From Crossiella sp. CA-258035 (lineage in GTDB: Bacteria > Actinomycetota > Actinomycetes > Mycobacteriales > Pseudonocardiaceae): a stretch of DNA of 64,000 nucleotides. Positions 1-64,000 of the stretch are shown here, one piece after another. Within the stretch, counting starts at the first letter, position 1. Every line of letters begins with the position of its first letter. A model generated the notes under the pieces. It was not told where the DNA came from, did not search any database, and saw only the letters and a list, made by a program, of their open reading frames with translations. Both the position numbers and the translations under genes were made by a program. The stretch covers positions 3,132,001-3,196,000 of the forward strand of contig NZ_CP116413.1 of assembly GCF_030064675.1 (NCBI RefSeq), given 5' to 3'.

Positions 1-359
1 TGGCCCGTGGCGGCGGCCGCACCTCCTACCGCGGCCTGGTCAGGGTCAACAAGGGCGCGCACCACTCCGCCTCCACGGTGAAGTGCGACGCGCTGCTGGT
101 CGACCAGATCAGCCGCTCGGACACCTACCCCTACGTCGACGTCCGCGAGGACGACGTGTCCATGGGGCACGAGGCCACGGTGTCCAAGGTCAGCGAGGAC
201 CAGCTGTTCTACCTGATGTCCCGCGGCCTGACCGAGGACGAGGCCATGGCGATGGTGGTGCGCGGGTTCGTCGAGCCCATCGCGCGCGAGCTGCCCATGG
301 AGTACGCCCTTGAGCTCAACCGCCTGATCGAGCTGCAGATGGAAGGGGCAGTCGGCTGA
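1..359 (+). CDS. sufB: SufB, Fe-S cluster scaffold subunit (C-terminal part; gene enters from the left)
   Basis: Only the last 118 codons are present (reading starts at base 3). SufB is the scaffold subunit of the SufBCD complex on which new Fe-S clusters are built in the cytosol. The segment has the KCDALL motif that aligns with the conserved Cys of E. coli SufB (Cys405), the GHEA motif (His433/Glu434) and the EDQLFYL...RGL signature that SufB and SufD share near their ends. The stop TGA (357-359) overlaps the ATG of sufD by one base, so the two are translationally coupled. The N-terminal two thirds lie outside the window. Confidence 0.97.
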   Translation, partial: ARGGGRTSYRGLVRVNKGAHHSASTVKCDALLVDQISRSDTYPYVDVREDDVSMGHEATVSKVSEDQLFYLMSRGLTEDEAMAMVVRGFVEPIARELPMEYALELNRLIELQMEGAVG

Positions 360-1534
360 TGACTGCGATTGTTGAAGGGGTGACGCCGCACTCGCACGGG
401 GCGGGTGCGGTGGTCCCTGACGCCTCCCGCGCGGAGTGGTTCTCCTCGTTCGACGTCAACGCGTTCGAGGTGCCCACCGGCCGTGAGGAGCTGTGGCGGT
501 TCACCCCGCTCAAGCGCCTGCGCAACCTGCACGACGGCTCGGCCCCGGCCAACGGGACCACCACGGTCGAGGTCAGCGCCGCGCCCGAGGTGAACGTGGA
601 GACCATCGAGCGCGGGGACACCCGCCTCGGCGTGGCCGGCGTGCCCGCCGACCGGGTCGCGGCCCAGGCCTGGTGCTCCTACCCGTCGGCGACCCTGGTG
701 ACCTTCCCGAAGGACACCAAGGCCACCACGGCCACCATCGTCACGGTGACCGGCGCGGGTGCGGACAAGACCGCCTACGGGCACATCCAGCTGCGCGCCG
801 AGGCCTTCGCCGAGGGCATCGTGGTGCTGGACTACCGCGGCTCCGGCGCCTACGCGGAGAACGTGGAGATCGTCGTCGGTGACGGCGCCAAGCTGACCGT
901 GGTCTCGGTGCAGGACTGGGCCGACGACGCGGTGCACGTGGCCAGCCATCACGCCAAGCTCGGCCGCGACGCGGTGCTCCGGCACACCGCCGTGACCCTG
1001 GGCGGCGACCTGGTCCGGCTGTCCCCGACGGTGACCTACGACGGTCCCGGCGGCGACGCGGAGATGCTCGGCGTCTACTTCGCCGACGCCGGCCAGCACC
1101 TGGAGCACCGGCTCTTCGTCGACCACTCGGCCTCGCACTGCCGGTCCAACGTGGTCTACAAGGGCGCGCTGCAGGGCGAGGGCGCGCACACGGTGTGGAT
1201 CGGCGACGTGCTGATCCGGGCGAGCGCGGAGGCGACCAACACCTACGAGCTCAACCGCAACCTGCTGCTGACCGACGGGGCGCGCGCCGACTCGGTGCCG
1301 AACCTGGAGATCGAGACCGGCGAGATCGAGGGCGCGGGCCACGCGTCGGCGACCGGCCGCTTCGACGACGAGCAGCTGTTCTACCTGCAGGCGCGGGGCA
1401 TCCCGGTCGAGCAGGCGCGACGGCTGGTGGTGCGCGGGTTCTTCAGCGAGATCCTCGCCAAGATCACCGTGCCCGAGGTCCGCGAGCGCCTTGAGGCCGC
1501 CATCGAGGCAGAGCTCGAGGCGGTCGGCGCATGA
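359..1534 (+). CDS. sufD: SufD, Fe-S cluster assembly protein
   Basis: 391 residues, usual SufD length. It pairs with SufB on the SufC ATPase dimer and is needed for iron acquisition during cluster assembly. The C-terminal half is a beta-helix-like SufBD domain ending in the DEQLFYLQARGI signature that matches the one in the preceding SufB. The region around GAGHASATG keeps the conserved His; the Cys found beside it in E. coli SufD is not present. The start ATG overlaps the sufB stop; the end overlaps the start of the Rieske gene (ATGA at 1531-1534). Confidence 0.96.
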   Translation: MTAIVEGVTPHSHGAGAVVPDASRAEWFSSFDVNAFEVPTGREELWRFTPLKRLRNLHDGSAPANGTTTVEVSAAPEVNVETIERGDTRLGVAGVPADRVAAQAWCSYPSATLVTFPKDTKATTATIVTVTGAGADKTAYGHIQLRAEAFAEGIVVLDYRGSGAYAENVEIVVGDGAKLTVVSVQDWADDAVHVASHHAKLGRDAVLRHTAVTLGGDLVRLSPTVTYDGPGGDAEMLGVYFADAGQHLEHRLFVDHSASHCRSNVVYKGALQGEGAHTVWIGDVLIRASAEATNTYELNRNLLLTDGARADSVPNLEIETGEIEGAGHASATGRFDDEQLFYLQARGIPVEQARRLVVRGFFSEILAKITVPEVRERLEAAIEAELEAVGA

Positions 1535-1857
1535 CCGAGTTCAGGGTGTGCCCGCTGGCCGAACTGGCCGACGGCAAACCGTACGGCACCGAGGTGGACG
1601 GCACGCCGGTCGTGCTGGTCCGCCTCGGCGAGCAGGTGCACGCGCTGCACGACGTCTGCTCGCACGCCGAGGTCACCCTGAGCGACGGTGGCGAGGTCAG
1701 TGACGGCGCCATCGAGTGCTGGCTGCACGGTGCGGGTTTCGACCTGTGCACCGGCGAGCCGCTGACCCCGCCGGCCAGCGACCCGATCGACGTGTACGCG
1801 GTGAGCGTGCGCGAGGGCGAGGTCTACGTGGACCCGGCCACCCCCACGAACCGCTGA
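1531..1857 (+). CDS. Rieske [2Fe-2S] ferredoxin of the suf operon
   Basis: 108 residues forming a single Rieske domain. The cluster ligands are visible as Cys43-x-His45 and Cys63-x-x-His66, so one [2Fe-2S] cluster with two Cys and two His ligands is expected. Such proteins are often annotated as dioxygenase ferredoxin subunits, but the placement between sufD and sufC with a 4-base overlap (ATGA) suggests a role as electron donor or cluster-handling protein in Fe-S assembly. That role is inferred from position only. Confidence 0.93.
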
Positions 1858-1885
1858 CTGCTTCCACCAGGAGAAACGAAAGACC

Positions 1886-2656
1886 ATGGCTACTCTGGAG
1901 ATCAAGGACCTGCACGCAGAGGTCGTCACCAATGAGGGGAACAAGGAGATCCTCAAGGGTGTCAACCTCACGGTGAAGGCCGGCGAGACCCACGCGATCA
2001 TGGGGCCCAACGGCTCCGGCAAGTCCACCCTGGCCTACGCCATCGCCGGGCACCCCAAGTACGAGATCACCAGCGGCTCGGTGCTGCTCGACGGTGAGGA
2101 CGTGCTGGAGCTCAGCGTGGACGAGCGCGCCCGCGCCGGCCTGTTCCTCGCCATGCAGTACCCGGTCGAGGTGCCCGGCGTGTCCATGTCCAACTTCCTG
2201 CGCACCGCGGCCACCGCGGTCCGTGGCGAGGCCCCCGCGGTCCGCCACTGGGTCAAGGAGGTCAAGGCGGCGATGACCGACCTGGACATCGACCCGACCT
2301 TCGCCGAGCGCTCGGTGAACGAGGGCTTCTCCGGCGGTGAGAAGAAGCGCCACGAGATCCTGCAGCTGGCGCTGCTCAAGCCGAAGATCGCGGTGCTGGA
2401 CGAGACCGACTCCGGCCTGGACGTCGACGCGCTGCGCGTGGTCTCCGAGGGCGTGAACCGGTTCAAGGCCGACGGCGAGGTGGGCGTGCTGCTGATCACC
2501 CACTACACCCGGATCCTCAAGCACATCAGCCCCGACTTCGTGCACGTCTTCGCCGGCGGCCGCATCGTCGAGTCCGGTGGCGCGGAGCTGGCCGAGCGCC
2601 TGGAGAACGAGGGCTACGTCCGCTACGCGGGCAAGCCGGAGCCCGCCGCCCTCTGA
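1886..2656 (+). CDS. sufC: SufC, ABC-type ATPase of the SufBCD complex
   Basis: 256 residues. Walker [10 protein letters not shown] (about residues 34-42), signature SGGEKKR in place of the usual LSGGQ, and a Walker B region running into [12 protein letters not shown], a hallmark that separates SufC from transporter ATPases. It drives conformational change in SufBD during cluster assembly in the cytosol. A good ribosome-binding site (AGGAGAAA) precedes the ATG. Confidence 0.97.
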
Positions 2657-2694
2657 GGGAATTTCCCTTGATCGGCAACGGTTTCCCGTACTGA

Positions 2695-4016
<1,322 letters not shown>

Positions 4017-4017
<1 letters not shown>

Positions 4018-4481
4018 TGCAGCTGCAGCAGATGTACCAGGAGATCATCCTGGACCACTACAAGAACCCGCACCTGCGCGGCCTGCGCGAGCCGTTCCAG
4101 GCCGAGGTGCACCACGTGAACCCGACCTGCGGCGACGAGGTCACCCTGCGCGTGCAGCTCGAAGGCGAGGGCCGCGAGGCCAAGATCGTCGACGTCTCCT
4201 ACGACGCGCAGGGCTGCTCGATCAGCCAGGCCGCCACCTCGGTGCTGACCGACCTGGTGGTGGGCACCACCGTGGAGTCGGCGCTGACCAAGCACGAGGC
4301 CTTCCGCGAGCTGATGCAGGGCCGTGGCAAGGTGGAACCGGATGAGGACGTGCTGGAGGATGGCATCGCCTTCGCCGGGGTAGCCAAGTACCCGGCGCGC
4401 GTGAAGTGCGCGCTGCTGGGCTGGATGGCATTCAAGGACGCGGTGGCGCAGGTCGTCGGGGAAGGAGCCGGTGCACGATGA
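4017..4481 (+). CDS. sufU: SufU, zinc-dependent sulfur acceptor
   Basis: 154 residues of the IscU/SufU fold. Three conserved Cys are visible (NPTCGDE, AQGCSIS, VKCALLGW), the set used by Gram-positive SufU to bind zinc and accept the persulfide from SufS. The insertion between the second and third Cys that separates SufU from IscU is present. The adjacent sufS gene, overlapping by one base, is its expected partner. Confidence 0.95.
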
Positions 4482-4882
4482 GCGCCGAGGAGCAGAAGGT
4501 TCAGGAGCAGGAAGTGCAGCGAGGGGTGGCCGGGATGCCGGAGCCGCCAGCCGAGCAGAAGGCCGAGCTGCCCCTGATCGCTGACGTCGAGGAGGCCATG
4601 CGCGATGTGGTCGACCCCGAGCTGGGCATCAACGTGGTCGACCTGGGCCTGGTCTACGGGATCCACGTGGAAGAGGACAACGTCGCCATCATCGACATGA
4701 CGCTGACCTCGGCGGCCTGTCCGCTGACCGACGTCATCGAGGACCAGACCCGCGCGGTGCTCACCGGGCCGGGCCTGGTGGACGACGTGCGGATCAACTG
4801 GGTGTGGATGCCGCCGTGGGGTCCGGACAAGATCACTGACGACGGTCGCGAGCAGCTGCGCGCGCTCGGTTTCACCGTCTGA
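4478..4882 (+). CDS. sufT: DUF59 / MIP18-type metal-sulfur cluster protein (SufT-like)
   Basis: 134 residues from the ATG at 4478, which overlaps the sufU stop (ATGA) and has GAAGGAG about 10 bases upstream; longer readings from 4406 only extend into sufU in another frame. The first ~35 residues are Glu/Gln/Lys-rich and probably unstructured. The DUF59 domain follows, with the conserved DPELGINVVDLGL motif and the Cys of TSAACPLTD. Members of the family help mature Fe-S proteins. Last gene of the operon. Confidence 0.92.
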   Translation: MSAEEQKVQEQEVQRGVAGMPEPPAEQKAELPLIADVEEAMRDVVDPELGINVVDLGLVYGIHVEEDNVAIIDMTLTSAACPLTDVIEDQTRAVLTGPGLVDDVRINWVWMPPWGPDKITDDGREQLRALGFTV

Positions 4883-4893
4883 GAGTCGTTTGT

Positions 4894-4940
4894 CGCCACC
4901 GCCCGGCACGGATCACCGTGCCGGGCGGTGGCGCGTTTTC
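4894..4940 (+). terminator. Rho-independent terminator of the suf operon
   Basis: Two perfectly complementary 18-base arms (4894-4911 and 4916-4933) enclose a 4-base ATCA loop and are followed by CGTTTTC. It starts 12 bases after the last suf gene and ends 15 bases before the next start codon. Confidence 0.92.
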
Positions 4941-4954
4941 TGGAGAGGACAGGG

Positions 4955-6112
4955 ATGACCGGAGTTGTCTGGCGGCGCTTGCTGGGGGTTGTGCTGGCGC
5001 CGGTGCTGCTGACCGGGTTGCTGGCGCAGCCGGCGACGGCCGCGGCAGGCATGGTGGCCAAGATCGTGCAGGAGCCGGGTGAGTACGAGGCACGGTTCCC
5101 GGATCTGCTGAAACTGCCGGACAACAAGCTGCTGGCGGTGTGGCACCGGGCCACAGCGCACGAGGAGGTTTGGGGCACCATCCAGATGTCGGTCGGCACC
5201 GCCGACGGCCGGAGCTGGAGCAAGCCGTCCCGCGCGCTGGCGCCGGGCACCCTGTCCACGGAGGACACCCGCGACCCCAAGCTGGCGCTGATGCCGGACG
5301 GCCGGGTGATGCTGACCTTCTTCCTGGCGCACCGCGGCCAGGTCTACTACTCGATGTGGACACCCGGCGAGACCTACTTCAGCACCCCGAAGCTGATCGA
5401 GGTGCCCGGCGTCGAGGTCGGGCTGCTCAACCACGGCAGCCCGCTCGTGCTGGCCAACCGCGGAGCGCAGGTCAACCAGGTGCTGCTGCCGGTCTACACC
5501 GTCAGCGAGTCCTCGGCCGGGCACAAGGCCGGCGCGCACTTCATCCGGGCCACCTACCGGCCGGGGGCCAACCCCGCGTTGCAGGTGGCCTCGATGCACC
5601 AGATGATCGCCAACGGCAACCCGGCGGGCCGGTGGTACGGCGAGCCGAGCTTCGTGCAGTACGGCGACCAGGTGGTCGCGGTGGTGCGGGCCGAGCAGGA
5701 AAGGCCGGGTGTCGAGCCCAGGGACCCCTCCCCGGCGATCGTGGTGCGCTGGAACCCCTACACCGCCACCCCGCAGTACACCTACCAGAGCTTCAGCGAC
5801 GTGCTCGCCAGCTCACACCACCTGCTCAAGACCGCCAGCGGCAAGCTGCTGTTCACCTACGGCGACCGCTCCCGCACCGGGCGGCCCACCGTGGGCATGA
5901 TGATCAGCAACCCCACCGCGAACTGGACCAAGGGCAAGGTGGTGCCGATCTACAACTCCGGCGCGTACGACCAGGCCAACCCGTCCAGCGTGGAGATCGC
6001 CAACGGGACCTTCCTGACGCTGGGCTACAACGCCAAGCCGAAGACCAGCGGCGGGGACCCCACCTACGGCGGCACGCTCTGGGTCGTGCAGAGCCACGCC
6101 ACCGACTACTAG
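4955..6112 (+). CDS. Secreted sialidase-like (six-bladed beta-propeller) protein
   Basis: 385 residues from the ATG at 4955; GGAGAGG (4942-4948) supports this start over the in-frame GTG at 4928, which lies inside the terminator. A Sec signal peptide (Arg-Arg, hydrophobic core, AQPATAAA) covers about the first 28 residues. The mature protein resembles exo-alpha-sialidase/BNR-repeat proteins, with an early RFPDLLKLPDNKLLAVWHR stretch and an Asp-box-like GTADGRSWSKP. It may remove sialic acid or bind glycans outside the cell; catalytic Arg triad and Tyr/Glu were not confirmed. Its stop codon overlaps that of the convergent EF-hand gene. Confidence 0.8.
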   Translation: MTGVVWRRLLGVVLAPVLLTGLLAQPATAAAGMVAKIVQEPGEYEARFPDLLKLPDNKLLAVWHRATAHEEVWGTIQMSVGTADGRSWSKPSRALAPGTLSTEDTRDPKLALMPDGRVMLTFFLAHRGQVYYSMWTPGETYFSTPKLIEVPGVEVGLLNHGSPLVLANRGAQVNQVLLPVYTVSESSAGHKAGAHFIRATYRPGANPALQVASMHQMIANGNPAGRWYGEPSFVQYGDQVVAVVRAEQERPGVEPRDPSPAIVVRWNPYTATPQYTYQSFSDVLASSHHLLKTASGKLLFTYGDRSRTGRPTVGMMISNPTANWTKGKVVPIYNSGAYDQANPSSVEIANGTFLTLGYNAKPKTSGGDPTYGGTLWVVQSHATDY

Positions 6113-6630
6113 ACCGGGCCGAAGACCAGGGTGCCGGGGGCGTTCGCGTCGTCCCCGGCCCAGAACTCCAGCCACAGCTCGCTGAACTCGGCGCGGGAGA
6201 GGCAGCCGTCGCCGTCGGTGTCCAGGGCGGGGAAGACCGGGCCGGTGTCGGTGGGGCGGCCGTTCCAGGCCTCGATCAGCTGGCGGTACTCGGCGGCGGA
6301 GATCAGGCCGTCCCGGTCCTCGTCCACCGCCTCGAACATGGCCTCCGCGGTCGCGGTGACCGCCTCGGGCATGGCGGGCAGCTGGTCGACCACCAGCAGC
6401 ACCTCCTCCAGGGTGACCTTGTTGTCCCGGTTCTCATCGGAGGCGGCCAGCAGGGTGGACCACCAGCCGAGCATGATCTGCGCCAGGCGCTGGTGGTCAC
6501 CGGGGCCGCGCAGCCGGCTCCAGCGGGTGGCCAGGGCCTGGAAGTCGCGCTCCTCCAGGAAACCGTCGCCGTCGGCGTCCATTGCCGCGAAAACGCCGTT
6601 GATCTTGCGTCGTTGCAGGTCAGAGGCCAT
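6109..6630 (-). CDS. EF-hand calcium-binding protein (four EF loops)
   Basis: 173 residues with four EF-hand loops at about residues 18-29, 65-76, 103-114 and 137-148. Loops 1 and 4 (DADGDG, DTDGDG) are near-canonical; loop 1 ends in Asp where Glu is usual. Spacing as two pairs resembles calerythrin/sarcoplasmic-type proteins of actinomycetes, which buffer or sense calcium in the cytosol. No signal peptide. A Ca2+/H+ antiporter gene lies about 2.2 kb away, which may be coincidence. Confidence 0.93.
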   Translation of the reverse strand: MASDLQRRKINGVFAAMDADGDGFLEERDFQALATRWSRLRGPGDHQRLAQIMLGWWSTLLAASDENRDNKVTLEEVLLVVDQLPAMPEAVTATAEAMFEAVDEDRDGLISAAEYRQLIEAWNGRPTDTGPVFPALDTDGDGCLSRAEFSELWLEFWAGDDANAPGTLVFGPV

Positions 6631-6664
6631 GCGACGACGGTAACGCGGGGACCGGCCGGTGGTG

Positions 6665-7432
6665 TTAGGCCAGCCGGGTGGTCAGGAAGTCGGTCAGGGC
6701 GGCGTTGAACTCGGCGGGGCGTTCCAGGTTGGGCAGGTGGCCCGCGCCCTCGATGACGGCCAGGGTGGCGCCGGGGATGCCCTGCGCGATGGTGCGGGCG
6801 TCGCGGACCGGGGTGAACTCATCCGCGCTGCCGACCACCACCAGGGCGGGCACGGTGATCGTGGGCAGCAGCGGTCGGTAGTCCGGGCGTTCGGCGCGGC
6901 CGCGCAGGGCCGCCGCCGCGCCCTCGGGCGGGGCGGCGCGCATCATCCGCAGCACGTGCGCGGCGACCTCGGGCGGGGCCTGCGGGGCGATCATCTTGGA
7001 CAGCACCTCCTCGGCGTAGCCGCCCATGCCCTCGCGCAGCAACCGGTCGGCCTGGGCGTTGCGGCTGGCCTTGCCCTCGGCGGTCTCGGCCTCGGCGAAG
7101 GTGTCGGCCAGCAGCAGAGCGCGCACCCGGTGCGGGAACAGCCGGTAGCACTCCAGCACGATCTGCCCGCCCATGGACAGGCCGCCCAGCGCGAACTCCT
7201 CGATGCCGAGGCCGTCCATCAGCTCGGCCAGGTCGGCGGCGAAGACCGCCAGGCCGGTGACACCGGGGACCACCGGGCTGGCTCCGTACCCGCGCAGGTC
7301 AGGGGTGATCACCCGGTAGCCGAGGGCGGTGAGGCAGGTGACCTGCGGCTGCCACATCGAGCGGTCGAAGGGGTGGCCGTGCACCAGCAGGACCGGCTCG
7401 CCGGAGCCCTGGTCGTTGAAGCTCAGTTCCAT
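6665..7432 (-). CDS. Alpha/beta hydrolase
   Basis: 255 residues from the ATG at 7432; a longer reading to 7477 would enter the divergent promoter. Visible features are the oxyanion motif HGHPFD, the nucleophile elbow GLSMGG (Ser), the acid in SADEFTP and the His of GAGHLPNLERP. This is a complete Ser-Asp-His serine hydrolase; the substrate is unknown. It is divergent from a MocR-type regulator whose start is only 58 bases away, so that regulator probably controls it. Confidence 0.88.
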   Translation of the reverse strand: MELSFNDQGSGEPVLLVHGHPFDRSMWQPQVTCLTALGYRVITPDLRGYGASPVVPGVTGLAVFAADLAELMDGLGIEEFALGGLSMGGQIVLECYRLFPHRVRALLLADTFAEAETAEGKASRNAQADRLLREGMGGYAEEVLSKMIAPQAPPEVAAHVLRMMRAAPPEGAAAALRGRAERPDYRPLLPTITVPALVVVGSADEFTPVRDARTIAQGIPGATLAVIEGAGHLPNLERPAEFNAALTDFLTTRLA

Positions 7433-7490
7433 GAGTGGGACGCTAGGCGGAGCACTAGGTCGGTGCAATGAAAACAATGTGCTCGGAGCA

Positions 7491-8813
7491 ATGATGCGGG
7501 ACTACCGGGTGATCGCGGACCGGATCGCGGCCGACATCGCCGGCGGGCGGCTGAAGCCGGGGGACCGGCTGCCGCCGCAGCGCCAGTTCGCCCGGCGGCG
7601 CGGGCTGGCCCCGTCCACCGCGGCCAGGGTGTACGGGGAGCTGGTGCGGCGCGGGCTGGTCACCGGCGAGGTCGGGCGGGGCACCTTCGTGCGCGCCGCC
7701 GGGCCAGGGGTGACGCCCGCGCTGGCCGAACCGGCCGCCGCGCCGGTGGACCTGGAGCTGAACTTCCCGGTCCTGCCGGGCCAGCCCGAGCGGCTGGCCG
7801 CCGCGCTGGCCGGACTGGCCCGGCCGGACGCGCTGGCCGATGCGCTGCGCCCGGTGGGTGTGACCGGCGATGCGGAGCTGCGCGAGGCGGCCGCGGCGGC
7901 GCTGAGCCGTGGCGGCTGGACACCCGATCCCGGGCAGATCCTGTTCCCCGGCAACGGAAGGCAGGGCCTGGCCGCGGCGATCTCCGCGCTGGTGCCCACC
8001 GGCGGGCGGCTCGGTGTGGAGGCGCTGACCTACCCGGTGGTCAAGGGCATCGCGGCCCGCCTGGGCGTCACCCTGGTGCCGCTGCCGATGGACGAGCACG
8101 GCGTGCTGCCCGCCGGGCTGGGCGAGGTCGCCGCGGTCTACCTGCAACCCACCCTGCACAACCCGCTGGGCGTGACCATGTCCGGCCCGCGCCGGGCCGA
8201 GGTGGCCGAAGCCTTGCGCCGCAAGGACATCCCGCTGATCGAGGACGGCATCTACGGTTTCCTGCGGCCGGAGTCGCCGCCGCTGGCCGCACTGGTGCCC
8301 GAGCGCGCCGTGCTGGTGGACAGCCTGTCCAAGCGGCTGGCCCCCGGGCTGACCCTGGGTTTCGCCGTGGCGCCAACGGGTGTGGCCGACCGGCTGGCCG
8401 CGGCGCTGCGCTCCGGGGCCTGGGCCGGGTCCGCCTTCGCCATGGCCGCGGCCCGGCGCTGGCTCGGCGACGGCACGGCCGCAGGGATCGAGGCGGCCAA
8501 GCGCGCTGACGCCGCGGACCGGCAACGCCTTGCCGCGCAACACCTTTCCGGGTTCGACCTGAGCGCGGACCCCGGCGCCTACCACCTGTGGTGGCGACTG
8601 CCCGCGCCGTGGCGGGCGGAGACCTTCGTCGCGGCCGCGGCCCGCAGGGGTATCGCGATCACCCCGGCCGCGGCCTTCGCGGTGGTGCCGGGGCACGCGC
8701 CGAACGCGGTGCGGCTGGCGCTGTCCGCGCCGCCGCCCGGCGCACTGGCCGCGGCCCTGGATGTGTTGGCCGAGCTGGGCCGCGGTGTGCCGGAGGACAC
8801 CACAGTGGACTGA
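7491..8813 (+). CDS. MocR-type (GntR-HTH plus aminotransferase fold) transcriptional regulator
   Basis: About 440 residues (start ATG at 7491 or 7494). An N-terminal GntR winged helix (residues 1-70: GDRLPPQRQFARRRGLAPST) is followed by a class I aminotransferase-like domain with the PLP lysine in VDSLSKRLAPG. Such regulators sense PLP or an amino compound. The short interval to the divergent hydrolase holds repeats of GCAATG/CAATG (7466-7494) that could be its operator. The target is inferred from divergence only. Confidence 0.9.
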   Translation: MMRDYRVIADRIAADIAGGRLKPGDRLPPQRQFARRRGLAPSTAARVYGELVRRGLVTGEVGRGTFVRAAGPGVTPALAEPAAAPVDLELNFPVLPGQPERLAAALAGLARPDALADALRPVGVTGDAELREAAAAALSRGGWTPDPGQILFPGNGRQGLAAAISALVPTGGRLGVEALTYPVVKGIAARLGVTLVPLPMDEHGVLPAGLGEVAAVYLQPTLHNPLGVTMSGPRRAEVAEALRRKDIPLIEDGIYGFLRPESPPLAALVPERAVLVDSLSKRLAPGLTLGFAVAPTGVADRLAAALRSGAWAGSAFAMAAARRWLGDGTAAGIEAAKRADAADRQRLAAQHLSGFDLSADPGAYHLWWRLPAPWRAETFVAAAARRGIAITPAAAFAVVPGHAPNAVRLALSAPPPGALAAALDVLAELGRGVPEDTTVD

Positions 8814-8866
8814 TCAACGGCCGGTTGGGCCGCGCGGGAACGGAATCCGGACATTAGGGTCGGGGT

Positions 8867-9973
8867 GTGAACCCGCCGACCGACACCGCTCCCGACACCT
8901 CGGCCGCGTTGCCCAGGTGGAGTCTGCTCGTCCCGCCGCTGGCGCTGGTGCTGCTGGTGGTCTCCTGGGGCCGTGACCTCAACCCGGTGCTGCTCATACT
9001 CGTCTGCGCCGCCCTCGGCGGGGCGGTGGTGGCCGCGGTGCACCACGCCGAGGTGGTCGCGCACCGGGTCGGCGAACCCTTCGGCACGCTGATCCTGGCC
9101 GTCGCGGTGACCGTGATCGAGGTCGCGCTGATCGTCACCCTGATGTCCTCCGGCGGCCCGGACAGCTCGACCCTGGCCAGGGACACCGTGTTCGCCGCGA
9201 TCATGATCACCTGCAACGGGATCGTCGGGCTGGCGCTGCTGGCCGGTGCGCTGCGGCACCGGGTGCAGGAGTTCCGCGCGCACGCCTCCGGTGGCGCGCT
9301 CGCGGTCACCCTGGCGCTGGTCACGCTGAGCCTGGTGCTGCCTGCCTTCACCACCAGCTCCGCCGGGCCGACCTTCACCGGCCCGCAGCTGGCCTTCGCC
9401 GGGGTCGCCTCGCTGACCATGTACGGCGTGTTCGTCTTCGTGCAGACCAAGCGGCACCGCGACTACTTCCTGCCCAAGACCGACAGCACCCCCGACGAGC
9501 ACGCCCCCGCGCCGAGCGCGCGCACCGCGTGGGTGAGCCTCGGGCTGCTGGCGGTGTGCCTGGTCAGCGTGGTCGGCCTGGCCAAGGCGGTGTCCCCGGC
9601 ACTGGAGGCCGCGGTGGACGGCCTCGGCGCGCCGCGCACCGTGGTGGGCCTGCTGATCGCACTGCTGGTGCTGCTGCCGGAGACGGTGGCCGCGGTCCGC
9701 GCCGCGCTGCGCGACCGGCTCCAGGTCAGCCTCAACCTGGCGCTGGGCTCGGCGCTGGCCAGCATCGGCCTGACCATTCCGGCCATCGCGTTGGCCTCGA
9801 TCTGGCTGACCGGGCCGCTGGTGCTGGGCCTGGGCGCCAAGGAGATGGTGCTGCTCGCGCTCACCGGCGCGGTGGGCACGCTGACCCTGGTCTCCGGGCG
9901 GGCCACCGTGCTGCAGGGCGCGGTGCACCTGATGGTGTTCAGCGCCTTCCTGTTCCTGGCGGTCACTCCTTGA
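8867..9973 (+). CDS. chaA: Calcium/proton (ChaA-type) cation antiporter
   Basis: 368 residues, about 11 membrane helices, in the CaCA superfamily. Both alpha-repeat signatures are present: GEPFGTLILAVAVTVIEVAL in the first half and LPETVAAVRAAL...GSALASIGLTIP in the second. It would export Ca2+ (possibly Na+/K+) in exchange for protons at the cytoplasmic membrane. GTG start; a TAGGGT -10 element (8855-8860) ends 6 bases upstream, so the mRNA is probably leaderless. Confidence 0.92.
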   Translation: MNPPTDTAPDTSAALPRWSLLVPPLALVLLVVSWGRDLNPVLLILVCAALGGAVVAAVHHAEVVAHRVGEPFGTLILAVAVTVIEVALIVTLMSSGGPDSSTLARDTVFAAIMITCNGIVGLALLAGALRHRVQEFRAHASGGALAVTLALVTLSLVLPAFTTSSAGPTFTGPQLAFAGVASLTMYGVFVFVQTKRHRDYFLPKTDSTPDEHAPAPSARTAWVSLGLLAVCLVSVVGLAKAVSPALEAAVDGLGAPRTVVGLLIALLVLLPETVAAVRAALRDRLQVSLNLALGSALASIGLTIPAIALASIWLTGPLVLGLGAKEMVLLALTGAVGTLTLVSGRATVLQGAVHLMVFSAFLFLAVTP

Positions 9974-10109
9974 CCGCGTGCGCGATGCGCGTCAGCAACC
10001 GGTCGATCTCGCGGCGCCGCCGGGCCGCCCGGCGGCGCAGCTCCTCGCCCGCCGCGGCCTGCCTGCGCTCGATCTCCTGCTCCGGCAGGGTGAGCTCCTC
10101 AGCCTGCAT
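9963..10109 (-). CDS. Small, highly charged 48-residue protein downstream of hsp20
   Basis: A short reading frame of 48 codons. It has an excellent ribosome-binding site (AAGGAGG, 10117-10123) 7 bases before the ATG and strong G/C bias at third positions. The product is alternating acidic/basic with a run of Arg (RRRAARRRREIDRL) and reads as one long amphipathic or coiled-coil helix. Its 3' end overlaps the end of the antiporter gene by 11 bases. It lies 95 bases downstream of hsp20 on the same strand and may be co-transcribed. Function unknown. Confidence 0.65.
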   Translation of the reverse strand: MQAEELTLPEQEIERRQAAAGEELRRRAARRRREIDRLLTRIAHAVKE

Positions 10110-10204
10110 CGGCACACCTCCTTGAAGAATGCCCAAAGCGGGCGATGGCCCCGGCTGGACGCGCGCAGGACCACCGCCCGGTGTCGGTTCGTCAGTGCGC
10201 GGGG

Positions 10205-10648
10205 TCAGGCCTTGATCTGCTTGCGGTCGCCCTGCGCGCCGCCGATGGCGATCTTGCGCGGCTTGGCCTGTTCGGCGACCGGGATCCGCAGGGTGAGCAC
10301 GCCTGCCTCGTAGTCGGCCTTGATCTGCTCGGTGTCCAGGGTGTCGCCGAGGAACAGCTGGCGGGAGAACACGCCCAGCGGCCGCTCCGCGACCTGCATC
10401 TCGACGTTGTCGCCGGTGACCACCGGACGGCGCTCGGCCTTGACGGTCAGCACGTTGCGCTCCACGTCCAGCTCGATCGCCTCCGGGGAGACGCCCGGCA
10501 GGTCGAAGGACACCACGAACTCATCGCCCACCCGGCAGGCGTCCATCGGCATCGCCGTCGGACGGGACCAGGTTCCAGACCCCTGACTGCCGAAGAACTG
10601 CTGGGCGAGCCGGTCGAACTCCCGGAACGGGTCGGTGCGCATCAACAT
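10205..10648 (-). CDS. Small heat-shock protein, Hsp20/alpha-crystallin family (Hsp18-like)
   Basis: 147 residues. An N-terminal arm ([17 protein letters not shown]) typical of actinobacterial Hsp18 leads into an alpha-crystallin domain (about residues 38-130) that closes with the GVLTLRIPV motif (G-x-L family signature). It is an ATP-independent holdase that keeps unfolding proteins soluble. AGGAGG lies 7 bases upstream of the ATG. The promoter overlaps a palindromic operator shared in design with the divergent regulator gene, so heat-controlled derepression is likely. Confidence 0.95.
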
Positions 10649-10693
10649 CGTTCCACCTCCTGTGATCCCCGTTTGGTGTCAACGCGCACCGTC

Positions 10694-10722
10694 ACTGTAG
10701 CGCGTCATCGATATGATGACAA
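10694..10722 (-). promoter_or_regulatory. hsp20 promoter
   Basis: Read on the minus strand: -35 TTGTCA (10717-10722), exactly 17 bp spacer, -10 TACAGT (10694-10699), giving a start near 10687 and a leader of about 39 bases with AGGAGG. The upstream palindrome (10704-10720) fills the spacer and part of the -35 box. Confidence 0.8.
10704..10720. promoter_or_regulatory. Operator 1 (hsp20 side)
   Basis: Perfect inverted repeat GTCATC-N5-GATGAC. It overlaps the hsp20 -35 element and spacer, the position of a repressor site. The same arrangement recurs 26 bp away as operator 2. Confidence 0.75.
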
Positions 10723-10729
10723 GTGTTGT

Positions 10730-10746
10730 GTCGTCGGTAAGATGAC
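10730..10746. promoter_or_regulatory. Operator 2 (regulator side), covering the -10 of the regulator gene
   Basis: GTCGTC-N5-GATGAC, one mismatch from operator 1 with the same 5-base spacer. It contains TAAGAT (10738-10743), a -10 box placed for a transcript starting at the regulator's ATG (10750). This suggests a leaderless, autoregulated gene. Confidence 0.7.
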
Positions 10747-10749
10747 GTC

Positions 10750-11349
10750 ATGAACGACAACCCGGAGACCGCGCTGGCCGAGATCCGCCAGGTGCTGCTG
10801 GCCGCGCGAGCGGGCCAGGCCGAGGTGCCGCGGCTGCTCGGCGCGCTCACCGCCCTGCGTGAGCTGCGCGAGGAGCTGGGCGCCTGGGAGCCCGAGCTGA
10901 TCAACGCCGCCCGTGGGCACGGCGCCAGCTGGGCCGCGCTCGCGCCCGCGCTGGGCGTGGCCAGCAGACAGGCCGCCGAACGCCGCTTCCTCCGGCTGCG
11001 GCCCTCGGCCACCGGGGGACTCACCGCGGAGGGCCGGGTGGACGCCGAACGCGGCAAGCGCGCCGGCGACCGCGCGGTGGCCGCCTGGGCCCGGCGCAAC
11101 GCGGCGGTGCTGCGCCAGCTGGCCGGGCAGGTCAGCGCGCTGGGCGAGCTGGACGGGGCCGGGCGGGCCCAGCTGGACCAGGTCGGCCGCGCGCTCGGCG
11201 AGGACGACACCGCCAAGCTGCTGCCCAGCCTGATCGAGGCCTACCCGTACCTGACCGGCGGGCACCGGGTGCTGGCCGAGCGGGTGCTGGCCATCTCCGA
11301 CCACGTGGACCAGGTGCGCCGGGACGCCACCGAGGCCAGGGGGCGCTGA
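10750..11349 (+). CDS. Hsp18/Hsp20 transcriptional regulator (probable autorepressor)
   Basis: 199 residues, Ala/Leu/Arg-rich and helical. The segment GASWAALAPALGVASRQAAERR (written here only by its ends: residues about 57-78) is a helix-turn-helix-like motif found in proteins annotated as Hsp18 regulators in Pseudonocardiales. The gene is divergent from hsp20, 101 bp apart, and the interval holds two matching operators, one over each promoter. I infer repression of hsp20 and of itself; a link to heat is expected from the target, not shown by sequence. Confidence 0.78.
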   Translation: MNDNPETALAEIRQVLLAARAGQAEVPRLLGALTALRELREELGAWEPELINAARGHGASWAALAPALGVASRQAAERRFLRLRPSATGGLTAEGRVDAERGKRAGDRAVAAWARRNAAVLRQLAGQVSALGELDGAGRAQLDQVGRALGEDDTAKLLPSLIEAYPYLTGGHRVLAERVLAISDHVDQVRRDATEARGR

Positions 11350-11473
11350 CCGCCGCCTATACGCTTCGTGGCCGGGTGACGCCCGTCTCTGTCTGTCATG
11401 TCACCCGGAATGCACCAAGATCACCCTGTGGCGTCTTCTCCTGTGTACAGCGCGTTCTGTAAAGGAGATCGTC

Positions 11474-11986
11474 ATGAACAACATTCTCCGCCGTGGCCTC
11501 GCCGCAGGGGCCGCGCTCGCCGTCACCGCCGCCGTGGGTCTGCTGGGTGCGGGCGTGGCGCTGGCCAACCCCACCGACCAGCCCTGCCGGGCGGGACAGC
11601 TGGACACCACCCTGGTGGCCGGCTCGCCCGGCGCCGGCCAGCGGTACGCCTCGCTGCAGTTCACCGCCAAGCCCGGCAACTCGTGCAAGCTGACCGGCCC
11701 GCTGCCGGTGACCCTCAACGGCGCGCCCAGCGTCACCGTGGTCCCGGACACCGGCGCCGCCACGCCGGTCTACCTCACCTCGGGCAAGCCGGCGCACGTG
11801 CTGCTGCACTGGACCGGCATCGGCGCGCCCGAGCAGCAGCAGACCCCGGCCAGCGTCACCGTCGGCTTCCCGGCCGAGCGGCCCGGCTCGACCACGCTGC
11901 CCTGGAAGCAGGGGCCGGTGGACGCCTTCGCTGAGGCGCACACCCTGCGCGTCGGCCCCGTGCAGGCCGGTCCGGCCGAGGGCTGA
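11474..11986 (+). CDS. Secreted DUF4232-family protein
   Basis: 170 residues with a clear Sec signal peptide (NILRRG, long hydrophobic core, cleavage near ALA-NP, residue ~32). Two Cys (CRAG and NSCKL) are spaced as in DUF4232, where they form a disulfide in an immunoglobulin-like fold. The family is common in actinomycete exported proteins of unknown role. AAAGGAGA lies just upstream of the ATG. A 9-bp inverted repeat (arms 11372-11380 and 11400-11408) precedes the gene and could be an operator or the end signal of the upstream gene. Confidence 0.85.
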   Translation: MNNILRRGLAAGAALAVTAAVGLLGAGVALANPTDQPCRAGQLDTTLVAGSPGAGQRYASLQFTAKPGNSCKLTGPLPVTLNGAPSVTVVPDTGAATPVYLTSGKPAHVLLHWTGIGAPEQQQTPASVTVGFPAERPGSTTLPWKQGPVDAFAEAHTLRVGPVQAGPAEG

Positions 11987-11994
11987 GCGGTCCC

Positions 11995-12023
11995 GCCTGA
12001 CCGAGACCCTGCCTCGGTCAGGC
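11995..12023 (+). terminator. Hairpin terminator after the DUF4232 gene
   Basis: Perfect 11-bp stem (11995-12005 with 12013-12023) and a 7-base loop, starting 9 bases after the stop codon. There is no T-run, as is common in high-GC actinomycetes. Confidence 0.75.
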
Positions 12024-12136
12024 CGGTCGCGGCGGCGGCCTCCTGGCGGGTGAACCTCGGCGGCGCCCGGAATAGTCAAGATCCGTTCCGGTGTTGCCCC
12101 GATGACCGACGCTGTCGAGGTGAAGGGATCAGTGGC

Positions 12137-12577
12137 ATGCCGCTGACCGGCGAGTACGAGCCCAGCCCTACCGAATGGGTGCGCAAGCAGGTCGAGGAGT
12201 ACGAGAGCTCGGGTGGCACCAAGGGCACCACCATGATGGACCTGCCGGTGATCATCCTGACCACCAAGGGCGCCAAGTCCGGCAAGCTCCGCAAGACGCC
12301 GCTGATGCGGGTCGAGCACGAAGGGGCCTACGCCGCGGTGGCCTCGCTCGGCGGCGCGCCCCAGCACCCGGTCTGGTACTTCAACGTCAAGTCCGAGCCG
12401 CTGGTGGAGCTCCAGGACGGTCCGGTGCGCAAGGACTACACCGCGCGCGAGGTCACCGGCGAGGAGAAGGCGCTCTGGTGGGAGCGCGCGGTGGCCGCCT
12501 ACGCGCCGTACGCGGAGTACCAGGAGAAGACCGACCGGGAGATCCCGGTGTTCGTGCTGGAACCGGTCCAGGACTGA
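12137..12577 (+). CDS. F420-dependent nitroreductase-family (Ddn-like) oxidoreductase
   Basis: 146 residues from the ATG at 12137 (GAAGGGA about 9 bases upstream); an in-frame reading from 12050 adds an atypical Cys/Arg-rich stretch. The split beta-barrel family signature is clear: [20 protein letters not shown] followed by SLGG...HPVWYFN. Members bind deazaflavin F420 and reduce quinones or other small molecules. Substrate unknown. It is followed within 44 bp by a TetR gene. Confidence 0.9.
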
Positions 12578-12584
12578 GTTTACT

Positions 12585-12598
12585 GGACCAAGCGTTCT
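12585..12598. promoter_or_regulatory. Candidate TetR operator upstream of the TetR gene
   Basis: On the minus strand AGAAC-GCTT-GGTCC, an imperfect palindrome. A related 14-mer, GGAAC-GCTC-ATTCT, lies at 13240-13253 before the next gene. Both share GAACGCT and the 5-4-5 layout. Confidence 0.5.
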
Positions 12599-12620
12599 GG
12601 AATCTGCTACGGTTCTGACC

Positions 12621-13199
12621 ATGGGCAGGACCAAGGAGTTCGACCCGGACGTGGCGCTGCGGGCCGCGATGGAACTGTTCTGGCGGCAGGGCTACGAGGC
12701 CACCTCCATGCAGGACCTCGTGGACCACATCGGCGTCAACCGGGCCAGCATCTACGCCACCTTCGGTGGTAAGCACGAGCTGTACCTGCGCGCGCTGGAC
12801 CGCTACGCCGAGGACACCGACGCGATCATCCTCAGTGGACTGTCCAAGGCCGGTCCGGTGCTGCCCGAGGTGCGCGGCGTGGTGCGGCGCTACGTCCAGG
12901 ACTCCTTGCAGGACCAGGAAAGACGCGGCTGCCTGGTCACCAACACGGCGGTGGAGCTGCTGCCCGGCGACCCAGCGGCCGGGCGCCGCGTCGAGCTCAG
13001 CCTGGACGGCCTGGAGCGCGTGCTCACCGGCGCGCTGATCCGCGCGCAGGACCAGGGCGAGTTGTCAGCGGACCGGGACCCGAGGGCGCTGGCCCGGTTC
13101 CTGGTCACCTTCCTGCAAGGCATCCGCGTGATCGCCAAGACGCCCGACCCGCGCCGCCTGGCCGACGCCGCCACGCAGGCCCTCTCACTGCTCGACTGA
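12621..13199 (+). CDS. TetR/AcrR-family transcriptional regulator
   Basis: 192 residues. The N-terminal HTH (about residues 10-57) has the family pattern ALRAAMELFWRQGYEATSMQ and NRASIYATFGGKHELY. The C-terminal ligand domain resembles the YxaF/LmrA or NemR-like group. A TACGGT -10 element (12608-12613) ends 7 bases before the ATG, so the transcript is probably leaderless. Likely targets are itself and the hydrolase that follows, since a similar operator precedes each. Confidence 0.93.
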   Translation: MGRTKEFDPDVALRAAMELFWRQGYEATSMQDLVDHIGVNRASIYATFGGKHELYLRALDRYAEDTDAIILSGLSKAGPVLPEVRGVVRRYVQDSLQDQERRGCLVTNTAVELLPGDPAAGRRVELSLDGLERVLTGALIRAQDQGELSADRDPRALARFLVTFLQGIRVIAKTPDPRRLADAATQALSLLD

Positions 13200-13222
13200 C
13201 CGGCCCCGATTCGGGCCGGTCA
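13197..13222 (+). terminator. Hairpin terminator that includes the TetR stop codon
   Basis: Perfect 10-bp stem (13197-13206 with 13213-13222), 6-base loop. The first three bases of the left arm are the TGA stop of the TetR gene. No T-run. Confidence 0.75.
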
Positions 13223-13239
13223 CGTGCTGCCCGTATATT

Positions 13240-13253
13240 GGAACGCTCATTCT
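13240..13253. promoter_or_regulatory. Candidate TetR operator upstream of the hydrolase
   Basis: GGAACGCTCATTCT, sharing GAACGCT and half-site layout with the site at 12585-12598. It lies 17 bases before the hydrolase start. Confidence 0.5.
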
Positions 13254-13270
13254 GAAAAATGGAGACTCCT

Positions 13271-14164
13271 GTGACTGACCAGTTCACCGACACCGCCCTT
13301 GCCGCCTCGCTGCCGGGGGAGTTCCGCAGCGCGCACGCCGAGGTCAACGGCACCCGCCTGCACTACGTGCACGGCGGCCAGGGCAGCCCGCTGGTGCTGC
13401 TGCCCGGCTGGCCGCAGACCTGGTGGCAGTTCCGCAAGGTCATGCCCGCGCTGGCGCAGCGGCACCGGGTGATCGCGGTCGACCTGCGCGGCATGGGCGG
13501 CTCGGCCATCGCCGAGGACGGCTACGACAAGAAGACGATGGCCCGCGACATCCACGAGCTGATCCGCCACCTCGGCTTCGAGCAGGCGGCCGTGGCCGGG
13601 CACGACATCGGCGCGATGGTCGCGCACAGCGTCGCCGCCAACCATCCGGAGACCGTCAGCCGGATCGCGCTCATCGACGTGCCGCATCCGGACGAGAGCC
13701 TCAACGAGATCCCGATGCTGCCCCCGCACCCCGACCGCGTGCACCCCTGGTGGTTCGCCTTCAACCACCTGCACGGCCTGCCCGAGCAGCTCCTGCGCGA
13801 CCGCTCCCGGCACGTCATCGACTGGCTCTACCAGGCCATGCTGCTGGACCAGGACAAGATCGACGACCACGCCCGCACCGTCTACGCCCGCGCCTACGAC
13901 CGGCCGGGACGCGTCGCCGCGGGCAACGGCTGGTACCAGAGCTGGCGGCAGGACATCGCGGACAACCACGGCTACCCGAAGCTGACCACCCCGGTGCTCG
14001 GCATCGGTGGCGCACAGGGGTATCACTACGCCACTGTGCGCGCGCTGCCGGCGCAGGCTGTCGAGTACGAGCTGGTGGAGATCCCGGAGTGCGGGCACTA
14101 CGTGCCGGAGGAGCAGCCGGAGCGGCTGGTCGCCGAACTGCTCCGGTTCTTCGCGGGCCAGTGA
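13271..14164 (+). CDS. Alpha/beta hydrolase of the epoxide hydrolase/haloacid dehalogenase type
   Basis: 297 residues from the GTG at 13271, chosen because GGAG (13261-13264) is 6 bases upstream; an ATG at 13259 lies before that site. The oxyanion motif is LPGWPQTWW, the nucleophile is Asp112 (GHDIGAM) rather than Ser, and His276 lies in ECGHYVPEEQP. An Asp nucleophile marks epoxide hydrolases and fluoroacetate/haloalkane dehalogenases. The substrate is unknown. The gene probably answers to the preceding TetR regulator. Confidence 0.88.
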   Translation: MTDQFTDTALAASLPGEFRSAHAEVNGTRLHYVHGGQGSPLVLLPGWPQTWWQFRKVMPALAQRHRVIAVDLRGMGGSAIAEDGYDKKTMARDIHELIRHLGFEQAAVAGHDIGAMVAHSVAANHPETVSRIALIDVPHPDESLNEIPMLPPHPDRVHPWWFAFNHLHGLPEQLLRDRSRHVIDWLYQAMLLDQDKIDDHARTVYARAYDRPGRVAAGNGWYQSWRQDIADNHGYPKLTTPVLGIGGAQGYHYATVRALPAQAVEYELVEIPECGHYVPEEQPERLVAELLRFFAGQ

Positions 14165-14176
14165 TCGGCGGCGGGT

Positions 14177-14514
14177 GTCAGCGTTGAGGTGCTGGTCGAG
14201 GTCACGGACGAGGTGCGGGAGGCGTTCGACCGCCTGCTGCCGCAGTTGTCCACCTCGGCCACACCGCTCGACCACGCGGCGCTGGTCCGCCCGGCCTGCG
14301 AGCGCGCATCGAGGACGTCGTGGTCGACGAGGCCGCGCGCGGTCAGCGGGTCGGCGCGGCGCTGACCGAGGAGGCACTGCGCATCGCGCGCGAGGCAGGC
14401 GCCCGGAGCGTGGACCTGACCTCCCGCCCGTTCCGCGGCGCGGCCAACCGGCTCTACGAACGGCTGGGCTTCCGGCCGCGCGAGTCCCGGGTGTACCGGT
14501 TCCCGCTCGGCTGA
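14177..14514 (+). pseudogene. Broken GNAT acetyltransferase gene (internal deletion and frameshift)
   Basis: The N-terminal part reads in one frame (VEVLVEVTDEVREAFDRLLP...LDHAALVRP, from about 14177) and the C-terminal part in another (RIEDVVVDEAARGQRVGAAL...NRLYERLGFRP, to the stop at 14514). Joined, they match the start and end of one GNAT family, but about 40-50 residues of the central sheet are missing, and the frame changes near 14300. The acetyl-CoA loop (RGQRVG) survives. An ORF from 14320 codes only the last 64 residues. No clear start codon for the first part. Confidence 0.72.
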
Positions 14515-14522
14515 GTCGCGGC

Positions 14523-14747
14523 TCAGGTCGCCGGGTGCACCTCGAGGCAGTTGTCGCTGCCGAGCACCACCCGGCGGCCGGGGTAGGCGCGCGCGGCGAT
14601 CTGCACGTCGCGTTCGTCGAAGAGGCCCTGGAAGATCAGCACTCCGTCGTACAGCTCCGCTTTCTCCACGGCGGTCGGCCAGCGGTGCTGGTAGACGTCG
14701 ACGTCGATGGGCTCCGACGGCGGCGGCAGGTCCGGACCACGATGCAT
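14523..14747 (-). CDS. Conserved hypothetical protein, 74 residues
   Basis: Small soluble protein with no signal peptide; acidic N-terminal PPPSEPIDVDVYQ stretch and an aromatic/hydrophobic core (LYDGVLIFQGLFDERDV...RRVVLG). A GATACT -10-like element ends 6 bases before the ATG on the minus strand, fitting a leaderless transcript. I do not recognise the family. It converges on the broken GNAT gene. Confidence 0.65.
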   Translation of the reverse strand: MHRGPDLPPPSEPIDVDVYQHRWPTAVEKAELYDGVLIFQGLFDERDVQIAARAYPGRRVVLGSDNCLEVHPAT

Positions 14748-14839
14748 TCACCCAGTATCAACCGTCTGTCCACCCCCGGCCAGAGGGAAAGAGGAGCGCT
14801 GTGGGCGGGTCAGCCGGGCTGCGCCAGACGGTCGACGGA

Positions 14840-14900
14840 TTGACAGCGGAGTGGCCCAACGGTTTGCATTGTGGTCCGCCGCCATGTTGAGAGCGCTCTC
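14840..14900 (+). promoter_or_regulatory. Promoter and LacI/CebR-type operator of the GH16 gene
   Basis: A consensus -35 TTGACA (14840-14845) is followed 18 bp later by a weak -10 (TTGCAT, 14864-14869). Just downstream, 14889-14900 is the perfect palindrome GAGAGCGCTCTC, close to the GAGCGCTC core bound by CebR-type LacI repressors of beta-glucan and cellobiose genes. Sitting past the start point, it could block elongation. Confidence 0.65.
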
Positions 14901-14943
14901 TCGGAGTCTTCGGGAGCGTGCCCTGACCTCAACTGGAGGCTGC

Positions 14944-15807
14944 ATGTCAACGAGGACGAGCCGACGGCTGCGTGTCACCGTCGCGCTGGCCACCCTCCTC
15001 GCCGCGGTCGGTGTCTCCGCGCCCGCGGCGCCCGCCACCGCCGGGCCCGCCGCCTGGGCGCAGGTGTGGAGCGATGAGTTCAACGGTCCCAACGGCGGCG
15101 GTGTGGACCGCAGCAAGTGGAACTTCGACATCGGCAACGCCCAGGCCAACGGCTGGGGCAACAACGAATTGCAGTACTACACCGACCGGACCTCCAACGC
15201 GGCCACCGACGGCGCGGGCAACCTGGTGATCACCGCGCGCCGGGAGACCCACGGCCAGTGCTGGAACGGCCGGGCCTGTGACTACACCTCGGCCCGGCTG
15301 CTCACCAAGGGCAAGTTCGAGCGGGCCTACGGGCGGTTCGAGGCCAGGATGAAGCTGCCCTACGGCCAGGGCATCTGGCCCGCGTTCTGGATGCTGGGCA
15401 ACAACTTCCCCGGCACCCGGTGGCCGGACTGCGGCGAGATCGACATCATGGAGAACATCGGCCGCGAGCCCAGCACCGTGCACGGCACCATCCACGGGCC
15501 CGGCTACTCCGGCGCCCAGGGCATCGGTGCGAGCAAGGCCTCGCCGGATGGGCGGCCGTACTCGCAGAACTTCCACACCTTCGCCATCGAGTGGTCGCCG
15601 ACCGACATCAAGTGGTTCGTCGACGGCCAGCTGTTCCAGCGCCGCACCCCCGCGGACCTCGGCGGGCGCCGGTGGGTGTTCGACCACCCGTTCTTCATGA
15701 TCCTCAACCTCGCGGTGGGCGGGAACTGGCCGGGCAACCCCGACGGCAGCACCGTCTTCCCGCAGCGGCTGACCGTGGACTACGTCCGCGTGTTCGAGTG
15801 GCGCTGA
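14944..15807 (+). CDS. Secreted glycoside hydrolase family 16 beta-glucanase
   Basis: 287 residues. Signal peptide of about 36 residues (RTSRRLR, hydrophobic core, APATAGPA). The single GH16 jelly-roll domain has the catalytic motif GEIDIMENIG with Glu165 nucleophile, Asp167 and Glu170 acid/base. The WPAFWMLG and FHTFAIEW stretches are typical of laminarinase-type (endo-1,3-beta-glucanase) members. No carbohydrate-binding module. GGAGG lies 4 bases before the ATG. A LacI-type operator upstream suggests induction by glucan fragments. Confidence 0.94.
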   Translation: MSTRTSRRLRVTVALATLLAAVGVSAPAAPATAGPAAWAQVWSDEFNGPNGGGVDRSKWNFDIGNAQANGWGNNELQYYTDRTSNAATDGAGNLVITARRETHGQCWNGRACDYTSARLLTKGKFERAYGRFEARMKLPYGQGIWPAFWMLGNNFPGTRWPDCGEIDIMENIGREPSTVHGTIHGPGYSGAQGIGASKASPDGRPYSQNFHTFAIEWSPTDIKWFVDGQLFQRRTPADLGGRRWVFDHPFFMILNLAVGGNWPGNPDGSTVFPQRLTVDYVRVFEWR

Positions 15808-15831
15808 TCCGACTGGCACTGACCGGCTGAG

Positions 15832-15876
15832 CGCCTGTGCGGTCCCGTCCCTGACCGGGGTGGGACCGCACAGGCG
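15832..15876 (+). terminator. Hairpin terminator after the GH16 gene
   Basis: Perfect 15-bp stem (15832-15846 with 15862-15876), 15-base loop, 24 bases after the stop. Confidence 0.8.
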
Positions 15877-15900
15877 GTGTCCGGGGGATAACCTCGCGTC

Positions 15901-16290
15901 ATGAGCGAGGGGTCCTCCTCACCCTGGCGTCGATGGCGTCCGCCGCGCGACCTCTGGCTGGTGCTGCTGGCCGCCTGCCTGGTCGGCGGGCTGTACCTGC
16001 TCCAGCCCGCCCTGCTCGAGGTGCCGCCGGCGGACGCGCCGCGGCTGGCCAGCGCGCGGGTCGACGACTGCGTGGGCACCTCGGACAAGGACTACGACGG
16101 CAACGCGCACTCGCACTTCCGGCCGGTGCCCTGCTGGTACCGCTCGGCGCGGTTCCGGGTCGCCGGGATCGGCGTGCCCGGCCAGCGCGCCGAGGACTTC
16201 TGCCGGAGCTTCCCCGGCTGGGACGCCGGCAGCTGGGTGCTCGCGCCGCGCGAGGGCACCCAGGAGGTCTTCTGCCTGGCGCGGGCCTGA
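15901..16290 (+). CDS. Membrane-anchored hypothetical protein, 129 residues
   Basis: An Arg-rich cytoplasmic start (WRRWRPPRD) leads into one membrane helix (about residues 18-36) and an extracytoplasmic domain with four Cys (DDCVG, PVPCWY, DFCRSF, EVFCLA) that could form two disulfides. The layout resembles LppU/septum-formation-like small exported domains of actinomycetes, but the family is not certain. TAACCT (15889-15894) ends 6 bases before the ATG: leaderless promoter. Confidence 0.72.
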   Translation: MSEGSSSPWRRWRPPRDLWLVLLAACLVGGLYLLQPALLEVPPADAPRLASARVDDCVGTSDKDYDGNAHSHFRPVPCWYRSARFRVAGIGVPGQRAEDFCRSFPGWDAGSWVLAPREGTQEVFCLARA

Positions 16291-16332
16291 CCGGGTCGCG
16301 GCGACCCGCTGGGGGCCGCCGCGACAGCGGGG

Positions 16333-17451
16333 TCAGTGGCCGAGCTTGGGGTGGCCGTTGGCCTGGCCGAAGCCGTTCGGGCCGGTGATCTCCATCGGGG
16401 TCGGTCCCGCGACCTGCCAGGGGCCGGGCTTGCCCGCCTTGGGCTTCTGCTCGCGTTCGGCCAGTTCCTGGTGCAGCTGGCGGAGCAGGCCGCGTTCCCG
16501 GTCGGTCAGCTTGGCCTCGGCCGAGCTGGTGACCTGTTCCGACGGCGGGGGCAGCTCGGCCAGCGCGGGGGAGGACAGTGCGGGCGAGGACAGCGCGGGG
16601 GAGGACAGCGGGGCGTCCAGGTCCGGGTCGGCCGGGATGGGGTCCATGGCGTGCACCGTGGTGGCGGCCACCGGGTCCTCGTCCGGCCGGGAACGCGGCG
16701 GCAGCGGGGACAGCTCGGTGTCGGCCATCGCGGGCGGGTCCGGGGTGACCACCACCTGGGTGACCTCGGGGGAGGGGGCCGGCGGCGGTGGCGGCGGAGG
16801 TTCCGACCGGGCGCGCCTGGCGACCGGGCGCTCCCGGACCGACTCGGCCTCGTAGCCGGGCACCTCGATCCGGCGCGCGGTGGCCAGGGCCTTCTCGTGG
16901 TACTCGGGCAGTTCCTCGCCGGTGCGGAAGACCTCGATCGAGGCCCGCACGCCCGCCTGCTGCATGGCCCGGTTCAGCTGGTAGACCACGGCCGAGGGGA
17001 AGCCCTCCTGGCCGATCTCCATCAGCAGCACCTGGTGCGGCACCGCGCCCGCGGCCGCGCCGGCCGGGGTGGTGCGCCAGGTGCCCCAGACCGAGCGCAG
17101 CGCGGGCAGTCGGCGCAGCACGCCGCTGAGCACCCGCTCCAGGCCGGGGATCGGGTCGTTGCTGCTGTTGAAGCGGTGGCCGTCGCCGAGGCGGACCTCG
17201 GAGACCACCACCTGGTCGGCCAGCGCCGGGTCGATGCGCACCTCGCCGAGCATGTGCCGCAGCCGGTACTGCTCGGCCGGGGTGATGGAGATCCGCCCGG
17301 CGAGCAGGCAGCCGAGCATCAGCTCGGTGGCGCGCTCGTACTCCAGCAGCGCGGCGTGCTCGCGGGCGGCCAGCACCGCGTCGTCGTCGATCCGGCCCGC
17401 CAGCTCCAGCAACAGCTGGTGGATCCGGTCGGCCAGGGTCATGCCGTCCAT
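16333..17451 (-). CDS. Hypothetical protein with N-terminal domain shared with the upstream gene and a Pro-rich tail
   Basis: 372 residues from the ATG at 17451 (GGGAGG 6 bases upstream; ATG at 17442 also possible). The first ~190 residues follow the same plan as the upstream gene product: an N-terminal LLLELAGRIDDD helix, an effector-like middle and an ELPEYHEKAL motif. Then come a run of seven Pro, a Pro/Ser-rich linker with the tandem repeat LSSPA (three copies, coded near 16565-16611), and a charged C-terminal helix. No signal peptide or membrane helix. The 13-base overlap with the upstream gene implies coupled expression. Function unknown. Confidence 0.7.
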   Translation of the reverse strand: MDGMTLADRIHQLLLELAGRIDDDAVLAAREHAALLEYERATELMLGCLLAGRISITPAEQYRLRHMLGEVRIDPALADQVVVSEVRLGDGHRFNSSNDPIPGLERVLSGVLRRLPALRSVWGTWRTTPAGAAAGAVPHQVLLMEIGQEGFPSAVVYQLNRAMQQAGVRASIEVFRTGEELPEYHEKALATARRIEVPGYEAESVRERPVARRARSEPPPPPPPAPSPEVTQVVVTPDPPAMADTELSPLPPRSRPDEDPVAATTVHAMDPIPADPDLDAPLSSPALSSPALSSPALAELPPPSEQVTSSAEAKLTDRERGLLRQLHQELAEREQKPKAGKPGPWQVAGPTPMEITGPNGFGQANGHPKLGH

Positions 17452-18059
17452 GCCACGCCTCCCTCGACCCCGACACACACCAGCTCAGCGGCCTCCCAGG
17501 CCGCGTGGTGGTAGTCGGGAAGCTCCATGCCCGATGGCAGCACCTCGACGCACGGTTCGTGTTCGCCGAGTGCGCGCAGCACCCGCTGCACCTCGCCGGT
17601 CAGCCCCGCCAGCTCGGTGGCGGCGGTGACCAGGATGATCCGCTTGCTCGGCTCGCCGGGACGCTGACCGCGCCGCCAGGTGCAGCGCACCTCGCGCACC
17701 CCGGTCCGGCTGCGCAGCGAGGCGGCCAGCACCACCGACACCGCGTCGCTGCCGGTGGGGGACTCGGGGTGGTCCAGGCTGAACTTGTGCGCGCTGCGCC
17801 CCACCTCGTCCACGACCGTGATCGCGGCCAGTGCCGCGCGGTCCGCGCCGAAGGGGGTCAGCGAGTCCGACAGCAGCCGGTGTTCGCGTTCGGTCAGGGC
17901 GATCCGGTGTTGCAGCAGGCTGGCCGGCAGCGACCTGGCCAGCACCACCTGCGCTCCGCTGGCGAGCCAGTCCCGGAATCGCCACAGCTGGGCATCGGGC
18001 AACCGGCCGGCCAGCCGGAGGAGCAGCTCGTGACAGTCGAGCTCGGCAACCTCATGCAT
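17439..18059 (-). CDS. Hypothetical protein, shorter paralogue of the downstream gene
   Basis: 206 residues. N-terminal helical segment ELLLRLAGRLPDAQLWRFRD, a middle with RFxxxHPES-like polar loop (HKFSLDHPESPTG), a conserved strand (SKRIILVTA, matching HQVLLMEI in the partner) and a C-terminal ELPDYHHAAW motif matching ELPEYHEKAL. The pair looks like a tandem duplication in which the second copy gained a Pro-rich tail. A TAGGCT -10 element on the minus strand (18067-18072) lies 7 bases before the ATG. I do not recognise the family. Confidence 0.7.
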   Translation of the reverse strand: MHEVAELDCHELLLRLAGRLPDAQLWRFRDWLASGAQVVLARSLPASLLQHRIALTEREHRLLSDSLTPFGADRAALAAITVVDEVGRSAHKFSLDHPESPTGSDAVSVVLAASLRSRTGVREVRCTWRRGQRPGEPSKRIILVTAATELAGLTGEVQRVLRALGEHEPCVEVLPSGMELPDYHHAAWEAAELVCVGVEGGVAWTA

Positions 18060-18145
18060 GGCCCGCAGCCTAGACCGAAGGGGGCAAGCTTTCAGTCCTT
18101 CGGGGGGTTAAGTTGGGGAAAGACCCGACGGATTACGGGTATGTG

Positions 18146-18664
18146 TCACGGAGCGTCCGCCTTCTTTTCCCCGGTAGAGCCAGGCTTTTGGGGGAACTGG
18201 AGGGCGTCGAAGTAACTCTCCGATTCTTTTCCGCGGATCACGCTCGCCTTGTCCAGCAGGGCCTTGGTCGCGTCGTAGCGCCGCTGTTCCTTGTTCGGCC
18301 CGTCCACCAGCGACTGCGCGTGGTGCATCTCCAGCTCCCAGGCCGAGTAGGCCTCGGTGAGCTTGAAGTCGCTGCGGCGCAGCAGGCCCCAGTTCTTGTC
18401 CCACTGGTAGAAGGAGTGCAGGCCGGTGCACAGCGCGATCAGCACGCCGATCACCGCGATGGTGAGGTCCTTGTACGGGAAGGTGATCACCGTGATCAGC
18501 GGCAGGCTGATGCTCAGCACCGTGACCAGGATGCCGGAGAGGCGGAAGAACCTGCGGTTCCACCGGGACCGGAACCGGTAGCGGTCGCGCAGGTCGATCA
18601 CGTACTGGCGGGCCACCCGCCCGTACTCGCCGTGGTCGGGATTGGCCGCGGACTTGTTTGCCAC
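18146..18664 (-). CDS. DUF4231/SLATT-like two-helix membrane protein
   Basis: 172 residues. A basic N-terminal region (YRFRSRWNRRFFRL) precedes two membrane helices close together (about residues 41-63 and 67-88, short turn FPYKDL), followed by a cytoplasmic helical tail (LTEAYSAWELEMHHAQS, QRRYDATKALLD). This is the plan of DUF4231 proteins, related to SLATT domains that have been proposed as pore-forming effectors in nucleotide-sensing systems. No sensor or effector partner is visible here, so a defence role is not supported. Confidence 0.72.
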   Translation of the reverse strand: MANKSAANPDHGEYGRVARQYVIDLRDRYRFRSRWNRRFFRLSGILVTVLSISLPLITVITFPYKDLTIAVIGVLIALCTGLHSFYQWDKNWGLLRRSDFKLTEAYSAWELEMHHAQSLVDGPNKEQRRYDATKALLDKASVIRGKESESYFDALQFPQKPGSTGEKKADAP

Positions 18665-18679
18665 CGGTACCGCCCTGGG

Positions 18680-19423
18680 TCAGTGCTCACTGGAGGGGAC
18701 GAACCCGGAGAATATGATGTTGTCGGCCGATTCGTGAGCCCTTCTCGCCTGAGCGGCCGAACCGACCGGCCAGGCGAGCACCGGCCGCCCCCGCTCGCGC
18801 CAGTAGGCCGCGGCCCTGGACGGCAGCCCGGCCAGCTCGAAGCTGATGAAGTCCGGCCTGGTCAGGAAGTTCGCCACCAGGCTGCGGCCGAGGGCCCGGC
18901 TGACCGGGTCGGCGTGGGACAGCAGCCCGGAGATCTGCCCGAGTGGGCACCGGATGCCCAGCCGCCGCAGCCGGAACACCGCCACCGGGTCGAAGGAGTG
19001 CACCGCGACCTCGCCCCGGTAGGCCCGCAGGTGCCCGAGCAGCGCGGCCTCGATGCCGCGGCCGTCGAGCGGGTGCGCGTGCTTGGTCTCGATCAGCAGC
19101 GGCACCCGGCCGTCGACCAGGTCGAGGACGTCGGTGAACCGGGGGATGCCGTGCTCGGTGCCGCTCAGGCGCAGCGCGCGGAGCTCGGCGGCGGTGCGGC
19201 CGCTGACCGGTCCGGGCCGGCCGGTGAGCCGGGCCAGGTCGGCGTCGTGGATGACCACCAGGTGGCCGTCGGCGCTGAAGCGCACGTCGAGCTCGCAGGG
19301 GAAGCCCTGGCGGATCGCGGACTCGAAGGCGGGCAGCGAGTTCTCCGGGATGCCGGCGGAGGGGTCGTGCAGGCCGCGGTGCGCGATCGGCACGGCGGTC
19401 AGCCACTGCGGCAGGTCGCCCAT
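18680..19423 (-). CDS. Glycerophosphodiester phosphodiesterase
   Basis: 247 residues, one GDPD TIM-barrel domain, no signal peptide. The catalytic His of AHRGLH, the ELDVRFSADGH metal-binding Glu-x-Asp and the second His in VVIHDADL are all present. It hydrolyses glycerophosphodiesters to glycerol-3-phosphate and an alcohol in the cytosol. It ends 15 bases before the DUF4231 gene begins on the same strand, so the two may be co-transcribed. Confidence 0.93.
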   Translation of the reverse strand: MGDLPQWLTAVPIAHRGLHDPSAGIPENSLPAFESAIRQGFPCELDVRFSADGHLVVIHDADLARLTGRPGPVSGRTAAELRALRLSGTEHGIPRFTDVLDLVDGRVPLLIETKHAHPLDGRGIEAALLGHLRAYRGEVAVHSFDPVAVFRLRRLGIRCPLGQISGLLSHADPVSRALGRSLVANFLTRPDFISFELAGLPSRAAAYWRERGRPVLAWPVGSAAQARRAHESADNIIFSGFVPSSEH

Positions 19424-19491
19424 CGGTTCAGGCTAGGGCGTCGGCGGGCGGGATGGGGAGCAGCGGCGCGCCGGGACTCGCTGGAGGCGGT

Positions 19492-20370
19492 TCAGGGCCG
19501 CCAGTGGGCGCGCAGGGCGGCGGCCACCGCGTGCGTGGCGGGGCTGGGGGAGCGGCGCGGGTCGTAGGTCAGCAGCACCGGGGCCTCGGTGTGCGCGGGC
19601 AGCGGCAGCTCGGCCAGGCGGCCCTGCTCGACCAGCTCGCGCACCGCGGCGGTCGGGAACAGGCCGAGGCCCAGTCCGCCTGCCACGCAGGCCCTGGCGG
19701 CCTCGATGCTGCCGAAGCGGGTCAGCCGGGGCTGGGCGTCCGGGACCGCGAGCAGCCGGTGGGCCAGCCGGTCGCTGTAGAAGCAGCCGGGCTCCAGCAG
19801 GAAGAAGCTCTCCCTGGCCAGCTGGGACCAGCGCGGCCTGCGCCCGGCCAGCCGGTGCTCCGGCGCGCACACCAGGCTCAGTGGTTCCTGGCCGAGGGGT
19901 TCGGCGGTCAGGTCGGGTTCCGGGGTGGCGTCCAGGACCAGGGCGAGCTGGGCGCGGCCGGTGTGCAACAGCCTGCCGCCGAGGGCGGTGCCCGCCGGGA
20001 TCAGGTGCAGCTCGATGCGCGGTTGTTCCACGCGCAGGGCGGTGATCAGCTCGGGCAGCCGGTAGGCGCACAGGGACTCGGTGGCGGCCAGGGTGACCTC
20101 GCCGCTGGGCGGGCCGTCGGCGCCCGCGGCGGTGTGCAGGGCGGCCTCGGCGGCCAGCAGGTCCTCGGCGGGGCGGAGCAGGCGGCGGCCGGCCGCGGTG
20201 AGTTCGGCCCCGCCGGGCAGGCGGTCGAACAGGCGGGCGCCGAGCTGTTTCTCCAGGGTGCGGATCTGCACGGTGACGGTGGACTGGGCCAGGTGCAGCT
20301 CGGCGGCGGTGCTGGTGAAGTTTCTGTTGCGGCTCAACGAGAGGAAGGTGTGCAGCAGCCGGGTGTCCAC
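19492..20370 (-). CDS. LysR-family transcriptional regulator
   Basis: 292 residues. N-terminal winged HTH (residues 1-60) with the standard TAAELHLAQSTVTVQIRTLE pattern, followed by a two-lobed substrate-binding domain. It is divergent from the PhzF gene, with 84 bp between starts that hold a 10-bp palindrome, so PhzF is the likely target. Confidence 0.93.
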   Translation of the reverse strand: MDTRLLHTFLSLSRNRNFTSTAAELHLAQSTVTVQIRTLEKQLGARLFDRLPGGAELTAAGRRLLRPAEDLLAAEAALHTAAGADGPPSGEVTLAATESLCAYRLPELITALRVEQPRIELHLIPAGTALGGRLLHTGRAQLALVLDATPEPDLTAEPLGQEPLSLVCAPEHRLAGRRPRWSQLARESFFLLEPGCFYSDRLAHRLLAVPDAQPRLTRFGSIEAARACVAGGLGLGLFPTAAVRELVEQGRLAELPLPAHTEAPVLLTYDPRRSPSPATHAVAAALRAHWRP

Positions 20371-20409
20371 CCCGCCACCCTATCGCGGAACTCGATCGGC
20401 ACAATGAGA

Positions 20410-20419
20410 AACGATCGTT
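20410..20419. promoter_or_regulatory. Candidate LysR operator
   Basis: Perfect palindrome AACGATCGTT in the divergent interval between lysR and the PhzF gene. Confidence 0.4.
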
Positions 20420-20454
20420 GGACAGCATGACGAACCGGGACGAGGCTTGGGGCC

Positions 20455-21294
20455 ATGACCACAGACGTGTTGCGCTACACCGCCTTCACCGCCGACCCGG
20501 CGGGCGGCAACCCCGCCGGGGTCGTGCTGGACGCCACCGGCTGGACCGACGACCGGATGCAGGCCGTGGCCGCCGAGGTCGGCTACTCCGAGACCGCGTT
20601 CGTGCTGCCCGGCCCAGATCCCCGGCAGGCCGTGCTCCGCTACTTCAGCCCGCTGGCCGAGGTCGCCTTCTGCGGGCACGCCACGGTGGCCACCGCGGCC
20701 GCGCTGACCGAGCGGCACGGCGCCGGGGACTACGTCTTCAGCACCCCGGCCGGGGTGATCCCGGTGCACACCCGGATCACCGACGGGGTCGCCAGCGCGA
20801 CCCTGACCAGCGTGCCCACCAGCTTCACGCCGGTCTCGCCCGGCGTGCTCACCGAGGTGCTGACCTACCTGAACTGGCACCCCAGGGACCTCGACCCCGG
20901 CCACCCGCCGGTGGTCGCCTTCGGCGGCGGCCACCACCTGGTGCTGGCCACCCGCACCCGCAAGCGCCTGGCCAACCTGTCGTACGAGTTCGGCCCGCTG
21001 GCCGGGCTGATGCGGCAGGAGAACTGGACCACCCTCCAGCTGGTGTACTTCGACCCGGACGGAACCATCCACTCCCGCAACCCGTTCCCGGTCGGCGGCG
21101 TGGTGGAGGACCCGGCCACCGGGGCGGCCGCGGCCGCGCTCGGCGGCTACCTGCGGCCGAACCTGGACCGCCCGGCGCTGCTGACCATCCGGCAGGGCGA
21201 GGACATGGGCAGGCCGAGCCTGCTGGTGGTGGAGATCGACCCGGCGGACCCGCGGATCCGGGTCACCGGACAGGCCGTGCCGCTGCCGGGTTGA
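20455..21294 (+). CDS. PhzF-family isomerase/epimerase
   Basis: 279 residues of the diaminopimelate-epimerase-like fold. The active-site Glu lies in EVGYSETAFVLPG and the later GGVVEDPATGAAAAALGGYL glycine-rich motif is typical of PhzF homologues. PhzF itself isomerises DHHA in phenazine synthesis, but no other phenazine genes are nearby, so the true substrate is unknown. It is followed after 8 bases by a GNAT gene, probably in the same transcript. Confidence 0.9.
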   Translation: MTTDVLRYTAFTADPAGGNPAGVVLDATGWTDDRMQAVAAEVGYSETAFVLPGPDPRQAVLRYFSPLAEVAFCGHATVATAAALTERHGAGDYVFSTPAGVIPVHTRITDGVASATLTSVPTSFTPVSPGVLTEVLTYLNWHPRDLDPGHPPVVAFGGGHHLVLATRTRKRLANLSYEFGPLAGLMRQENWTTLQLVYFDPDGTIHSRNPFPVGGVVEDPATGAAAAALGGYLRPNLDRPALLTIRQGEDMGRPSLLVVEIDPADPRIRVTGQAVPLPG

Positions 21295-21302
21295 ATAGGC
21301 CG

Positions 21303-21932
21303 GTGAGCGATCAAGCGCTGAGCGAGCTGTTGCGGCGGGCCGCCGAGGGCGATCCGCCGCCGGCCGATGGCGGGGTGAGCGTGCTGCCGCAGGGCGCGGA
21401 GGCGACACCGGCGGTGCTGGCCTTCACCGCGCACCACGTGGTGGTGGCCGATGTGCCCGAGGAGTGGGTGCGGGCGCGGCTGCCGGCCGATGACCTGTCC
21501 GCGCCGCTGAACCCGCCGTTCCTGACCGCGCTGTGCGCCGCCACCGGCCGCGAGGTCAACAACATCGACGCGGTGCTGGTGGCGCAGGGTCCGGCGGTCG
21601 CGCCCGAGCTGGGCCTGACCCCGGCCGACGACCGCACCCACGAACGGGTGCGGCGGGCCGAGGACTTCCGCACCGACATCCGGGTCTGGACCTGCCCTGG
21701 CGGGCTGGTGCTGCTCGGACGCGGTGTTGGCGGCCGCTGGGAAGTAGCGGCCGAGGTGGACCTGGAGTTCCGGGGCAAAGGGCTCGGGCGGGCGTTGTTC
21801 GCCGCGGCCCGAGCGCTGGCCCCCGGGGATGTGCCCGTGTGGGCACAGGTCGCGCCCGGCAACGCGGCCTCACTGCGAGCGGTGCTCGCCGCGGGCTACC
21901 GGCCGGTGGGCGCGGAGGTGCTGCTGAAGTAG
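21303..21932 (+). CDS. GNAT N-acetyltransferase
   Basis: 209 residues from the GTG at 21303; upstream sequence in this frame belongs to the PhzF gene in another frame. The C-terminal third carries the acetyl-CoA motif (EFRGKGLGRALFAAA) followed by APGNAASLRAVLAAGYRPVG. The N-terminal two thirds contain an AFTAHHVVVADVPEEWV segment of a less common subgroup. Acceptor unknown. Confidence 0.86.
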   Translation: MSDQALSELLRRAAEGDPPPADGGVSVLPQGAEATPAVLAFTAHHVVVADVPEEWVRARLPADDLSAPLNPPFLTALCAATGREVNNIDAVLVAQGPAVAPELGLTPADDRTHERVRRAEDFRTDIRVWTCPGGLVLLGRGVGGRWEVAAEVDLEFRGKGLGRALFAAARALAPGDVPVWAQVAPGNAASLRAVLAAGYRPVGAEVLLK

Positions 21933-21936
21933 CCGA

Positions 21937-22083
21937 TCAGTTGGCGTACTCGTGGTCCGCGCTGAGGCCCTCCGGCTCGTGGAACAGGGCGTCGTGCGCC
22001 CAGGTGGTGGCAGCGGTCCGCTGCGCCACGATCTGCGGCTGGTCCCCGGCGGGGTGGCTGAACAAAGTCTGCTGAAGTGCCAT
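21937..22083 (-). CDS. Small 48-residue protein of unknown function
   Basis: A 48-codon frame with strong G/C at third positions and a Gln/His-rich product (ALQQTLFSHPAGDQPQIVAQ...ATTWAHDALFHEPEGLS). GGAAA lies 7 bases before the ATG. A longer frame to 22194 adds an Arg-rich stretch without coding bias and is not favoured. It could be a peptide precursor, but no modifying enzyme is adjacent. Confidence 0.5.
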   Translation of the reverse strand: MALQQTLFSHPAGDQPQIVAQRTAATTWAHDALFHEPEGLSADHEYAN

Positions 22084-22230
22084 GTGTGTTTCCGATCTGT
22101 CCCGCGCTCCCTGGCCACGGCCCCGGAATGGGCGTACGTCGGCACGGCGCGGATGACGTGAAGAAGGGGAGTGTGAACTCCCGGCACCCACCACGGTACA
22201 CGAAGATCGTGGTGGGATGCCGGAATTAGC

Positions 22231-23937
22231 TCAACCAGTGCGTTGCATGGCCGGTGCGGGCGGCGCGGGCTGGCCGCGCAGCACGTCCGTGCGGGTGGAT
22301 CCCGGCCGCCCGAGCACCCAGCTGGATCCGCGCAGGGACTTGGCCTGTTGCTTCAGCGGCGCGAGCAGCCGGGAGGTCTCCCGGTGGTCGTGCACGCTGC
22401 CCGCGGCGCACACCAGGGTGGCCATGGACACCGTGATCGAGCGCCCGTGCACCCGCCGGTCCGGGTCCAGCACCGCGCTGGCCAGGCGGACCAGGTCGTC
22501 CAGCTCGCAGACCACCAGGAAGTCGTCACCGCCGATGTGACCGACACAGGCGTGCCGCAGGGCGGCGGCCACGTCGGTGAGGCCACGGCCCAGGTGCCGG
22601 ATCAGGTCGTCGCCCGCGGCGAAACCGGCGTTGTCGTTGACCCACTTGAAGCTGTCCACGTCCAGCCAGGTGACGGCGAAGATCTGGCCGGTGGCGATGC
22701 GCTGGCTCAGGTCCCTGGCGATCGCGTCGCTGCCGGGCAGCCTGGTCAGCGGGTTGAGCGCGGCGGCGTGCGCGACCTTCATCTCGGCCATGCCGCGGAA
22801 GAGGTCGGACAGCCGGACCACGCCGAGGCAGTGGCCGCCCTCGTCCAGCACCACCAGGTCGTCGTACATCCGGTCGGAGGAGCCGCCGGACATCAGGTTC
22901 AGCGCCTCCATCGCGGTGGCGTCGGTGCCCACCGCCCTGGGCTCGTCGGCCAGCCGGGAGGCCGGGCGCTTGGCGTGCAGCGCGTGGCCGTAGGGGCCGG
23001 TGACGGCGAGCAGGAACCGGTTCCGGTCGATCGTCCACTGTGGATGTTCGTCCTCGTCGACCAGGACGATGCTGGTGATGTCCGGGCGGTCGGCGAAGAT
23101 CTTGCGCGCGGCGTCGGCGGTGGCGTCCTGGGCCAGCATCGTTGCCGGGCACAGGTAGTCGGTGACCCTGGGGCCCGCGGTGGCCACCGGCAGCTGCACC
23201 GCGCCCACGTCGGAGAGCTCGTTGAGCGCGGCGGAGAGGGTGACCCTGGTGTTGGGCCTGCGGCTGGGCGGGGCGATCAGGTCGCCCTGCACCAGGTGGA
23301 TGCCGGCCGCGCGCACCGCCTGCAGCTGTGCCCTGGTCTCCACGCCCTGCGCGATCACGGTGGCGCCCGCCTGGGTGCAGGTGTGCGCCAGCCCTTCCAG
23401 CAGGGCCTGTTTGCGGGTGTCCTCCGGCAGTCCGGCCAGCACCGCCCGGTCCAGCTTGACCAGGTTCGGCTGCACGTCCAGCAGGAAGGTCAGTGGGATG
23501 TCGCCGCCGCCGATGCCGTCGAGGGCGACCAGGAAGCCGATGGTGCGCAGCCGCCGGAGCCGTTCCAGCAGCAGGCCGCGGTCCAGGTGCGAGATCGGGT
23601 CGCCGATCTCCAGGATCACCTCGCGCGGGCGGCGGCCGGTGGCACGCAGCGCGCCGAAGAGCGCCTCCATCCCGGCCGGGTCCTCCACCACGGTGTCGGC
23701 CAGGATGTTGAGGTGCAGGGGCAGCAGTGTCTCGTGTTCGGAGGCGAACTGCACCGCGAGCACGGCCAGTTCGATGTCGAGGTCGGTGAGACGACCGGCT
23801 TCAGCGGCCGTCCGGAACAGGTCGTGCACGTGACCCCGGAGCGGCCGGGCTAGCGCCTCGACCGCGACCACACCGCCGGTGTTGGTATTGACCAGCGGCT
23901 GGAAGGCGACATGCACTTGGTCCAGCAGCGTGGGCAC
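22231..23937 (-). CDS. EAL-CBS-GGDEF signalling protein with degenerate catalytic motifs
   Basis: 568 residues, GTG start, no membrane helix. Residues 1-235 form an EAL domain: EAL, HLNI, ILEIGD, LVKLD and LVQGDLIA are present, but DDFG is ALDGIG and AEGVE is AQGVE. The middle (about 260-390) is a CBS pair (DYLCPATMLAQDATADAARKIF). The C-terminus (about 395-530) is a GGDEF domain with LDVDSFKWVNDNAGFAAGDD and GGDDF in place of GGDEF. The EAL half is probably inactive as a c-di-GMP phosphodiesterase; cyclase activity is uncertain. The CBS pair suggests adenosyl-nucleotide sensing. Confidence 0.9.
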   Translation of the reverse strand: MPTLLDQVHVAFQPLVNTNTGGVVAVEALARPLRGHVHDLFRTAAEAGRLTDLDIELAVLAVQFASEHETLLPLHLNILADTVVEDPAGMEALFGALRATGRRPREVILEIGDPISHLDRGLLLERLRRLRTIGFLVALDGIGGGDIPLTFLLDVQPNLVKLDRAVLAGLPEDTRKQALLEGLAHTCTQAGATVIAQGVETRAQLQAVRAAGIHLVQGDLIAPPSRRPNTRVTLSAALNELSDVGAVQLPVATAGPRVTDYLCPATMLAQDATADAARKIFADRPDITSIVLVDEDEHPQWTIDRNRFLLAVTGPYGHALHAKRPASRLADEPRAVGTDATAMEALNLMSGGSSDRMYDDLVVLDEGGHCLGVVRLSDLFRGMAEMKVAHAAALNPLTRLPGSDAIARDLSQRIATGQIFAVTWLDVDSFKWVNDNAGFAAGDDLIRHLGRGLTDVAAALRHACVGHIGGDDFLVVCELDDLVRLASAVLDPDRRVHGRSITVSMATLVCAAGSVHDHRETSRLLAPLKQQAKSLRGSSWVLGRPGSTRTDVLRGQPAPPAPAMQRTG

Positions 23938-24046
23938 AGCGCAGATCGTGCCCGCTAAATCACTCTCCGACGAGGCCGTTCACCACAAGTTCACGGAGTC
24001 TGTGTCGCTTCGTCTCACAACCGGCCGGTAGGACGCGCAAAGGTGC

Positions 24047-25216
24047 TCACAAGCGGCCAAGAAACGCCATCCGGGTGCGGGTGCCCCACGGCGCGTGCCG
24101 GAACAGCCCGGCCATGGCCAGCGCGGTGCCGCGCACGTCTTCCCGGCCGGAGAGGTAGTGCGCCTGCTCGGCCTCGGGCATGCCGAAGAACAGCTCGAAG
24201 AACCGGGGCAGGTCGCCGGCGGGCAGCGCGAGCAGCACCCGCAGCCCACTGCGGCGCAGCGCGTGCACCGCCTTGGCCGAGGGCGACCACAGCACCCGCC
24301 ACCCGGCGGCCACGGCGGCGGGCGCTCCGGCGGGCAGCGCGGCGTGCACGGCCTCGGCCACCCTGGGCGCCAGCGCGAGCGCGGCGGCCACGCTGAACCC
24401 GGTGGCCGGGTGCACCAGCCCGGCGGCCGCGCCGAAGGGCAGCAGGTCGCGCACCCTGGGCGGCGGATCGTCCACTCTGAACCGGACGCGTTCCTGGGTT
24501 TCGTTGCCGGACAAGGAGATCCCGTACTGACTGAGCCGGTCGGCGAGCTTGCGCCGCAGCTCCGGGTAGCCCAGTCCGGGCCGCCGGGCCAGCGAGGTCT
24601 CCTCCAGCAGGGTGCGGCCGTCGCCCATCGGCTGGGCGTAGAGGAAGGTCGGCCAGTCCGCAGGCCCGTTGCTGGCGTGCCGCCAGTCCATGAACACCGA
24701 CTCGCCCGGCGGCACCAGTTCGGCGACCTGCTCGCTGGGCAGCAGCACCCCGAAGGCGGTCTGCTCGGCCGCGGGCCGCCGGGGGCGTCCGCCGCAGAGC
24801 ACGCGCCGGTCGCCGGTGGCGTCCACCACCAGCCGGGCGGCCAGCGCCTGCCCGTCGGTGAGCTGGACCAGGCTGCCGTCGCAGGTGTGCGCGACGGTGA
24901 CCGCCGAGCCCTGCCGCACGGTCAGCTCCGGGTGGCGCAGGTGCTCGCGCAGGGCTTCGTTGTCCAGCAGCGCGTAGCGCCGGGTCAGCTCGTGCCGGTT
25001 CTCGGCGATGGCGACCGTGCGCTCCGGGCAGCTGCGCACCACCGAGCCGGGCAGGTCGATGGGCAGCTCGTCGGTCCAGGCCGCGTAGGTCTGCCGCCAG
25101 GGCCGCCCCGGCGCGGGATCGAGCACGGTGGTGCGCAGGCCCAGCCGCGCACAGGCTCCGGCGAGCGCGAACCCGGCCGGTCCGCCGCCGACGACCACAA
25201 CGTCCTGCACGTGCAT
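24047..25216 (-). CDS. Lycopene cyclase-family FAD/NAD-binding protein
   Basis: 389 residues from the ATG at 25216. The Rossmann motif VVVGGGPAGFALAGACARLG opens the protein, and LDNEALREHL, VVDATGDRR and GAAAGLVHPATGFSVAAAL match the CrtL/CrtY family that cyclises lycopene ends to beta rings. No other carotenoid genes are in the window, so the pathway must be completed elsewhere or the enzyme acts on another isoprenoid. It begins 14 bases after the tRNase Z stop. Confidence 0.85.
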   Translation of the reverse strand: MHVQDVVVVGGGPAGFALAGACARLGLRTTVLDPAPGRPWRQTYAAWTDELPIDLPGSVVRSCPERTVAIAENRHELTRRYALLDNEALREHLRHPELTVRQGSAVTVAHTCDGSLVQLTDGQALAARLVVDATGDRRVLCGGRPRRPAAEQTAFGVLLPSEQVAELVPPGESVFMDWRHASNGPADWPTFLYAQPMGDGRTLLEETSLARRPGLGYPELRRKLADRLSQYGISLSGNETQERVRFRVDDPPPRVRDLLPFGAAAGLVHPATGFSVAAALALAPRVAEAVHAALPAGAPAAVAAGWRVLWSPSAKAVHALRRSGLRVLLALPAGDLPRFFELFFGMPEAEQAHYLSGREDVRGTALAMAGLFRHAPWGTRTRMAFLGRL

Positions 25217-25230
25217 CAGCGAATCATGCG

Positions 25231-26145
25231 CTACCGCCGCGGGGGAACCGCGATCCGGTCGAGATCGGCGGCGACCACCAGTTCGCCGTCGAAGTGCCGG
25301 GCCGCCTCGGCGCGGAAGGCCTCCAGGTCGGGGTAGCGCTGGGAGAAGTGGGTGAGCACCAGTTTGCGCACCCCGCACTCGGCCGCGACCAGCCCGGCCT
25401 GGCCCGCGGTGAGGTGCCCGACCTGGGCGGCCAGCTCGGCCTCGCTGTCCAGGAAGGTGGACTCGATGACCAGCAGGTCGACGTCCCTGGCCAGCTCGAA
25501 GACGTTCGGGCAGAGCCGGGTGTCCATGATGAAGGCGAACTTCTGCCCCGGCCTGGGCACGCTGACCTGGCCGAGCTCGATCCGGCGGCCGTCGAGGTCC
25601 AGGTGCCCGTCCCGGCGCAGCTGCCGCACCAGCGGCCCGCGCACCCCGGCCGCGGCCAGCTCCGCGGGCAGCATGCGCAGTGAGTCCGCCTCGACCAGCC
25701 GGTAGCCGAAGGCCTCCACCGGGTGCGCCAGCCGCCGCGCCTCCAGGGTGCCGAAGGAGCCGGTGGCCACCACCCCGTCGGCGTGCACGGGTTCCTCGCG
25801 CAGGTCGGCGGTCTCGAAGAAGGAGGTGGCATAGCGCAGCCGGTGGAAGTACTCCGCGCCGGAGGCCGGGTAGTGCGCGTGCACCGGGTGCGCGACCTTG
25901 TCCAGGGACAGCCGCTGCACGATGCCGGGCACGCCCAGGCAGTGGTCGCCGTGGAAGTGGGTCAGGCACAGCCGGGTGATCGAGCTGGCCGGGACTCCAC
26001 TGTGGACCATCTGCCGCTGGGTGCCCTCGCCGGGGTCGAACATAAAGCCCTGGTCGTCCCAGCGCAGCAGGTAGCCGTTGTGGTTGCGCTGCCGGGTGGG
26101 CACCTGGCTGGCGGTGCCCAGGACGATCAGTTCGCGGTTCGACAC
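25231..26145 (-). CDS. rnz: Ribonuclease Z (tRNA 3'-end processing), metallo-beta-lactamase fold
   Basis: 304 residues from a GTG at 26145. TACAGT on the minus strand (26153-26158) ends 7 bases before it, so a leaderless start fits better than the longer reading to 26181. Zinc ligands are in [10 protein letters not shown] (motif II); MDTRLCP and LTHFSQRY supply later ligands. It removes 3' trailers from tRNA precursors. The downstream lycopene cyclase gene is close enough to share the transcript. Confidence 0.92.
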
Positions 26146-26183
26146 GGTGGGCACTGTAGGCGGGGGAGCCTGGCCGGGCACGC

Positions 26184-26852
26184 CTATTCGCGGCCGGGGC
26201 GGACGATGCCGTGCTCGTAGGCGAAGACGATCACCTGGGCGCGGTCGCGCAGGCCGAGCTTGGTCAGGATGCGGCCCACGTGCACCTTGACGGTGAGCTC
26301 GGACAGGTGCACGCGCGCGCCGATCTCCCGGTTAGACAGTCCCTTGGCCAGCGCGCGCAGCACCTCGTGCTCGCGGGCGGTGAGCGGGTCGGGCAGCCGG
26401 TCGAGCGGGTTGGGCCGTTCCGGGGCGGGCAGCTGGTCGGCGAACCGTTCGATCAGCCGCCGGGTCACCGCGGGGGCCAGTGCGGACTCCCCGGCGGCGA
26501 CCACCCGGATCCCGTGCACGAGCTCGGCCGGCATGGCGTCCTTGAGCAGGAAGCCGGAGGCCCCCGCGCGCAGTGCGCCGTAGACGTACTCGTCGAGGTC
26601 GAAGGTGGTGAGCACGAGCACCCTGGCTCCGGCGCTCTCGGCCACGATCCGCCGGGTGGCCTCGATGCCGTCCATGCCGGGCATGCGCACGTCCATCAGC
26701 ACCACGTCCGGGCGCAGCGCCCTGGTCATGGCGATCGCCTCCGGTCCGGTGCCGGCCTCGCCGAGCACCTCGAGGTCGGGCTCCGGGCTGAGCACGGAGC
26801 GGAAACCCAGGCGCAGCAACGGTTGGTCGTCCACCAGGAGCACGCCGACCAT
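26184..26852 (-). CDS. NarL/LuxR-family response regulator
   Basis: 222 residues. Receiver domain (1-120) with phosphoacceptor Asp54 ([10 protein letters not shown]), acidic pocket Asp8/Asp9, conserved Thr/Lys, then a LuxR-type HTH (about 155-215: [20 protein letters not shown]). Start overlaps the kinase stop by one base. The unit ABC ATPase - permease - kinase - regulator suggests control of the exporter in response to an envelope-active compound. Confidence 0.95.
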
Positions 26853-27934
26853 CAGACCTCCCAGGGCACCCGGGCGCGGACCAGCCAGCCACCGTCGGCC
26901 GAGACCCCGGCGCTGACCGCACCACCACAGGCGGCGGCGCGTTCGGCGATCCCGGCCAGCCCGTGCCCGCCCTCACCCGCCTGCCCGGTGCCGTTGTCGG
27001 CGACGGTGAGTTCGAGCGTGTTGTCCTTGTGCCGCAACCGGACCTGGGCGCGCGCACCCCCTCCGGCGTGTTTGAGCGTGTTGGTCAGCGCCTCCTGGGT
27101 GATCCGGTAGACGAGCAGGCCGAGGCCGGGATCCTCGTTGTCCGGCAAGGTTTCCCGGCGCAGCTCCACCGGCAGCCCGGCCACCCGGAACTGCTCGGCC
27201 AGGTCGTCCAGATCGGCCAGACCTGGTTGCGGGGCAAGGGGTTGCTCGCCTTCGCGGAGCAGGCCGACCAGGCGGCGCATGTCGGCCAGTGCGGCCCGTC
27301 CGGTGGCCGAGGTCTTGGCCAGCAGGTCCTTGGCGTTGGCCGGGTCGGCGGCCGCGCCGTCGGCCAGGGCGACCATCACGGCCAGGTTGTGGGCGACGAT
27401 GTCGTGCACCTCCCTGGCGATCCGGGTCCGCTCGGCGGTGGCGGCGGCGCGGGCCTGGTGCGCCAGCTGTTGCCGCTGGTGCTCCTGGCGCAGCCGCTGG
27501 CTGAGGCCGAGCAGCGCGGTGGCGGCCAGGGTGCCGAGCACGCCGATGAGCACCTGCCTCGGCCCGCCGGCCAGCCAGGCCCAGCCCACCAGCAGCGCGA
27601 ACACCGCCACCGCGGGCCACAGCTGCCAGGCGGTCCGGTGCCGGGCCACCGCGTAGAGCGCGAACAGCGGCGCGGACACCAGGAACACGCCGGTGAACCC
27701 GATCAGGTAGCAGCCCAGGGCGAGGGCGGCCACCAGCCAGAACACCGCGACCGGTGCTCGTCGCCGCCACACCAGCGGCAGGTGCACGGCGGCGAAGAAC
27801 AGCCAGCCCAGGTCGTGGACGCCGGTGCCGGGTTCGAGCACGCCGGGCGCGTGGTCGCCGCCGAGGGTCACCGGCAGCACCAGCGCCGCGGCCAGCGCGG
27901 CCAGCCCGCCGTCGTGCAGTCGTTGTCGGTTCAT
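26852..27934 (-). CDS. Sensor histidine kinase, HisKA_3 (NarX/DesK-like) type
   Basis: 360 residues. About five membrane helices fill residues 10-150; then a dimerisation/phosphoacceptor domain with His in REVHDIVAHNLAVMV and a C-terminal ATPase domain with DNGTGQAGEGGHGLAGI. Almost no extracytoplasmic loops, so it probably senses within the membrane or through the neighbouring ABC exporter. Fifteen bases separate it from the permease gene. Confidence 0.94.
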   Translation of the reverse strand: MNRQRLHDGGLAALAAALVLPVTLGGDHAPGVLEPGTGVHDLGWLFFAAVHLPLVWRRRAPVAVFWLVAALALGCYLIGFTGVFLVSAPLFALYAVARHRTAWQLWPAVAVFALLVGWAWLAGGPRQVLIGVLGTLAATALLGLSQRLRQEHQRQQLAHQARAAATAERTRIAREVHDIVAHNLAVMVALADGAAADPANAKDLLAKTSATGRAALADMRRLVGLLREGEQPLAPQPGLADLDDLAEQFRVAGLPVELRRETLPDNEDPGLGLLVYRITQEALTNTLKHAGGGARAQVRLRHKDNTLELTVADNGTGQAGEGGHGLAGIAERAAACGGAVSAGVSADGGWLVRARVPWEV

Positions 27935-27949
27935 GGTGTGCCCCCCCGG

Positions 27950-28687
27950 TCACAGCTCGCGGCGGCGCAGCACCGCGCCGCCGCACCCCAGCAGGAGTAT
28001 GGCCCAGCCCAGCGCCACCGCCGCGCCCCAGCCGGGCGTCAGCAGCGGACCCTTGCCCGCGCTGAACATGCCTTGCAGCGCGAGGGTGGGCAGGTAGGGC
28101 AGCACGGTGTCCTGGAGTCCGGCGGGCAGCGAGCCGAGCAGTGCCTGCGGCAGGACCACCAGCCCGAGCACGAACACCCCGATCGCACCGGCCAGGTTCC
28201 GCACCAGCGTGCCCACGGCCAGGCCGAACAGCGCGGTCAGCACGGTGGCCTCCGCCGCCCCGGCGATGGCGAGCAGCACCCCGGGATCGCCCAGGGAGAT
28301 CGGGGTGGTCGCGAACGCCTGGTGCGCCAGGAAACCGGCCAGGTAGCCGAGCAGCAGCACCGGCGTGGTCACCGCCACCAGCACCACCGCCTTGGCCCAC
28401 AACACCGGCAGCCGCGCGGGCACCGCGAGCAGGGTGGTGCGGAGCAGCCCCGAGCTGTGCTCACCGGCCATGCCCAGCACGCCGAAGATGCCGATGGTCA
28501 AGGCGTACAACAGGAATCCGCCGCCCACCGCCTCGGCCACGGTGGCCGGGCGGAACCGGTGCTGCCAGCCGATCAGCCCGGCCAGCCCGGTCAGCGCCAC
28601 CGGCAGCCCCAGCAGCACCAGCCAGGTGGAGCGGGTGGCGACCAGCTTGGTCCACTCCGCGTGCGCCACCCGGCCGAAGGTGATCAC
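27950..28687 (-). CDS. ABC-2-type transporter permease
   Basis: 245 residues with six predicted membrane helices, no signal peptide. Starts with a cytoplasmic TFGRVAHAEWTKLVATRSTW segment common in ABC-2 exporters of antibiotics and lantibiotics. It overlaps the ATPase gene by 4 bases (ATGA), so the two form one exporter. Confidence 0.92.
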   Translation of the reverse strand: MITFGRVAHAEWTKLVATRSTWLVLLGLPVALTGLAGLIGWQHRFRPATVAEAVGGGFLLYALTIGIFGVLGMAGEHSSGLLRTTLLAVPARLPVLWAKAVVLVAVTTPVLLLGYLAGFLAHQAFATTPISLGDPGVLLAIAGAAEATVLTALFGLAVGTLVRNLAGAIGVFVLGLVVLPQALLGSLPAGLQDTVLPYLPTLALQGMFSAGKGPLLTPGWGAAVALGWAILLLGCGGAVLRRREL

Positions 28688-29403
28688 CTGGGCGCCCCGA
28701 ACTCGACGGCGTCCCTGGTCAGCTCCAGGTAGGCGGGTTCCAGCGAGCCGTTCGCGGCGGTCAGCTCGGCGATCGGCGCGTCGGCCAGCAGCCGCCCCCT
28801 GCCGATGACCAGCAGGTGCTGGGCGGTCAGCGCCATCTCACTGAGCAGGTGGCTGGAGACCAGCACGGTGCGGCCCTGCGCGGCCAGTTCCCGCAGCAGC
28901 AGGCGCAGCCAGCGCATGCCGTCGGGGTCGAGCCCGTTGCTCGGTTCGTCCAGCACCACCGCCGCCGGGTCGCCGAGCAGCGCGCCCGCGATGCCCAGCC
29001 GCTGCCGCATGCCGAGGGAGAACCCACCGGCTCGCCGGTCGGCCGCCGGGCCGAGCCCGGCAAGGGCGAGCACCTGGCCGACCCGGGCGTCGGGCAGGCC
29101 GTGGGTCTGGGCCAGGGCGCGCAGGTGCTGCCGGGCGGTGCGTTCCGGGTGCGCCGGGGTGGCCTCCAGCAGCGCGCCTAGGCGGCGCAGCGGATCCGGC
29201 AGGCCGGGGTAGCGGCGGCCGCCGACGGTGGCGCTGCCGCTGCTGGGCCTGCTCAGGCCGAGCAGCATCCGCAGGGTGGTGGACTTGCCCGCGCCGTTGG
29301 GGCCGAGGAAGCCGGTGACCCGGCCCGGCCGCACCGTGCAGGTCAGCCCGTCCACGGCGGTGGCGCCGCGGTAGCGCTTGGTGAGTCGGGTGAACTCAAT
29401 CAT
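28684..29403 (-). CDS. ABC transporter ATP-binding protein
   Basis: 239 residues. Walker A GPNGAGKST, signature FSLGMRQRLGIAGALL, Walker B VVLDEPSNGLDPDG, H-loop SSHLLSE. The ATPase of a two-gene exporter of the bacitracin/lantibiotic immunity type. First gene of a four-gene operon that also encodes the kinase and regulator. Confidence 0.95.
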   Translation of the reverse strand: MIEFTRLTKRYRGATAVDGLTCTVRPGRVTGFLGPNGAGKSTTLRMLLGLSRPSSGSATVGGRRYPGLPDPLRRLGALLEATPAHPERTARQHLRALAQTHGLPDARVGQVLALAGLGPAADRRAGGFSLGMRQRLGIAGALLGDPAAVVLDEPSNGLDPDGMRWLRLLLRELAAQGRTVLVSSHLLSEMALTAQHLLVIGRGRLLADAPIAELTAANGSLEPAYLELTRDAVEFGAPR

Positions 29404-29489
29404 GGCCCTGACGTTAGGAACCAGGGCCTGCCGCGGTCGTCTGCCTCAGGTCGGCGGGACCGGCGCGCCGGGTACGACCAAGGGCGTAC

Positions 29490-30158
29490 TCAGGCGTGCC
29501 GCAGGTAGGTCAGCACCGCGCTGACCCGCCGGTGCACCTGTGGCTCCTCGGCCAGGCCGAGCTTGGCGAAGGTGGAGTTGACGTGCTTCTCGATGGTCGA
29601 CTCCGACAGCGTCAGGTGCTCGGCGATGGCCCGGTTGGTCTTGCCCTGGGCCATGTGCCGCAACACTTCCAGCTCACGCGGGCTCAGCCGGGTCAGCGGC
29701 GCGTCGGCGGCCTTGGCCCGGCTGCCCAGCAGCACCTCCACGATCCGCGGGTCGATCACCGAGCGGCCGGAGCGGACCTCGTGCAGGGCCCGCAGCAGCT
29801 CGTCGACCTCGCCGATGCGTTCCTTGAGCAGGTAGGCCAGCCCGTCGGTGCCGTGCTGGAACAGGGCGAAGGCGTACTGCTCGTTGGCGTGCTGGGAGAG
29901 CACCACCACGCCGATGTCGGGGTGCTGGCTGCGGATCTGGTGCGCGGCGGTGATGCCCTCGGTGTGGTGGCCAGGCGGCATCCGGATGTCGGTGATCACC
30001 GCGGCCGGCTTGAACCGGGGGACCGCGTCCAGCAGTTCCGCCGCGGTGCCGACCGCCGCGACCACCCGCACCTCGCCGCTGTCCTCCAGCAGCCGCCTGG
30101 TGCCCTCGCGCACCAGGTAGTGGTCCTCGGCGATGACGATCCGCAGCGGTTCAGGCAT
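29490..30158 (-). CDS. NarL/LuxR-family response regulator (second system)
   Basis: 222 residues from the ATG at 30158; a longer frame to 30281 would run into the kinase gene. Phosphoacceptor Asp57 in AVITDIRMPPGHHTEG, LuxR HTH near residues 155-210 (LSPRELEVLRHMAQGKTNRA). Start overlaps the kinase stop by 8 bases. Confidence 0.94.
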   Translation of the reverse strand: MPEPLRIVIAEDHYLVREGTRRLLEDSGEVRVVAAVGTAAELLDAVPRFKPAAVITDIRMPPGHHTEGITAAHQIRSQHPDIGVVVLSQHANEQYAFALFQHGTDGLAYLLKERIGEVDELLRALHEVRSGRSVIDPRIVEVLLGSRAKAADAPLTRLSPRELEVLRHMAQGKTNRAIAEHLTLSESTIEKHVNSTFAKLGLAEEPQVHRRVSAVLTYLRHA

Positions 30159-32223
30159 CAGCGGTCTTCTCCACGATCTCGATACGACAGTCCACAGTGG
30201 ACTCAGGTCGGGCGGTGGCCGGTAGCCGGGCGGTGATGGTGGTGCCCGCGCCGGGGGAGCTGGCGATCCGCAGTCTGCCACCGACCGCCTCGGCCCGGTC
30301 GCGCATCCCGGTCAGCCCGAGCCCGCCGCGGCCGTCCCGGAAGCCACGGCCGTCGTCGTGCACGGACACCACCAGCTCGCCGTCCTCCAGTCCGAAGTGG
30401 ACGGTCACGGCGCTGGCCCCGGCGTGTTTGAGCACGTTGGTCAGCGCCTCGGAGACCAGGAAGAAGGCCGACTCCTCCACGTCGATGCCGAAGCGGGCCG
30501 CGCGCAGCTCGGGCGGGCAGTCCACGGTCACCGGGATCGGCAGCCGCCGGGCCCGCGAGGTGACCGCGGCGATCAGGCCCTGGTCGGTGAGCACCGGCGG
30601 GTGGATGCCGTGCGCCAGTTCGCGCAGCTCGTCGATCACCCGGTAGGCGTCCTCACGCACCTCGGTCAGCGTGCCCTCGGCCGCCTCGCCGCCGCGTCTG
30701 AGCTGGTTGCGGGCCAGTGCCAGCTTGGCCACCAGCGCGACCAGCTCCTGCTGGATGCCGTCGTGCAGCTGCCGTTCGATCCGCCGCCGCTCGGTGTCCT
30801 GGGCCTGCACGATCCGGGTCCGGGAGGCCTCCAGCTCCTTGGCCTGCCTGGACACCTGCTCGACCCGCTCGCCCAGCTCCCCGGCCAGGTTGGCGTTGTG
30901 CACCGCGAGTGCGGCCTGCCGGGCCAGGGTCTCCACCAGGTCGTGGTCCTCCGGGGTGAACCGGCCCTCCACCTTCGGCCCGTACTCCAGCACGCCGAGC
31001 TGTTCCTCGGCGTGCCGCAACGGAAACCGGGTCGCCTGCTCCTCGGTCACCGTGCCCGCCACGCTGACCACCGGCGGACTGCCGGGGTCGCCTGGTCTGC
31101 CCAGCTCGACCCGCGCCCACTTCAGGTTCAGCCCGCTCTGCAGGCTGCGCGCCAGGTGCGGGGCCAGCCTTGGCAGGTCGTAGGCGTGCTCCAGGGTGGT
31201 GCCGAACTGCACCAGCAGCTCGAACCCGGTCAGCCTCGGCCCGTAGACCCGGCGTGCGGCGGCCTGGTTGAGCTGCTCGCGCAATGGCTGGAACAGCAGC
31301 ATCGCCGCGGCGGTGACCAGCGCGACCAGCCCGACCGGCAGGTACTGGCCCGCGGTCCAGCCCAGCATGGTCGCGGTGCCCAGGTACCAGCCGCCGATGA
31401 CCAGCCACAGCAGGCCGTAGACCACCGAGCGCGGCACGACGAGGTCCACGCCGAGCAGCCGTCTGCGCAGCGCGGCGACCACCACGACCACCGGGATCAG
31501 CGAGTACGGCAGGGTGCCGATCAGGCGGCCGATGACGTACAGCCAGCCGGTGTCCACGTCCACCCGCCAGGACCGGATGACCAGCAGCACCGCGCGGGCC
31601 AGCATGATCGTCGTGGTCAGCACGGCCAGCGAGAGCAGCCACGGCTGGTGGGTGCCCGCGCGCCTGGCCAGCACGCAGCGGATGAGCAGCATGATCCCGG
31701 CGCCGACGTGCAGCCAGGCGAAGGGCTTCTGCGACCACAGGTACATCGAGGAGATGGGCAGCCCGCTGGCCGCCACGACCAGCGGCACCGGCAGCAGGAA
31801 CCACAGCGGGCGCAGCAGCACGCGTTCGTAGCGGTGCCGGAAGCGGCCGTCGGGCAGCAGCGCGACCAGGTAGATGATCAGGATGTTGAAGACGAACTCG
31901 AGGACCTCGTTGCCGATCGCGCCGAACCACATCCAGAAGCCCGGCGAGGCCCAGTCCGCGTCCGAGGTCAGGAAGTGCAGCGGGTAGTTGGTGGCCAGCC
32001 CCACCGCCAGCAGCGAGCCGAAGACCAGCAGCAGCCGGGCCACCGGGTGGTTGGGGGCGGCCCGCCACACCAGCAGGCCAGCCGCGTAACAGGGCAGCAC
32101 CGCGGTCAGCGCCCAGGACAGGGTCAGCCGCGCGGGCAGCAGGAACAGCGTCACCGGAATCGTGACCGCCAGGCTCAACGCCCCAGCGGCAGCCACCAGC
32201 CGCAAGGGCGTGTCCTTCCCCAT
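30151..32223 (-). CDS. Membrane sensor histidine kinase with GAF-like domain
   Basis: 690 residues from the ATG at 32223 (GTG at 32226 is an alternative); a frame to 32406 includes non-coding leader. Roughly ten membrane helices (1-330) are followed by a GAF-like domain (about 350-480), a HisKA_3 domain with RRRIERQLHDGIQQELVALV (His phosphoacceptor) and a HATPase domain with DDGRGFRDGRGGLGLTGM. The large membrane part suggests sensing a lipophilic or membrane signal. Pairs with the downstream regulator. Confidence 0.92.
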   Translation of the reverse strand: MGKDTPLRLVAAAGALSLAVTIPVTLFLLPARLTLSWALTAVLPCYAAGLLVWRAAPNHPVARLLLVFGSLLAVGLATNYPLHFLTSDADWASPGFWMWFGAIGNEVLEFVFNILIIYLVALLPDGRFRHRYERVLLRPLWFLLPVPLVVAASGLPISSMYLWSQKPFAWLHVGAGIMLLIRCVLARRAGTHQPWLLSLAVLTTTIMLARAVLLVIRSWRVDVDTGWLYVIGRLIGTLPYSLIPVVVVVAALRRRLLGVDLVVPRSVVYGLLWLVIGGWYLGTATMLGWTAGQYLPVGLVALVTAAAMLLFQPLREQLNQAAARRVYGPRLTGFELLVQFGTTLEHAYDLPRLAPHLARSLQSGLNLKWARVELGRPGDPGSPPVVSVAGTVTEEQATRFPLRHAEEQLGVLEYGPKVEGRFTPEDHDLVETLARQAALAVHNANLAGELGERVEQVSRQAKELEASRTRIVQAQDTERRRIERQLHDGIQQELVALVAKLALARNQLRRGGEAAEGTLTEVREDAYRVIDELRELAHGIHPPVLTDQGLIAAVTSRARRLPIPVTVDCPPELRAARFGIDVEESAFFLVSEALTNVLKHAGASAVTVHFGLEDGELVVSVHDDGRGFRDGRGGLGLTGMRDRAEAVGGRLRIASSPGAGTTITARLPATARPESTVDCRIEIVEKTADA

Positions 32224-32386
32224 CACCCGCTCATTCTGCGGCCTGCCCAGCCCGCCCGCCAGGAAGGCCCCCCTACACCGCAATGGCGGAAAACCTCCAT
32301 CGCGACTGACGGCGCACCTGGTTCTGCCCGCGGGCCGGTCCCGGCAGACTCGGTGTCGCAAGAGGATGACGGAAGGGCCCCCTTTC

Positions 32387-32431
32387 GACGCGGGTTCCTG
32401 GAGCACCTGGGGGTGTCCAGGAACCCGCGTC
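32387..32431 (-). terminator. Large hairpin, probable terminator for the LacI/GH109 transcript
   Basis: Perfect 16-bp arms (32387-32402 and 32416-32431) with a 13-base loop. It lies 150 bp past the stop of the minus-strand LacI gene. It could end that transcript; the distance is long, so another role is possible. Confidence 0.55.
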
Positions 32432-32453
32432 CAGGCGCTGTGGAGGCCGTGCG

Positions 32454-32576
32454 ATGGGTGTTCGAATCCGGCGACGCGAGTCGGAGCGGGGCGAGGTCCC
32501 GCTGGTCAGGACGACGCGGATCGTGTTCTTCCTGCGCAGGATGCGGCGCGGGCCGCTCGGTTCCGGCTGTCGCTGA
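32454..32576 (+). CDS. Possible small Arg-rich protein (40 residues)
   Basis: ATG with GGAGG (32442-32446) 7 bases upstream, 40 codons with high G/C at third positions, ending 5 bases from the convergent LacI stop. The product is strongly basic (VRIRRRESERGE, FFLRRMRRG). The basic composition could simply reflect G/C-rich DNA, so this is tentative. Confidence 0.28.
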   Translation: MGVRIRRRESERGEVPLVRTTRIVFFLRRMRRGPLGSGCR

Positions 32577-32581
32577 CCGGG

Positions 32582-33589
32582 TCAGCGCGGCGCGGCGGTG
32601 GTGGCGCGCACGACCAGCTTGGTGTCCAGCCACTCCTGGCGCACCGGAGCCTCGCCGTCCTCGCCCGGACCGGCCAGCAGCAGCTCCACCGCGAGCCGTC
32701 CCGCCTCGCGCACCGGCATGGCCACCGTGGTCATCGCCGGATCGCAGAGTCCCGCGAAGACCAGGTCGTCGAAGCCGGTCAGGCTGATGTCCTCGGGCAC
32801 CCGGACACCCTTCTCCCGCAACCGGGAGAGCACCCCGAGGGCCATCACGTCGTTGTAGGCGATGATCGCGGTGGGCTCGGCGCGCAGGGCCTCGTCGGCG
32901 GCGGCGACCCCGCCCTCGTAGCGGGGCGGGAACGGGCCGAGTTCGGTCACGGTCAGGCCGTGCTCGGGGGCCGCGGCGCGCAGGCCCTTGCGGCGCTGGC
33001 GGTTGGACCAGGAGGTGTCCGGGCCGCTGAGGAAGACCACCCGCCGGTGGCCCAGCTCGGCCAGGTGCGCGACCAGTTGGGCGATGCCGTCGGCGGCGTT
33101 CATCAGCGCGGCGGGCACCTCCGGTAGCACGCGGTTGACCAGCACCAGGCTGGACTTGGCCGCGACCTCCAGCAGCGGCTCGTCGGCCAGGCCGGGCGCG
33201 CACACGATCAGCCCGTCGACCTGCTGGGCCATGGTGCGGACCAGCTTCTCCTCCAGTGCGGGGTCCTCGTCGCTGTCGGCCACGAACACCGAGTAGTCGG
33301 CCTGCACCGCCGCGGCCTGCACCGCCTTGAGCACCCCGGTGAAGAACGGGTTGTCCACGTCGGGCACCACGATGCCCAGGTTTCCGGTGCGCCCGGTGAT
33401 CAGCCCGCGCGCCGCGCGGTTGGGCTGGTAGCCCAGCTCCGCGGCGGCGGTGAGCACCCGTTCCCTGGTCTGCTCCCGCACCAGGTTCGGCGCGCTCAAC
33501 GCCCGCGAGACCGTGGCCACTGACACCTGCGCCTGGCGCGCGACATCGCGGATGGTCGCCGGCGCTCCCGAAATACCCCGTTGTCGCAC
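32582..33589 (-). CDS. LacI-family transcriptional regulator
   Basis: 335 residues. HTH at residues 12-35 (TIRDVARQAQVSVATVSRAL) with hinge helix, then a periplasmic-binding-protein-like effector domain (NLGIVVPDVDNPFFTGVL, SLTGFDDLVFAG). GTG start at 33589; ATCCTA on the plus strand (TAGGAT on the minus, 33596-33601) is a -10 box 6 bases upstream, so it is probably leaderless. It follows the GH109 gene by 94 bp on the same strand; a role in amino-sugar control is inferred. Confidence 0.94.
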   Translation of the reverse strand: MRQRGISGAPATIRDVARQAQVSVATVSRALSAPNLVREQTRERVLTAAAELGYQPNRAARGLITGRTGNLGIVVPDVDNPFFTGVLKAVQAAAVQADYSVFVADSDEDPALEEKLVRTMAQQVDGLIVCAPGLADEPLLEVAAKSSLVLVNRVLPEVPAALMNAADGIAQLVAHLAELGHRRVVFLSGPDTSWSNRQRRKGLRAAAPEHGLTVTELGPFPPRYEGGVAAADEALRAEPTAIIAYNDVMALGVLSRLREKGVRVPEDISLTGFDDLVFAGLCDPAMTTVAMPVREAGRLAVELLLAGPGEDGEAPVRQEWLDTKLVVRATTAAPR

Positions 33590-33683
33590 TCGATCATCCT
33601 ACCCAGCGTGACCGCACGGTACGGAGACGCGCTGGTAACGGCGGTGCGACCGTTTACATCCGGTCACACCGCCGTCGGCCGCG

Positions 33684-35117
33684 CTACGCCGGTTTGGGTG
33701 AATCCAGGGTGGGCCGGGAACTATCCCGCCACCGCCCCCTGGTGAAGTCCGGGATGGGCACCGCCGCGCCCTTGCGCCGGATGGACTCCGCGCTCAGCGG
33801 CACCGGCGCGCTCCAGGCCGCCGAGTCGTAGACGTCGACCTCGGGCACCAGACCCAGGCGCATGGTCTGCATGGTCCGGTAGAGCATCAGGTAGTCCATG
33901 CCGCCGTGCCCGCCGGGGCCCGGCCCGATGTCGGTCCACAGCCAGTGGTCGTAGGACTTGAAGTCCTCGAAGGAGCCCCACTTGTGCCCGGAGTGCTTGG
34001 GCTCGACGTAGATCCGCGGCGGGTAGTCCTCGAACACGCCCTTGGTGCCCGCGACCTGGTTGAGCCTGCTGTACGGGTAGGGGTTGGACACGTTGTGCTG
34101 CAACCGGATCACCTTGCCGCCTGCGGTCTGCAGCAGGCTCATGGTGGTGTCGCCCTTGACGTAGTGCTCCTTCCACGAGGAGTCGCCCGGCTCCTCGTGC
34201 GCCTTCCGGTACTCGGCCATGCCCAGCGCCGGGGTGGCCATCGAGGTGATCCGCACCAGCCGGTCCCCGCGGTTGATGCCGAAGTACCCGGCCACCGGCC
34301 CGAGCCCGTGGGTGGGGTAGTGGTCGGCGTTGAGCTTGGTGTGCCAGGCCCGCCGCCACTCCGCGGCGTAGTAGGTGTCGGAGAGCAGCAGCTCGCGCAG
34401 GTCGTGGATGTAGGCCCCGGCGCCGTGCAGCACCTCACCGAACACCCCGGCCCGCACCATGCGCAGCAGCCGCAGCTCGTTGCGCCCGTAGCAGCAGTTC
34501 TCCAGCTGGATGCAGTGCCGCCGGGTGCGTTCGGAGGCGTCCACCAGCTGCCAGAGCTCGTTCACGGTCAAGGCCATCGGGCATTCGACGCCGACGTGCT
34601 TGCCACCGTGCATCGCGGCAAGGGACATCGGCACGTGCCACTCCCACGGCGTGGCGATGTAGACGAAGTCCACGTCATCGCGCCCGCACAGCTGCTCGTA
34701 GGCCCGCTCACCCTTGCCGAAGGTCGCCGGCTCCGGCTGCCCCGCGTCCCGGACCGCCTTGGCCGCCTTGGCCAGCGCCGCCGGGTTGGTGTCGCACAGC
34801 GCGGTGACCCGGACGCCGGGCACGGCGAGGAACAGCGGCAGCATCGAGGCGCCGCGGTTGCCCAGGCCGATGATGCCGACCCGCACGGTCTCGTGCCGCG
34901 CGAAGGGCACGCCGATCATGGTCTTGCCGCGCGCGGGTGGCACGCGCTCCTCATCGGCCCCGCCCTGCTCCGCCGCACCGCGCTCTGCCCCGCTGCCCGG
35001 CGCGGCCCCAGCCGATCCCGTGCCCAGCCCCGCGATGCCCAGTCCCGCGACCGCGGCACCGGTGCCCAGCAGCGACCGCCGCGACAGCGATGAGGTGGGC
35101 CGGTCCTGCTCCGTCAT
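33684..35117 (-). CDS. Tat-exported GH109-type NAD-dependent glycosidase (alpha-N-acetylgalactosaminidase family)
   Basis: 477 residues. Twin-arginine signal [19 protein letters not shown] in the first 45 residues, fitting export with a bound NAD cofactor. Rossmann motif [10 protein letters not shown] (about residue 80) and GFO/IDH/MocA fold, with GH109 hallmarks: [44 protein letters not shown]109 enzymes remove terminal alpha-GalNAc through a redox-assisted mechanism. AGGAGG precedes the ATG. Next to sugar kinase, aldolase, SIS and importer genes consistent with use of the released sugar. Other oxidoreductases of this fold cannot be excluded without assay. Confidence 0.87.
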
Positions 35118-35253
35118 GACGCCTCCTGATCAAACCTGACTGAAACTTCGCCGTTTCGCGCAGTACTAATCAGCAGAGGCAGGCTTACACAGGTTGTGGA
35201 TCAGGGGGACCCGACTTTAGGAGGATGTGTGCTCGGGGAAGGATCGCTGAATA
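35118..35253. promoter_or_regulatory. Upstream region of the GH109 gene
   Basis: 136 bp between the GH109 start and the repeat array, with lower G/C than the surroundings (for example 35160-35215). The GH109 promoter should lie here; no consensus pair is convincing. Confidence 0.4.
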
Positions 35254-35618
35254 TGACCGGTCGTCTTAGGGGGCGGAGAGGAAGCCGGAGGAAATGACCG
35301 GTCGTCTTCGTGCAGGATCGAATGTGACCGGTCGTCTTAGGGTGCCGTCGAATGTGACCGGTCGTCTTAGGGTGCCGTCAAATGTGACCGGTCGTCTTGG
35401 GGCACCGCTGAATGTGACCGGTCGTCTTCAGGCACCGATGTATATGACCGGTCGTCTTGGAAGGCTATGGGTGAGGCAGAGTCGGGTCGACCATTGGTGG
35501 CCGTGGGCAGGGTCGGGCTCGGAAGGTGACCGGTCGTCTTCATCGGGCGTCGCGCATGTCGGGATTAGGCCGCTCCGGCGCTCCGGAGCCGTCGAGCACG
35601 AATGTGACCGGTCGTCTT
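35254..35618. repeat. Array of nine TGACCGGTCGTCTT repeats, six at exact 30-bp spacing
   Basis: The 14-mer TGACCGGTCGTCTT starts at 35254, 35295, 35325, 35355, 35385, 35415, 35445, 35527 and 35605, all nine identical. Copies 2 to 7 are exactly 30 bp apart, the others 41, 82 and 78 bp. Most are preceded by AATG or ATAT. Each contains the palindrome GACCGGTC within AA-N3-GACCGGTC-N3-TT, the layout of many TetR-type operators. Spacers of 16 bp are partly alike (GGGTGCCGTC, GGCACCG). Not a CRISPR. It lies in the promoter-side DNA of GH109 and downstream of the PfkB gene. Confidence 0.93.
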
Positions 35619-35663
35619 AAGTGCGGGGTGCGTGACCCAGTGGCAGGGCCGACCGGCGACCGG

Positions 35664-36569
35664 TCAGGCGATCTCCACCATCACCGTCGGCAAGAACCGC
35701 TCGTAAGCTCCGGCATCGAAACTGCCCGCCTGCGGATGCAGCACAGCGGCCGCCGACAGTGCCGCCGCCTCCCGCAGGATCCGCGGCCACTCCCGCCCGT
35801 GCGCCAGGCCGGCCGCCAGTGCCGCCACGCAGGCGTCGCCGGCCCCGGTCGGGTTCCCGGCCAGTCGCCGGGGTGGCCGGGCGCGCCACGAACCCTCGTC
35901 AGTGATCGCCAGCAGGCCCGCGGGGCCGCCGGAGGCCAGTACCGCCTCCGCGCCGCCGGCGACCAGGGCCCTGGCCGCGGTGGCTGGGTCGGCGATGCCG
36001 GTCACCGCGCGGAGTTCGGCCGCGTTGGGCTTGATCGCGGTGGGGTTGCCGCCCAGGCCGTGGCGCAGGGCGTCGCCGTCGGCGTCCAGGACGGTGGGGG
36101 CGTGGCCGTTGACGATCTCCAGTAGTTCGCGGTAGGCGGTGGGGGGTAAGCCGGGGGGCAGGCTGCCGGAGAGGACCACCACCGACGCCGTCGGGGCCAG
36201 GCCGGCGAAGTGCTCGCGGAAGTTGGCCCACTCCGCTTCGGTGACCGCCGGGCCGGGCTCGTTGAACAGGGTGGCGTCGCCGCCGCTGACCACGGCCACC
36301 GTGCGCCGGGACTCCGCGGCGATCTCCACCAGGGCCGAGGGCAGGTCCGACTCCGCCAACTCGGCGCGGATGGCGCGGCCGGTGTCGCCGCCGGTCAGGC
36401 CGGTGACCACGGTGCTGTGGCCCAGGGCGTGCAGCACCCTCGAGACGTTGACGCCCTTGCCGCCCGCGCGGGTGCGCACCGTGCGCACCCGGTGTGTGGT
36501 GTGCGGTTGCAGGTCGTCGACGGTGTAGGTGACGTCCAGGGCCGCGTTCAGTGAGACGGTCAGGATCAC
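35664..36569 (-). CDS. PfkB-family sugar-phosphate kinase (tagatose-6-phosphate / fructose-1-phosphate kinase type)
   Basis: 301 residues. Family signature 1 AGGKGVNVSRVLHALG near residue 36 and signature 2 NPTGAGDACVAALAAG near 250 with catalytic Asp. Closest in type to LacC and FruK, which make a 1,6-bisphosphate. It overlaps the aldolase gene by 4 bases (ATGA), so kinase and aldolase act in sequence: tagatose-6-P (or fructose-1-P) to the bisphosphate, then cleavage. The neighbouring SIS gene favours tagatose-6-P; this is inference. Confidence 0.9.
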   Translation of the reverse strand: MILTVSLNAALDVTYTVDDLQPHTTHRVRTVRTRAGGKGVNVSRVLHALGHSTVVTGLTGGDTGRAIRAELAESDLPSALVEIAAESRRTVAVVSGGDATLFNEPGPAVTEAEWANFREHFAGLAPTASVVVLSGSLPPGLPPTAYRELLEIVNGHAPTVLDADGDALRHGLGGNPTAIKPNAAELRAVTGIADPATAARALVAGGAEAVLASGGPAGLLAITDEGSWRARPPRRLAGNPTGAGDACVAALAAGLAHGREWPRILREAAALSAAAVLHPQAGSFDAGAYERFLPTVMVEIA

Positions 36570-37405
36570 GGGGCGGCTCGCAGCACGCCGAGCAGGCGCT
36601 CGGCTTCCACGGCCACGGCTTCCCGGCCGGCGGCGAAGTACTTGCGGGTGTCCACTGTGGACGGGTTGGCGGCCAGGAACTCGCGCACCGCGGCGGTGAA
36701 GGTCTTGTTCAGGTGGGTGGCGATGTTGATTTTGGTCATGCCGGACTCGACCGCGGTGGTCAGGTCCGCGTCCGGCACACCGGAGGAACCGTGCAGCACC
36801 AACGGAACCGGGACCTTGGCGTGCAGGCGGGCGATCAGGTCGAAGTCCAGTGCGGCGTCGCGGGTGAGCATGGCGTGCGAGCTGCCCACCGCGACCGCGA
36901 GGGCGTCCACCGTGGTGGCCGCGACAAAAGCCGCCGCCTCGTCGGGGTCGGTGCGCACACCCGTGGCGTGTACCCCGTCCTTGCCGCCGACCTCGCCCAG
37001 TTCTGCCTCCACGAAGACCCCGTGCGCGTGGCAGTGCCCGGCGATCTCCTTGGTGGCCTTGACGTTGTCCGCGTAGTCCATTGTGGACGCGTCGAACATG
37101 ACACTGGTGAAGCCCAGCGCCACCGCCTCGCGCACCAGCTCCGGGTCCTCGGCGTGGTCCAGGTGCACCGCCACCGGCACCGCGGCCGCGCGGGCCACCG
37201 CCAGGGTGGCCAGGCCGATGGGGGCCAGTGCGCCGTGGTACTTCACGCAGTTCTGGCTGATCTGCAGCACCACCGGCGCGCCGGCGCGTTCGGCCCCGGT
37301 CACCAGGGCCTCGGCGTGTTCGAGCTGGATGACGTTGAAGGCGGCCACGCCGCGGCCCTCCCGCGCGGCCGCGGCGACGATCTCTCCGGTTGCTCTCAAC
37401 GGCAC
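36566..37405 (-). CDS. Class II ketose-bisphosphate aldolase (tagatose-1,6-bisphosphate type)
   Basis: 279 residues, GTG start. Zinc site visible as HLDHAED, GSSHAM and LHGSSGV; active-site loop EAELGEVGGKDGVH. The length and motifs fit the AgaY/GatY/KbaY group more than glycolytic FbaA. It would split the bisphosphate to DHAP and glyceraldehyde-3-phosphate. It lies between the SIS gene (34 bp upstream) and the kinase (overlapping). Confidence 0.92.
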   Translation of the reverse strand: MPLRATGEIVAAAAREGRGVAAFNVIQLEHAEALVTGAERAGAPVVLQISQNCVKYHGALAPIGLATLAVARAAAVPVAVHLDHAEDPELVREAVALGFTSVMFDASTMDYADNVKATKEIAGHCHAHGVFVEAELGEVGGKDGVHATGVRTDPDEAAAFVAATTVDALAVAVGSSHAMLTRDAALDFDLIARLHAKVPVPLVLHGSSGVPDADLTTAVESGMTKINIATHLNKTFTAAVREFLAANPSTVDTRKYFAAGREAVAVEAERLLGVLRAAP

Positions 37406-37439
37406 GACGCTGGCCCTTTCCTCAAGCGGTGGAGGTGTT

Positions 37440-38327
37440 TCAGGAGTGGTCGAGGATGACCGAGCGGGTCAGGTGCCTCGGCTGGTCGGGGTCCAGGCCC
37501 TTGGCCGCCGCGATGGCCACCGCGAGGCGCTGCACCACCACCAGCTCGGCCATTGGGTCGACCGCGCGCTGCCGGAACGCGCCGCCGGTGGCGGCCACGT
37601 CCTCGGCGAGTCCCTCCGGCGCCTGCCCGAACATCCAGGCCACCCGGTTCGGGCCGGTGATGCTGATCGGGCCGTGCCGGTACTCCATCGCCGGGTAGGA
37701 CTCCGTCCACGCGCAGGCGGCCTCGCGCATCTTCAGCCCGGCCTCCTGCGCGATCCCGTAGGTCCAGCCCCGGCCCAGGAAGGTGAACTGCTCCGCGCCC
37801 ACCAGCTCCGGCGCCAGCTCCTCGGTCAGCGCGGCCTCGGCGTCGGCGATCGCGGCGTCCAGGGACTCCCCGAGGCTGGCCCGCAGCAACGCCAGCGCGG
37901 TGGTGGCGAAGCGGGTCTGCACCACCGAGCGCTCGTCGGCGAAGTCCAGCAGCACCAGCGCGTCGGCCGCGGTGCGGATCGGCGTGTCCGCGTCACCGGT
38001 GATCGCCACGGTCGGGTCGCTGACCCGGCCTGCCAGGTCCAGCACCTCGGTGGTGGTGCCGGAGCGGGTGATCAGCACGATCCGGTCGTAGCGGCGGCCT
38101 GCCGGGTACTCCGAGGCGGCGAAGGCGTCGGTGTGCCCGCGTCCCGCCGACTCGCGCAGCGCCGCGTAGGCCTGCGCGATGAACCACGAGGTGCCGCAGC
38201 CGACCACCGCGACCCGTTCCCCGTCGCGCGGCAGGACCCCGGCGTGTCCACTGGCCAGCGCGGCGGCCCTGCGCCAGCATTCCGGCTGGCTGCTCAGCTC
38301 GGTCACCACGAACGGCTGCACGGTCAT
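37440..38327 (-). CDS. Double-SIS-domain sugar isomerase/deaminase (AgaS-like)
   Basis: 295 residues from the ATG at 38327 with AGGGAGG 6 bases upstream; a frame to 38450 extends into the operator region. Two SIS domains: VAVVGCGTSWFIAQAYAALR and ITRSGTTTEVLDLAG in the first, FLGRGWTYGIAQEAGLKMREA and YPAMEYRHGP in the second. This is the plan of AgaS and NagB-II, which deaminate and isomerise amino-sugar phosphates. First gene of the SIS-aldolase-kinase operon and divergent from a DeoR regulator. Confidence 0.88.
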   Translation of the reverse strand: MTVQPFVVTELSSQPECWRRAAALASGHAGVLPRDGERVAVVGCGTSWFIAQAYAALRESAGRGHTDAFAASEYPAGRRYDRIVLITRSGTTTEVLDLAGRVSDPTVAITGDADTPIRTAADALVLLDFADERSVVQTRFATTALALLRASLGESLDAAIADAEAALTEELAPELVGAEQFTFLGRGWTYGIAQEAGLKMREAACAWTESYPAMEYRHGPISITGPNRVAWMFGQAPEGLAEDVAATGGAFRQRAVDPMAELVVVQRLAVAIAAAKGLDPDQPRHLTRSVILDHS

Positions 38328-38379
38328 GGCGCGCCTCCCTTTGTCCCCTGTAGGTCCCCAGATGCGCTGAAGTATGCGC

Positions 38380-38411
38380 GTTGCTGCGTGTAAGTGCGCA
38401 CAATAAGCAAC
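38380..38411. promoter_or_regulatory. Candidate DeoR operator between the divergent sugar operons
   Basis: Inverted repeat GTTGCT (38380-38385) and AGCAAC (38406-38411) flanking GTGCGCAC (38394-38401), in a less G/C-rich patch. CAATA occurs twice at 10-bp spacing (38401, 38411). DeoR proteins often bind such repeats in divergent promoters. Confidence 0.45.
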
Positions 38412-38476
38412 AATAGTGCACGATCGACCATTCACAGTCGAGTGTGGCATGCGCGATCATGGTCGCGGAGGTGCGT

Positions 38477-39262
38477 GTGAACCGGTACGAGCGGCTGAAC
38501 ACCCTGTTGGAGATCCTGGCCGAGCGCGGGCGGGTGGAGGTCGACGAGATCGCCGCCGAGCTGGACGCCTCGGCCGCGACCATCCGCAGGGACCTCGACC
38601 ACCTGGCCGGTCAGCAGCTGCTGACCAGGACCAGGGGCGGCGCGGTGGCGCACGCGGTCTCCTACGACCTGCCGTTGCGCTACAAGTCGGTGCGGCACGC
38701 CGATGAGAAGCAGCGCATCGGCAAGGAGGCCGCGGCCCTGGTCGCGCGCGGCTCGGTGGTCGGCCTCAACGGCGGCACCACCACCACCGAGGTGGCCCGT
38801 GCGCTGGCCACCCGCGGCGACCTGCCGCACGTGGAGGGCGAGACCGCGATCACCGTGGTCACCAACGCGCTCAACATCGGCAACGAGCTCGCGGTGCGCC
38901 CGCAGGTGAAACTGGTGCTCACCGGCGGTGTGGCCCGCCCGCAGTCCTACGAGCTGATCGGCCCGCTGGGCACCAAGATCCTGGACGAGCTGACCCTGGA
39001 CATCACCTTCCTCGGCGTGGACGCCATCGACCCGGTCAGCGGGGCGGCCGCCCACCACGAGGGCGAGGCCAGCATCAACCGGCTGCTCGCGGCCAGGGCG
39101 CGGAAAGTGGTCGTGGTCGCCGACTCCTCGAAGATCGGCGGTAGTGCCTTCGCCCGCATCTGCGGTATCGAGGACGTGGACGTGTTGGTCACCGACATCG
39201 ACGCGAGTGAGGAGGACGTCCGCCGGTTCACCGAACGGGGGGTGGACGTGGTTCGGGTTTAG
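38477..39262 (+). CDS. DeoR-family transcriptional regulator (AgaR/GatR-like)
   Basis: 261 residues from the GTG at 38477, chosen for GGAGG 5 bases upstream; a frame from 38444 is also open. N-terminal HTH (RYERLNTLLEILAERGRVEV...SAATIRRDLDHL) and a C-terminal sugar-phosphate sensor domain with GLNGGTTTTEVARAL and VVVADSSKIGGSAFARI. DeoR proteins sense a sugar phosphate. Divergent from the SIS operon and upstream of the importer, so it probably controls both. Confidence 0.94.
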   Translation: MNRYERLNTLLEILAERGRVEVDEIAAELDASAATIRRDLDHLAGQQLLTRTRGGAVAHAVSYDLPLRYKSVRHADEKQRIGKEAAALVARGSVVGLNGGTTTTEVARALATRGDLPHVEGETAITVVTNALNIGNELAVRPQVKLVLTGGVARPQSYELIGPLGTKILDELTLDITFLGVDAIDPVSGAAAHHEGEASINRLLAARARKVVVVADSSKIGGSAFARICGIEDVDVLVTDIDASEEDVRRFTERGVDVVRV

Positions 39263-39338
39263 ACCGGGTGTCACGCACAGCGGACATGCGGTTACGGTTC
39301 GCGCAGGAGTGTTGACTACTGCGCATTTCACCGCGAGC

Positions 39339-39378
39339 ATGAGCGAAATCACGCAAGTTGTGACCACTCTTCGCTCAT
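39339..39378. promoter_or_regulatory. Inverted repeat upstream of the sugar importer operon
   Basis: Perfect 9-bp arms ATGAGCGAA (39339-39347) and TTCGCTCAT (39370-39378) with 22 bp between, ending 22 bp before the binding-protein ATG. Candidate operator for the DeoR or LacI regulator. Confidence 0.5.
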
Positions 39379-39400
39379 CGGCGAGACTAGGGGAGAAGTC

Positions 39401-40696
39401 ATGATCCAGTCGTCCAGGACAGCCAGGCGGACACTGTCCGTGCTGCTGGCCGCGGGCCTTGGCCTGACGGTCGCGGCGTGCGGAGGCGCGGGAGGCAGCG
39501 GCGACAAGACGCTGACCTACTGGTCGATGTGGCGGGAGAACGAACCGCAGGCGCAGGTGCTCAAGGAGACCGCGGAGGCGTTCAAGAAGAGCAGCGGCAT
39601 CGAGGTCAAGATCGAGTGGCAGGGCCGGGACGTGCTCAAGAAGGTCGCCCCCGCACTGCGCGGCGGCGATCTGCCGGACCTGGTGGACCAGGAGGAGAAC
39701 CAGATCCGGGCCACCCTGGTCGCCAACAACGCCCAGCGTGACCTGAGCGGGCTCTACGGCTCGACGGTCTCCAGCGGCGCGAAGGTCTCCGAGGTCGTGC
39801 CGGACCGGTACCTGACCAACGCCAAGAAGGACGGCAAGCTCTTCATGCTGCCGTACACCCTGCTCGGCTTCGGCCTGTTCTACAACGGCGCGGCGCTGCC
39901 GGAGGTGGCGAGCAAGCCGCCGGCGCGGTGGGCCGACTTCTCCCAGCTGCTGGCCAAGCGCAAGAGCGAGGGCAAGACCCCGCTCGCGCTGGACGGCGAC
40001 GTCGGTGACTACAACTCCTACTGGACCATCGCGGTGCTGCAGGGCGCGCTCGGTGTCGGCAAGGTCTCCGAGCTGGCCAAGGACCACGCGGGCACCGCGT
40101 GGAACACCGAGGCGGTCAAGAACGCGCTCGGCGAGGTGCGCAAGCTGGTGCAGAACGGCTACTTCATCCCCGGCTACGACGGCAGCAAGTTCCCGGCCGT
40201 GCAGGAGAAGTGGGCGCAGGGCGAGGCGGACTTCGTCAACGTGGGCAGCTGGGTGCCCAGCGAGGTCGGCAAGAAGGCCGCGCCAGGCTTCCAGTTCAGG
40301 TTCATGCCGTTCCCGGCGATCAGCGGCAAGGTGAACGTGCCGTCCTCCACCGTCGGCTTCGCCATCCCGCAGCGCGCCAAGCAGGCGGAGAACGCGGAGA
40401 AGTTCATCGCGTTCTTCCTCGGCGACGAGCACCTGGGCAAGATCTCCTCGGTGGCCAAGAACCTCACCCCGAACGCCAAGCTGACCGCGCCGCCGGAGCT
40501 GGCCGACGTGGGCAAGGCGTTGGCGGAGAACGAGTTGAGCCGTCCGCTCGACGGGGTCGACGCCGACTTCCCCGGCTACAACAACGAGGTCTTCAACCCG
40601 GTCAACGACCAGCTGATCAAGGGCAAGATCGACGTGGACCAGTTCCTCACCCAGCTGGCCGCCGCGCAGGCGAACTACTGGAAGAAGAACGGCTGA
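39401..40696 (+). CDS. Sugar ABC importer, substrate-binding lipoprotein
   Basis: 431 residues. Lipoprotein signal with Arg pairs, hydrophobic core and lipobox TVAAC (lipidated Cys27). The mature part is a family 1 (MalE-like) extracellular solute-binding protein, with WSMWRENEPQAQVLKETAEAF near the start. It captures the sugar outside the membrane and passes it to the two permeases, whose genes follow with a one-base overlap. Confidence 0.94.
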   Translation: MIQSSRTARRTLSVLLAAGLGLTVAACGGAGGSGDKTLTYWSMWRENEPQAQVLKETAEAFKKSSGIEVKIEWQGRDVLKKVAPALRGGDLPDLVDQEENQIRATLVANNAQRDLSGLYGSTVSSGAKVSEVVPDRYLTNAKKDGKLFMLPYTLLGFGLFYNGAALPEVASKPPARWADFSQLLAKRKSEGKTPLALDGDVGDYNSYWTIAVLQGALGVGKVSELAKDHAGTAWNTEAVKNALGEVRKLVQNGYFIPGYDGSKFPAVQEKWAQGEADFVNVGSWVPSEVGKKAAPGFQFRFMPFPAISGKVNVPSSTVGFAIPQRAKQAENAEKFIAFFLGDEHLGKISSVAKNLTPNAKLTAPPELADVGKALAENELSRPLDGVDADFPGYNNEVFNPVNDQLIKGKIDVDQFLTQLAAAQANYWKKNG

Positions 40697-41655
40697 TGGC
40701 CGCCCCCGCCGTGCCGGTGGCCGTGGCCGCACCGGCACGGCGGGCCAGCGCCGGCGCGGCCGCGTCCGGACCGCTGGCCCGCCGTCGCCGCCAGATCTTC
40801 TGGCCGTTCCTGCTGCCCGCGCTGCTGCTGTACCTCATCTTCTTCATCGGCCCGACCGTCGCCTCGGTGTGGATCTCCTTCCACCGCTGGAACGGCATCG
40901 GCGAGATGGAGCCCCGCGGCGTGCAGAACTACCTGCTGCTGCTGGACGACTCGATCTTCCTGACCTCCTTCGCCAACACCATGATCATCCTGGTCGGGGT
41001 CGGGCTGGCCACCTTCGCGGTCAGCTTCGCCCTCACCATGGTGCTGCGCGAGATGCGCGGCAAGAAGATCGTGCGCGCGGTGCTGTTCTTCCCCTACATC
41101 GTGGCGCCGCTGGTGCTGTCCATCCTGTGGGGCTTCCTGTTCTCCAGCGACGGCCTGGTGAACAAGGCCTGGCAGGCGATCGCCGGCGGCACCGGGCCGA
41201 ACTGGATCGCCGACCACCTGTTCCTGATCGTGGCGATCGGCCTGGTGTGGATCAACACCGGCTTCTACACCACGGTGATCATGGCTGGGGTGGACCGGAT
41301 TCCGCCCGAGCTGTACGAGGACTGCTCGCTGGCCGGGGCCAACGCCTGGCAGCGGTTCCGCTACGTGACGCTGCCGCTGTCCTGGGACGTGGTGGCCACC
41401 GCGGCGGTGATCTGGACGATCTCCTCGTTGAAGATCTTCGAGTTCATCTACGCCTTCGGCGGCACCACCAACGACATGCCGACCCCGGGCATCTGGAACA
41501 GCGCGTTGTTCGTCTACGGCAACACCTTCGGCAACCGGGTGCCGCAATACCAGTTCGGCTACGCCTCCGCCGCGGCGGTGGCCACGCTGGCGGTGATCAT
41601 CGTGCTGGTCGTGCTGCTGCGCCGGTTGATGCGGCGCGAGGCCGTCCAGTTCTGA
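40696..41655 (+). CDS. Sugar ABC importer permease (MalF-type)
   Basis: 319 residues from the ATG at 40696, overlapping the binding-protein stop (TGATG). Six membrane helices; an Ala/Arg-rich cytoplasmic N-terminus. The EAA-like loop that docks the ATPase reads EDCSLAGANAWQRFRYVTLP. First of two permeases of a CUT1 importer. Confidence 0.94.
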   Translation: MAAPAVPVAVAAPARRASAGAAASGPLARRRRQIFWPFLLPALLLYLIFFIGPTVASVWISFHRWNGIGEMEPRGVQNYLLLLDDSIFLTSFANTMIILVGVGLATFAVSFALTMVLREMRGKKIVRAVLFFPYIVAPLVLSILWGFLFSSDGLVNKAWQAIAGGTGPNWIADHLFLIVAIGLVWINTGFYTTVIMAGVDRIPPELYEDCSLAGANAWQRFRYVTLPLSWDVVATAAVIWTISSLKIFEFIYAFGGTTNDMPTPGIWNSALFVYGNTFGNRVPQYQFGYASAAAVATLAVIIVLVVLLRRLMRREAVQF

Positions 41656-41671
41656 GCGGAAGGGTCTTCTC

Positions 41672-42538
41672 ATGACTGCGACCACGGAGGCCGCGCCGAA
41701 GGCCCGCCGGGAGCGGCAGCCGCTGCGCGCGGCCGGGCTCGGGCTGGTCTGGCTGCTGGTGGCCTTCAACATCGGCGTGCTGGGCTGGATGCTGATCGCC
41801 GCGCTGCGCGAGCACACCGCGATCTTCCGGCAGCCGTGGGGGCTGGACAGCTTCGGCGAGTTCGGCAACTTCGCGCGTGCCTGGGTGGACAGCAACTTCG
41901 GGCAGGCCGCGATCAACACCATCGTGGTGGTGGCCGCTGCCTCCGTCGTGGTGGTGCTGGTGTGCGCGCCCGCCTCCTACGTGCTGTCCAAGACCCGCAC
42001 CCGGCTCTCCGGCGCGACCGCGGTGTTCTTCGCCATGGGCATCGGGATCCCGGTGCAGGTCATCGTGATCCCGCTGTACGTGCTGATGCAGGAACTGGGC
42101 CTGGTCAACAACCTGTTCGGGCTGTTCGTGCTGTACGTGGCGCTGTCGGTGCCGTTCACCGTGTTCCTGCTGACCGGGTTCTTCGGCTCGCTGCCGGATG
42201 AGATCGAGGAGGCCGCGGCCATCGACGGCGCCGGGTCGGTGCGCACGTTCGTGCAGATCGTGCTGCCGCTGGCGCGCAACGGGTTGCTGACCGCGTTGAT
42301 GCTCAACGTGATCGGGCTGTGGAACGAGACGTTCATCGCGCTGGTGTTCATCCAGAACACGGCCAAGAACACGTTGTCGCTGTCGCTGCTGGGCTTCCTG
42401 CAGACCCAGCAGTACGCGGGCCTGGACTACGGCACGCTGTTCGCCGGGGTCAGCATCCTGGTGCTGCCGATGGTGGCGATCTACGTGTGGCTGGGCAGGC
42501 GGATCATCGAGGGACTCACCGTGGGGGCGGTCAAGTGA
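41672..42538 (+). CDS. Sugar ABC importer permease (MalG-type)
   Basis: 288 residues, six membrane helices. EAA loop EEAAAIDGAGSVRTFVQIVLP. No ATPase gene is in this operon; actinomycete CUT1 systems usually share one MsiK-type ATPase encoded elsewhere. Its stop overlaps the GTG of the next gene (GTGA). Confidence 0.94.
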   Translation: MTATTEAAPKARRERQPLRAAGLGLVWLLVAFNIGVLGWMLIAALREHTAIFRQPWGLDSFGEFGNFARAWVDSNFGQAAINTIVVVAAASVVVVLVCAPASYVLSKTRTRLSGATAVFFAMGIGIPVQVIVIPLYVLMQELGLVNNLFGLFVLYVALSVPFTVFLLTGFFGSLPDEIEEAAAIDGAGSVRTFVQIVLPLARNGLLTALMLNVIGLWNETFIALVFIQNTAKNTLSLSLLGFLQTQQYAGLDYGTLFAGVSILVLPMVAIYVWLGRRIIEGLTVGAVK

Positions 42539-44478
42539 CCACGATCGAACAGGGTCGTCTCACGCTGCCGGTGTCGGCGGTCGGGCCGGAGAACCCGTTG
42601 CCGCCCTTGGCCGGGCTGCCCGACGGCCCCGGCGCGGTGGACCTCTCCGAGGTGCCGGCCGACCTGGCGGCGGCCGCGGCCTACGGGCACGTGCGCGGCA
42701 TGCTGCCCTACCTGACCCAGGACTCCTACCGTCGCGCGCCCGAAGAGTCCACAGTGGACACTGTGGTGCTGGACAACGGATTGCTGCGCGCGAGTTTCGT
42801 GCCCGCGCTTGGCGGCAGGCTGTGGTCGCTGGTGGACCTGGCCGAGGACCGCGAGCTGCTGCACGTGCCCAGGCTGCTGCAACCGGCGAACCTGGCGCTG
42901 CGCAACGCCTGGTTCGCCGGTGGCGTGGAGTGGAACATCGGCACCAGGGGGCACAGCCCGTTCACCTGCGCGCCGCTGCACGCGGCCCAGGTGCGCGGTC
43001 CCGGCGGGGTGCCCGCGTTGCGGATGTGGGAGTTCGAGCGGCTGCGCGGGCTGGTGTTCCAGGTCGACGCCTGGCTGGCCGAGGGCTCGCCGGTGCTGCA
43101 CGTCGGGGTGCGGGTGCACAACCCCCAGCCGCACGAGGTGCCGATGTACTGGTGGTCCAACACCGCGGTCACCGAGACCCCGCGCACCAGGGTGCTGGCC
43201 CCGTCCACCAGCGCCTTCCGCACGCACTACAGCGGCAAACTGTCCAGAGTGGACGTTCCGGTGCACGAGGGGCTGGAGACCACCTACCCGGCCGGGATCC
43301 CGGACGCCGCCGACTTCTTCCACGACCTGCCGGAGGACCTGGACGGCAGGCCGTGGATCGCCGCGCTGGACGAGCAGGGCTACGGCCTGGCGCAGGCATC
43401 CACCGGGCGGCTGCGCGGCCGGAAGCTGTTCTGCTGGGGCGGTTCGGTCGGCGGGCGGCACTGGCAGGAGTGGCTCGGCGGCCAGGACACCGAGCCCTAC
43501 TGCGAGATCCAGGCCGGGCTCGCCCGCACCCAGTACGAGCACCTGCCGATGCCCGCCGGCGCGGACTGGACCTGGGTGGAGACCTACGGTCCACTGCGGA
43601 CGGACCCGGCGCTGGTGCACGGCGACTGGACCGGTGCGGTGGCCGAGGTCGAGCGCGCGCTGGCCGGGACCAGCCCCGCGGACTGCCTGCGCGCCGCGCT
43701 GCACGAGTACACCGAGGTGACCGCGAAACTGCCGCCGGTGGCCGCGCTGCACACCGGAAGTGGCTGGGGCGCGCTGGAACGGCACCGCAGGGCCGAGGCG
43801 GGGGAGAGCCCGCTGCCACCGGAGGCCACGCCCTTCGCCGAGGGCACCCTCGGCCCGGAACAGGCCCCGTGGCTGGCGCTGCTGCGCACCGGCGAGCTGC
43901 CCGAGCCCGGTCCCGCCAGCCCGCCGATGTCCTATGTGGACGGACCGGACTGGGCGGCCAGGCTGGCCGCCGCGCCGGAGCACTGGGCCACCGCCTACCA
44001 CCGCGGCGTGCTGGCACACGGCGCGGGCGCGCTGGACGAGGCCGCCGACCACTACCGCCGCTCCCTGGAGCTGAGCCCCTCGCCCTGGGCGGCGCGGGCG
44101 CTGGCCCTGGTCGCGGCCGAGCAGGGCGAGCTGACCACCGCCGCGGACCTGCTCCGGCAGGCCCTCGGCGGGGCGCCGCTGATCTGGCAGCTGGCGGTGG
44201 AGACGGTGTCCGCGCTGCTCAAGGCCGGTGACCCCGCCGCGGCGCTGACGGTGCTGGACGCGCTGGCGCCGGAAGTCGCCGGGCACGGCCGGGTGCAGCT
44301 GCTGCGGGTGCAGGCGCACCTGGCGGCCGGTGAGCGGGGCCGGGCGGCCGGGCTGCTGCGGGCGGGCATCGAGGTGCCGGACCTGCGCGAGGGCGAGATC
44401 AGCCTGGACCACCTGTGGGCCCAGGCCTGTCCGGAGACCCCGCTACCCGCGCGCTACGACTTCCGCATGCACGTCTGA
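42535..44478 (+). CDS. DUF5107 protein with C-terminal TPR-like repeats
   Basis: 647 residues, GTG start overlapping the permease stop. Residues about 40-370 match the DUF5107 plan (ALGGRLWSLVDLAEDRELL, AWFAGGVEWNIGTRGHSP, EVPMYWWSNTAVTET, FCWGGSVGGRHWQEWL), a beta-sandwich related to galactose mutarotase/glycosidase domains. Residues about 480-640 are helical repeats of TPR type. No signal peptide, so cytosolic. DUF5107 genes travel with sugar ABC importers; a role in processing the imported glycan is likely but unproven. The 3' end overlaps the convergent hydrolase by 36 bases. Confidence 0.85.
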   Translation: MTTIEQGRLTLPVSAVGPENPLPPLAGLPDGPGAVDLSEVPADLAAAAAYGHVRGMLPYLTQDSYRRAPEESTVDTVVLDNGLLRASFVPALGGRLWSLVDLAEDRELLHVPRLLQPANLALRNAWFAGGVEWNIGTRGHSPFTCAPLHAAQVRGPGGVPALRMWEFERLRGLVFQVDAWLAEGSPVLHVGVRVHNPQPHEVPMYWWSNTAVTETPRTRVLAPSTSAFRTHYSGKLSRVDVPVHEGLETTYPAGIPDAADFFHDLPEDLDGRPWIAALDEQGYGLAQASTGRLRGRKLFCWGGSVGGRHWQEWLGGQDTEPYCEIQAGLARTQYEHLPMPAGADWTWVETYGPLRTDPALVHGDWTGAVAEVERALAGTSPADCLRAALHEYTEVTAKLPPVAALHTGSGWGALERHRRAEAGESPLPPEATPFAEGTLGPEQAPWLALLRTGELPEPGPASPPMSYVDGPDWAARLAAAPEHWATAYHRGVLAHGAGALDEAADHYRRSLELSPSPWAARALALVAAEQGELTTAADLLRQALGGAPLIWQLAVETVSALLKAGDPAAALTVLDALAPEVAGHGRVQLLRVQAHLAAGERGRAAGLLRAGIEVPDLREGEISLDHLWAQACPETPLPARYDFRMHV

Positions 44479-45237
44479 CAACAGCGGCAGCAGGTCGGCC
44501 GGGGCCTCCACGTGCGCGTTGTGGCCCCGGCCCGGCAGGATCACCGGATCGTCGAGGAGCGCCCTGAGGTGCTCGGCCGGGCTCATCGGGTCGTGCTCGC
44601 CCGCGGCCAGGACCGTGCGGCACTTCGCGGTGGCCAGCAGGCCGGGCAGGTCCGGCGCGCCCACGGCGAAGGCCCGCTGGTCGAAGGCCAGCCGCCAGCC
44701 GCCGTCGGCGTGCACGTAGTCGGTGGCGACCAGGCCGCCGCCGTTGGTGGCCACCAGGCCGGTGCGCACCGCGCGGGAGTCCTCGGCGACCAGGCCGAGC
44801 AGGCCGGAGACCTTCAGGTGCCGGTCCACGGCCTCGGCGCGGGTGTCGAACTCCCTGGCCGGTTTCGCGGCCAGCGCGGCCGCCTTGGCCAGCTCCGCCG
44901 GCGCCCAGCGCACCTTGACGCCCAGCCCGATCGCGGCGGCCACCGGCACGCCGAACCAGCCCGAGGCCAGGGTCAGCGCCAGCACCCCGCCGAGGGAGTG
45001 GCCGAGCAGGACTACCGACCGGTCGGTCGGGAGCCGGTCGGCGACCGCGGCGGCCATGCCGCCGAAGGTGTAGCGGGGCAGGTGCTCGGCGGCGCCGTGT
45101 CCTGGCAGGTCAGGGGCCATCCAGTCGCCTGGCCAGTGCGCGGGCAGCAGCTCGTCCAGGCCGTCCCATACCGCGCCGGTCGCGCCGAGGCCGTGCAGCA
45201 GCACCAGCAGCGGGCCGTCGTCGTGCGTGTCTCCCAT
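44443..45237 (-). CDS. Alpha/beta hydrolase
   Basis: 264 residues from the ATG at 45237. Oxyanion motif LLHGLGATGAVWD, Ser nucleophile in LLGHSLGGVLAL, acid in AAGEHDPMSP, His in PGRGHNAHVEAP. Substrate unknown. The start is 46 bases from the P450 start on the other strand, so they share a bidirectional promoter. Confidence 0.9.
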   Translation of the reverse strand: MGDTHDDGPLLVLLHGLGATGAVWDGLDELLPAHWPGDWMAPDLPGHGAAEHLPRYTFGGMAAAVADRLPTDRSVVLLGHSLGGVLALTLASGWFGVPVAAAIGLGVKVRWAPAELAKAAALAAKPAREFDTRAEAVDRHLKVSGLLGLVAEDSRAVRTGLVATNGGGLVATDYVHADGGWRLAFDQRAFAVGAPDLPGLLATAKCRTVLAAGEHDPMSPAEHLRALLDDPVILPGRGHNAHVEAPADLLPLLSDVHAEVVARG

Positions 45238-45283
45238 GGCCGAGATCCTGCCGGAAACCCGCCGCGCCGGTAAGAATCCATCC

Positions 45284-46582
45284 GTGGCCGATGCGACCGA
45301 GGTGATCTTCAACCCGGACACCTACCTGACCGGGGTGCCGCACGCCGAGCTGGCTGAGCTGCGGGCACGGTCGGCGGTGGTGTGGGTGCCCGAGCCCGCG
45401 GTGGACCGCTGGCCAGCCGGGCCGGGGTTCTGGGCGGTGCTGCGGCACGCCGAGGTCAAACAGGTGCTGCGCGATCCCAGGGTGTTCTCCTCCCAGCTGG
45501 GCGCCACTCAGATCCGGGACCCGGCCACGCCCGCGGACCTGGCCTACGTGCGGCGGATGATGCTCAACCTGGACCCGCCGGAGCACGCCCGGCTGCGCAC
45601 CCTGCTGGCCAAGGCGTTCACGCCGAGGACCATCGCCCGGCTGGAGCACCGCATCCAGGGCTGGGCGCACGAGCTGGTCGCGGCGGTGGCCGGGCGGGGG
45701 GAGTGCGACTTCGCCAAGGAGGTGGCCGCCGACCTGCCGCTGCTCACCCTGGCCGAGGTCTTCGGCGTGCCGAGGGAGGACCGCTGGCTGATGTTCGACT
45801 GGAGCAACCGCGCCATCGGCTACCAGGACCCCGAGTACGCGGTCAGCGCCCGGGTCGACGGCAGCGGCTCCAGCCCGATGGCCCGGGAAGCCCTGGCGCT
45901 GCGGCCGGTGCCCGATGAGCACGGCCGGGTGCCGGACCCGCGCACCCGCGCCGGGATGCCGGACCTGTACGCCTACGCGCGGGCCCTCGGCGAGCACAAG
46001 CGGCGCAACCCGGGCGAGGACGTGATGAGCAACCTGATGCGGCACGGCGACTCGGTGAGCATCGAGGAGTTCGAGAACCTGTTCTGGCTGTTCTCGGTGG
46101 CGGGCAACGAGACCCTGCGCAACGGCATCCCGGGCGGCCTCATCGCGCTCATGTCCAATGTGGACGAATACCGCCGGGTGCTGGCGGACCGGTCACTGCT
46201 GCCGGGGCTGGTGGAGGAGATGCTGCGCTGGTGGACGCCGGTGATGCACTTCCGCCGAACGGCCACTGTGGACACCCGGTTGGGCGGAGTGGACATCGCG
46301 GCGGGGGAGAAGGTGGTGGTGTGGTTCAGCTCGGCGAACCGGGACGAGCGGGTCTTCGCCGAGCCGGACCGGTTCGACCCTGCCCGGCAGCCGAACGACC
46401 AGCTGAGCTTCGGGCACGGGCCGCACTTCTGCCTGGGCGCGCACCTGGCGCGGGTGCAGCTGCGGGCGATGTTCACCGCGGTGTTCGACCAGCTGGGCGA
46501 GGTCGAGCTGGCGGGCGAGCCGGTGCGGCTGCGCTCGAACTTCCAGAACGGCGTGAAGCGGCTGCCGATCCGGTGGGGCTAG
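45284..46582 (+). CDS. Cytochrome P450
   Basis: 432 residues from the GTG at 45284; a longer frame to 45227 would overlap the divergent hydrolase start. I-helix VAGNETLRNGIPGG, K-helix EEMLRW (Glu-x-x-Arg), and heme loop FGHGPHFCLGAHLA with Cys383 as the axial ligand. The start FNPDTYLTGVPH resembles soluble actinobacterial P450s of the CYP125/CYP142 or linalool-hydroxylase groups. No ferredoxin or reductase gene is adjacent. Confidence 0.93.
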   Translation: MADATEVIFNPDTYLTGVPHAELAELRARSAVVWVPEPAVDRWPAGPGFWAVLRHAEVKQVLRDPRVFSSQLGATQIRDPATPADLAYVRRMMLNLDPPEHARLRTLLAKAFTPRTIARLEHRIQGWAHELVAAVAGRGECDFAKEVAADLPLLTLAEVFGVPREDRWLMFDWSNRAIGYQDPEYAVSARVDGSGSSPMAREALALRPVPDEHGRVPDPRTRAGMPDLYAYARALGEHKRRNPGEDVMSNLMRHGDSVSIEEFENLFWLFSVAGNETLRNGIPGGLIALMSNVDEYRRVLADRSLLPGLVEEMLRWWTPVMHFRRTATVDTRLGGVDIAAGEKVVVWFSSANRDERVFAEPDRFDPARQPNDQLSFGHGPHFCLGAHLARVQLRAMFTAVFDQLGEVELAGEPVRLRSNFQNGVKRLPIRWG

Positions 46583-46794
46583 GCCGTCGTCGCGACGCCG
46601 CCGCTGGGTGCGGGCATGCAGGTCTGGTGGATGCCGTGCCGGAACAGCACCGTCGGGTACGGGTCCCGGGCGGCGTCGCTGGGGTGGTACACGTGCCCGG
46701 CCAGCTCCACCGGCTTGCCGAACTCCGGTGGCTGATAGGCGGTGTCGCCCAGTGACGGGCAAACGACTTGTCCTTGGCAAGGTGTCGCCAGCAC
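46579..46794 (-). pseudogene. Remnant of an alpha/beta hydrolase (N-terminal fragment)
   Basis: A 71-codon frame containing YQPPEFGKPVELAGHVYHP and PYPTVLFRHGIHQTC, the first strands and oxyanion HG motif of a secreted lipase-like hydrolase, then ending after about 14 more residues. The signal peptide, nucleophile elbow and remaining domain are missing. The 3' end overlaps the P450 stop. It reads as a decayed gene cut off on both sides. Confidence 0.55.
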
Positions 46795-46800
46795 GGTTCG

Positions 46801-47061
46801 TCAGTCCAGGCAGAACAGCTTGACCTTGGCCGTGCCCACCACCCCGGGCTGGTAGGCGTCCACGAATGTCCGGGCCTGCTGCTCCTCGGCGAAGTAGAGG
46901 CGGACCCCTTGGTACTCCGCCTGGGGATCCAGCCGCAATGGACCGGTCATGTCCGGCTCACAGAAGGGCCCCACGGCGGGCGCGTACTTCTGCGCCTTCA
47001 GCGAGTTCTCCGCCTGCGTCATCCGCTCGCGACCCTGGGCTGACACCTGGTTGTTCTGCAC
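46801..47061 (-). CDS. Hypothetical protein with uncertain start
   Basis: 86 residues from the GTG at 47061 (QNNQVSAQGRERMTQAEN...GVRLYFAEEQQARTFVDAY). The same frame upstream, to about 47183, reads protein-like (QYFPPAIAANQLKHG, TYWGVYVTVVRV) but has no ATG, GTG or TTG start. The true N-terminus may be further upstream in a gene damaged by a frameshift, or use a rare start. The fold resembles small SPOR-like sensor domains; not certain. Confidence 0.45.
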   Translation of the reverse strand: MQNNQVSAQGRERMTQAENSLKAQKYAPAVGPFCEPDMTGPLRLDPQAEYQGVRLYFAEEQQARTFVDAYQPGVVGTAKVKLFCLD

Positions 47062-47182
47062 GCGGACAACGGTGACGTAGACGCCCCAGTAGGTTCCGCC
47101 GTGCTTGAGCTGGTTCGCCGCGATGGCGGGCGGGAAGTATTGCCTGTCGAAGGGGCGTTCATCCGGATCATCGAGGCCGGGC

Positions 47183-47569
47183 CTAGTCGATCCGCTGGCT
47201 GACCGTGCCCGCCGCGCAGCTGTTCACGGTGACCCTGGGCGTGTCCTTGCCGGCCTGCACGCCGAGCTTGCAGCGCAGCGCGCCCTCGGCGGCCGGCAGC
47301 AGCTTGGCCTCCACCTGGAGCACCGTGCCGTCCGGCACCACCTGGGCGTGCGGGCCCTCGCCGACCCGCAGCGTCTGGGTGAGCCGGATCTCGACCTTGC
47401 CGTCGGTGTTCTTGCCGGTGCGCTCCGCCGTGGCCTCACCCTGGCGGACCGGCGCGCCGCTCAGGTCGGTCATGATGCCGCGGATGAAGTAGCCTGCCGC
47501 GCCGATGGCGGCAACGCAGCAGGTCAGCAGCAGGATGTCCCGAGTTCGTTTCCCCACGACATCCACCAT
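47183..47569 (-). CDS. Membrane-anchored hypothetical protein, 128 residues
   Basis: A short basic start (VGKRTRD), one membrane helix (about residues 11-30) and an outside domain of about 95 residues rich in beta strands with two Cys (LRCKLG, NSCAAG). No ribosome-binding site is clear. It lies just upstream of the preceding entry on the same strand. Function unknown. Confidence 0.6.
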   Translation of the reverse strand: MVDVVGKRTRDILLLTCCVAAIGAAGYFIRGIMTDLSGAPVRQGEATAERTGKNTDGKVEIRLTQTLRVGEGPHAQVVPDGTVLQVEAKLLPAAEGALRCKLGVQAGKDTPRVTVNSCAAGTVSQRID

Positions 47570-47669
47570 GCGGCAGCGGCGGCGCGTCCGGCTCGGACTT
47601 TTGGCCAAGGTCACTCGGCCGACTGGCCAGAGCCGGGCGCACCGCCGGTGGCCGACCGGTCGCGCTGGG

Positions 47670-49451
47670 TCAGCTCACGTGCGCCGAGCCGAGCCAGGCC
47701 TCGTCGATCCGCAGCTGCTTGTGCCGCTTGCCGTCGCTGGCCGCGGCCCAGGTGCTGACCACCTCCAGGCGGACGTGCCGGGCCGTGGTCTGCGGGATGT
47801 CCACAAAGGACACGCCGCGGTGGCTGGGCAGCTGGCCGGAGGCCACCGGGGAACCCCAGTTGGCGCCGTCGTCACTGACGTAGACCCGGTAGTCCTTGAT
47901 CCGGGCGGACTGCTCGGTGGCCGAGCGGGCGTAGCTGACCGAGTCCTCCCGCTGGTTCAGCGCCAGGTAGCGCACCGGCTTGCGCGCGCCCAGGTCGAAG
48001 CGCAGGGACACCGGGGTGGTCTTGTCGCTGTCCCAGTAGGTCCCGGGGTTGCCGTCGTTGAGCAGTGCGGGGCCGTGGCCGGTGGCCGAGGCGGAGGCGG
48101 TCACGGTGACCGAGCCCGCCGGGTGCACGCCGGTGCGGCCGCCGGTGTCCACCCGGAAGACCGTGTCGTACTGGTCCCAGTCGGTGACGCCGGTCAGGGT
48201 GAGGGAACCGTTGGCCTGGCTGAACTTCACCGGCGCGCCGGTGCGCAGGTTGGTCACCTTGAGCACCCGGTAGCCGTTGTCCCGCAAGCGGAGTGTGCTG
48301 CCGGAGGGGCGGGTGAGCGTGTGGATGTAGTGCCGGTCCGGGTTGTCCTTGGCCACCGTGGTGACGCCGTGCGCGCCGTCGTTCCAGAACCCCGGCTTCA
48401 GCCCGCCGTGGCCGTAGCCGCCGCCGTGCACGCCGTGGATGGACTCGCGGATCCGGTCGAAGTAGCTCTTGAGGAAGTTGTTGAACGCCGCCTGCTTGGC
48501 CGGGAACTTCCCGTTCACCATGGCGGTCTCGGCCATCAGCGCCTTGACGTCGGAGCCCAGGTTGGTCACGTAGCGGCCGATGGTCAGCTGGTGGTCCACT
48601 GCCGAGTCGGAGCCGTTGTACCACCAGGGGCCGGTGGAGGGCAGTTTGAAACAGGCCTCGATCAGCCGGGGCGCGGCGGTGTAGACCGCCTGCGGGTAGT
48701 CGTAGTCCGGGGACATGCCGGTCTTCTGCTCGTTGCTGATCGTGTCCATGATCGGCGTGTCCTCGTTGTTGTTGCTGAGCAGGAAGTGCGGCCGTTCCTT
48801 GCGCACCCGCTCGTAGAGGCCGTTGCGCTCCCAGTAGGCGTTGTCGTTGTCGATCCAGAACCCGGCCAGGTCCGGATACCGTTGCGCCACCTCGACGATG
48901 CTGTCGTAGCTGTACTCGCCGAAGCCGTCCCTGGTGGTGATGTCCACGTTGCGGCCCTTGTAGCGGGAGTAGGCGGCCGAGTCCAGCCAGCTGCCCGAGG
49001 GCCTGCCTTCCTGGTGCCACTGCGGATCGTCGGTCATGTACATGATGACCTTCATGTCCCGCTTGCCCGCCGCGTCCAGCAGCTCGCGGACGAAGTCCCG
49101 TTTGGTGGCGCAGCTGCCGGGCACCTTGGACGGCCAGGCCTTGCCGTAGCCCAGCCTGCTGTGGAAGGAGGCCAGCACCAGATAGTGGGCGTGCAGCTTC
49201 TGTGCCTCGGTGATCCAGTAGTCCGGGCTCCAGCCACCGGCGGTGATCGCGTTCTCCCAGGCGGAACAGCTGGTGTAGCCGGGCGCGGTGCGCATGCCCC
49301 AGTGCAGGAACAGCCCGGCGGTGGAGGCACGCAGCCAGTCCTGGCGCGGGTGCACCACCTCGGCGGCGGCCGGGGTCACCCCGACGCCGAGCAGGGCGAG
49401 CACGGAGAACAGGACGACGATGGCGGAACATCGCCGGACGGGTGTCGACAT
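47670..49451 (-). CDS. Secreted GH29 alpha-L-fucosidase-like enzyme with C-terminal F5/8 type C (CBM32-like) domain
   Basis: 593 residues. Signal peptide about 30 residues (ALLGVGVTPAAAE). The GH29 barrel follows (GLFLHWGMRTAPGY, ASFHSRLGYGK, GFWIDNDNAYW with probable nucleophile Asp). After a small beta domain (390-440), residues about 440-590 form a discoidin-like sugar-binding module (SASATGHGPALLNDGNPGTYW). GAGGAGG lies 6 bases before the ATG. It would remove fucose from exported glycans. The 280 bp upstream contain an AT-rich patch around 49545-49570 (TATCGATA) that may hold the promoter. Confidence 0.88.
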   Translation of the reverse strand: MSTPVRRCSAIVVLFSVLALLGVGVTPAAAEVVHPRQDWLRASTAGLFLHWGMRTAPGYTSCSAWENAITAGGWSPDYWITEAQKLHAHYLVLASFHSRLGYGKAWPSKVPGSCATKRDFVRELLDAAGKRDMKVIMYMTDDPQWHQEGRPSGSWLDSAAYSRYKGRNVDITTRDGFGEYSYDSIVEVAQRYPDLAGFWIDNDNAYWERNGLYERVRKERPHFLLSNNNEDTPIMDTISNEQKTGMSPDYDYPQAVYTAAPRLIEACFKLPSTGPWWYNGSDSAVDHQLTIGRYVTNLGSDVKALMAETAMVNGKFPAKQAAFNNFLKSYFDRIRESIHGVHGGGYGHGGLKPGFWNDGAHGVTTVAKDNPDRHYIHTLTRPSGSTLRLRDNGYRVLKVTNLRTGAPVKFSQANGSLTLTGVTDWDQYDTVFRVDTGGRTGVHPAGSVTVTASASATGHGPALLNDGNPGTYWDSDKTTPVSLRFDLGARKPVRYLALNQREDSVSYARSATEQSARIKDYRVYVSDDGANWGSPVASGQLPSHRGVSFVDIPQTTARHVRLEVVSTWAAASDGKRHKQLRIDEAWLGSAHVS

Positions 49452-49731
49452 CAGGTGCCTCCTCGGCGCGGCGGGTGCGGTTCAGGGGTACCGGCGGGCG
49501 TGGCGATGGGCAAGAGGTCATCGGATGTCTGGGCCGGAAAGGGCGCATTGTGTATCGATATAGTGCGATCGGAGGGGGCTGGACAGCCGAGGTTTCACCG
49601 GATCGGCGGGGCTCGCGGCTCCGGGGGAGTTCAGGGGCAACCCCGAGGTGAAGTCCCGGCCGGGCAGGTGATGCTGCACTGGTAGGCCATTCGGGCTATT
49701 CGTTGTGGACACAGGAAGTCGAGGCGTGCTG

Positions 49732-50313
49732 ATGCCACCCATGTCTGATGAGCAGGTACAGCGGGAGCTGGTGGAGATGCGGATCTTCGCCGCGGCCTAC
49801 CGGGCCGCTGAGATCGCGGGCACGCCGGTGGAGGAGGTCTCCCACGCGGGCTGGCGCGCGGGGGCCAGGTTCGGGGCCGGTACCGACCGGGGAGAGGTGA
49901 TGATCCGGAACGAGTCCGGCGTGGACGGCACCTGCGTCTTCCGTGGCGAGCAGGACACCCTGTTCACCATCCTGTCCACCGGGTTCGGCGGGGACTTCAC
50001 CGAGCGCCCGTACGTGATCATGGGCAGGGCGCCCGCGGTGACCGGGACCCTCGCCCCGGAGGCGGCCAGGCTGGAGCTGGTCAGTGAGGACGGCACGGTC
50101 CACCCGGCCCACGTCGCGGCGGGCACCTTCGCGGTGGACCTCGACCTGAGCCGGACCAGGGTGGTCGACACCGCGCCGCCGGAGGAGCGGCTGGACGCGA
50201 TGTGGGCGGGTTCAGCCGAGGCGGCCGAGCGGCTGCGCGCGTGCACGCTCCGGGTGTTCGACGGCTCCGGTGTCCTGCTCTACGAGGGACCGGCGATCAG
50301 CAACGAGGCCTAA
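49732..50313 (+). CDS. Hypothetical protein, 193 residues
   Basis: Start ATG at 49732 chosen for GAGG about 8 bases upstream; ATG 49741 and GTG 49705 are alternatives. N-terminal helix (EQVQRELVEMRIFAAAYRAAE) followed by a mainly beta domain (GEVMIRNESGVDGTCVFRG...TFAVDLDLSRTRVVD). No signal peptide or membrane helix. I do not recognise the family. Confidence 0.7.
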   Translation: MPPMSDEQVQRELVEMRIFAAAYRAAEIAGTPVEEVSHAGWRAGARFGAGTDRGEVMIRNESGVDGTCVFRGEQDTLFTILSTGFGGDFTERPYVIMGRAPAVTGTLAPEAARLELVSEDGTVHPAHVAAGTFAVDLDLSRTRVVDTAPPEERLDAMWAGSAEAAERLRACTLRVFDGSGVLLYEGPAISNEA

Positions 50314-50353
50314 TCGGTTGGTGAGCCCGCGGACCGTGAGGCATCCTTGAGGT

Positions 50354-50779
50354 ATGGCCGAGGACCTGCGGGTTAACGCCGCGCTGGTGATCCCCGGCGC
50401 GGAGCTGAGTGAACGGTTCTCCAGGTCCTCCGGGCCTGGCGGACAGGGCGTCAACACCGCCGACAGCCGGGTGGAGCTGTCCTTCGACGTGGTGGAGTCG
50501 CGGGCGCTGCCCGAGCACCTCCGGCGGCGCGCGCTGGCCCGGCTGGCCGCGCGGCTGGTGGACGGCGTGGTCACCATCGCGGCCTCGGAGTACCGGACCC
50601 AGCTGGCCAACCGCAAGGCGGCCAGGGAACGGCTGGCCAGCCTGCTGCGGGACGCGGTGCTGCCGCCCGCCCCGCCGCGCCGGGCCACCAAGCCCAGCCG
50701 GGGAGCCAGGGAACGGCGGCTGAGCGCCAAGCACCAGCGCGGGGCGTTGAAGCGGGACCGGCGCGCGACGGGGGACTGA
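50354..50779 (+). CDS. arfB: ArfB-type peptidyl-tRNA hydrolase (ribosome rescue)
   Basis: 141 residues. The release-factor GGQ motif is present in SSGPGGQGVNTADSRVELSF, and the C-terminus is a basic tail (ATKPSRGARERRLSAKHQRG) that enters the mRNA channel of stalled ribosomes. It frees peptides from non-stop ribosomes. It lacks the codon-recognition domain of RF1/RF2, as expected. Confidence 0.93.
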   Translation: MAEDLRVNAALVIPGAELSERFSRSSGPGGQGVNTADSRVELSFDVVESRALPEHLRRRALARLAARLVDGVVTIAASEYRTQLANRKAARERLASLLRDAVLPPAPPRRATKPSRGARERRLSAKHQRGALKRDRRATGD

Positions 50780-50807
50780 GGTCACGTACTGCTCCTCGGC
50801 TTTTCGG

Positions 50808-50818
50808 CATACGATATG
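50808..50818. promoter_or_regulatory. CATACNGTATG-type operator over the moaA promoter
   Basis: CATACGATATG, one mismatch from the palindrome found perfectly at 55172-55182 and 57071-57081; with flanks it is GCATAC-G-ATATGC. It covers TACGAT (50810-50815), which is placed as the -10 box for a leaderless moaA transcript starting at 50822. Confidence 0.65.
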
Positions 50819-50821
50819 CAG

Positions 50822-51820
50822 ATGACCGGGCTTGGGTTGCTGGACTCGTTTGGCCGAGTCGCGACAGACCTGCGAGTTTCCCTCATCGACAAGTGCAACC
50901 TGCGCTGCACCTACTGCATGCCCGCCGAGGGCCTGGACTGGCTGGCGAAGCCGGAGTTGTTGACCGGCGCGGAGTTCGTCCGGCTCATCGGCATCGCGGT
51001 GCATGAGCTCGGCGTCACCGATGTCCGGTTCACCGGCGGGGAACCGTTGCTGCGCCGGGACTTGCCGGAGATCGTGGCCGGGGTGGCCGCGTTGACGCCC
51101 CGGCCGCGGATCGCGCTGACCACCAACGGCATCGGACTCGCCAAGGTCGCGGACGCGCTCGCGGCGGCGGGGCTGGACCGGGTGAACGTCTCGCTGGACA
51201 CCTTGCGGGCGGAGCGTTTCGCCCGGATCACCCGGCGGGACCGGCTGCCCGACGTGCTGGCCGGACTGCGCGCCGCCCAGCAGGCCGGGCTGGGCCCGGT
51301 GAAGGTGAACTCGGTGCTGCTGCGCGGGATCAACGAGGACGAGGCCGCGCCACTGCTGCGGTTCTGCCTGGCCGCCGGCTACCAGCTGCGCTTCATCGAG
51401 CAGATGCCGCTTGACCCGCAGCACGGCTGGGACCGGTCGGCGATGGTGACCGCCGAGGAGATCCTCGGCCTGTTGCGGCAGGACTTCGAGCTGACCCCGG
51501 AACCGGGGGAGCGAGGCTCGGCACCGGCGGAACGCTGGCTGGTCAACGGTGGACCGGACACCGTGGGCGTGATCGGCTCGGTGACCCGGCCGTTCTGCGC
51601 CGACTGCGCGCGCACCCGGCTCACCGCCGACGGCCAGGTCCGGTCCTGCCTGTTCGCGCACACCGAGACCGACCTGCGCGCCGCGCTGCGCGGCGGGGCC
51701 GGGGACGCCGAGCTGGCCGAGCTGTGGCGGAAAGCCATGTGGGCCAAGCCGGCCGGGCACGGCATCGACCGGCCGGAGTTCGCCCAGCCGGACCGGCCGA
51801 TGAGCGCGATCGGCGGCTAG
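50822..51820 (+). CDS. moaA: MoaA, GTP 3',8-cyclase (molybdenum cofactor synthesis)
   Basis: 332 residues. Radical-SAM cluster Cys25-x3-Cys29-x2-Cys32 (CNLRCTYC), second cluster in [10 protein letters not shown] with a later Cys in RSCLFA, and the essential C-terminal Gly-Gly. It makes the cyclic pyranopterin precursor from GTP. The ATG at 50822 is chosen because the -10 box TACGAT ends 6 bases upstream; the in-frame ATG at 50816 lies inside the promoter. Lying beside fdhD and fdh genes, it could supply cofactor for formate dehydrogenase. Stop overlaps the convergent fdhD stop. Confidence 0.96.
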
Positions 51821-52650
51821 CCCACCGGTTCCAACAGTCGTTCGGCTCCGGTGTAGACGTTCATCGACGTGCCGCGCAGGAAGCCGATCACGGTCAGGCC
51901 GGTCTCCTCGGCCAGCTCGACCGCGAGCGAGGACGGGGCGGACACCGCGACCAGGGCGGGAATGCCGCCCATCACCGCCTTCTGCGCCAGCTCGAAGCTG
52001 GCCCGGCCGGAGACCAGCAGGATGGTCTCGCGCAGCGGCAGCCGGTCCTGCAACAGCGCCCAGCCCAGCAGCTTGTCCACCGCGTTGTGGCGACCCACGT
52101 CCTCCCGCACCGCCAGCAGCTCACCGTCCACTGTGCACAGTGCGGCCGCGTGCAGGCCGCCGGTGCGCTCGAACAGCAGCTGGGACTCGCGCAGCCGGTC
52201 GGGCAGGGCGCGCAGCACCGAGGGGTCGAGCCGGATCGGGTCCTCGCGGATGCTCCAGCGGGCCACCGTGCGCACCGCGTCCAGGCTGGCCTTGCCGCAC
52301 ACCCCGCAGGAGGAGGTGGTGTAGACGTTGCGCGCCAAGGAGAACTCGCTGACCGGGACGTGCGCGGCCAGGGTGACGTCCAGGACGTTGTAGGTGTTGC
52401 CGCCCTCGGTCCTCGCGCCGGGACAGTAGGCGATGCCCGCGAGGTCACCGGCCGCGCCGACCACGCCCTCGCTGACCAGGAAACCCGCGGCCAGCTCGAA
52501 GTCGTGGCCGGGCGTGCGCATGGTGATCGACAGCGGCGCGCCGTTGAGGCGGATCTCCAGCGGCTCCTCCACCACCAGGTCGTCCAGGCGGCGGGTGCGG
52601 GTGTCCGCGCGCAGGCGGGTGATCATGCGGCGGGCGATGCGGCGGCCCAT
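51817..52650 (-). CDS. fdhD: FdhD, sulfurtransferase for formate dehydrogenase
   Basis: 277 residues. Conserved [11 protein letters not shown] with the Cys-x-x-Cys that accepts sulfur, [18 protein letters not shown] and [11 protein letters not shown] motifs. It adds sulfur to the molybdenum cofactor and is required for formate dehydrogenase activity. It follows the NuoE/NuoF-like gene by one base, so they are one transcript. Confidence 0.96.
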
Positions 52651-52651
52651 G

Positions 52652-54097
52652 TCAGTGCTCCCTCTCCTCGTCCAGCAGCACCACCGAACCGGGACCGGCG
52701 GCGGGCAGCTGCCGGTCCAGCGCGGCCGGGCGGCTGAGCGCGCCGTTGACCAGTGCGGCGCGCAGGGTGCGGCCGGTGCGCACGCCACCGGCCGCGGCGA
52801 GAAGCCGGTGCAGGGTGCTGCCGCGCGGCAGCTCGTACACCCCCGGCCTGCGGACGATGCCGGAGACGCAGTACAGCCGGTTGGCCACCGGCACACCGGT
52901 GAGCACCGGGGGCACCGCGACCAGGGTCTCCACCGAGTGCACCACGGTCGGTCTGCCCAGTAGCACCGGCTCGGCCGGGAACGGCGGGGTGCCCCTCGGC
53001 TCGCCACGGCGGCCGGGATAGGTGCCGCCGCCGCGCCGCACCTCCAGGTCGAAGCTGCGGCCTGAGCCCAGGATGTCGCGGCCCAGCAGGCCCTTCTCCC
53101 TGGCCTGGGCCACCGCCTCGGTGACCACGCGGCGGGCGCGCGGGTACTCCCCGCGCAGGTGCAGGTAGCCGTGGCGGCTGCCGGTGGCGATGCCCGCGAT
53201 GGTCATCGCCTCCACCACCGCGAACGGGTCGCCCTCCAGCAGCACCCGGTCGGCGAAGGAGCCGGGATGGCTCTCGTCCGCGTCGCACACCAGGTAGTGC
53301 GGCCGGTTCCGTTGCCCGGCAAGGACTTCCCAGCTCCTGGCCACCGGCACCCCGGCTCCGTCCCTGCTGGGCAGGCCGGAGGCCAGCACCAGCCGGATGA
53401 TCTCGGCCGGGCCCATCCTCAGCGCGTGGTGCAGCGCGGTGTAGCCGCCGGTGCTGAGGTAGTCGGACAGACTGGCCGGGTCGACCTGGCCGATCCGGCG
53501 CAGCAGCACCAGGTGCTCCGCGCCCGCCTGCGGCACGGCGGCCTCGGCCGGGGGTTCCGGCCGGGCGTGCCGCAGGTCCAGCGCGGTGCTGATGGTGGAG
53601 TCCACAGTGGACGGCGCGGTGACCGCGGTGCGCGGCGGGTCACCGGCCTCGAAGACCAGGGCGGCCGGTGCGCGCTCGCACAGGCCCAGGCAGGGCGAAG
53701 GCTGCCAGAGCACCCCGCCCGCCGGGCGGCCGGCCGGACCCAGGCGACGTTCCAGGGTCCGGCACAGGGGAGTGGAACCCGTTGCGCGGCACGCGGGTCC
53801 GGCGCAGACGTGCAGCACCCGGCGCGGCCGGGGCCGCAGCGAGAACAGGGCGCACGAGGTGGCCACGCCGAAGACCTCGGCTGCGGAGAGGGTCAGGCGG
53901 CGGGACAGGTAGTCCAGTGCCGCCTCGCTGATCCAGCCCACCCGGTCGTTGAGCGAGTGCAGGGCCGGTAACAGCGCGTCGTGCGGGTTGGCGGTGGGCC
54001 CGCCGTCACTCCGACCGGAGGACGACGGGTCCAGCACGACATCAATGGCCGCGCGTTCCTCAGCGGAGGGTGCGGCGTCACGAAAGCGGGAATCCAT
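52652..54097 (-). CDS. NuoE-NuoF fusion-type formate dehydrogenase accessory subunit (shortened)
   Basis: 481 residues. Residues about 40-165 are NuoE-like with [2Fe-2S] Cys ligands in CAGPACRATG and CLGLCERAP. Residues about 200-480 are NuoF-like (ALHHALRMGPAEII, CDADESHPGSFADRVLLEGDP, RRGEPRGTPPFPAE, GRPTVVHSVETL, then an SLBB domain). Two things are missing: the GEETAL segment that normally precedes RRGEPR, and the C-terminal [4Fe-4S] domain. This subunit passes electrons from formate dehydrogenase to NAD+ in related systems. The catalytic subunit is not in the window. Confidence 0.85.
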   Translation of the reverse strand: MDSRFRDAAPSAEERAAIDVVLDPSSSGRSDGGPTANPHDALLPALHSLNDRVGWISEAALDYLSRRLTLSAAEVFGVATSCALFSLRPRPRRVLHVCAGPACRATGSTPLCRTLERRLGPAGRPAGGVLWQPSPCLGLCERAPAALVFEAGDPPRTAVTAPSTVDSTISTALDLRHARPEPPAEAAVPQAGAEHLVLLRRIGQVDPASLSDYLSTGGYTALHHALRMGPAEIIRLVLASGLPSRDGAGVPVARSWEVLAGQRNRPHYLVCDADESHPGSFADRVLLEGDPFAVVEAMTIAGIATGSRHGYLHLRGEYPRARRVVTEAVAQAREKGLLGRDILGSGRSFDLEVRRGGGTYPGRRGEPRGTPPFPAEPVLLGRPTVVHSVETLVAVPPVLTGVPVANRLYCVSGIVRRPGVYELPRGSTLHRLLAAAGGVRTGRTLRAALVNGALSRPAALDRQLPAAGPGSVVLLDEEREH

Positions 54098-54142
54098 GAG
54101 CTGCCCCCGGGAGGTCAGGCAGGTGGGAGGGGGGAGTGACGG

Positions 54143-55135
54143 TCAGGAAGCGACGGCGGCGGGCTGCCTGGTCACCGATGCGTTGAGCAGGTCGGCCATC
54201 GCGTGGATCGCTCTGAGCGTGGGAACTTCAGCGCCAGTCAGCTCCGCGAGCTCGACGACCGCCGCCAGGATGACGTCCAGCTCCAGGGGCTTGCCCTTCT
54301 CCAGGTCCTGGAGTGTGGAGGTCTTGTGCTCGCCGGCTTTCTCGGCCCCGGCCAGCCGTCGTTCGATGGAGATCTCGGGGTGGGACCCCAGCCGTCGCGC
54401 GACCTCCAGGGTCTCCCGCATCATCGACACCACCAGCCGCCTGGCGTCGTGGTGCCGGCAGATGGCGGCCATGGTGGAGCGGGTCAGCGCGGAGATCGGG
54501 TTGAACGCGATGTTGCCCATCAGCTTGAGCCAGATGTCCCGGCGGAGGTCGGCCTCCACCGGGCACTTGAGCCCGCCTTCGATCATCGCGGTGGAGAACT
54601 CCAGGCAGCGGGCGGAGATCGACCGGTCCGGCTCGCCGATGGAGAAGCGGGTGCCCTCCAGGTGGCGGATCACGCCGGGAGCCTCGATCTCGGTGGCCGC
54701 GTAGACCACGCAGCCGATGGCCCGCTGGACCGGGAGCGCGGCGCTGACCGCGCCGTCGGGGTCCACGCTGTTGATGCGGTGGTTCTCGAAGGGGCCGGGC
54801 AGACCGTGGAAGTACCACCACGGAATCCCGTTCTGCGCAGCGATGATGGTGGTGCGTTCGTGCAACAGCGGCTCGATCATCCGGCCCGCGGCGGCGTACG
54901 AGTTCGCCTTCAGGCCTAGGAAGATGTGGTCCACCGGGCCGACCTCGGCCGGGTCATCGGTTGCGTGTGGGGTGGCATGGAAGTCGCCGCGGTCGGAGAG
55001 CACCCGAACCCCGGCTTCGCGGATTGCCGAGAGGTGCGCACCGCGGGCGATGAGATGAACCTGCGCTCCGGCGCGGTGCAGGGCTGCACCCACGTACGCG
55101 CCGATGGCGCCGGCACCAAGAACAGCGATTCGCAC
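54143..55135 (-). CDS. Ketopantoate reductase-family (PanE/ApbA) dehydrogenase
   Basis: 330 residues from the GTG at 55135 (AGGAG 6 bases upstream); a frame to 55519 runs through the operator. NADP-binding RIAVLGAGAIGAYVGAAL, then AQNGIPWWYF, a catalytic Lys in DIWLKLMGNIAFNP and a helical C-terminal domain. The family reduces 2-keto acids. First gene of the operon that continues into the fdh subunit and fdhD, 45 bp apart. Its substrate in an oxalate/formate setting could be a small 2-keto acid such as a glyoxylate-derived one; unproven. Confidence 0.82.
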   Translation of the reverse strand: MRIAVLGAGAIGAYVGAALHRAGAQVHLIARGAHLSAIREAGVRVLSDRGDFHATPHATDDPAEVGPVDHIFLGLKANSYAAAGRMIEPLLHERTTIIAAQNGIPWWYFHGLPGPFENHRINSVDPDGAVSAALPVQRAIGCVVYAATEIEAPGVIRHLEGTRFSIGEPDRSISARCLEFSTAMIEGGLKCPVEADLRRDIWLKLMGNIAFNPISALTRSTMAAICRHHDARRLVVSMMRETLEVARRLGSHPEISIERRLAGAEKAGEHKTSTLQDLEKGKPLELDVILAAVVELAELTGAEVPTLRAIHAMADLLNASVTRQPAAVAS

Positions 55136-55171
55136 ATCACTCTCCTGTTCTTGTGTCGACAACTCATTCAG

Positions 55172-55182
55172 CATACAGTATG
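55172..55182. promoter_or_regulatory. Perfect CATACNGTATG operator between divergent reductase and selB units
   Basis: CATACAGTATG, a perfect 11-bp palindrome with one central base, 37 bases from the reductase start and 59 from selB. Identical layout to the sites upstream of oxc and moaA. GntR/FadR-type regulators often bind short sites of this form. Confidence 0.75.
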
Positions 55183-55240
55183 GAGTAGCCCGGTCAACGG
55201 GCCGCACGCGGCACGACCGCGTGGGTGAGGAGGCGTTGCG

Positions 55241-56983
55241 GTGCCTGAAGGGTTCGGGTTCCACTCGCCCCCGCCGATGCGCGTGGTCGCCACCGCCGGA
55301 GGCGCCGGAGCAGGCAAGTCCACCTTGGTGCGCGCGCTCACCGGACGGGATCCGTGGGCACGTCTGCCCTCGGGGCGAGTGCTGGCATTGGTGGATGAGG
55401 CGGTTCTGACGAGCGTGGCCACCGCGGAGGCGGTGGTGTTCGTGGTGGCGGCCGACCAGGAGTGGTCGGAGCAGGTGGCGATGCAGCTGGATGCGTTGCA
55501 CGCCTTGGACATCCGGCACGGGTTGCTGGTGGTGACCCGATCCGACCTGGCTGATCCCGGCCCGGTGCTGCGGCGGACCCGCCGCGCCATGGCCACCGGT
55601 GCGCTCGGCCGGATCGAGTCCGCGGTGGTCAGCGCGCGCACCGGCGCCGGCATCGACCGGCTGCGCCTGGTGCTGGACCGGCTGGCCGCCGCGCTGCCCC
55701 CGTCACCGGAGGTCCCGGTGCGGCTGTGGGCCGACGGGTGTGCGGAGGCGGGCGCGGAGGACAAGGGCGTGCTGGTCACCGGCACCCTGCTGACCGGGTC
55801 GATCGAGCGGGACACCGAACTGGCCGTGGGTGCGCAGGACCGGCGGCTGCGGGTGGGCGGGCTGGAGTCGTTGGGGCGTCAGGTGTCCGCGATGTCCGCT
55901 CCGGCCCGGATCACGGTTCACCTGCCCGAGGCGCAACCGGATGAGTCGTTCACCGGCGCCGCGCTGGTGACCCCTGGGCGGTGGCGGCACGTGGACGTGG
56001 TCGACGTGCGGTTGCGCCCGCTGCCCGGCCGCAAGCTGGGCGGGGTGCACGGGCACCTGGAGCTGGCGCTGGGCTCGGCCCGGCAGCCGGTGTTCCTCCG
56101 GGTGCTCGACGGCGACATCGCGCGACTGCGGCTGAGCGAGCCGCTGCCGCTGCGCATCGGCGACAAGGCGCTGCTGCGCGGGGCCGAGGAGGTGCTGGCC
56201 GGGTGCACCGTGCTGGACATCCTGCCGCCGGAGCTGGACACCGAGGCGCAGCTGGCCGGGCGTGGCCTTGAACTGATGAGTCGGTCAGCGATTCCCAACG
56301 GCGGCGACGAACTGCGCAGGCGCGGCCTGGTCAAGGCCGGCGACCTGCTGGCCATGGGCTGCGCCCTGCCGGTCGCGCCCAGGGCCGGAGACTGGCTGAT
56401 CGACCCGGCTGAGCTGGACGAGCTGTGCCAGCGACTGGCCGCCCTGGTGCGTGCCCGCGCGCGCGAACAACCCTATGACCCCGGCGTGCCCAAGGCGGAA
56501 GCGGTGGCACTGCTGGCTTTGCCACACCGAAGACTGCTCGAACCGGTGGCGAGAGCGGCTCGTGACCTCGGTGTGCGGATCAACCAGGGCCGACTGGTGC
56601 TCACCGAAGGCGGGACCGAGCTCCCGCAGCCGGTGCGGCAGGCGGTGGAGAAGCTGCGCGCCGAGCTGGCGCGCAGTCCCTTCAGCGCGCCGGAGGCCAA
56701 CCAGCTCGCCGCGTTGCGACTGACCCCCAAGTCGCTCGCGGCCGCCGTGCGCACCGGTCTGCTGCTCCGGCTGGCCGACGGCGTCTACCTCGGACCGGAT
56801 GCGGTGGAACGGGCGGTTGCGGTGTTGTGCACACTCCCACAGCCGTTCACCGTGGCCGCGGCCCGCACCGCGCTGGGCACCTCCCGCCGGGTCGCGGTGC
56901 CCCTGCTGGAACTGCTCGACACCCGCCGGATCACCGTCCGGCTACCCGACAGCAGACGTCGGATTCGCCCGGAACACGACTGA
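55241..56983 (+). CDS. selB: SelB-like translation factor with degenerate GTPase domain
   Basis: 580 residues, GTG start with GAGGAGG 7 bases upstream. The order of SelB domains is kept: GTPase (1-165), two beta-barrels (165-330: VLVTGTLLTGS, LVTPGRWRHVDVVDVRL), and C-terminal winged helices (380-580: LPQPFTVAAARTALGTSRRV). The P-loop GGAGAGKST and VTRSDLAD are present, but the switch I segment (GLTID in SelB) and switch II DVPGH are absent: LPSGRVLALVDE runs straight into AVVFVVAADQEW. Selenocysteine delivery by this protein is therefore doubtful. No selA, selD or tRNA-Sec is in the window. Confidence 0.85.
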   Translation: MPEGFGFHSPPPMRVVATAGGAGAGKSTLVRALTGRDPWARLPSGRVLALVDEAVLTSVATAEAVVFVVAADQEWSEQVAMQLDALHALDIRHGLLVVTRSDLADPGPVLRRTRRAMATGALGRIESAVVSARTGAGIDRLRLVLDRLAAALPPSPEVPVRLWADGCAEAGAEDKGVLVTGTLLTGSIERDTELAVGAQDRRLRVGGLESLGRQVSAMSAPARITVHLPEAQPDESFTGAALVTPGRWRHVDVVDVRLRPLPGRKLGGVHGHLELALGSARQPVFLRVLDGDIARLRLSEPLPLRIGDKALLRGAEEVLAGCTVLDILPPELDTEAQLAGRGLELMSRSAIPNGGDELRRRGLVKAGDLLAMGCALPVAPRAGDWLIDPAELDELCQRLAALVRARAREQPYDPGVPKAEAVALLALPHRRLLEPVARAARDLGVRINQGRLVLTEGGTELPQPVRQAVEKLRAELARSPFSAPEANQLAALRLTPKSLAAAVRTGLLLRLADGVYLGPDAVERAVAVLCTLPQPFTVAAARTALGTSRRVAVPLLELLDTRRITVRLPDSRRRIRPEHD

Positions 56984-57043
56984 TGAAGGGATCTCGGCGG
57001 GTGAATTCCGTCGAGCGGCCCACGTGCGGACCCTGGACAACGT

Positions 57044-57058
57044 TACTCCGACGGAGTA
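57044..57058. promoter_or_regulatory. 15-bp palindrome TACTCCGACGGAGTA upstream of oxc
   Basis: Perfect palindrome around one central base, 12 bp upstream of the CATACGGTATG operator. It may be a second regulator's site. As RNA it would be a hairpin with almost no loop, so a DNA site is more likely. Confidence 0.5.
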
Positions 57059-57070
57059 TCACTAAACCAC

Positions 57071-57088
57071 CATACGGTATGCAGTATG
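57071..57088. promoter_or_regulatory. CATACNGTATG operator with an extra half-site upstream of oxc
   Basis: CATACGGTATG (57071-57081) is a perfect palindrome; a third half-site GTATG follows at 57084-57088. It lies 115 bp before the oxc ATG, leaving room for a leader. Confidence 0.72.
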
Positions 57089-57203
57089 GGGATCGAGTGG
57101 TGTGCGGTCCGCGCAACGTCGGCCTTCACCAGTCACCACCAAACACAGCCCGAGTCGACCCAGAGCAGGCGACCGGGCAGCGACGTGAGGAGATGACGCA
57201 CCT

Positions 57204-58931
57204 ATGGCGCAGACTGCCGAGGCTCTGCCCAGCGCCAGCCAGGTCGAGGTGAAGGAGACCGGAGAAGGTCTCATCTCGGGCGGCCATCTGGTGGCGAAGG
57301 CTCTCAAGGCCGAAGGCGTCGACGTGGTGTTCACTCTGTGTGGCGGCCACATCATCGACATCTACGACGGCTGTGTGGACGAAGGCATCGAGGTCATCGA
57401 CGTCCGGCACGAGCAGGTGGCCGCGCACGCGGCCGACGGCTACGCCCGGATCACCGGCAAACCGGGCTGCGCGGTGGTCACCGCGGGACCGGGCACCACC
57501 GACGCGGTCACCGGGGTCGCCAACGCGCTGCGCGCGGAGAGCCCGATGCTGCTCATCGGCGGCCAGGGCGCGCTGAGCCAGCACAAGATGGGCTCACTGC
57601 AGGACCTGCCGCACGTGGACATGATGGCCCCGATCACCAAGTTCGCCGCCACCGTGCCGGACACCGCCCGCGCGGCGGACCTGGTCTCGATGGCCTTCCG
57701 CGAGTGCTACCACGGCGCGCCCGGCCCGTCCTTCCTGGAGATCCCCAGGGACGTGCTGGACGCCTCGGTCCCCATCGAGAAGGCCCGCATCCCCAAGGCG
57801 GGCCACTACCGCGCCTCCACCCGGTCGGCGGGTGACCCCGGCGACATCGAGAAGCTGGCCGACCTGCTGACCAAGGCGGAGAAGCCGTGCATCCTGCTCG
57901 GCAGCCAGGTCTGGACCACCCGGGGCACCGACTCGGCCATCGACCTGGTCCGCGGCCTCAACATCCCCGCCTACATGAACGGCGCCGGCCGTGGCACGCT
58001 GCCGCCCGGCGACCCGCACCACTTCCAGCTCTCCCGCCGCTACGCCTTCACCAACGCCGACCTGATCATCATCGTGGGCACCCCGTTCGACTTCCGGATG
58101 GGTTACGGCAAGCGGCTTTCCGCCGACGCCACCGTGGTGCAGATCGACCTGGACTACCGCACGGTCGGCAAGAACCGCGACATCGACCTGGGCATCGTCG
58201 GTGACGCCGGCATGGTGCTCTCCCAGGTCTTCCAGGCCACCACCGGCCGGGTCAGCAACGGCGCCACCGGGCGCAAGGCCTGGCTGGAGGAGCTGCGCGC
58301 GGTGGAGGAGCAGTCGCTGGGCAAGCGGATGGCCCGGCAGCGCTCCAACGCCAACCCGATCGACCCCTACCGCCTGGTGCACGAGATCAACGAGTTCCTC
58401 ACCGAGGACTCCATCTACATCGGCGACGGCGGCGACATCGTCACCTTCTCCGGCCAGGTGGTCCAGCCCAAGTCGCCCGGCCACTGGATGGACCCGGGCC
58501 CGCTGGGCACCCTCGGCGTGGGCATCCCGTTCGTGCTGGCGGCCAAGTACGCCCGCCCGGACAAGGAGGTCGTCGCGCTCTTCGGCGACGGCGCCTTCTC
58601 CCTGACCGGCTGGGACTTCGAGACCCTGGTCCGGTACAACCTGCCGTTCGTGGGCATCGTGGGCAACAACTCCTCGATGAACCAGATCCGCTACGGCCAG
58701 GCGGTCAAGTACGGCGAGGACCGCGGCCGGGTCGGCAACACCCTCGGCGACGTGCCCTACGACCAGTTCGCCAAGATCCTCGGCGGCTACGGCGAGGAGG
58801 TCCGCGACCCCGCCGACATCGCGCCCGCGCTCCAGCGCGCCCGCGAGTCGGGGCTGCCGTCGCTGATCAACGTGTGGGTAGACCCGGACGTCTACGCGCC
58901 GGGAACCATGAACCAGACCATGTACAAGTAG
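57204..58931 (+). CDS. oxc: Thiamine-diphosphate enzyme, probable oxalyl-CoA decarboxylase
   Basis: 575 residues with the three domains of the acetolactate synthase/oxalyl-CoA decarboxylase superfamily. The cofactor-activating Glu70 lies in RHEQVAAHAADGYAR; the ThDP/Mg motif starts GDGAFSLTGWDFETLVRYN and ends VGNN (about residues 465-495). Sequence alone leaves acetolactate synthase-like or 2-hydroxyacyl-CoA lyase activity possible; the immediately following formyl-CoA:oxalate CoA-transferase gene makes oxalyl-CoA -> formyl-CoA + CO2 the best reading. GAGGAG lies 11 bases before the ATG. Confidence 0.8.
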   Translation: MAQTAEALPSASQVEVKETGEGLISGGHLVAKALKAEGVDVVFTLCGGHIIDIYDGCVDEGIEVIDVRHEQVAAHAADGYARITGKPGCAVVTAGPGTTDAVTGVANALRAESPMLLIGGQGALSQHKMGSLQDLPHVDMMAPITKFAATVPDTARAADLVSMAFRECYHGAPGPSFLEIPRDVLDASVPIEKARIPKAGHYRASTRSAGDPGDIEKLADLLTKAEKPCILLGSQVWTTRGTDSAIDLVRGLNIPAYMNGAGRGTLPPGDPHHFQLSRRYAFTNADLIIIVGTPFDFRMGYGKRLSADATVVQIDLDYRTVGKNRDIDLGIVGDAGMVLSQVFQATTGRVSNGATGRKAWLEELRAVEEQSLGKRMARQRSNANPIDPYRLVHEINEFLTEDSIYIGDGGDIVTFSGQVVQPKSPGHWMDPGPLGTLGVGIPFVLAAKYARPDKEVVALFGDGAFSLTGWDFETLVRYNLPFVGIVGNNSSMNQIRYGQAVKYGEDRGRVGNTLGDVPYDQFAKILGGYGEEVRDPADIAPALQRARESGLPSLINVWVDPDVYAPGTMNQTMYK

Positions 58932-58952
58932 GCCCGGAGGGGGAGTTCGGTT

Positions 58953-60182
58953 ATGGGACAAGCACTTGAGGGTGTTCGAGTCCTGGACATGACCCACGTC
59001 CAGTCCGGGCCGTCGGCCACCCAGATCCTGGCCTGGCTCGGCGCGGACGTGGTCAAGCTGGAGGCGCCCAGCGGGGACATCACCCGCAAGCAGCTGCGCG
59101 ACATCCCCGATGTCGACAGCCTCTACTTCACCATGCTCAACTGCAACAAGCGCAGCATCACGCTGAACATGAAGAGCGACAAGGGCAAGGAGCTGTTCAC
59201 CAGGCTCGTGTCCGATGTGGACATCCTGGTGGAGAACTTCGGTCCGGGCGCGGTGGACCGGATGGGCTTCACCTGGGACAAGCTCCAGGAGATCAACCCC
59301 AGGCTGATCTACGCCTCCATCAAGGGTTTCGGTGACGGGCCCTACACCCACTACAAGGCCTACGAGGTGGTCGCCCAGGCCATGGGCGGCTCGATGACCA
59401 CCACCGGCTTCGAGGACGGCCCGCCGCTGGCCACCGGCGCGCAGATCGGCGACTCCGGCACCGGCATCCACACCGTGGCCGGCATCCTGGCCGCGCTGTA
59501 CCAGCGGGAGTCCACCGGGCGCGGCCAGCGGGTCACCGTGGCCATGCAGCACGCGGTGCTCAACCTGTGCCGGGTCAAGCTGCGCGACCAGCAGCGCCTG
59601 GCGCACGGGCCGCTGGCGGAGTACCCCAACAAGGAGTTCACCGACGAGGTGCCGCGCTCGGGCAACGCCTCCGGTGGCGGCCAGCCGGGCTGGGCGGTGC
59701 GGTGCAAGCCGGGCGGGCCCAACGACTACGTCTACGTGATCGTGCAGCCCGTCGGCTGGCAGCCCATCGCCGAGCTGATCGGGCGGCCGGAGCTGGCCGA
59801 GGATCCCGAGTGGGCCACCCCGGAAGCCCGGTTGCCCAAGCTGGACAAGATGTTCCAGCTGATCGAGGAGTGGACGGTCAACCACACCAAGCGCGAAGTG
59901 CTGGCCATGCTCAACGCCAAGAACGTCCCTTGTGGACCGATCCTGTCCACAAAGGAGCTGATCGAGGACGAGTCGCTGGTGGCCAACGAGATGGTGGTGA
60001 CGGTGGACCACCCCGAGCGCGGGGCGTTCAAGACCGTCGGCATGCCGCTCAAGCTGTCCGACTCGCCTGCCAAGGTCGAGCGGTCCCCGCTGCTCGGCGA
60101 GCACAACGAGGACGTGTACGTGAAGGAGCTGGGGGTTTCCGTCCCGGAACTGGCCCAGCTCAAGGCGAACGGAGTGATCTGA
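58953..60182 (+). CDS. frc: Formyl-CoA:oxalate CoA-transferase
   Basis: 409 residues, class III CoA-transferase. From memory of the E. coli/Oxalobacter enzymes the match is close throughout: [49 protein letters not shown]. The catalytic Asp is Asp167 (IGDSGTG) and the flexible glycine loop is GGGQPGW (241-247). It moves CoA from formyl-CoA to oxalate, making oxalyl-CoA for the decarboxylase upstream and releasing formate. It starts 21 bases after oxc. Confidence 0.95.
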
Positions 60183-60185
60183 GCC

Positions 60186-62324
60186 ATGGTGGCTTACGAC
60201 AGGGCCGCGGTGCGCGAAGTCCTGGACAAAGCGCGCGCCGAGGGCCGCGAGTCGCTGACCGCCCCCGAGGGCAAACGACTCTGTGACGCCTACGGCATCC
60301 CGACGCCGGGCGAAGGACTCGCCAACAGGGCGGACGAGGCGGTGAGCCTGGCGGCCGGAATCGGCTTCCCGGTGGTCATGAAGATCGTCTCGCCGGACAT
60401 CCTGCACAAGACCGAGGCCGGCGGCGTCATCGTCGGCGTCACCGACGAGGCCGGTGCCCGCGCCGCCTACGAGAAGATCATCGCCAACGCCAAGGCGTAC
60501 CAGGCGGATGCCGACATCACCGGTGTCCAGGTGCAGCAGCTGCTCGCCGAGGGCCAGGAGGTGATCATCGGCGCGACCACCGACGAGACCTTCGGCAAGA
60601 TCGTGGTCTTCGGCCTGGGCGGGGTGCTGGTGGAGGTCCTCAAGGACGTCACCTTCCGGCTGGCCCCGCTGGCGCAGGCCGAGGCGCGGGCCATGGTGGA
60701 GGACATCAAGGCGGTGGAGATCCTGCACGGGGTCCGCGGCGCCGACCCGGTGGACCTTGATGCGCTGGCCGAGGTGGTCAAACGGCTGTCGGACCTGGTC
60801 ACCGACTTCCCGGAGATCCGCGAGCTGGACCTCAACCCGGTGTTCGCGGCCAAGGACTCCGCGATCGCCGCGGACGTCCGGGTGCTGGTGGAGACCGGGG
60901 AGATCACCGAGAAGCACGTCTACTCCGACGAGGAGATCATCACCGCGATGAACCGGCTGATGAAGCCGAAGAACATCGCGGTGATCGGCGCCTCGGCCGA
61001 GGACGGCAAGATCGGCAACTCGGTGATGAAGAACCTGGTCAACGGCGGCTACCAGGGCGGCATCTTCCCGATCAACCCGAAAGCGGACGAGATCCTGGGC
61101 CGCAAGGCGTACAAGGCGATCGGCGACGTGCCCGCCGATGTGGACGTGGCGGTCTTCGCCATCCCGGCCAAGTTTGTGGCCGGGGCGCTGGCGGAGTGCG
61201 GCAAGAAGGGCATCCCGGCCGCCGTGCTCATCCCCTCCGGCTTCGCCGAGACCGGCAACCACGAGCTGCAGGACGAGGTCGTGGCGATCGCGCACCAGTA
61301 CAAGATCCGGCTGCTCGGCCCGAACATCTACGGGTACTACTACACGCCGGAGAACCTGTGCGCGACCTTCTGCACGCCGTATGACGTCAAGGGCGGGGTG
61401 GCGCTGACCTCCCAGTCCGGCGGCATCGGCATGGCCATCCTGGGTTTCTCCCGCACCACCAAGATGGGTGTCTCGGCCATCGTCGGCCTCGGCAACAAGT
61501 CCGATGTGGACGAAGACGACCTGCTCACCTTCTTCGAGCAGGACGAGAACACCCAGTGCGTGGCCATGCACCTGGAGGACCTGAAGAACGGCCGCGCCTT
61601 CGTGCAGGCGGCCAAGCGGATGACCAAGAAGAAGCCGGTGGTGGTGCTCAAGGCCGGCCGCACCTCGGCCGGGGCCAGGGCGGCCAGCTCGCACACCGGC
61701 GCGCTGGCCGGTGACGACAAGGTCTACGACGACATCCTGCGCCAGGCCGGGGTCGTGCGCGCCCCCGGGCTGAACGAGATGCTGGAATATGCCCGCGGGC
61801 TGCCGCTGCTGCCCACGCCCAAGGGCGAGAACGTCGTCATCATCACCGGGGCCGGTGGCTCCGGGGTGCTGCTCTCCGACGCGTGTGTCGACAATGGACT
61901 GTCCATGATGGAGATTCCACCCGACCTGGACGAGGCGTTCCGCAAGTTCATCCCGCCTTTCGGGGCGGCGGGCAACCCGATCGACATCACCGGCGGCGAA
62001 CCGCCCTCGACCTACGAGGCCACCATCCGGCTCGGCCTCGAGGACCCGCGGATCCACGCGCTCATCCTCGGCTACTGGCACACCATCGTGACCCCGCCGA
62101 TGGTCTTCGCCGAGGTCACCGCGCGGGTGGTGAACGAGGCCAGGGCCAAGGGCATCGACAAGCCGGTGGTCGCCTCACTGGCGGGTGACACCGAGGTGGA
62201 GCGGGCTAGTGAATACCTGTTCGACCATCGTATTGTCGCCTATCCCTACACCACGGAGCTCCCGGTCGCGGTGCTGGGCGCGAAGTACCGCTGGGCACGC
62301 GCGGCGGGATTGATCGAGAAGTAG
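60186..62324 (+). CDS. ADP-forming acyl-CoA synthetase, fused with ATP-grasp domain first
   Basis: 712 residues. Residues 1-230 are an ATP-grasp domain (GFPVVMKIVSPDILHKTEAGG, IRELDLNPVF); 255-370 a CoA-binding domain (KPKNIAVIGASAEDGKIGNS); 370-690 the succinyl-CoA-ligase-like part with the phospho-His503 in SSHTGALAG. The order beta-then-alpha is the reverse of the commoner Acs/Pat-type fusion. Such enzymes interconvert acyl-CoA + ADP + Pi with acid + CoA + ATP. Next to oxc-frc it may use formyl-CoA (yielding ATP) or prime oxalate as oxalyl-CoA; which one is not visible from sequence. Three bases separate it from frc. Confidence 0.85.
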   Translation: MVAYDRAAVREVLDKARAEGRESLTAPEGKRLCDAYGIPTPGEGLANRADEAVSLAAGIGFPVVMKIVSPDILHKTEAGGVIVGVTDEAGARAAYEKIIANAKAYQADADITGVQVQQLLAEGQEVIIGATTDETFGKIVVFGLGGVLVEVLKDVTFRLAPLAQAEARAMVEDIKAVEILHGVRGADPVDLDALAEVVKRLSDLVTDFPEIRELDLNPVFAAKDSAIAADVRVLVETGEITEKHVYSDEEIITAMNRLMKPKNIAVIGASAEDGKIGNSVMKNLVNGGYQGGIFPINPKADEILGRKAYKAIGDVPADVDVAVFAIPAKFVAGALAECGKKGIPAAVLIPSGFAETGNHELQDEVVAIAHQYKIRLLGPNIYGYYYTPENLCATFCTPYDVKGGVALTSQSGGIGMAILGFSRTTKMGVSAIVGLGNKSDVDEDDLLTFFEQDENTQCVAMHLEDLKNGRAFVQAAKRMTKKKPVVVLKAGRTSAGARAASSHTGALAGDDKVYDDILRQAGVVRAPGLNEMLEYARGLPLLPTPKGENVVIITGAGGSGVLLSDACVDNGLSMMEIPPDLDEAFRKFIPPFGAAGNPIDITGGEPPSTYEATIRLGLEDPRIHALILGYWHTIVTPPMVFAEVTARVVNEARAKGIDKPVVASLAGDTEVERASEYLFDHRIVAYPYTTELPVAVLGAKYRWARAAGLIEK

Positions 62325-62338
62325 GCCGACGGCTGACC

Positions 62339-62379
62339 GGTAGCAGGGGTCCCGTCGGCCAGCCGGGACCCCTGCTACC
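62339..62379 (+). terminator. Strong hairpin between the ligase and transporter genes
   Basis: Perfect 16-bp stem (62339-62354 with 62364-62379), 9-base loop, 14 bases after the ligase stop. No T-run. It either ends the oxc-frc-ligase transcript or lowers expression of the transporter that follows 58 bp later on the same strand. Confidence 0.82.
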
Positions 62380-62437
62380 AGGCCAGGGAGGTTCAACGGG
62401 CGGAGTCCGAGAGTTCTCGTGAAAGAGGTTTCTCATC

Positions 62438-63955
62438 ATGGATCCTTCGAACACCCCGAGCGCGGGGCCGGCCACCAGCGGGGGTAGCGACCTCGCCGGT
62501 GGCGGCCAGGAACGCGTGTGGCGGGCCGGTCGGCTCGATCCGATGCCCATCCGGAAGCTGCCCGACGCGCCACCGTCGGTGCACCTGATCGGCCCCACGG
62601 TGTTCCTGGTGGCACTCGGGGTCGGCATGGGCGAGTCCTACATGTGGCCCCGGCTGGTGCTGATCTTCGGCCCGGAGATCCGCTGGCTGTTCCTGATCGG
62701 CGTCACCCTGCAGGCCGTGGTGATGCTGGAGATGGCCCGCTACGCCATGGCTACCGGCGAGAGCATCTTCGCCGGCGCGGCCCGCGTGTTCAAACCGATC
62801 ATGTGGTTCTTCTTCGTGGTCGCGATCGCGGTCTACATCTGGCCGGGCCACCTCTCCGCGGGCATGTCGGCGCTGGAGAACATCACCGGAATACCTTGGC
62901 AGCTCAGCGCAATCGTCGGCCTGATCCTGGTCGGCGTGATCTTCAGCCTGGCCAAGGTGATCTACAACCTGCTGGAGAACGTGCTCTCGGTCCTGATCGG
63001 GATCCTGGTGGTCAGTACCGCGGTGGTGGCGGCACTGGTCGGCACCTGGGGCGACCTGGCCAGCACGATCAGCGGCATGTTCACCTTCGGGTACTTCCCG
63101 AGCGAGATGTTCACCTCTACCTGGTTCCCGATCGTGGTGGGCTCCATCGCCTTCGCCGGACCCTCCGGTATGCAGCAGATGTGGTACACGCTGCACCTGC
63201 GGGACTCCGGGGCCGGCATGGGCGCGCACATCCCGAAGATCAAGGGCCTGCGCAGCTCCGAATCGGGCGCGGACGAGCAGATGCCGGCCCGCGGCTTCAT
63301 GTTCGACACCGAGGACCCGGAGGAGATGGCCAAGTGGAAGGGCTGGCGGCGCTGGGTCACCTTCGACGCGCTGCTGCTGTTCTGGGGCGTGACCATGTTG
63401 GTCACGGTCTCCTTCACGGTGCTGGCGCAGACCGCGGCCCGGCAGAACCCCAACGTGAAGGAGCTGATCGCGGCCGGCGACCGCGGTGCCGCGTTCAACG
63501 CGATGGCCGACGCCTTCTCCTCACTCGGCGGTCCCGCGCTGGGCACGGTGTTCTTCGGCTTCATCGCGCTGATCGGGTTGAACGCCACCCTGGGCCTGTT
63601 CGACTCCTTCTCCCGCGGCCAGGCCGACATGACCTACTTCTTCGTGCCCGGCGCCAAGAAGATCGGCATGTCCCGGCTCTACGCCGGCTTCCTGTGGGGC
63701 CTGATCGTCTTCGGCATCATCATCCTGCTGTGGGGCCCGGCCAAGGGCCCGGCGGCGATCCTGGACATCCTGGCGTTCCTGTCCGCCTTCGCCATGGGCG
63801 CCTACTGCATCGTGTTGCTGTTGGTGAACAACAAGATGCTGCCCAAACCGATCCGGCCGAAGTGGTGGACCAACGTCATCATCGGCTTCGGCGCGGTGTT
63901 CTACCTGAGCGGGTTGTTCTACTCCCTGTTCGCCTACGGCGTGGTATTGGACTGA
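62438..63955 (+). CDS. Nramp-fold membrane transporter lacking metal-site motifs
   Basis: 505 residues, about 11 membrane helices after a 45-residue Gly/Ser-rich cytoplasmic start. The layout fits the Nramp (SLC11) branch of LeuT-fold transporters (GPTVFLVALGVGMGESYMWP as helix 1, IAFAGPSGMQQMW as helix 6). The metal-binding DPGN of helix 1 and MPH of helix 6 are replaced by GMGES and AGPSG. A metal ion is therefore unlikely to be the substrate; position after oxalate genes suggests oxalate or a related acid. An insertion of about 70 residues (RSSESGADEQMPARGF...) lies between helices 6 and 7. Confidence 0.78.
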   Translation: MDPSNTPSAGPATSGGSDLAGGGQERVWRAGRLDPMPIRKLPDAPPSVHLIGPTVFLVALGVGMGESYMWPRLVLIFGPEIRWLFLIGVTLQAVVMLEMARYAMATGESIFAGAARVFKPIMWFFFVVAIAVYIWPGHLSAGMSALENITGIPWQLSAIVGLILVGVIFSLAKVIYNLLENVLSVLIGILVVSTAVVAALVGTWGDLASTISGMFTFGYFPSEMFTSTWFPIVVGSIAFAGPSGMQQMWYTLHLRDSGAGMGAHIPKIKGLRSSESGADEQMPARGFMFDTEDPEEMAKWKGWRRWVTFDALLLFWGVTMLVTVSFTVLAQTAARQNPNVKELIAAGDRGAAFNAMADAFSSLGGPALGTVFFGFIALIGLNATLGLFDSFSRGQADMTYFFVPGAKKIGMSRLYAGFLWGLIVFGIIILLWGPAKGPAAILDILAFLSAFAMGAYCIVLLLVNNKMLPKPIRPKWWTNVIIGFGAVFYLSGLFYSLFAYGVVLD

Positions 63956-63956
63956 C

Positions 63957-64000
63957 ATGAGTGAATCGCGGCAACCGCCACGCATCAGCGCCTTCGCTCA
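63957..64000 (+). CDS. Start of a further gene (runs off the window)
   Basis: ATG one base after the transporter stop (TGA-C-ATG), reading SESRQPPRISAFA to the window edge. Tight spacing suggests the same transcript. Too short to identify. Confidence 0.55.
   Translation, partial: MSESRQPPRISAFA

Follow-up and report, generated by a model that had tools for sequence, protein, structure and literature searches.

A probable GntR-controlled oxalate regulon in Crossiella carrying a GTPase-dead SelB derivative

A set of genes in a 64,000-nucleotide stretch of the Crossiella sp. CA-258035 genome (the window) probably forms the core of an oxalate regulon that is present in Crossiella and several other genera of its order, is controlled by a GntR-type protein, and carries a SelB derivative that is GTPase-dead and probably binds RNA. 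The palindrome shared by genes of the window is real, and its conservation as an operator and the membership of the regulon were established by computation. The loss of the G2 and G3 motifs from the SelB paralogue, its derivation as a single clade, and the purifying selection acting on it were likewise computed.

Table 1 Features of the oxalate locus in the window.
Feature	Position	Strand	Basis or remark
Operator, one mismatch (CATACGATATG)	50808..50818	none	Overlaps moaA start
moaA, second genomic copy	50816..51820	+	TIGR02666, 363 bits (cut-off 284)
fdhD, second copy	51817..52650	-	NF001943, 380 bits (cut-off 269)
NuoE-NuoF fusion, degenerate	52652..54097	-	2Fe-2S cysteines kept; other motifs lost
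PanE-family reductase, candidate oxalyl-CoA reductase	54143-55135	-	PF02558, PF08546 and NF005089 above cut-off
Operator, exact (CATACAGTATG)	55172..55182	none	Between divergent panE and SelB paralogue
SelB paralogue, GTPase-dead	55241..56983	+	No G2 or G3; altered P-loop; winged-helix 4 motif kept
Operator, exact (CATACGGTATG)	57071..57088	none	Overlapping second copy with two mismatches at 57078-57088
ThDP enzyme, probable oxalyl-CoA decarboxylase (oxc)	57204..58931	+	Context
frc, formyl-CoA:oxalate CoA-transferase	58953..60182	+	TIGR03253, 668.6 bits (cut-off 504.2)
ADP-forming acyl-CoA ligase, fused subunits	60186..62324	+	Pfam domains above cut-off; no NCBIfam equivalog above cut-off
Nramp-family transporter	62438..63955	+	NF037982, 449 bits (cut-off 50)

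The original prediction assigned one palindrome, CATACNGTATG, to three transcription units of the window. Two of the sites proved exact and that at moaA is a copy with one mismatch; an excess within the window was not seen at up to two mismatches (10 matches versus 6.0 expected, with at least 10 in 12 of 100 shuffles). In the 9.17-Mb genome the exact sequence is present twice, both times in the window, and the reversed-pattern control not at all. With up to one mismatch, the whole genome contains nine places compared with 11 for the reversed control, which is no genome-wide excess. Five of these nine are clustered within 17.6 kb (P of approximately 2e-8, corrected for the number of 17.6-kb windows and with the reversed-pattern control as background rate). 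A one-mismatch copy was found at the position equivalent to that at moaA in two sister species (G001 and G002). The predicted targets of the window sites are moaA, panE-nuoEF-fdhD, the divergent SelB paralogue gene, which has its site in common with panE, and the oxc operon.

Across 60 genomes, the exact pattern was present at 35 places and the reversed pattern at 12. Of these, 23 of the 33 exact sites outside the genome under study were found by script to adjoin oxalate or formate dehydrogenase genes, as were two more by eye, and eight had no oxalate neighbour. The exact pattern was absent from 43 of the 60 relatives, counted regardless of their oxalate-gene content. The genome comparison bears out the proposal that oxalate and formate genes share one operator; moaA is among them and so, by way of the site that it has in common with panE, is fdhD. 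The regulon also runs on past the end of the window, with comparison of relatives adding to the earlier list an OFA-like carrier, sucCD-hyi-glxR-gcl, a GntR/FCD gene, an aldehyde dehydrogenase gene (operator kept in five of five Crossiella genomes), and fdsGBAD. The GntR/FCD gene, situated approximately 2 kb beyond the window end, agrees with the type of regulator that had been proposed; its product contains a GntR domain (PF00392, 66.7 bits) and an FCD domain (PF07729, 96.4 bits), both above cut-off. A site with two mismatches lies upstream of this gene, which adjoins the cluster, and genome G027 has an exact operator upstream of gntR. Given this neighbourhood and the nearby sites, the GntR/FCD protein most likely binds CATACNGTATG.

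With regard to the predicted oxc/frc pair, the identity of frc was upheld by its equivalog model (Table 1), whereas the ThDP enzyme scored 238.3 bits against the oxc model TIGR03254 (cut-off 739.4) and is assigned by context. The solved structures closest to this enzyme are 2-hydroxyacyl-CoA lyases (7pt3, 276 bits), compared with 199 and 178 bits for the oxalyl-CoA decarboxylases of E. coli (2q27) and O. formigenes (2c31), respectively. These scores would suit a formyl-CoA-making 2-hydroxyacyl-CoA lyase in a cluster that degrades a hydroxy acid other than oxalate, and the available part of PMC7176365 describes an actinomycete formyl-CoA-producing lyase with an adjoining GntR gene. We consider such a substrate unlikely, however, given that Frc exceeds its equivalog cut-off, that PanE, Gcl, and GlxR in the regulon suit oxalyl-CoA and glyoxylate chemistry, that the OFA-like carrier is under the same operator in several genera, and that 8vza, a solved protein near the ThDP enzyme, is labelled both as a lyase and as an oxalyl-CoA decarboxylase. 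The OFA-like carrier itself scored below cut-off against TIGR00890 (126.6 versus 374.85 bits), TIGR04259 (109 versus 335), and its best match, the L-lactate carrier model NF049980 (133 versus 320). The transporter within the window, previously put forward as the oxalate carrier, belongs instead to the Nramp family.

The available text of PMC12927642 presents oxalotrophy as an energy branch (Oxc, Frc, a carrier, and formate dehydrogenase) combined with an assimilatory branch (oxalyl-CoA reductase and Gcl). The PanE-family reductase of the window did not figure in the earlier account. Together with sucCD-hyi-glxR-gcl it likely constitutes the assimilatory branch, which that account had missed; PanE would reduce oxalyl-CoA to glyoxylate, and is likened by family membership to PanE2 of Methylobacterium extorquens, the comparison for oxalyl-CoA reductase taken from the available part of PMC8411744. 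The locus thus resembles known oxalotrophy in its frc, ThDP enzyme, formate dehydrogenase, PanE-family reductase, Gcl, and GlxR, here all under one operator. Crossiella differs in the common operator and GntR/FCD gene, a formate dehydrogenase in trans, the second moaA and fdhD, the SelB paralogue, and a ThDP enzyme that falls below the oxc model.

A genome-wide motif search for the catalytic formate dehydrogenase, as had been suggested, picked out an operon in trans, with fdsG, fdsB, fdsA, and fdsD located at approximately 6.792-6.797 Mb, 3.6 Mb from the window, and an operator at fdsG. The cut-offs of the FdsA, FdsG, and FdsD models were exceeded (TIGR01591, 904 versus 666 bits; NF004638, 206 versus 198; PF11390, 59 versus 27), and the operator was kept at all eight fdsG orthologues found in the 10 genomes searched. 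The other copy of moaA is near 0.544 Mb, and two copies above cut-off were present in each of five Crossiella genomes searched; the second fdhD was confined to the genome under study and G237 (two of five Crossiella). The NuoE-NuoF fusion, to which formate oxidation with NADH formation had been attributed, was rejected as a working formate dehydrogenase subunit, whether of FdsGBAD, whose operon is outside the window, or otherwise: the FMN glycine motif and CGEE motif (FMN/NADH motifs) and the C-terminal 4Fe-4S cysteines are lost in all three Crossiella copies compared. These residues are present in G010 and G047, which served as comparison rows, the joined fdsG+fdsB row of the genome under study being left out.

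The SelB gene of the window is a second copy, an intact canonical selC-selA-selB being present elsewhere in the genome (tRNA-Sec and selA beside selB). Its product scored 79.3 bits against TIGR00475 (cut-off 242.25). Like canonical bacterial SelB (TIGR00475; 4zu9, 5lzb), it has the overall fold, as seen in a structural model, domains II and III, a SelB-wing_3 C-terminal winged-helix domain (PF09107, 52.3 bits; cut-off 23.2), and the winged-helix 4 motif TSRRVAVPLLELLD. It differs in its location at an oxalate locus and in its G domain, with G2 (RGxTI, switch I) and G3 (DxPGH) absent from the window copy and 11 relatives in the tree, and the P-loop altered in the Crossiella paralogues. Among 107 SelB rows, 76 had G2 and G3 by pattern, 15 (some of them duplicates of one gene) had neither, and three (L176, L177, and L196) had G3 and only a variant of G2. 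The NH2-terminus was unreadable in the other 13 (L062, L101, L104, L110, L112-L115, L117, L119, and L121-L123); for L062, L101, and L104, the genome concerned is represented by L050 (G029), the tree set (G237), and L125 (G259, contig coordinates), respectively. The motif reading left out L068 and L074, which had no frame, and several wrong-strand rows. The paralogues form a clade of 12 sequences (support 100/100) that includes copies at the corresponding locus of Kibdelosporangium-type genomes, and in the Kibdelosporangium group the gene lies between panE and oxc in six of six named loci. Canonical rows L098 and L079 in the tree are one gene, and the L124 paralogue, absent from the gene-caller list, was found by homology search.

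The SelB paralogue and NuoE-NuoF fusion have both lost catalytic motifs, as would be expected if the two were the decaying remains of a formate dehydrogenase operon that has since been lost, still under the oxalate operator. Genome G010 has an intact homologous fusion after a formate dehydrogenase catalytic subunit, under the operator, and in G003 both genes are gone or present as remnants. The paralogue of G003 is reduced to 142 amino acids (dN/dS of 0.17-0.59 over 137 codons) and is therefore dispensable there. In Crossiella, moreover, the paralogue (dN/dS of 0.10-0.34) and the fusion (0.08-0.33) evolve faster than oxc (0.02-0.10) and frc. Such decay nevertheless appears improbable for a frame that is open over approximately 560-580 codons in 12 genomes, in two lineages that are approximately 50% identical. 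No indel was found in five Kibdelosporangium-group pairs, for which dN/dS was 0.03-0.14, and in Crossiella the constraint on the paralogue is close to that on canonical selB. Pairs without a Biopython estimate (several, plus one YN00 value) were left out of the dN/dS figures.

A role for this SelB homologue as selenocysteine factor of the pathway is not supported, given the missing switch I and DxPGH, the separate canonical genes, and a Cys residue at the Sec position of FdsA. A selenocysteine-containing formate dehydrogenase was rejected as its partner, none of the five PF00384 matches in the genome being interrupted by an in-frame stop within the part matched. Alignment by eye placed Cys at the Sec site of FdsA and an FdhF/YdeP-like protein; two further matches resemble NasC and NuoG, and the one of 1234 amino acids, covered over its matched part, may still contain a Sec codon elsewhere. 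Loss of the selenocysteine-binding pocket is not claimed. The beta-barrel region retains D165 and R223, both among the columns invariant in alignment A2, and the paralogue may therefore still bind aminoacyl-tRNA. With its SelB fold retained, it might deliver or sequester such tRNA and hydrolyse no GTP in doing so, a function proposed for archaeal aSelBL and argued in the available part of PMC3037878. Against this, the paralogue shows lower conservation in domain II, the part in contact with the aminoacyl end (0.38 for one cross-genus pair, compared with 0.59 for a canonical pair), and higher conservation in winged helices 1 and 2 (0.48 versus 0.33), so that we give this function a low probability.

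The winged-helix arm of canonical SelB binds SECIS RNA. The paralogue is most likely a nucleotide-independent RNA-binding factor that may act, for example, on regulon mRNA. No RNA target was found, nor was a leader shared between Crossiella and Kibdelosporangium-group oxc; within Crossiella the leader of oxc is conserved, and oxc of the Kibdelosporangium group closely follows its operator. We tentatively suggest that a SelB duplicate has come to regulate oxalate and formate metabolism by binding RNA independently of GTP, with its switch regions excised, its SECIS-type arm retained, and its gene under the oxalate operator. It is possible, at the same tentative level, that such a duplicate represents a bacterial pseudo-translational GTPase, with a domain make-up that is the mirror image of that in archaeal aSelBL. 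According to the available text of PMC3037878 and PMC4342817, aSelBL is also a duplicate of SelB in which the G domain is disrupted, but it has no C-terminal extension and its G2/G3 persist in altered form, whereas in the bacterial paralogue the C-terminal arm is retained and G2/G3 have been removed. The paralogue thus falls outside the definition of aSelBL in the available part of PMC3037878 (no C-terminal extension). Yeast Tsr1, which according to the available part of PMC4895721 mimics translational GTPases in structure but is inactive, likewise has this architecture without GTP-binding residues; it is a eukaryotic ribosome-biogenesis factor and is likened to the paralogue by architecture.

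In the regulon that we favour, the GntR/FCD protein would repress at CATACNGTATG and be released by oxalate or an oxalate-derived compound. Oxalate would be taken up and converted to oxalyl-CoA by Frc, the ThDP enzyme and Frc would yield formyl-CoA and formate, and formate would be oxidised by FdsGBAD in trans. Part of the carbon would pass through PanE and then Gcl-Hyi-GlxR to glycerate. With the second moaA, and here also the second fdhD, under the same operators, the supply of molybdenum cofactor would be matched to the synthesis of formate dehydrogenase. The SelB-derived pseudo-GTPase, with its fold and winged-helix arm, would act on RNA and not in selenocysteine insertion.

These results provide a concrete oxalate regulon for soil actinomycetes, with an operator, a candidate regulator, a target list, both carbon branches, and a formate dehydrogenase in trans. 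A search of the open-access literature, with subscription journals outside its scope, found no paper on such a regulon. The analysis further brings to light a conserved derivative of SelB that lacks the switch regions, and annotation as SelB is by itself unsafe evidence for selenoproteins. If our reading is true, the family would have gained a new role, with a translational GTPase that has lost its GTP switch being re-used next to a metabolic operon.

The original prediction that one 11-bp palindrome is shared by several transcription units of the window was right, and on stronger grounds than a reading of the sequence alone could provide. We found two exact copies in the window and a single-mismatch copy at moaA; with two mismatches allowed, the palindrome was not enriched there (10 sites versus 6.0 expected, with 12 of 100 shuffles reaching 10). 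The genome, a single contig of 9.17 Mb on which the window occupies G000:C1:3132001-3196000, contained no further exact copies and none of the reversed pattern. With up to one mismatch, nine places in the genome compared with 11 for the reversed control, indicating no overall excess. Five of these nine sites were clustered in a 17.6-kb stretch that starts inside the window and runs a little beyond its end (P ~2e-8 after correction, taking the background from the control rate). The other four lay at fdsG, approximately 20 bp upstream of the ORF start of an aldehyde dehydrogenase, inside a coding region, and in a ribosomal-protein region, the last two being taken as chance matches. At oxc, the OFA-like gene, and sucC, a second palindrome (ATACNGTATGCAGTAT type) shifted by 7 bp overlapped the first, possibly allowing cooperative binding. 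Given its position (see table), the moaA transcript may be leaderless, or the true start may lie a few codons downstream.

Beyond the end of the window, a small ORF and terC were followed by a GntR/FCD gene, and two one-mismatch sites were located between the neighboring OFA-like MFS gene and the run sucC-sucD-hyi-glxR-gcl. The products of sucC, sucD, and glxR scored above their NCBIfam cut-offs; that of gcl exceeded NF008431 (877 versus 791) and narrowly missed TIGR01504 (706 versus 711), and hyi and the OFA-like carrier fell below their own cut-offs, with an L-lactate carrier model scoring slightly above the OFA models for the latter. A genome search for the palindrome and for a formate dehydrogenase gene, the check originally proposed, yielded a site at the fdsGBAD operon. 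The aldehyde dehydrogenase that also carries an operator is of the succinate-semialdehyde type and reached no equivalog cut-off.

Positions of features in and beyond the window (G000:C1, contig of the source genome; L-numbers, extracted loci)
Feature	Position	Strand	Remark
Operator at moaA	window 50808-50822		overlaps apparent start codon
PanE-family reductase gene	window 54143-55135	minus	head of run panE-nuoEF-fdhD; operator common to divergent SelB homologue
Overlapping palindromes (oxc, OFA-like gene, sucC)	window 57071-57088; L015 5305-5322, 5387-5404		
Nramp-family transporter gene	window 62438-63955		
TerC-family protein gene	L015 1514-2545		
GntR/FCD gene	3197938-3198702	minus	two-mismatch palindrome upstream
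OFA-like MFS gene	next to GntR/FCD gene	minus	divergent from sucC-sucD-hyi-glxR-gcl
Aldehyde dehydrogenase gene	L017 5483-6899; G000:C1 ~4.292 Mb		far from cluster
fdsG-B-A-D	6.79 Mb		TATACCGTATG at fdsG start
tRNA-Sec, selA, intact selB	L093 6041-9157; G000:C1 ~7.033-7.036 Mb		
moaA, panE, SelB paralogue remnants (Crossiella G003)	L038 ~9068-10677		
DUF6457 gene after paralogue	L128 11686-11952; L129 11671-11925; L050 9785-10051		Pfam tested in L128, L129

Comparison of the operator across genomes gave the strongest result of the analysis. Over 60 relatives, all counted whatever their oxalate-gene content, the exact pattern occurred 35 times versus 12 for the reversed pattern, and was present in 17 genomes. 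Among the 33 exact places outside the source genome, 23 adjoined oxalate or formate dehydrogenase genes as assigned by script, two more were assigned by eye (the collapsed panE/SelB site of Crossiella G003 and the formate dehydrogenase site of a further relative, G010), and eight had no such neighbor. The targets that recurred across genera were oxc, panE, ofa, sucC, gntR, and formate dehydrogenase genes. The last carried an exact site in G010 and also in G033, there on a contig other than that of oxc, and in G047 fdsGBA lay within the same gene run as the oxalate locus. A search of ten genomes, two of which gave no fdsG match, showed the one-mismatch fdsG site to be kept in all eight orthologues (five Crossiella and three Kibdelosporangium-group). 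The aldehyde dehydrogenase site was kept in five of five Crossiella genomes (a single mismatch in four of them, two mismatches in the fifth), and the moaA site in two, G001 and G002. At the level of sequence, a single regulon that would reach formate dehydrogenase in trans is supported. In G003, moaA, panE, and the SelB paralogue are remnants and the locus contains no nuoEF or fdhD, while the oxc operon and the two exact operators have stayed intact.

All genes originally named were present in the window, together with an unlisted PanE-family reductase gene that separates the NuoE-NuoF fusion from the SelB homologue. Frc scored above its equivalog cut-off. The ThDP enzyme fell below the oxc model (238 versus 739 bits), and its nearest solved structures were 2-hydroxyacyl-CoA lyases, then proteins labelled lyase and/or oxalyl-CoA decarboxylase; from its neighbors we infer that it is an oxalyl-CoA decarboxylase. 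The gene neighborhood likewise suggests that PanE is a putative oxalyl-CoA reductase, with PanE2 of M. extorquens as precedent (excerpts of PMC8411744 and PMC12686821); a two-branch oxalate scheme is outlined in an excerpt of PMC12927642. Oxalate uptake had been ascribed to the window transporter, which is indeed encoded there but belongs to the Nramp family, and the OFA-like gene outside the window is the better carrier candidate. In several genera, oxc-frc-ligase is followed by Nramp-family and TerC-family genes, a hint that the oxalate pathway needs a metal.

Placement of cofactor synthesis under the shared operator was supported for moaA as a second copy and less widely for fdhD. Each of five Crossiella genomes contained two moaA genes above cut-off; the oxalate-locus copy of G003 is a 36-residue remnant, and its second full moaA therefore lies elsewhere. 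fdhD was doubled only in the source genome and G237, and G001 and G002 have no fdhD between moaA and nuoEF. Compared with the intact G010 homologue, the NuoE-NuoF fusions of the window, G001, and G002 retained the 2Fe-2S cysteines, but their FMN glycine motif, CGEE motif, and C-terminal 4Fe-4S cysteines have disappeared. These losses rule out a normal diaphorase, yet dN/dS was 0.08-0.33; the proposed role as a formate dehydrogenase subunit forming NADH fails with them.

Most interest in this locus attaches to the SelB paralogue. The source genome keeps tRNA-Sec, selA, and an intact selB together at 7.03 Mb, in a region that shares 95% identity over 9.8 kb with Crossiella sp. SN42 (L175). The window gene is thus an additional copy, with 49% identity to the canonical one. 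It lacks the switch I segment (G2) and the DxPGH motif (G3), both present in those canonical rows whose G domain could be read, save for G2 variants in three rows; the original reading of this gene does not hold as stated. No selenocysteine formate dehydrogenase was found among the molybdopterin enzymes read in the source genome. The P-loop is altered in Crossiella, with its lysine missing in G001, and the same G2/G3 loss was apparent in eight Kibdelosporangium-group genomes. Named records are Kibdelosporangium aridum, philippinense, and banguiense, Actinocrispum wychmicini, Actinosynnema sp. ALI-1.44, and one filed as Rhodococcus rhodnii. In these six loci the paralogue is flanked by panE and oxc; all six carry an exact operator ahead of oxc, and five of the six have one with a single mismatch in the intergenic region at panE. 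The contigs filed as R. rhodnii NRRL B-16535 (L125, L138) have a Kibdelosporangium-like oxalate locus and are probably misnamed. Some Kibdelosporangium-group loci have a DUF6457 gene after the paralogue.

A search of 390 family genomes (E <= 1e-90) detected the paralogue in four Crossiella and eight Kibdelosporangium-group genomes; three candidates were scored per genome, and weaker paralogues may be missed. The 12 copies formed one clade with 100/100 support versus 26 canonical rows. The paralogue is under purifying selection: dN/dS was 0.03-0.14 without indels in five Kibdelosporangium-group pairs. In Crossiella, where the paralogue has small in-frame indels, it was 0.10-0.34, compared with 0.07-0.31 for canonical selB and 0.02-0.10 for oxc. 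For single cross-genus pairs with domain limits set by hand, conservation of the paralogue was lower than that of a canonical pair in domain II (0.38 versus 0.59) and higher in winged helices 1-2 (0.48 versus 0.33). The predicted structure retains a complete SelB fold (mean pLDDT 84; top Foldseek matches 4zu9 and 5lzb).

In the open-access literature searched, we recognized neither an oxalate GntR regulon nor a bacterial SelB paralogue. According to an excerpt of the survey PMC4342817, which gives no details, the bacterial SelB family has undergone one or two duplications; an excerpt of PMC1780047 contains no bacterial SelB duplication, and one of PMC8305402 has the relevant words in unrelated places. 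Archaeal aSelBL is, like the window paralogue, a SelB duplicate with a damaged G domain, but it lacks a C-terminal extension (excerpt of PMC3037878); Tsr1 is described as an inactive mimic of translational GTPases (excerpt of PMC4895721). We found no RNA target of the paralogue; its simplest function would be that of an RNA-binding factor without a GTP cycle. Taken jointly, a GntR-controlled oxalate regulon with a GTPase-dead, probably RNA-binding SelB derivative appears reasonably probable, a rating held down by the combination of three inferred steps in a single claim.
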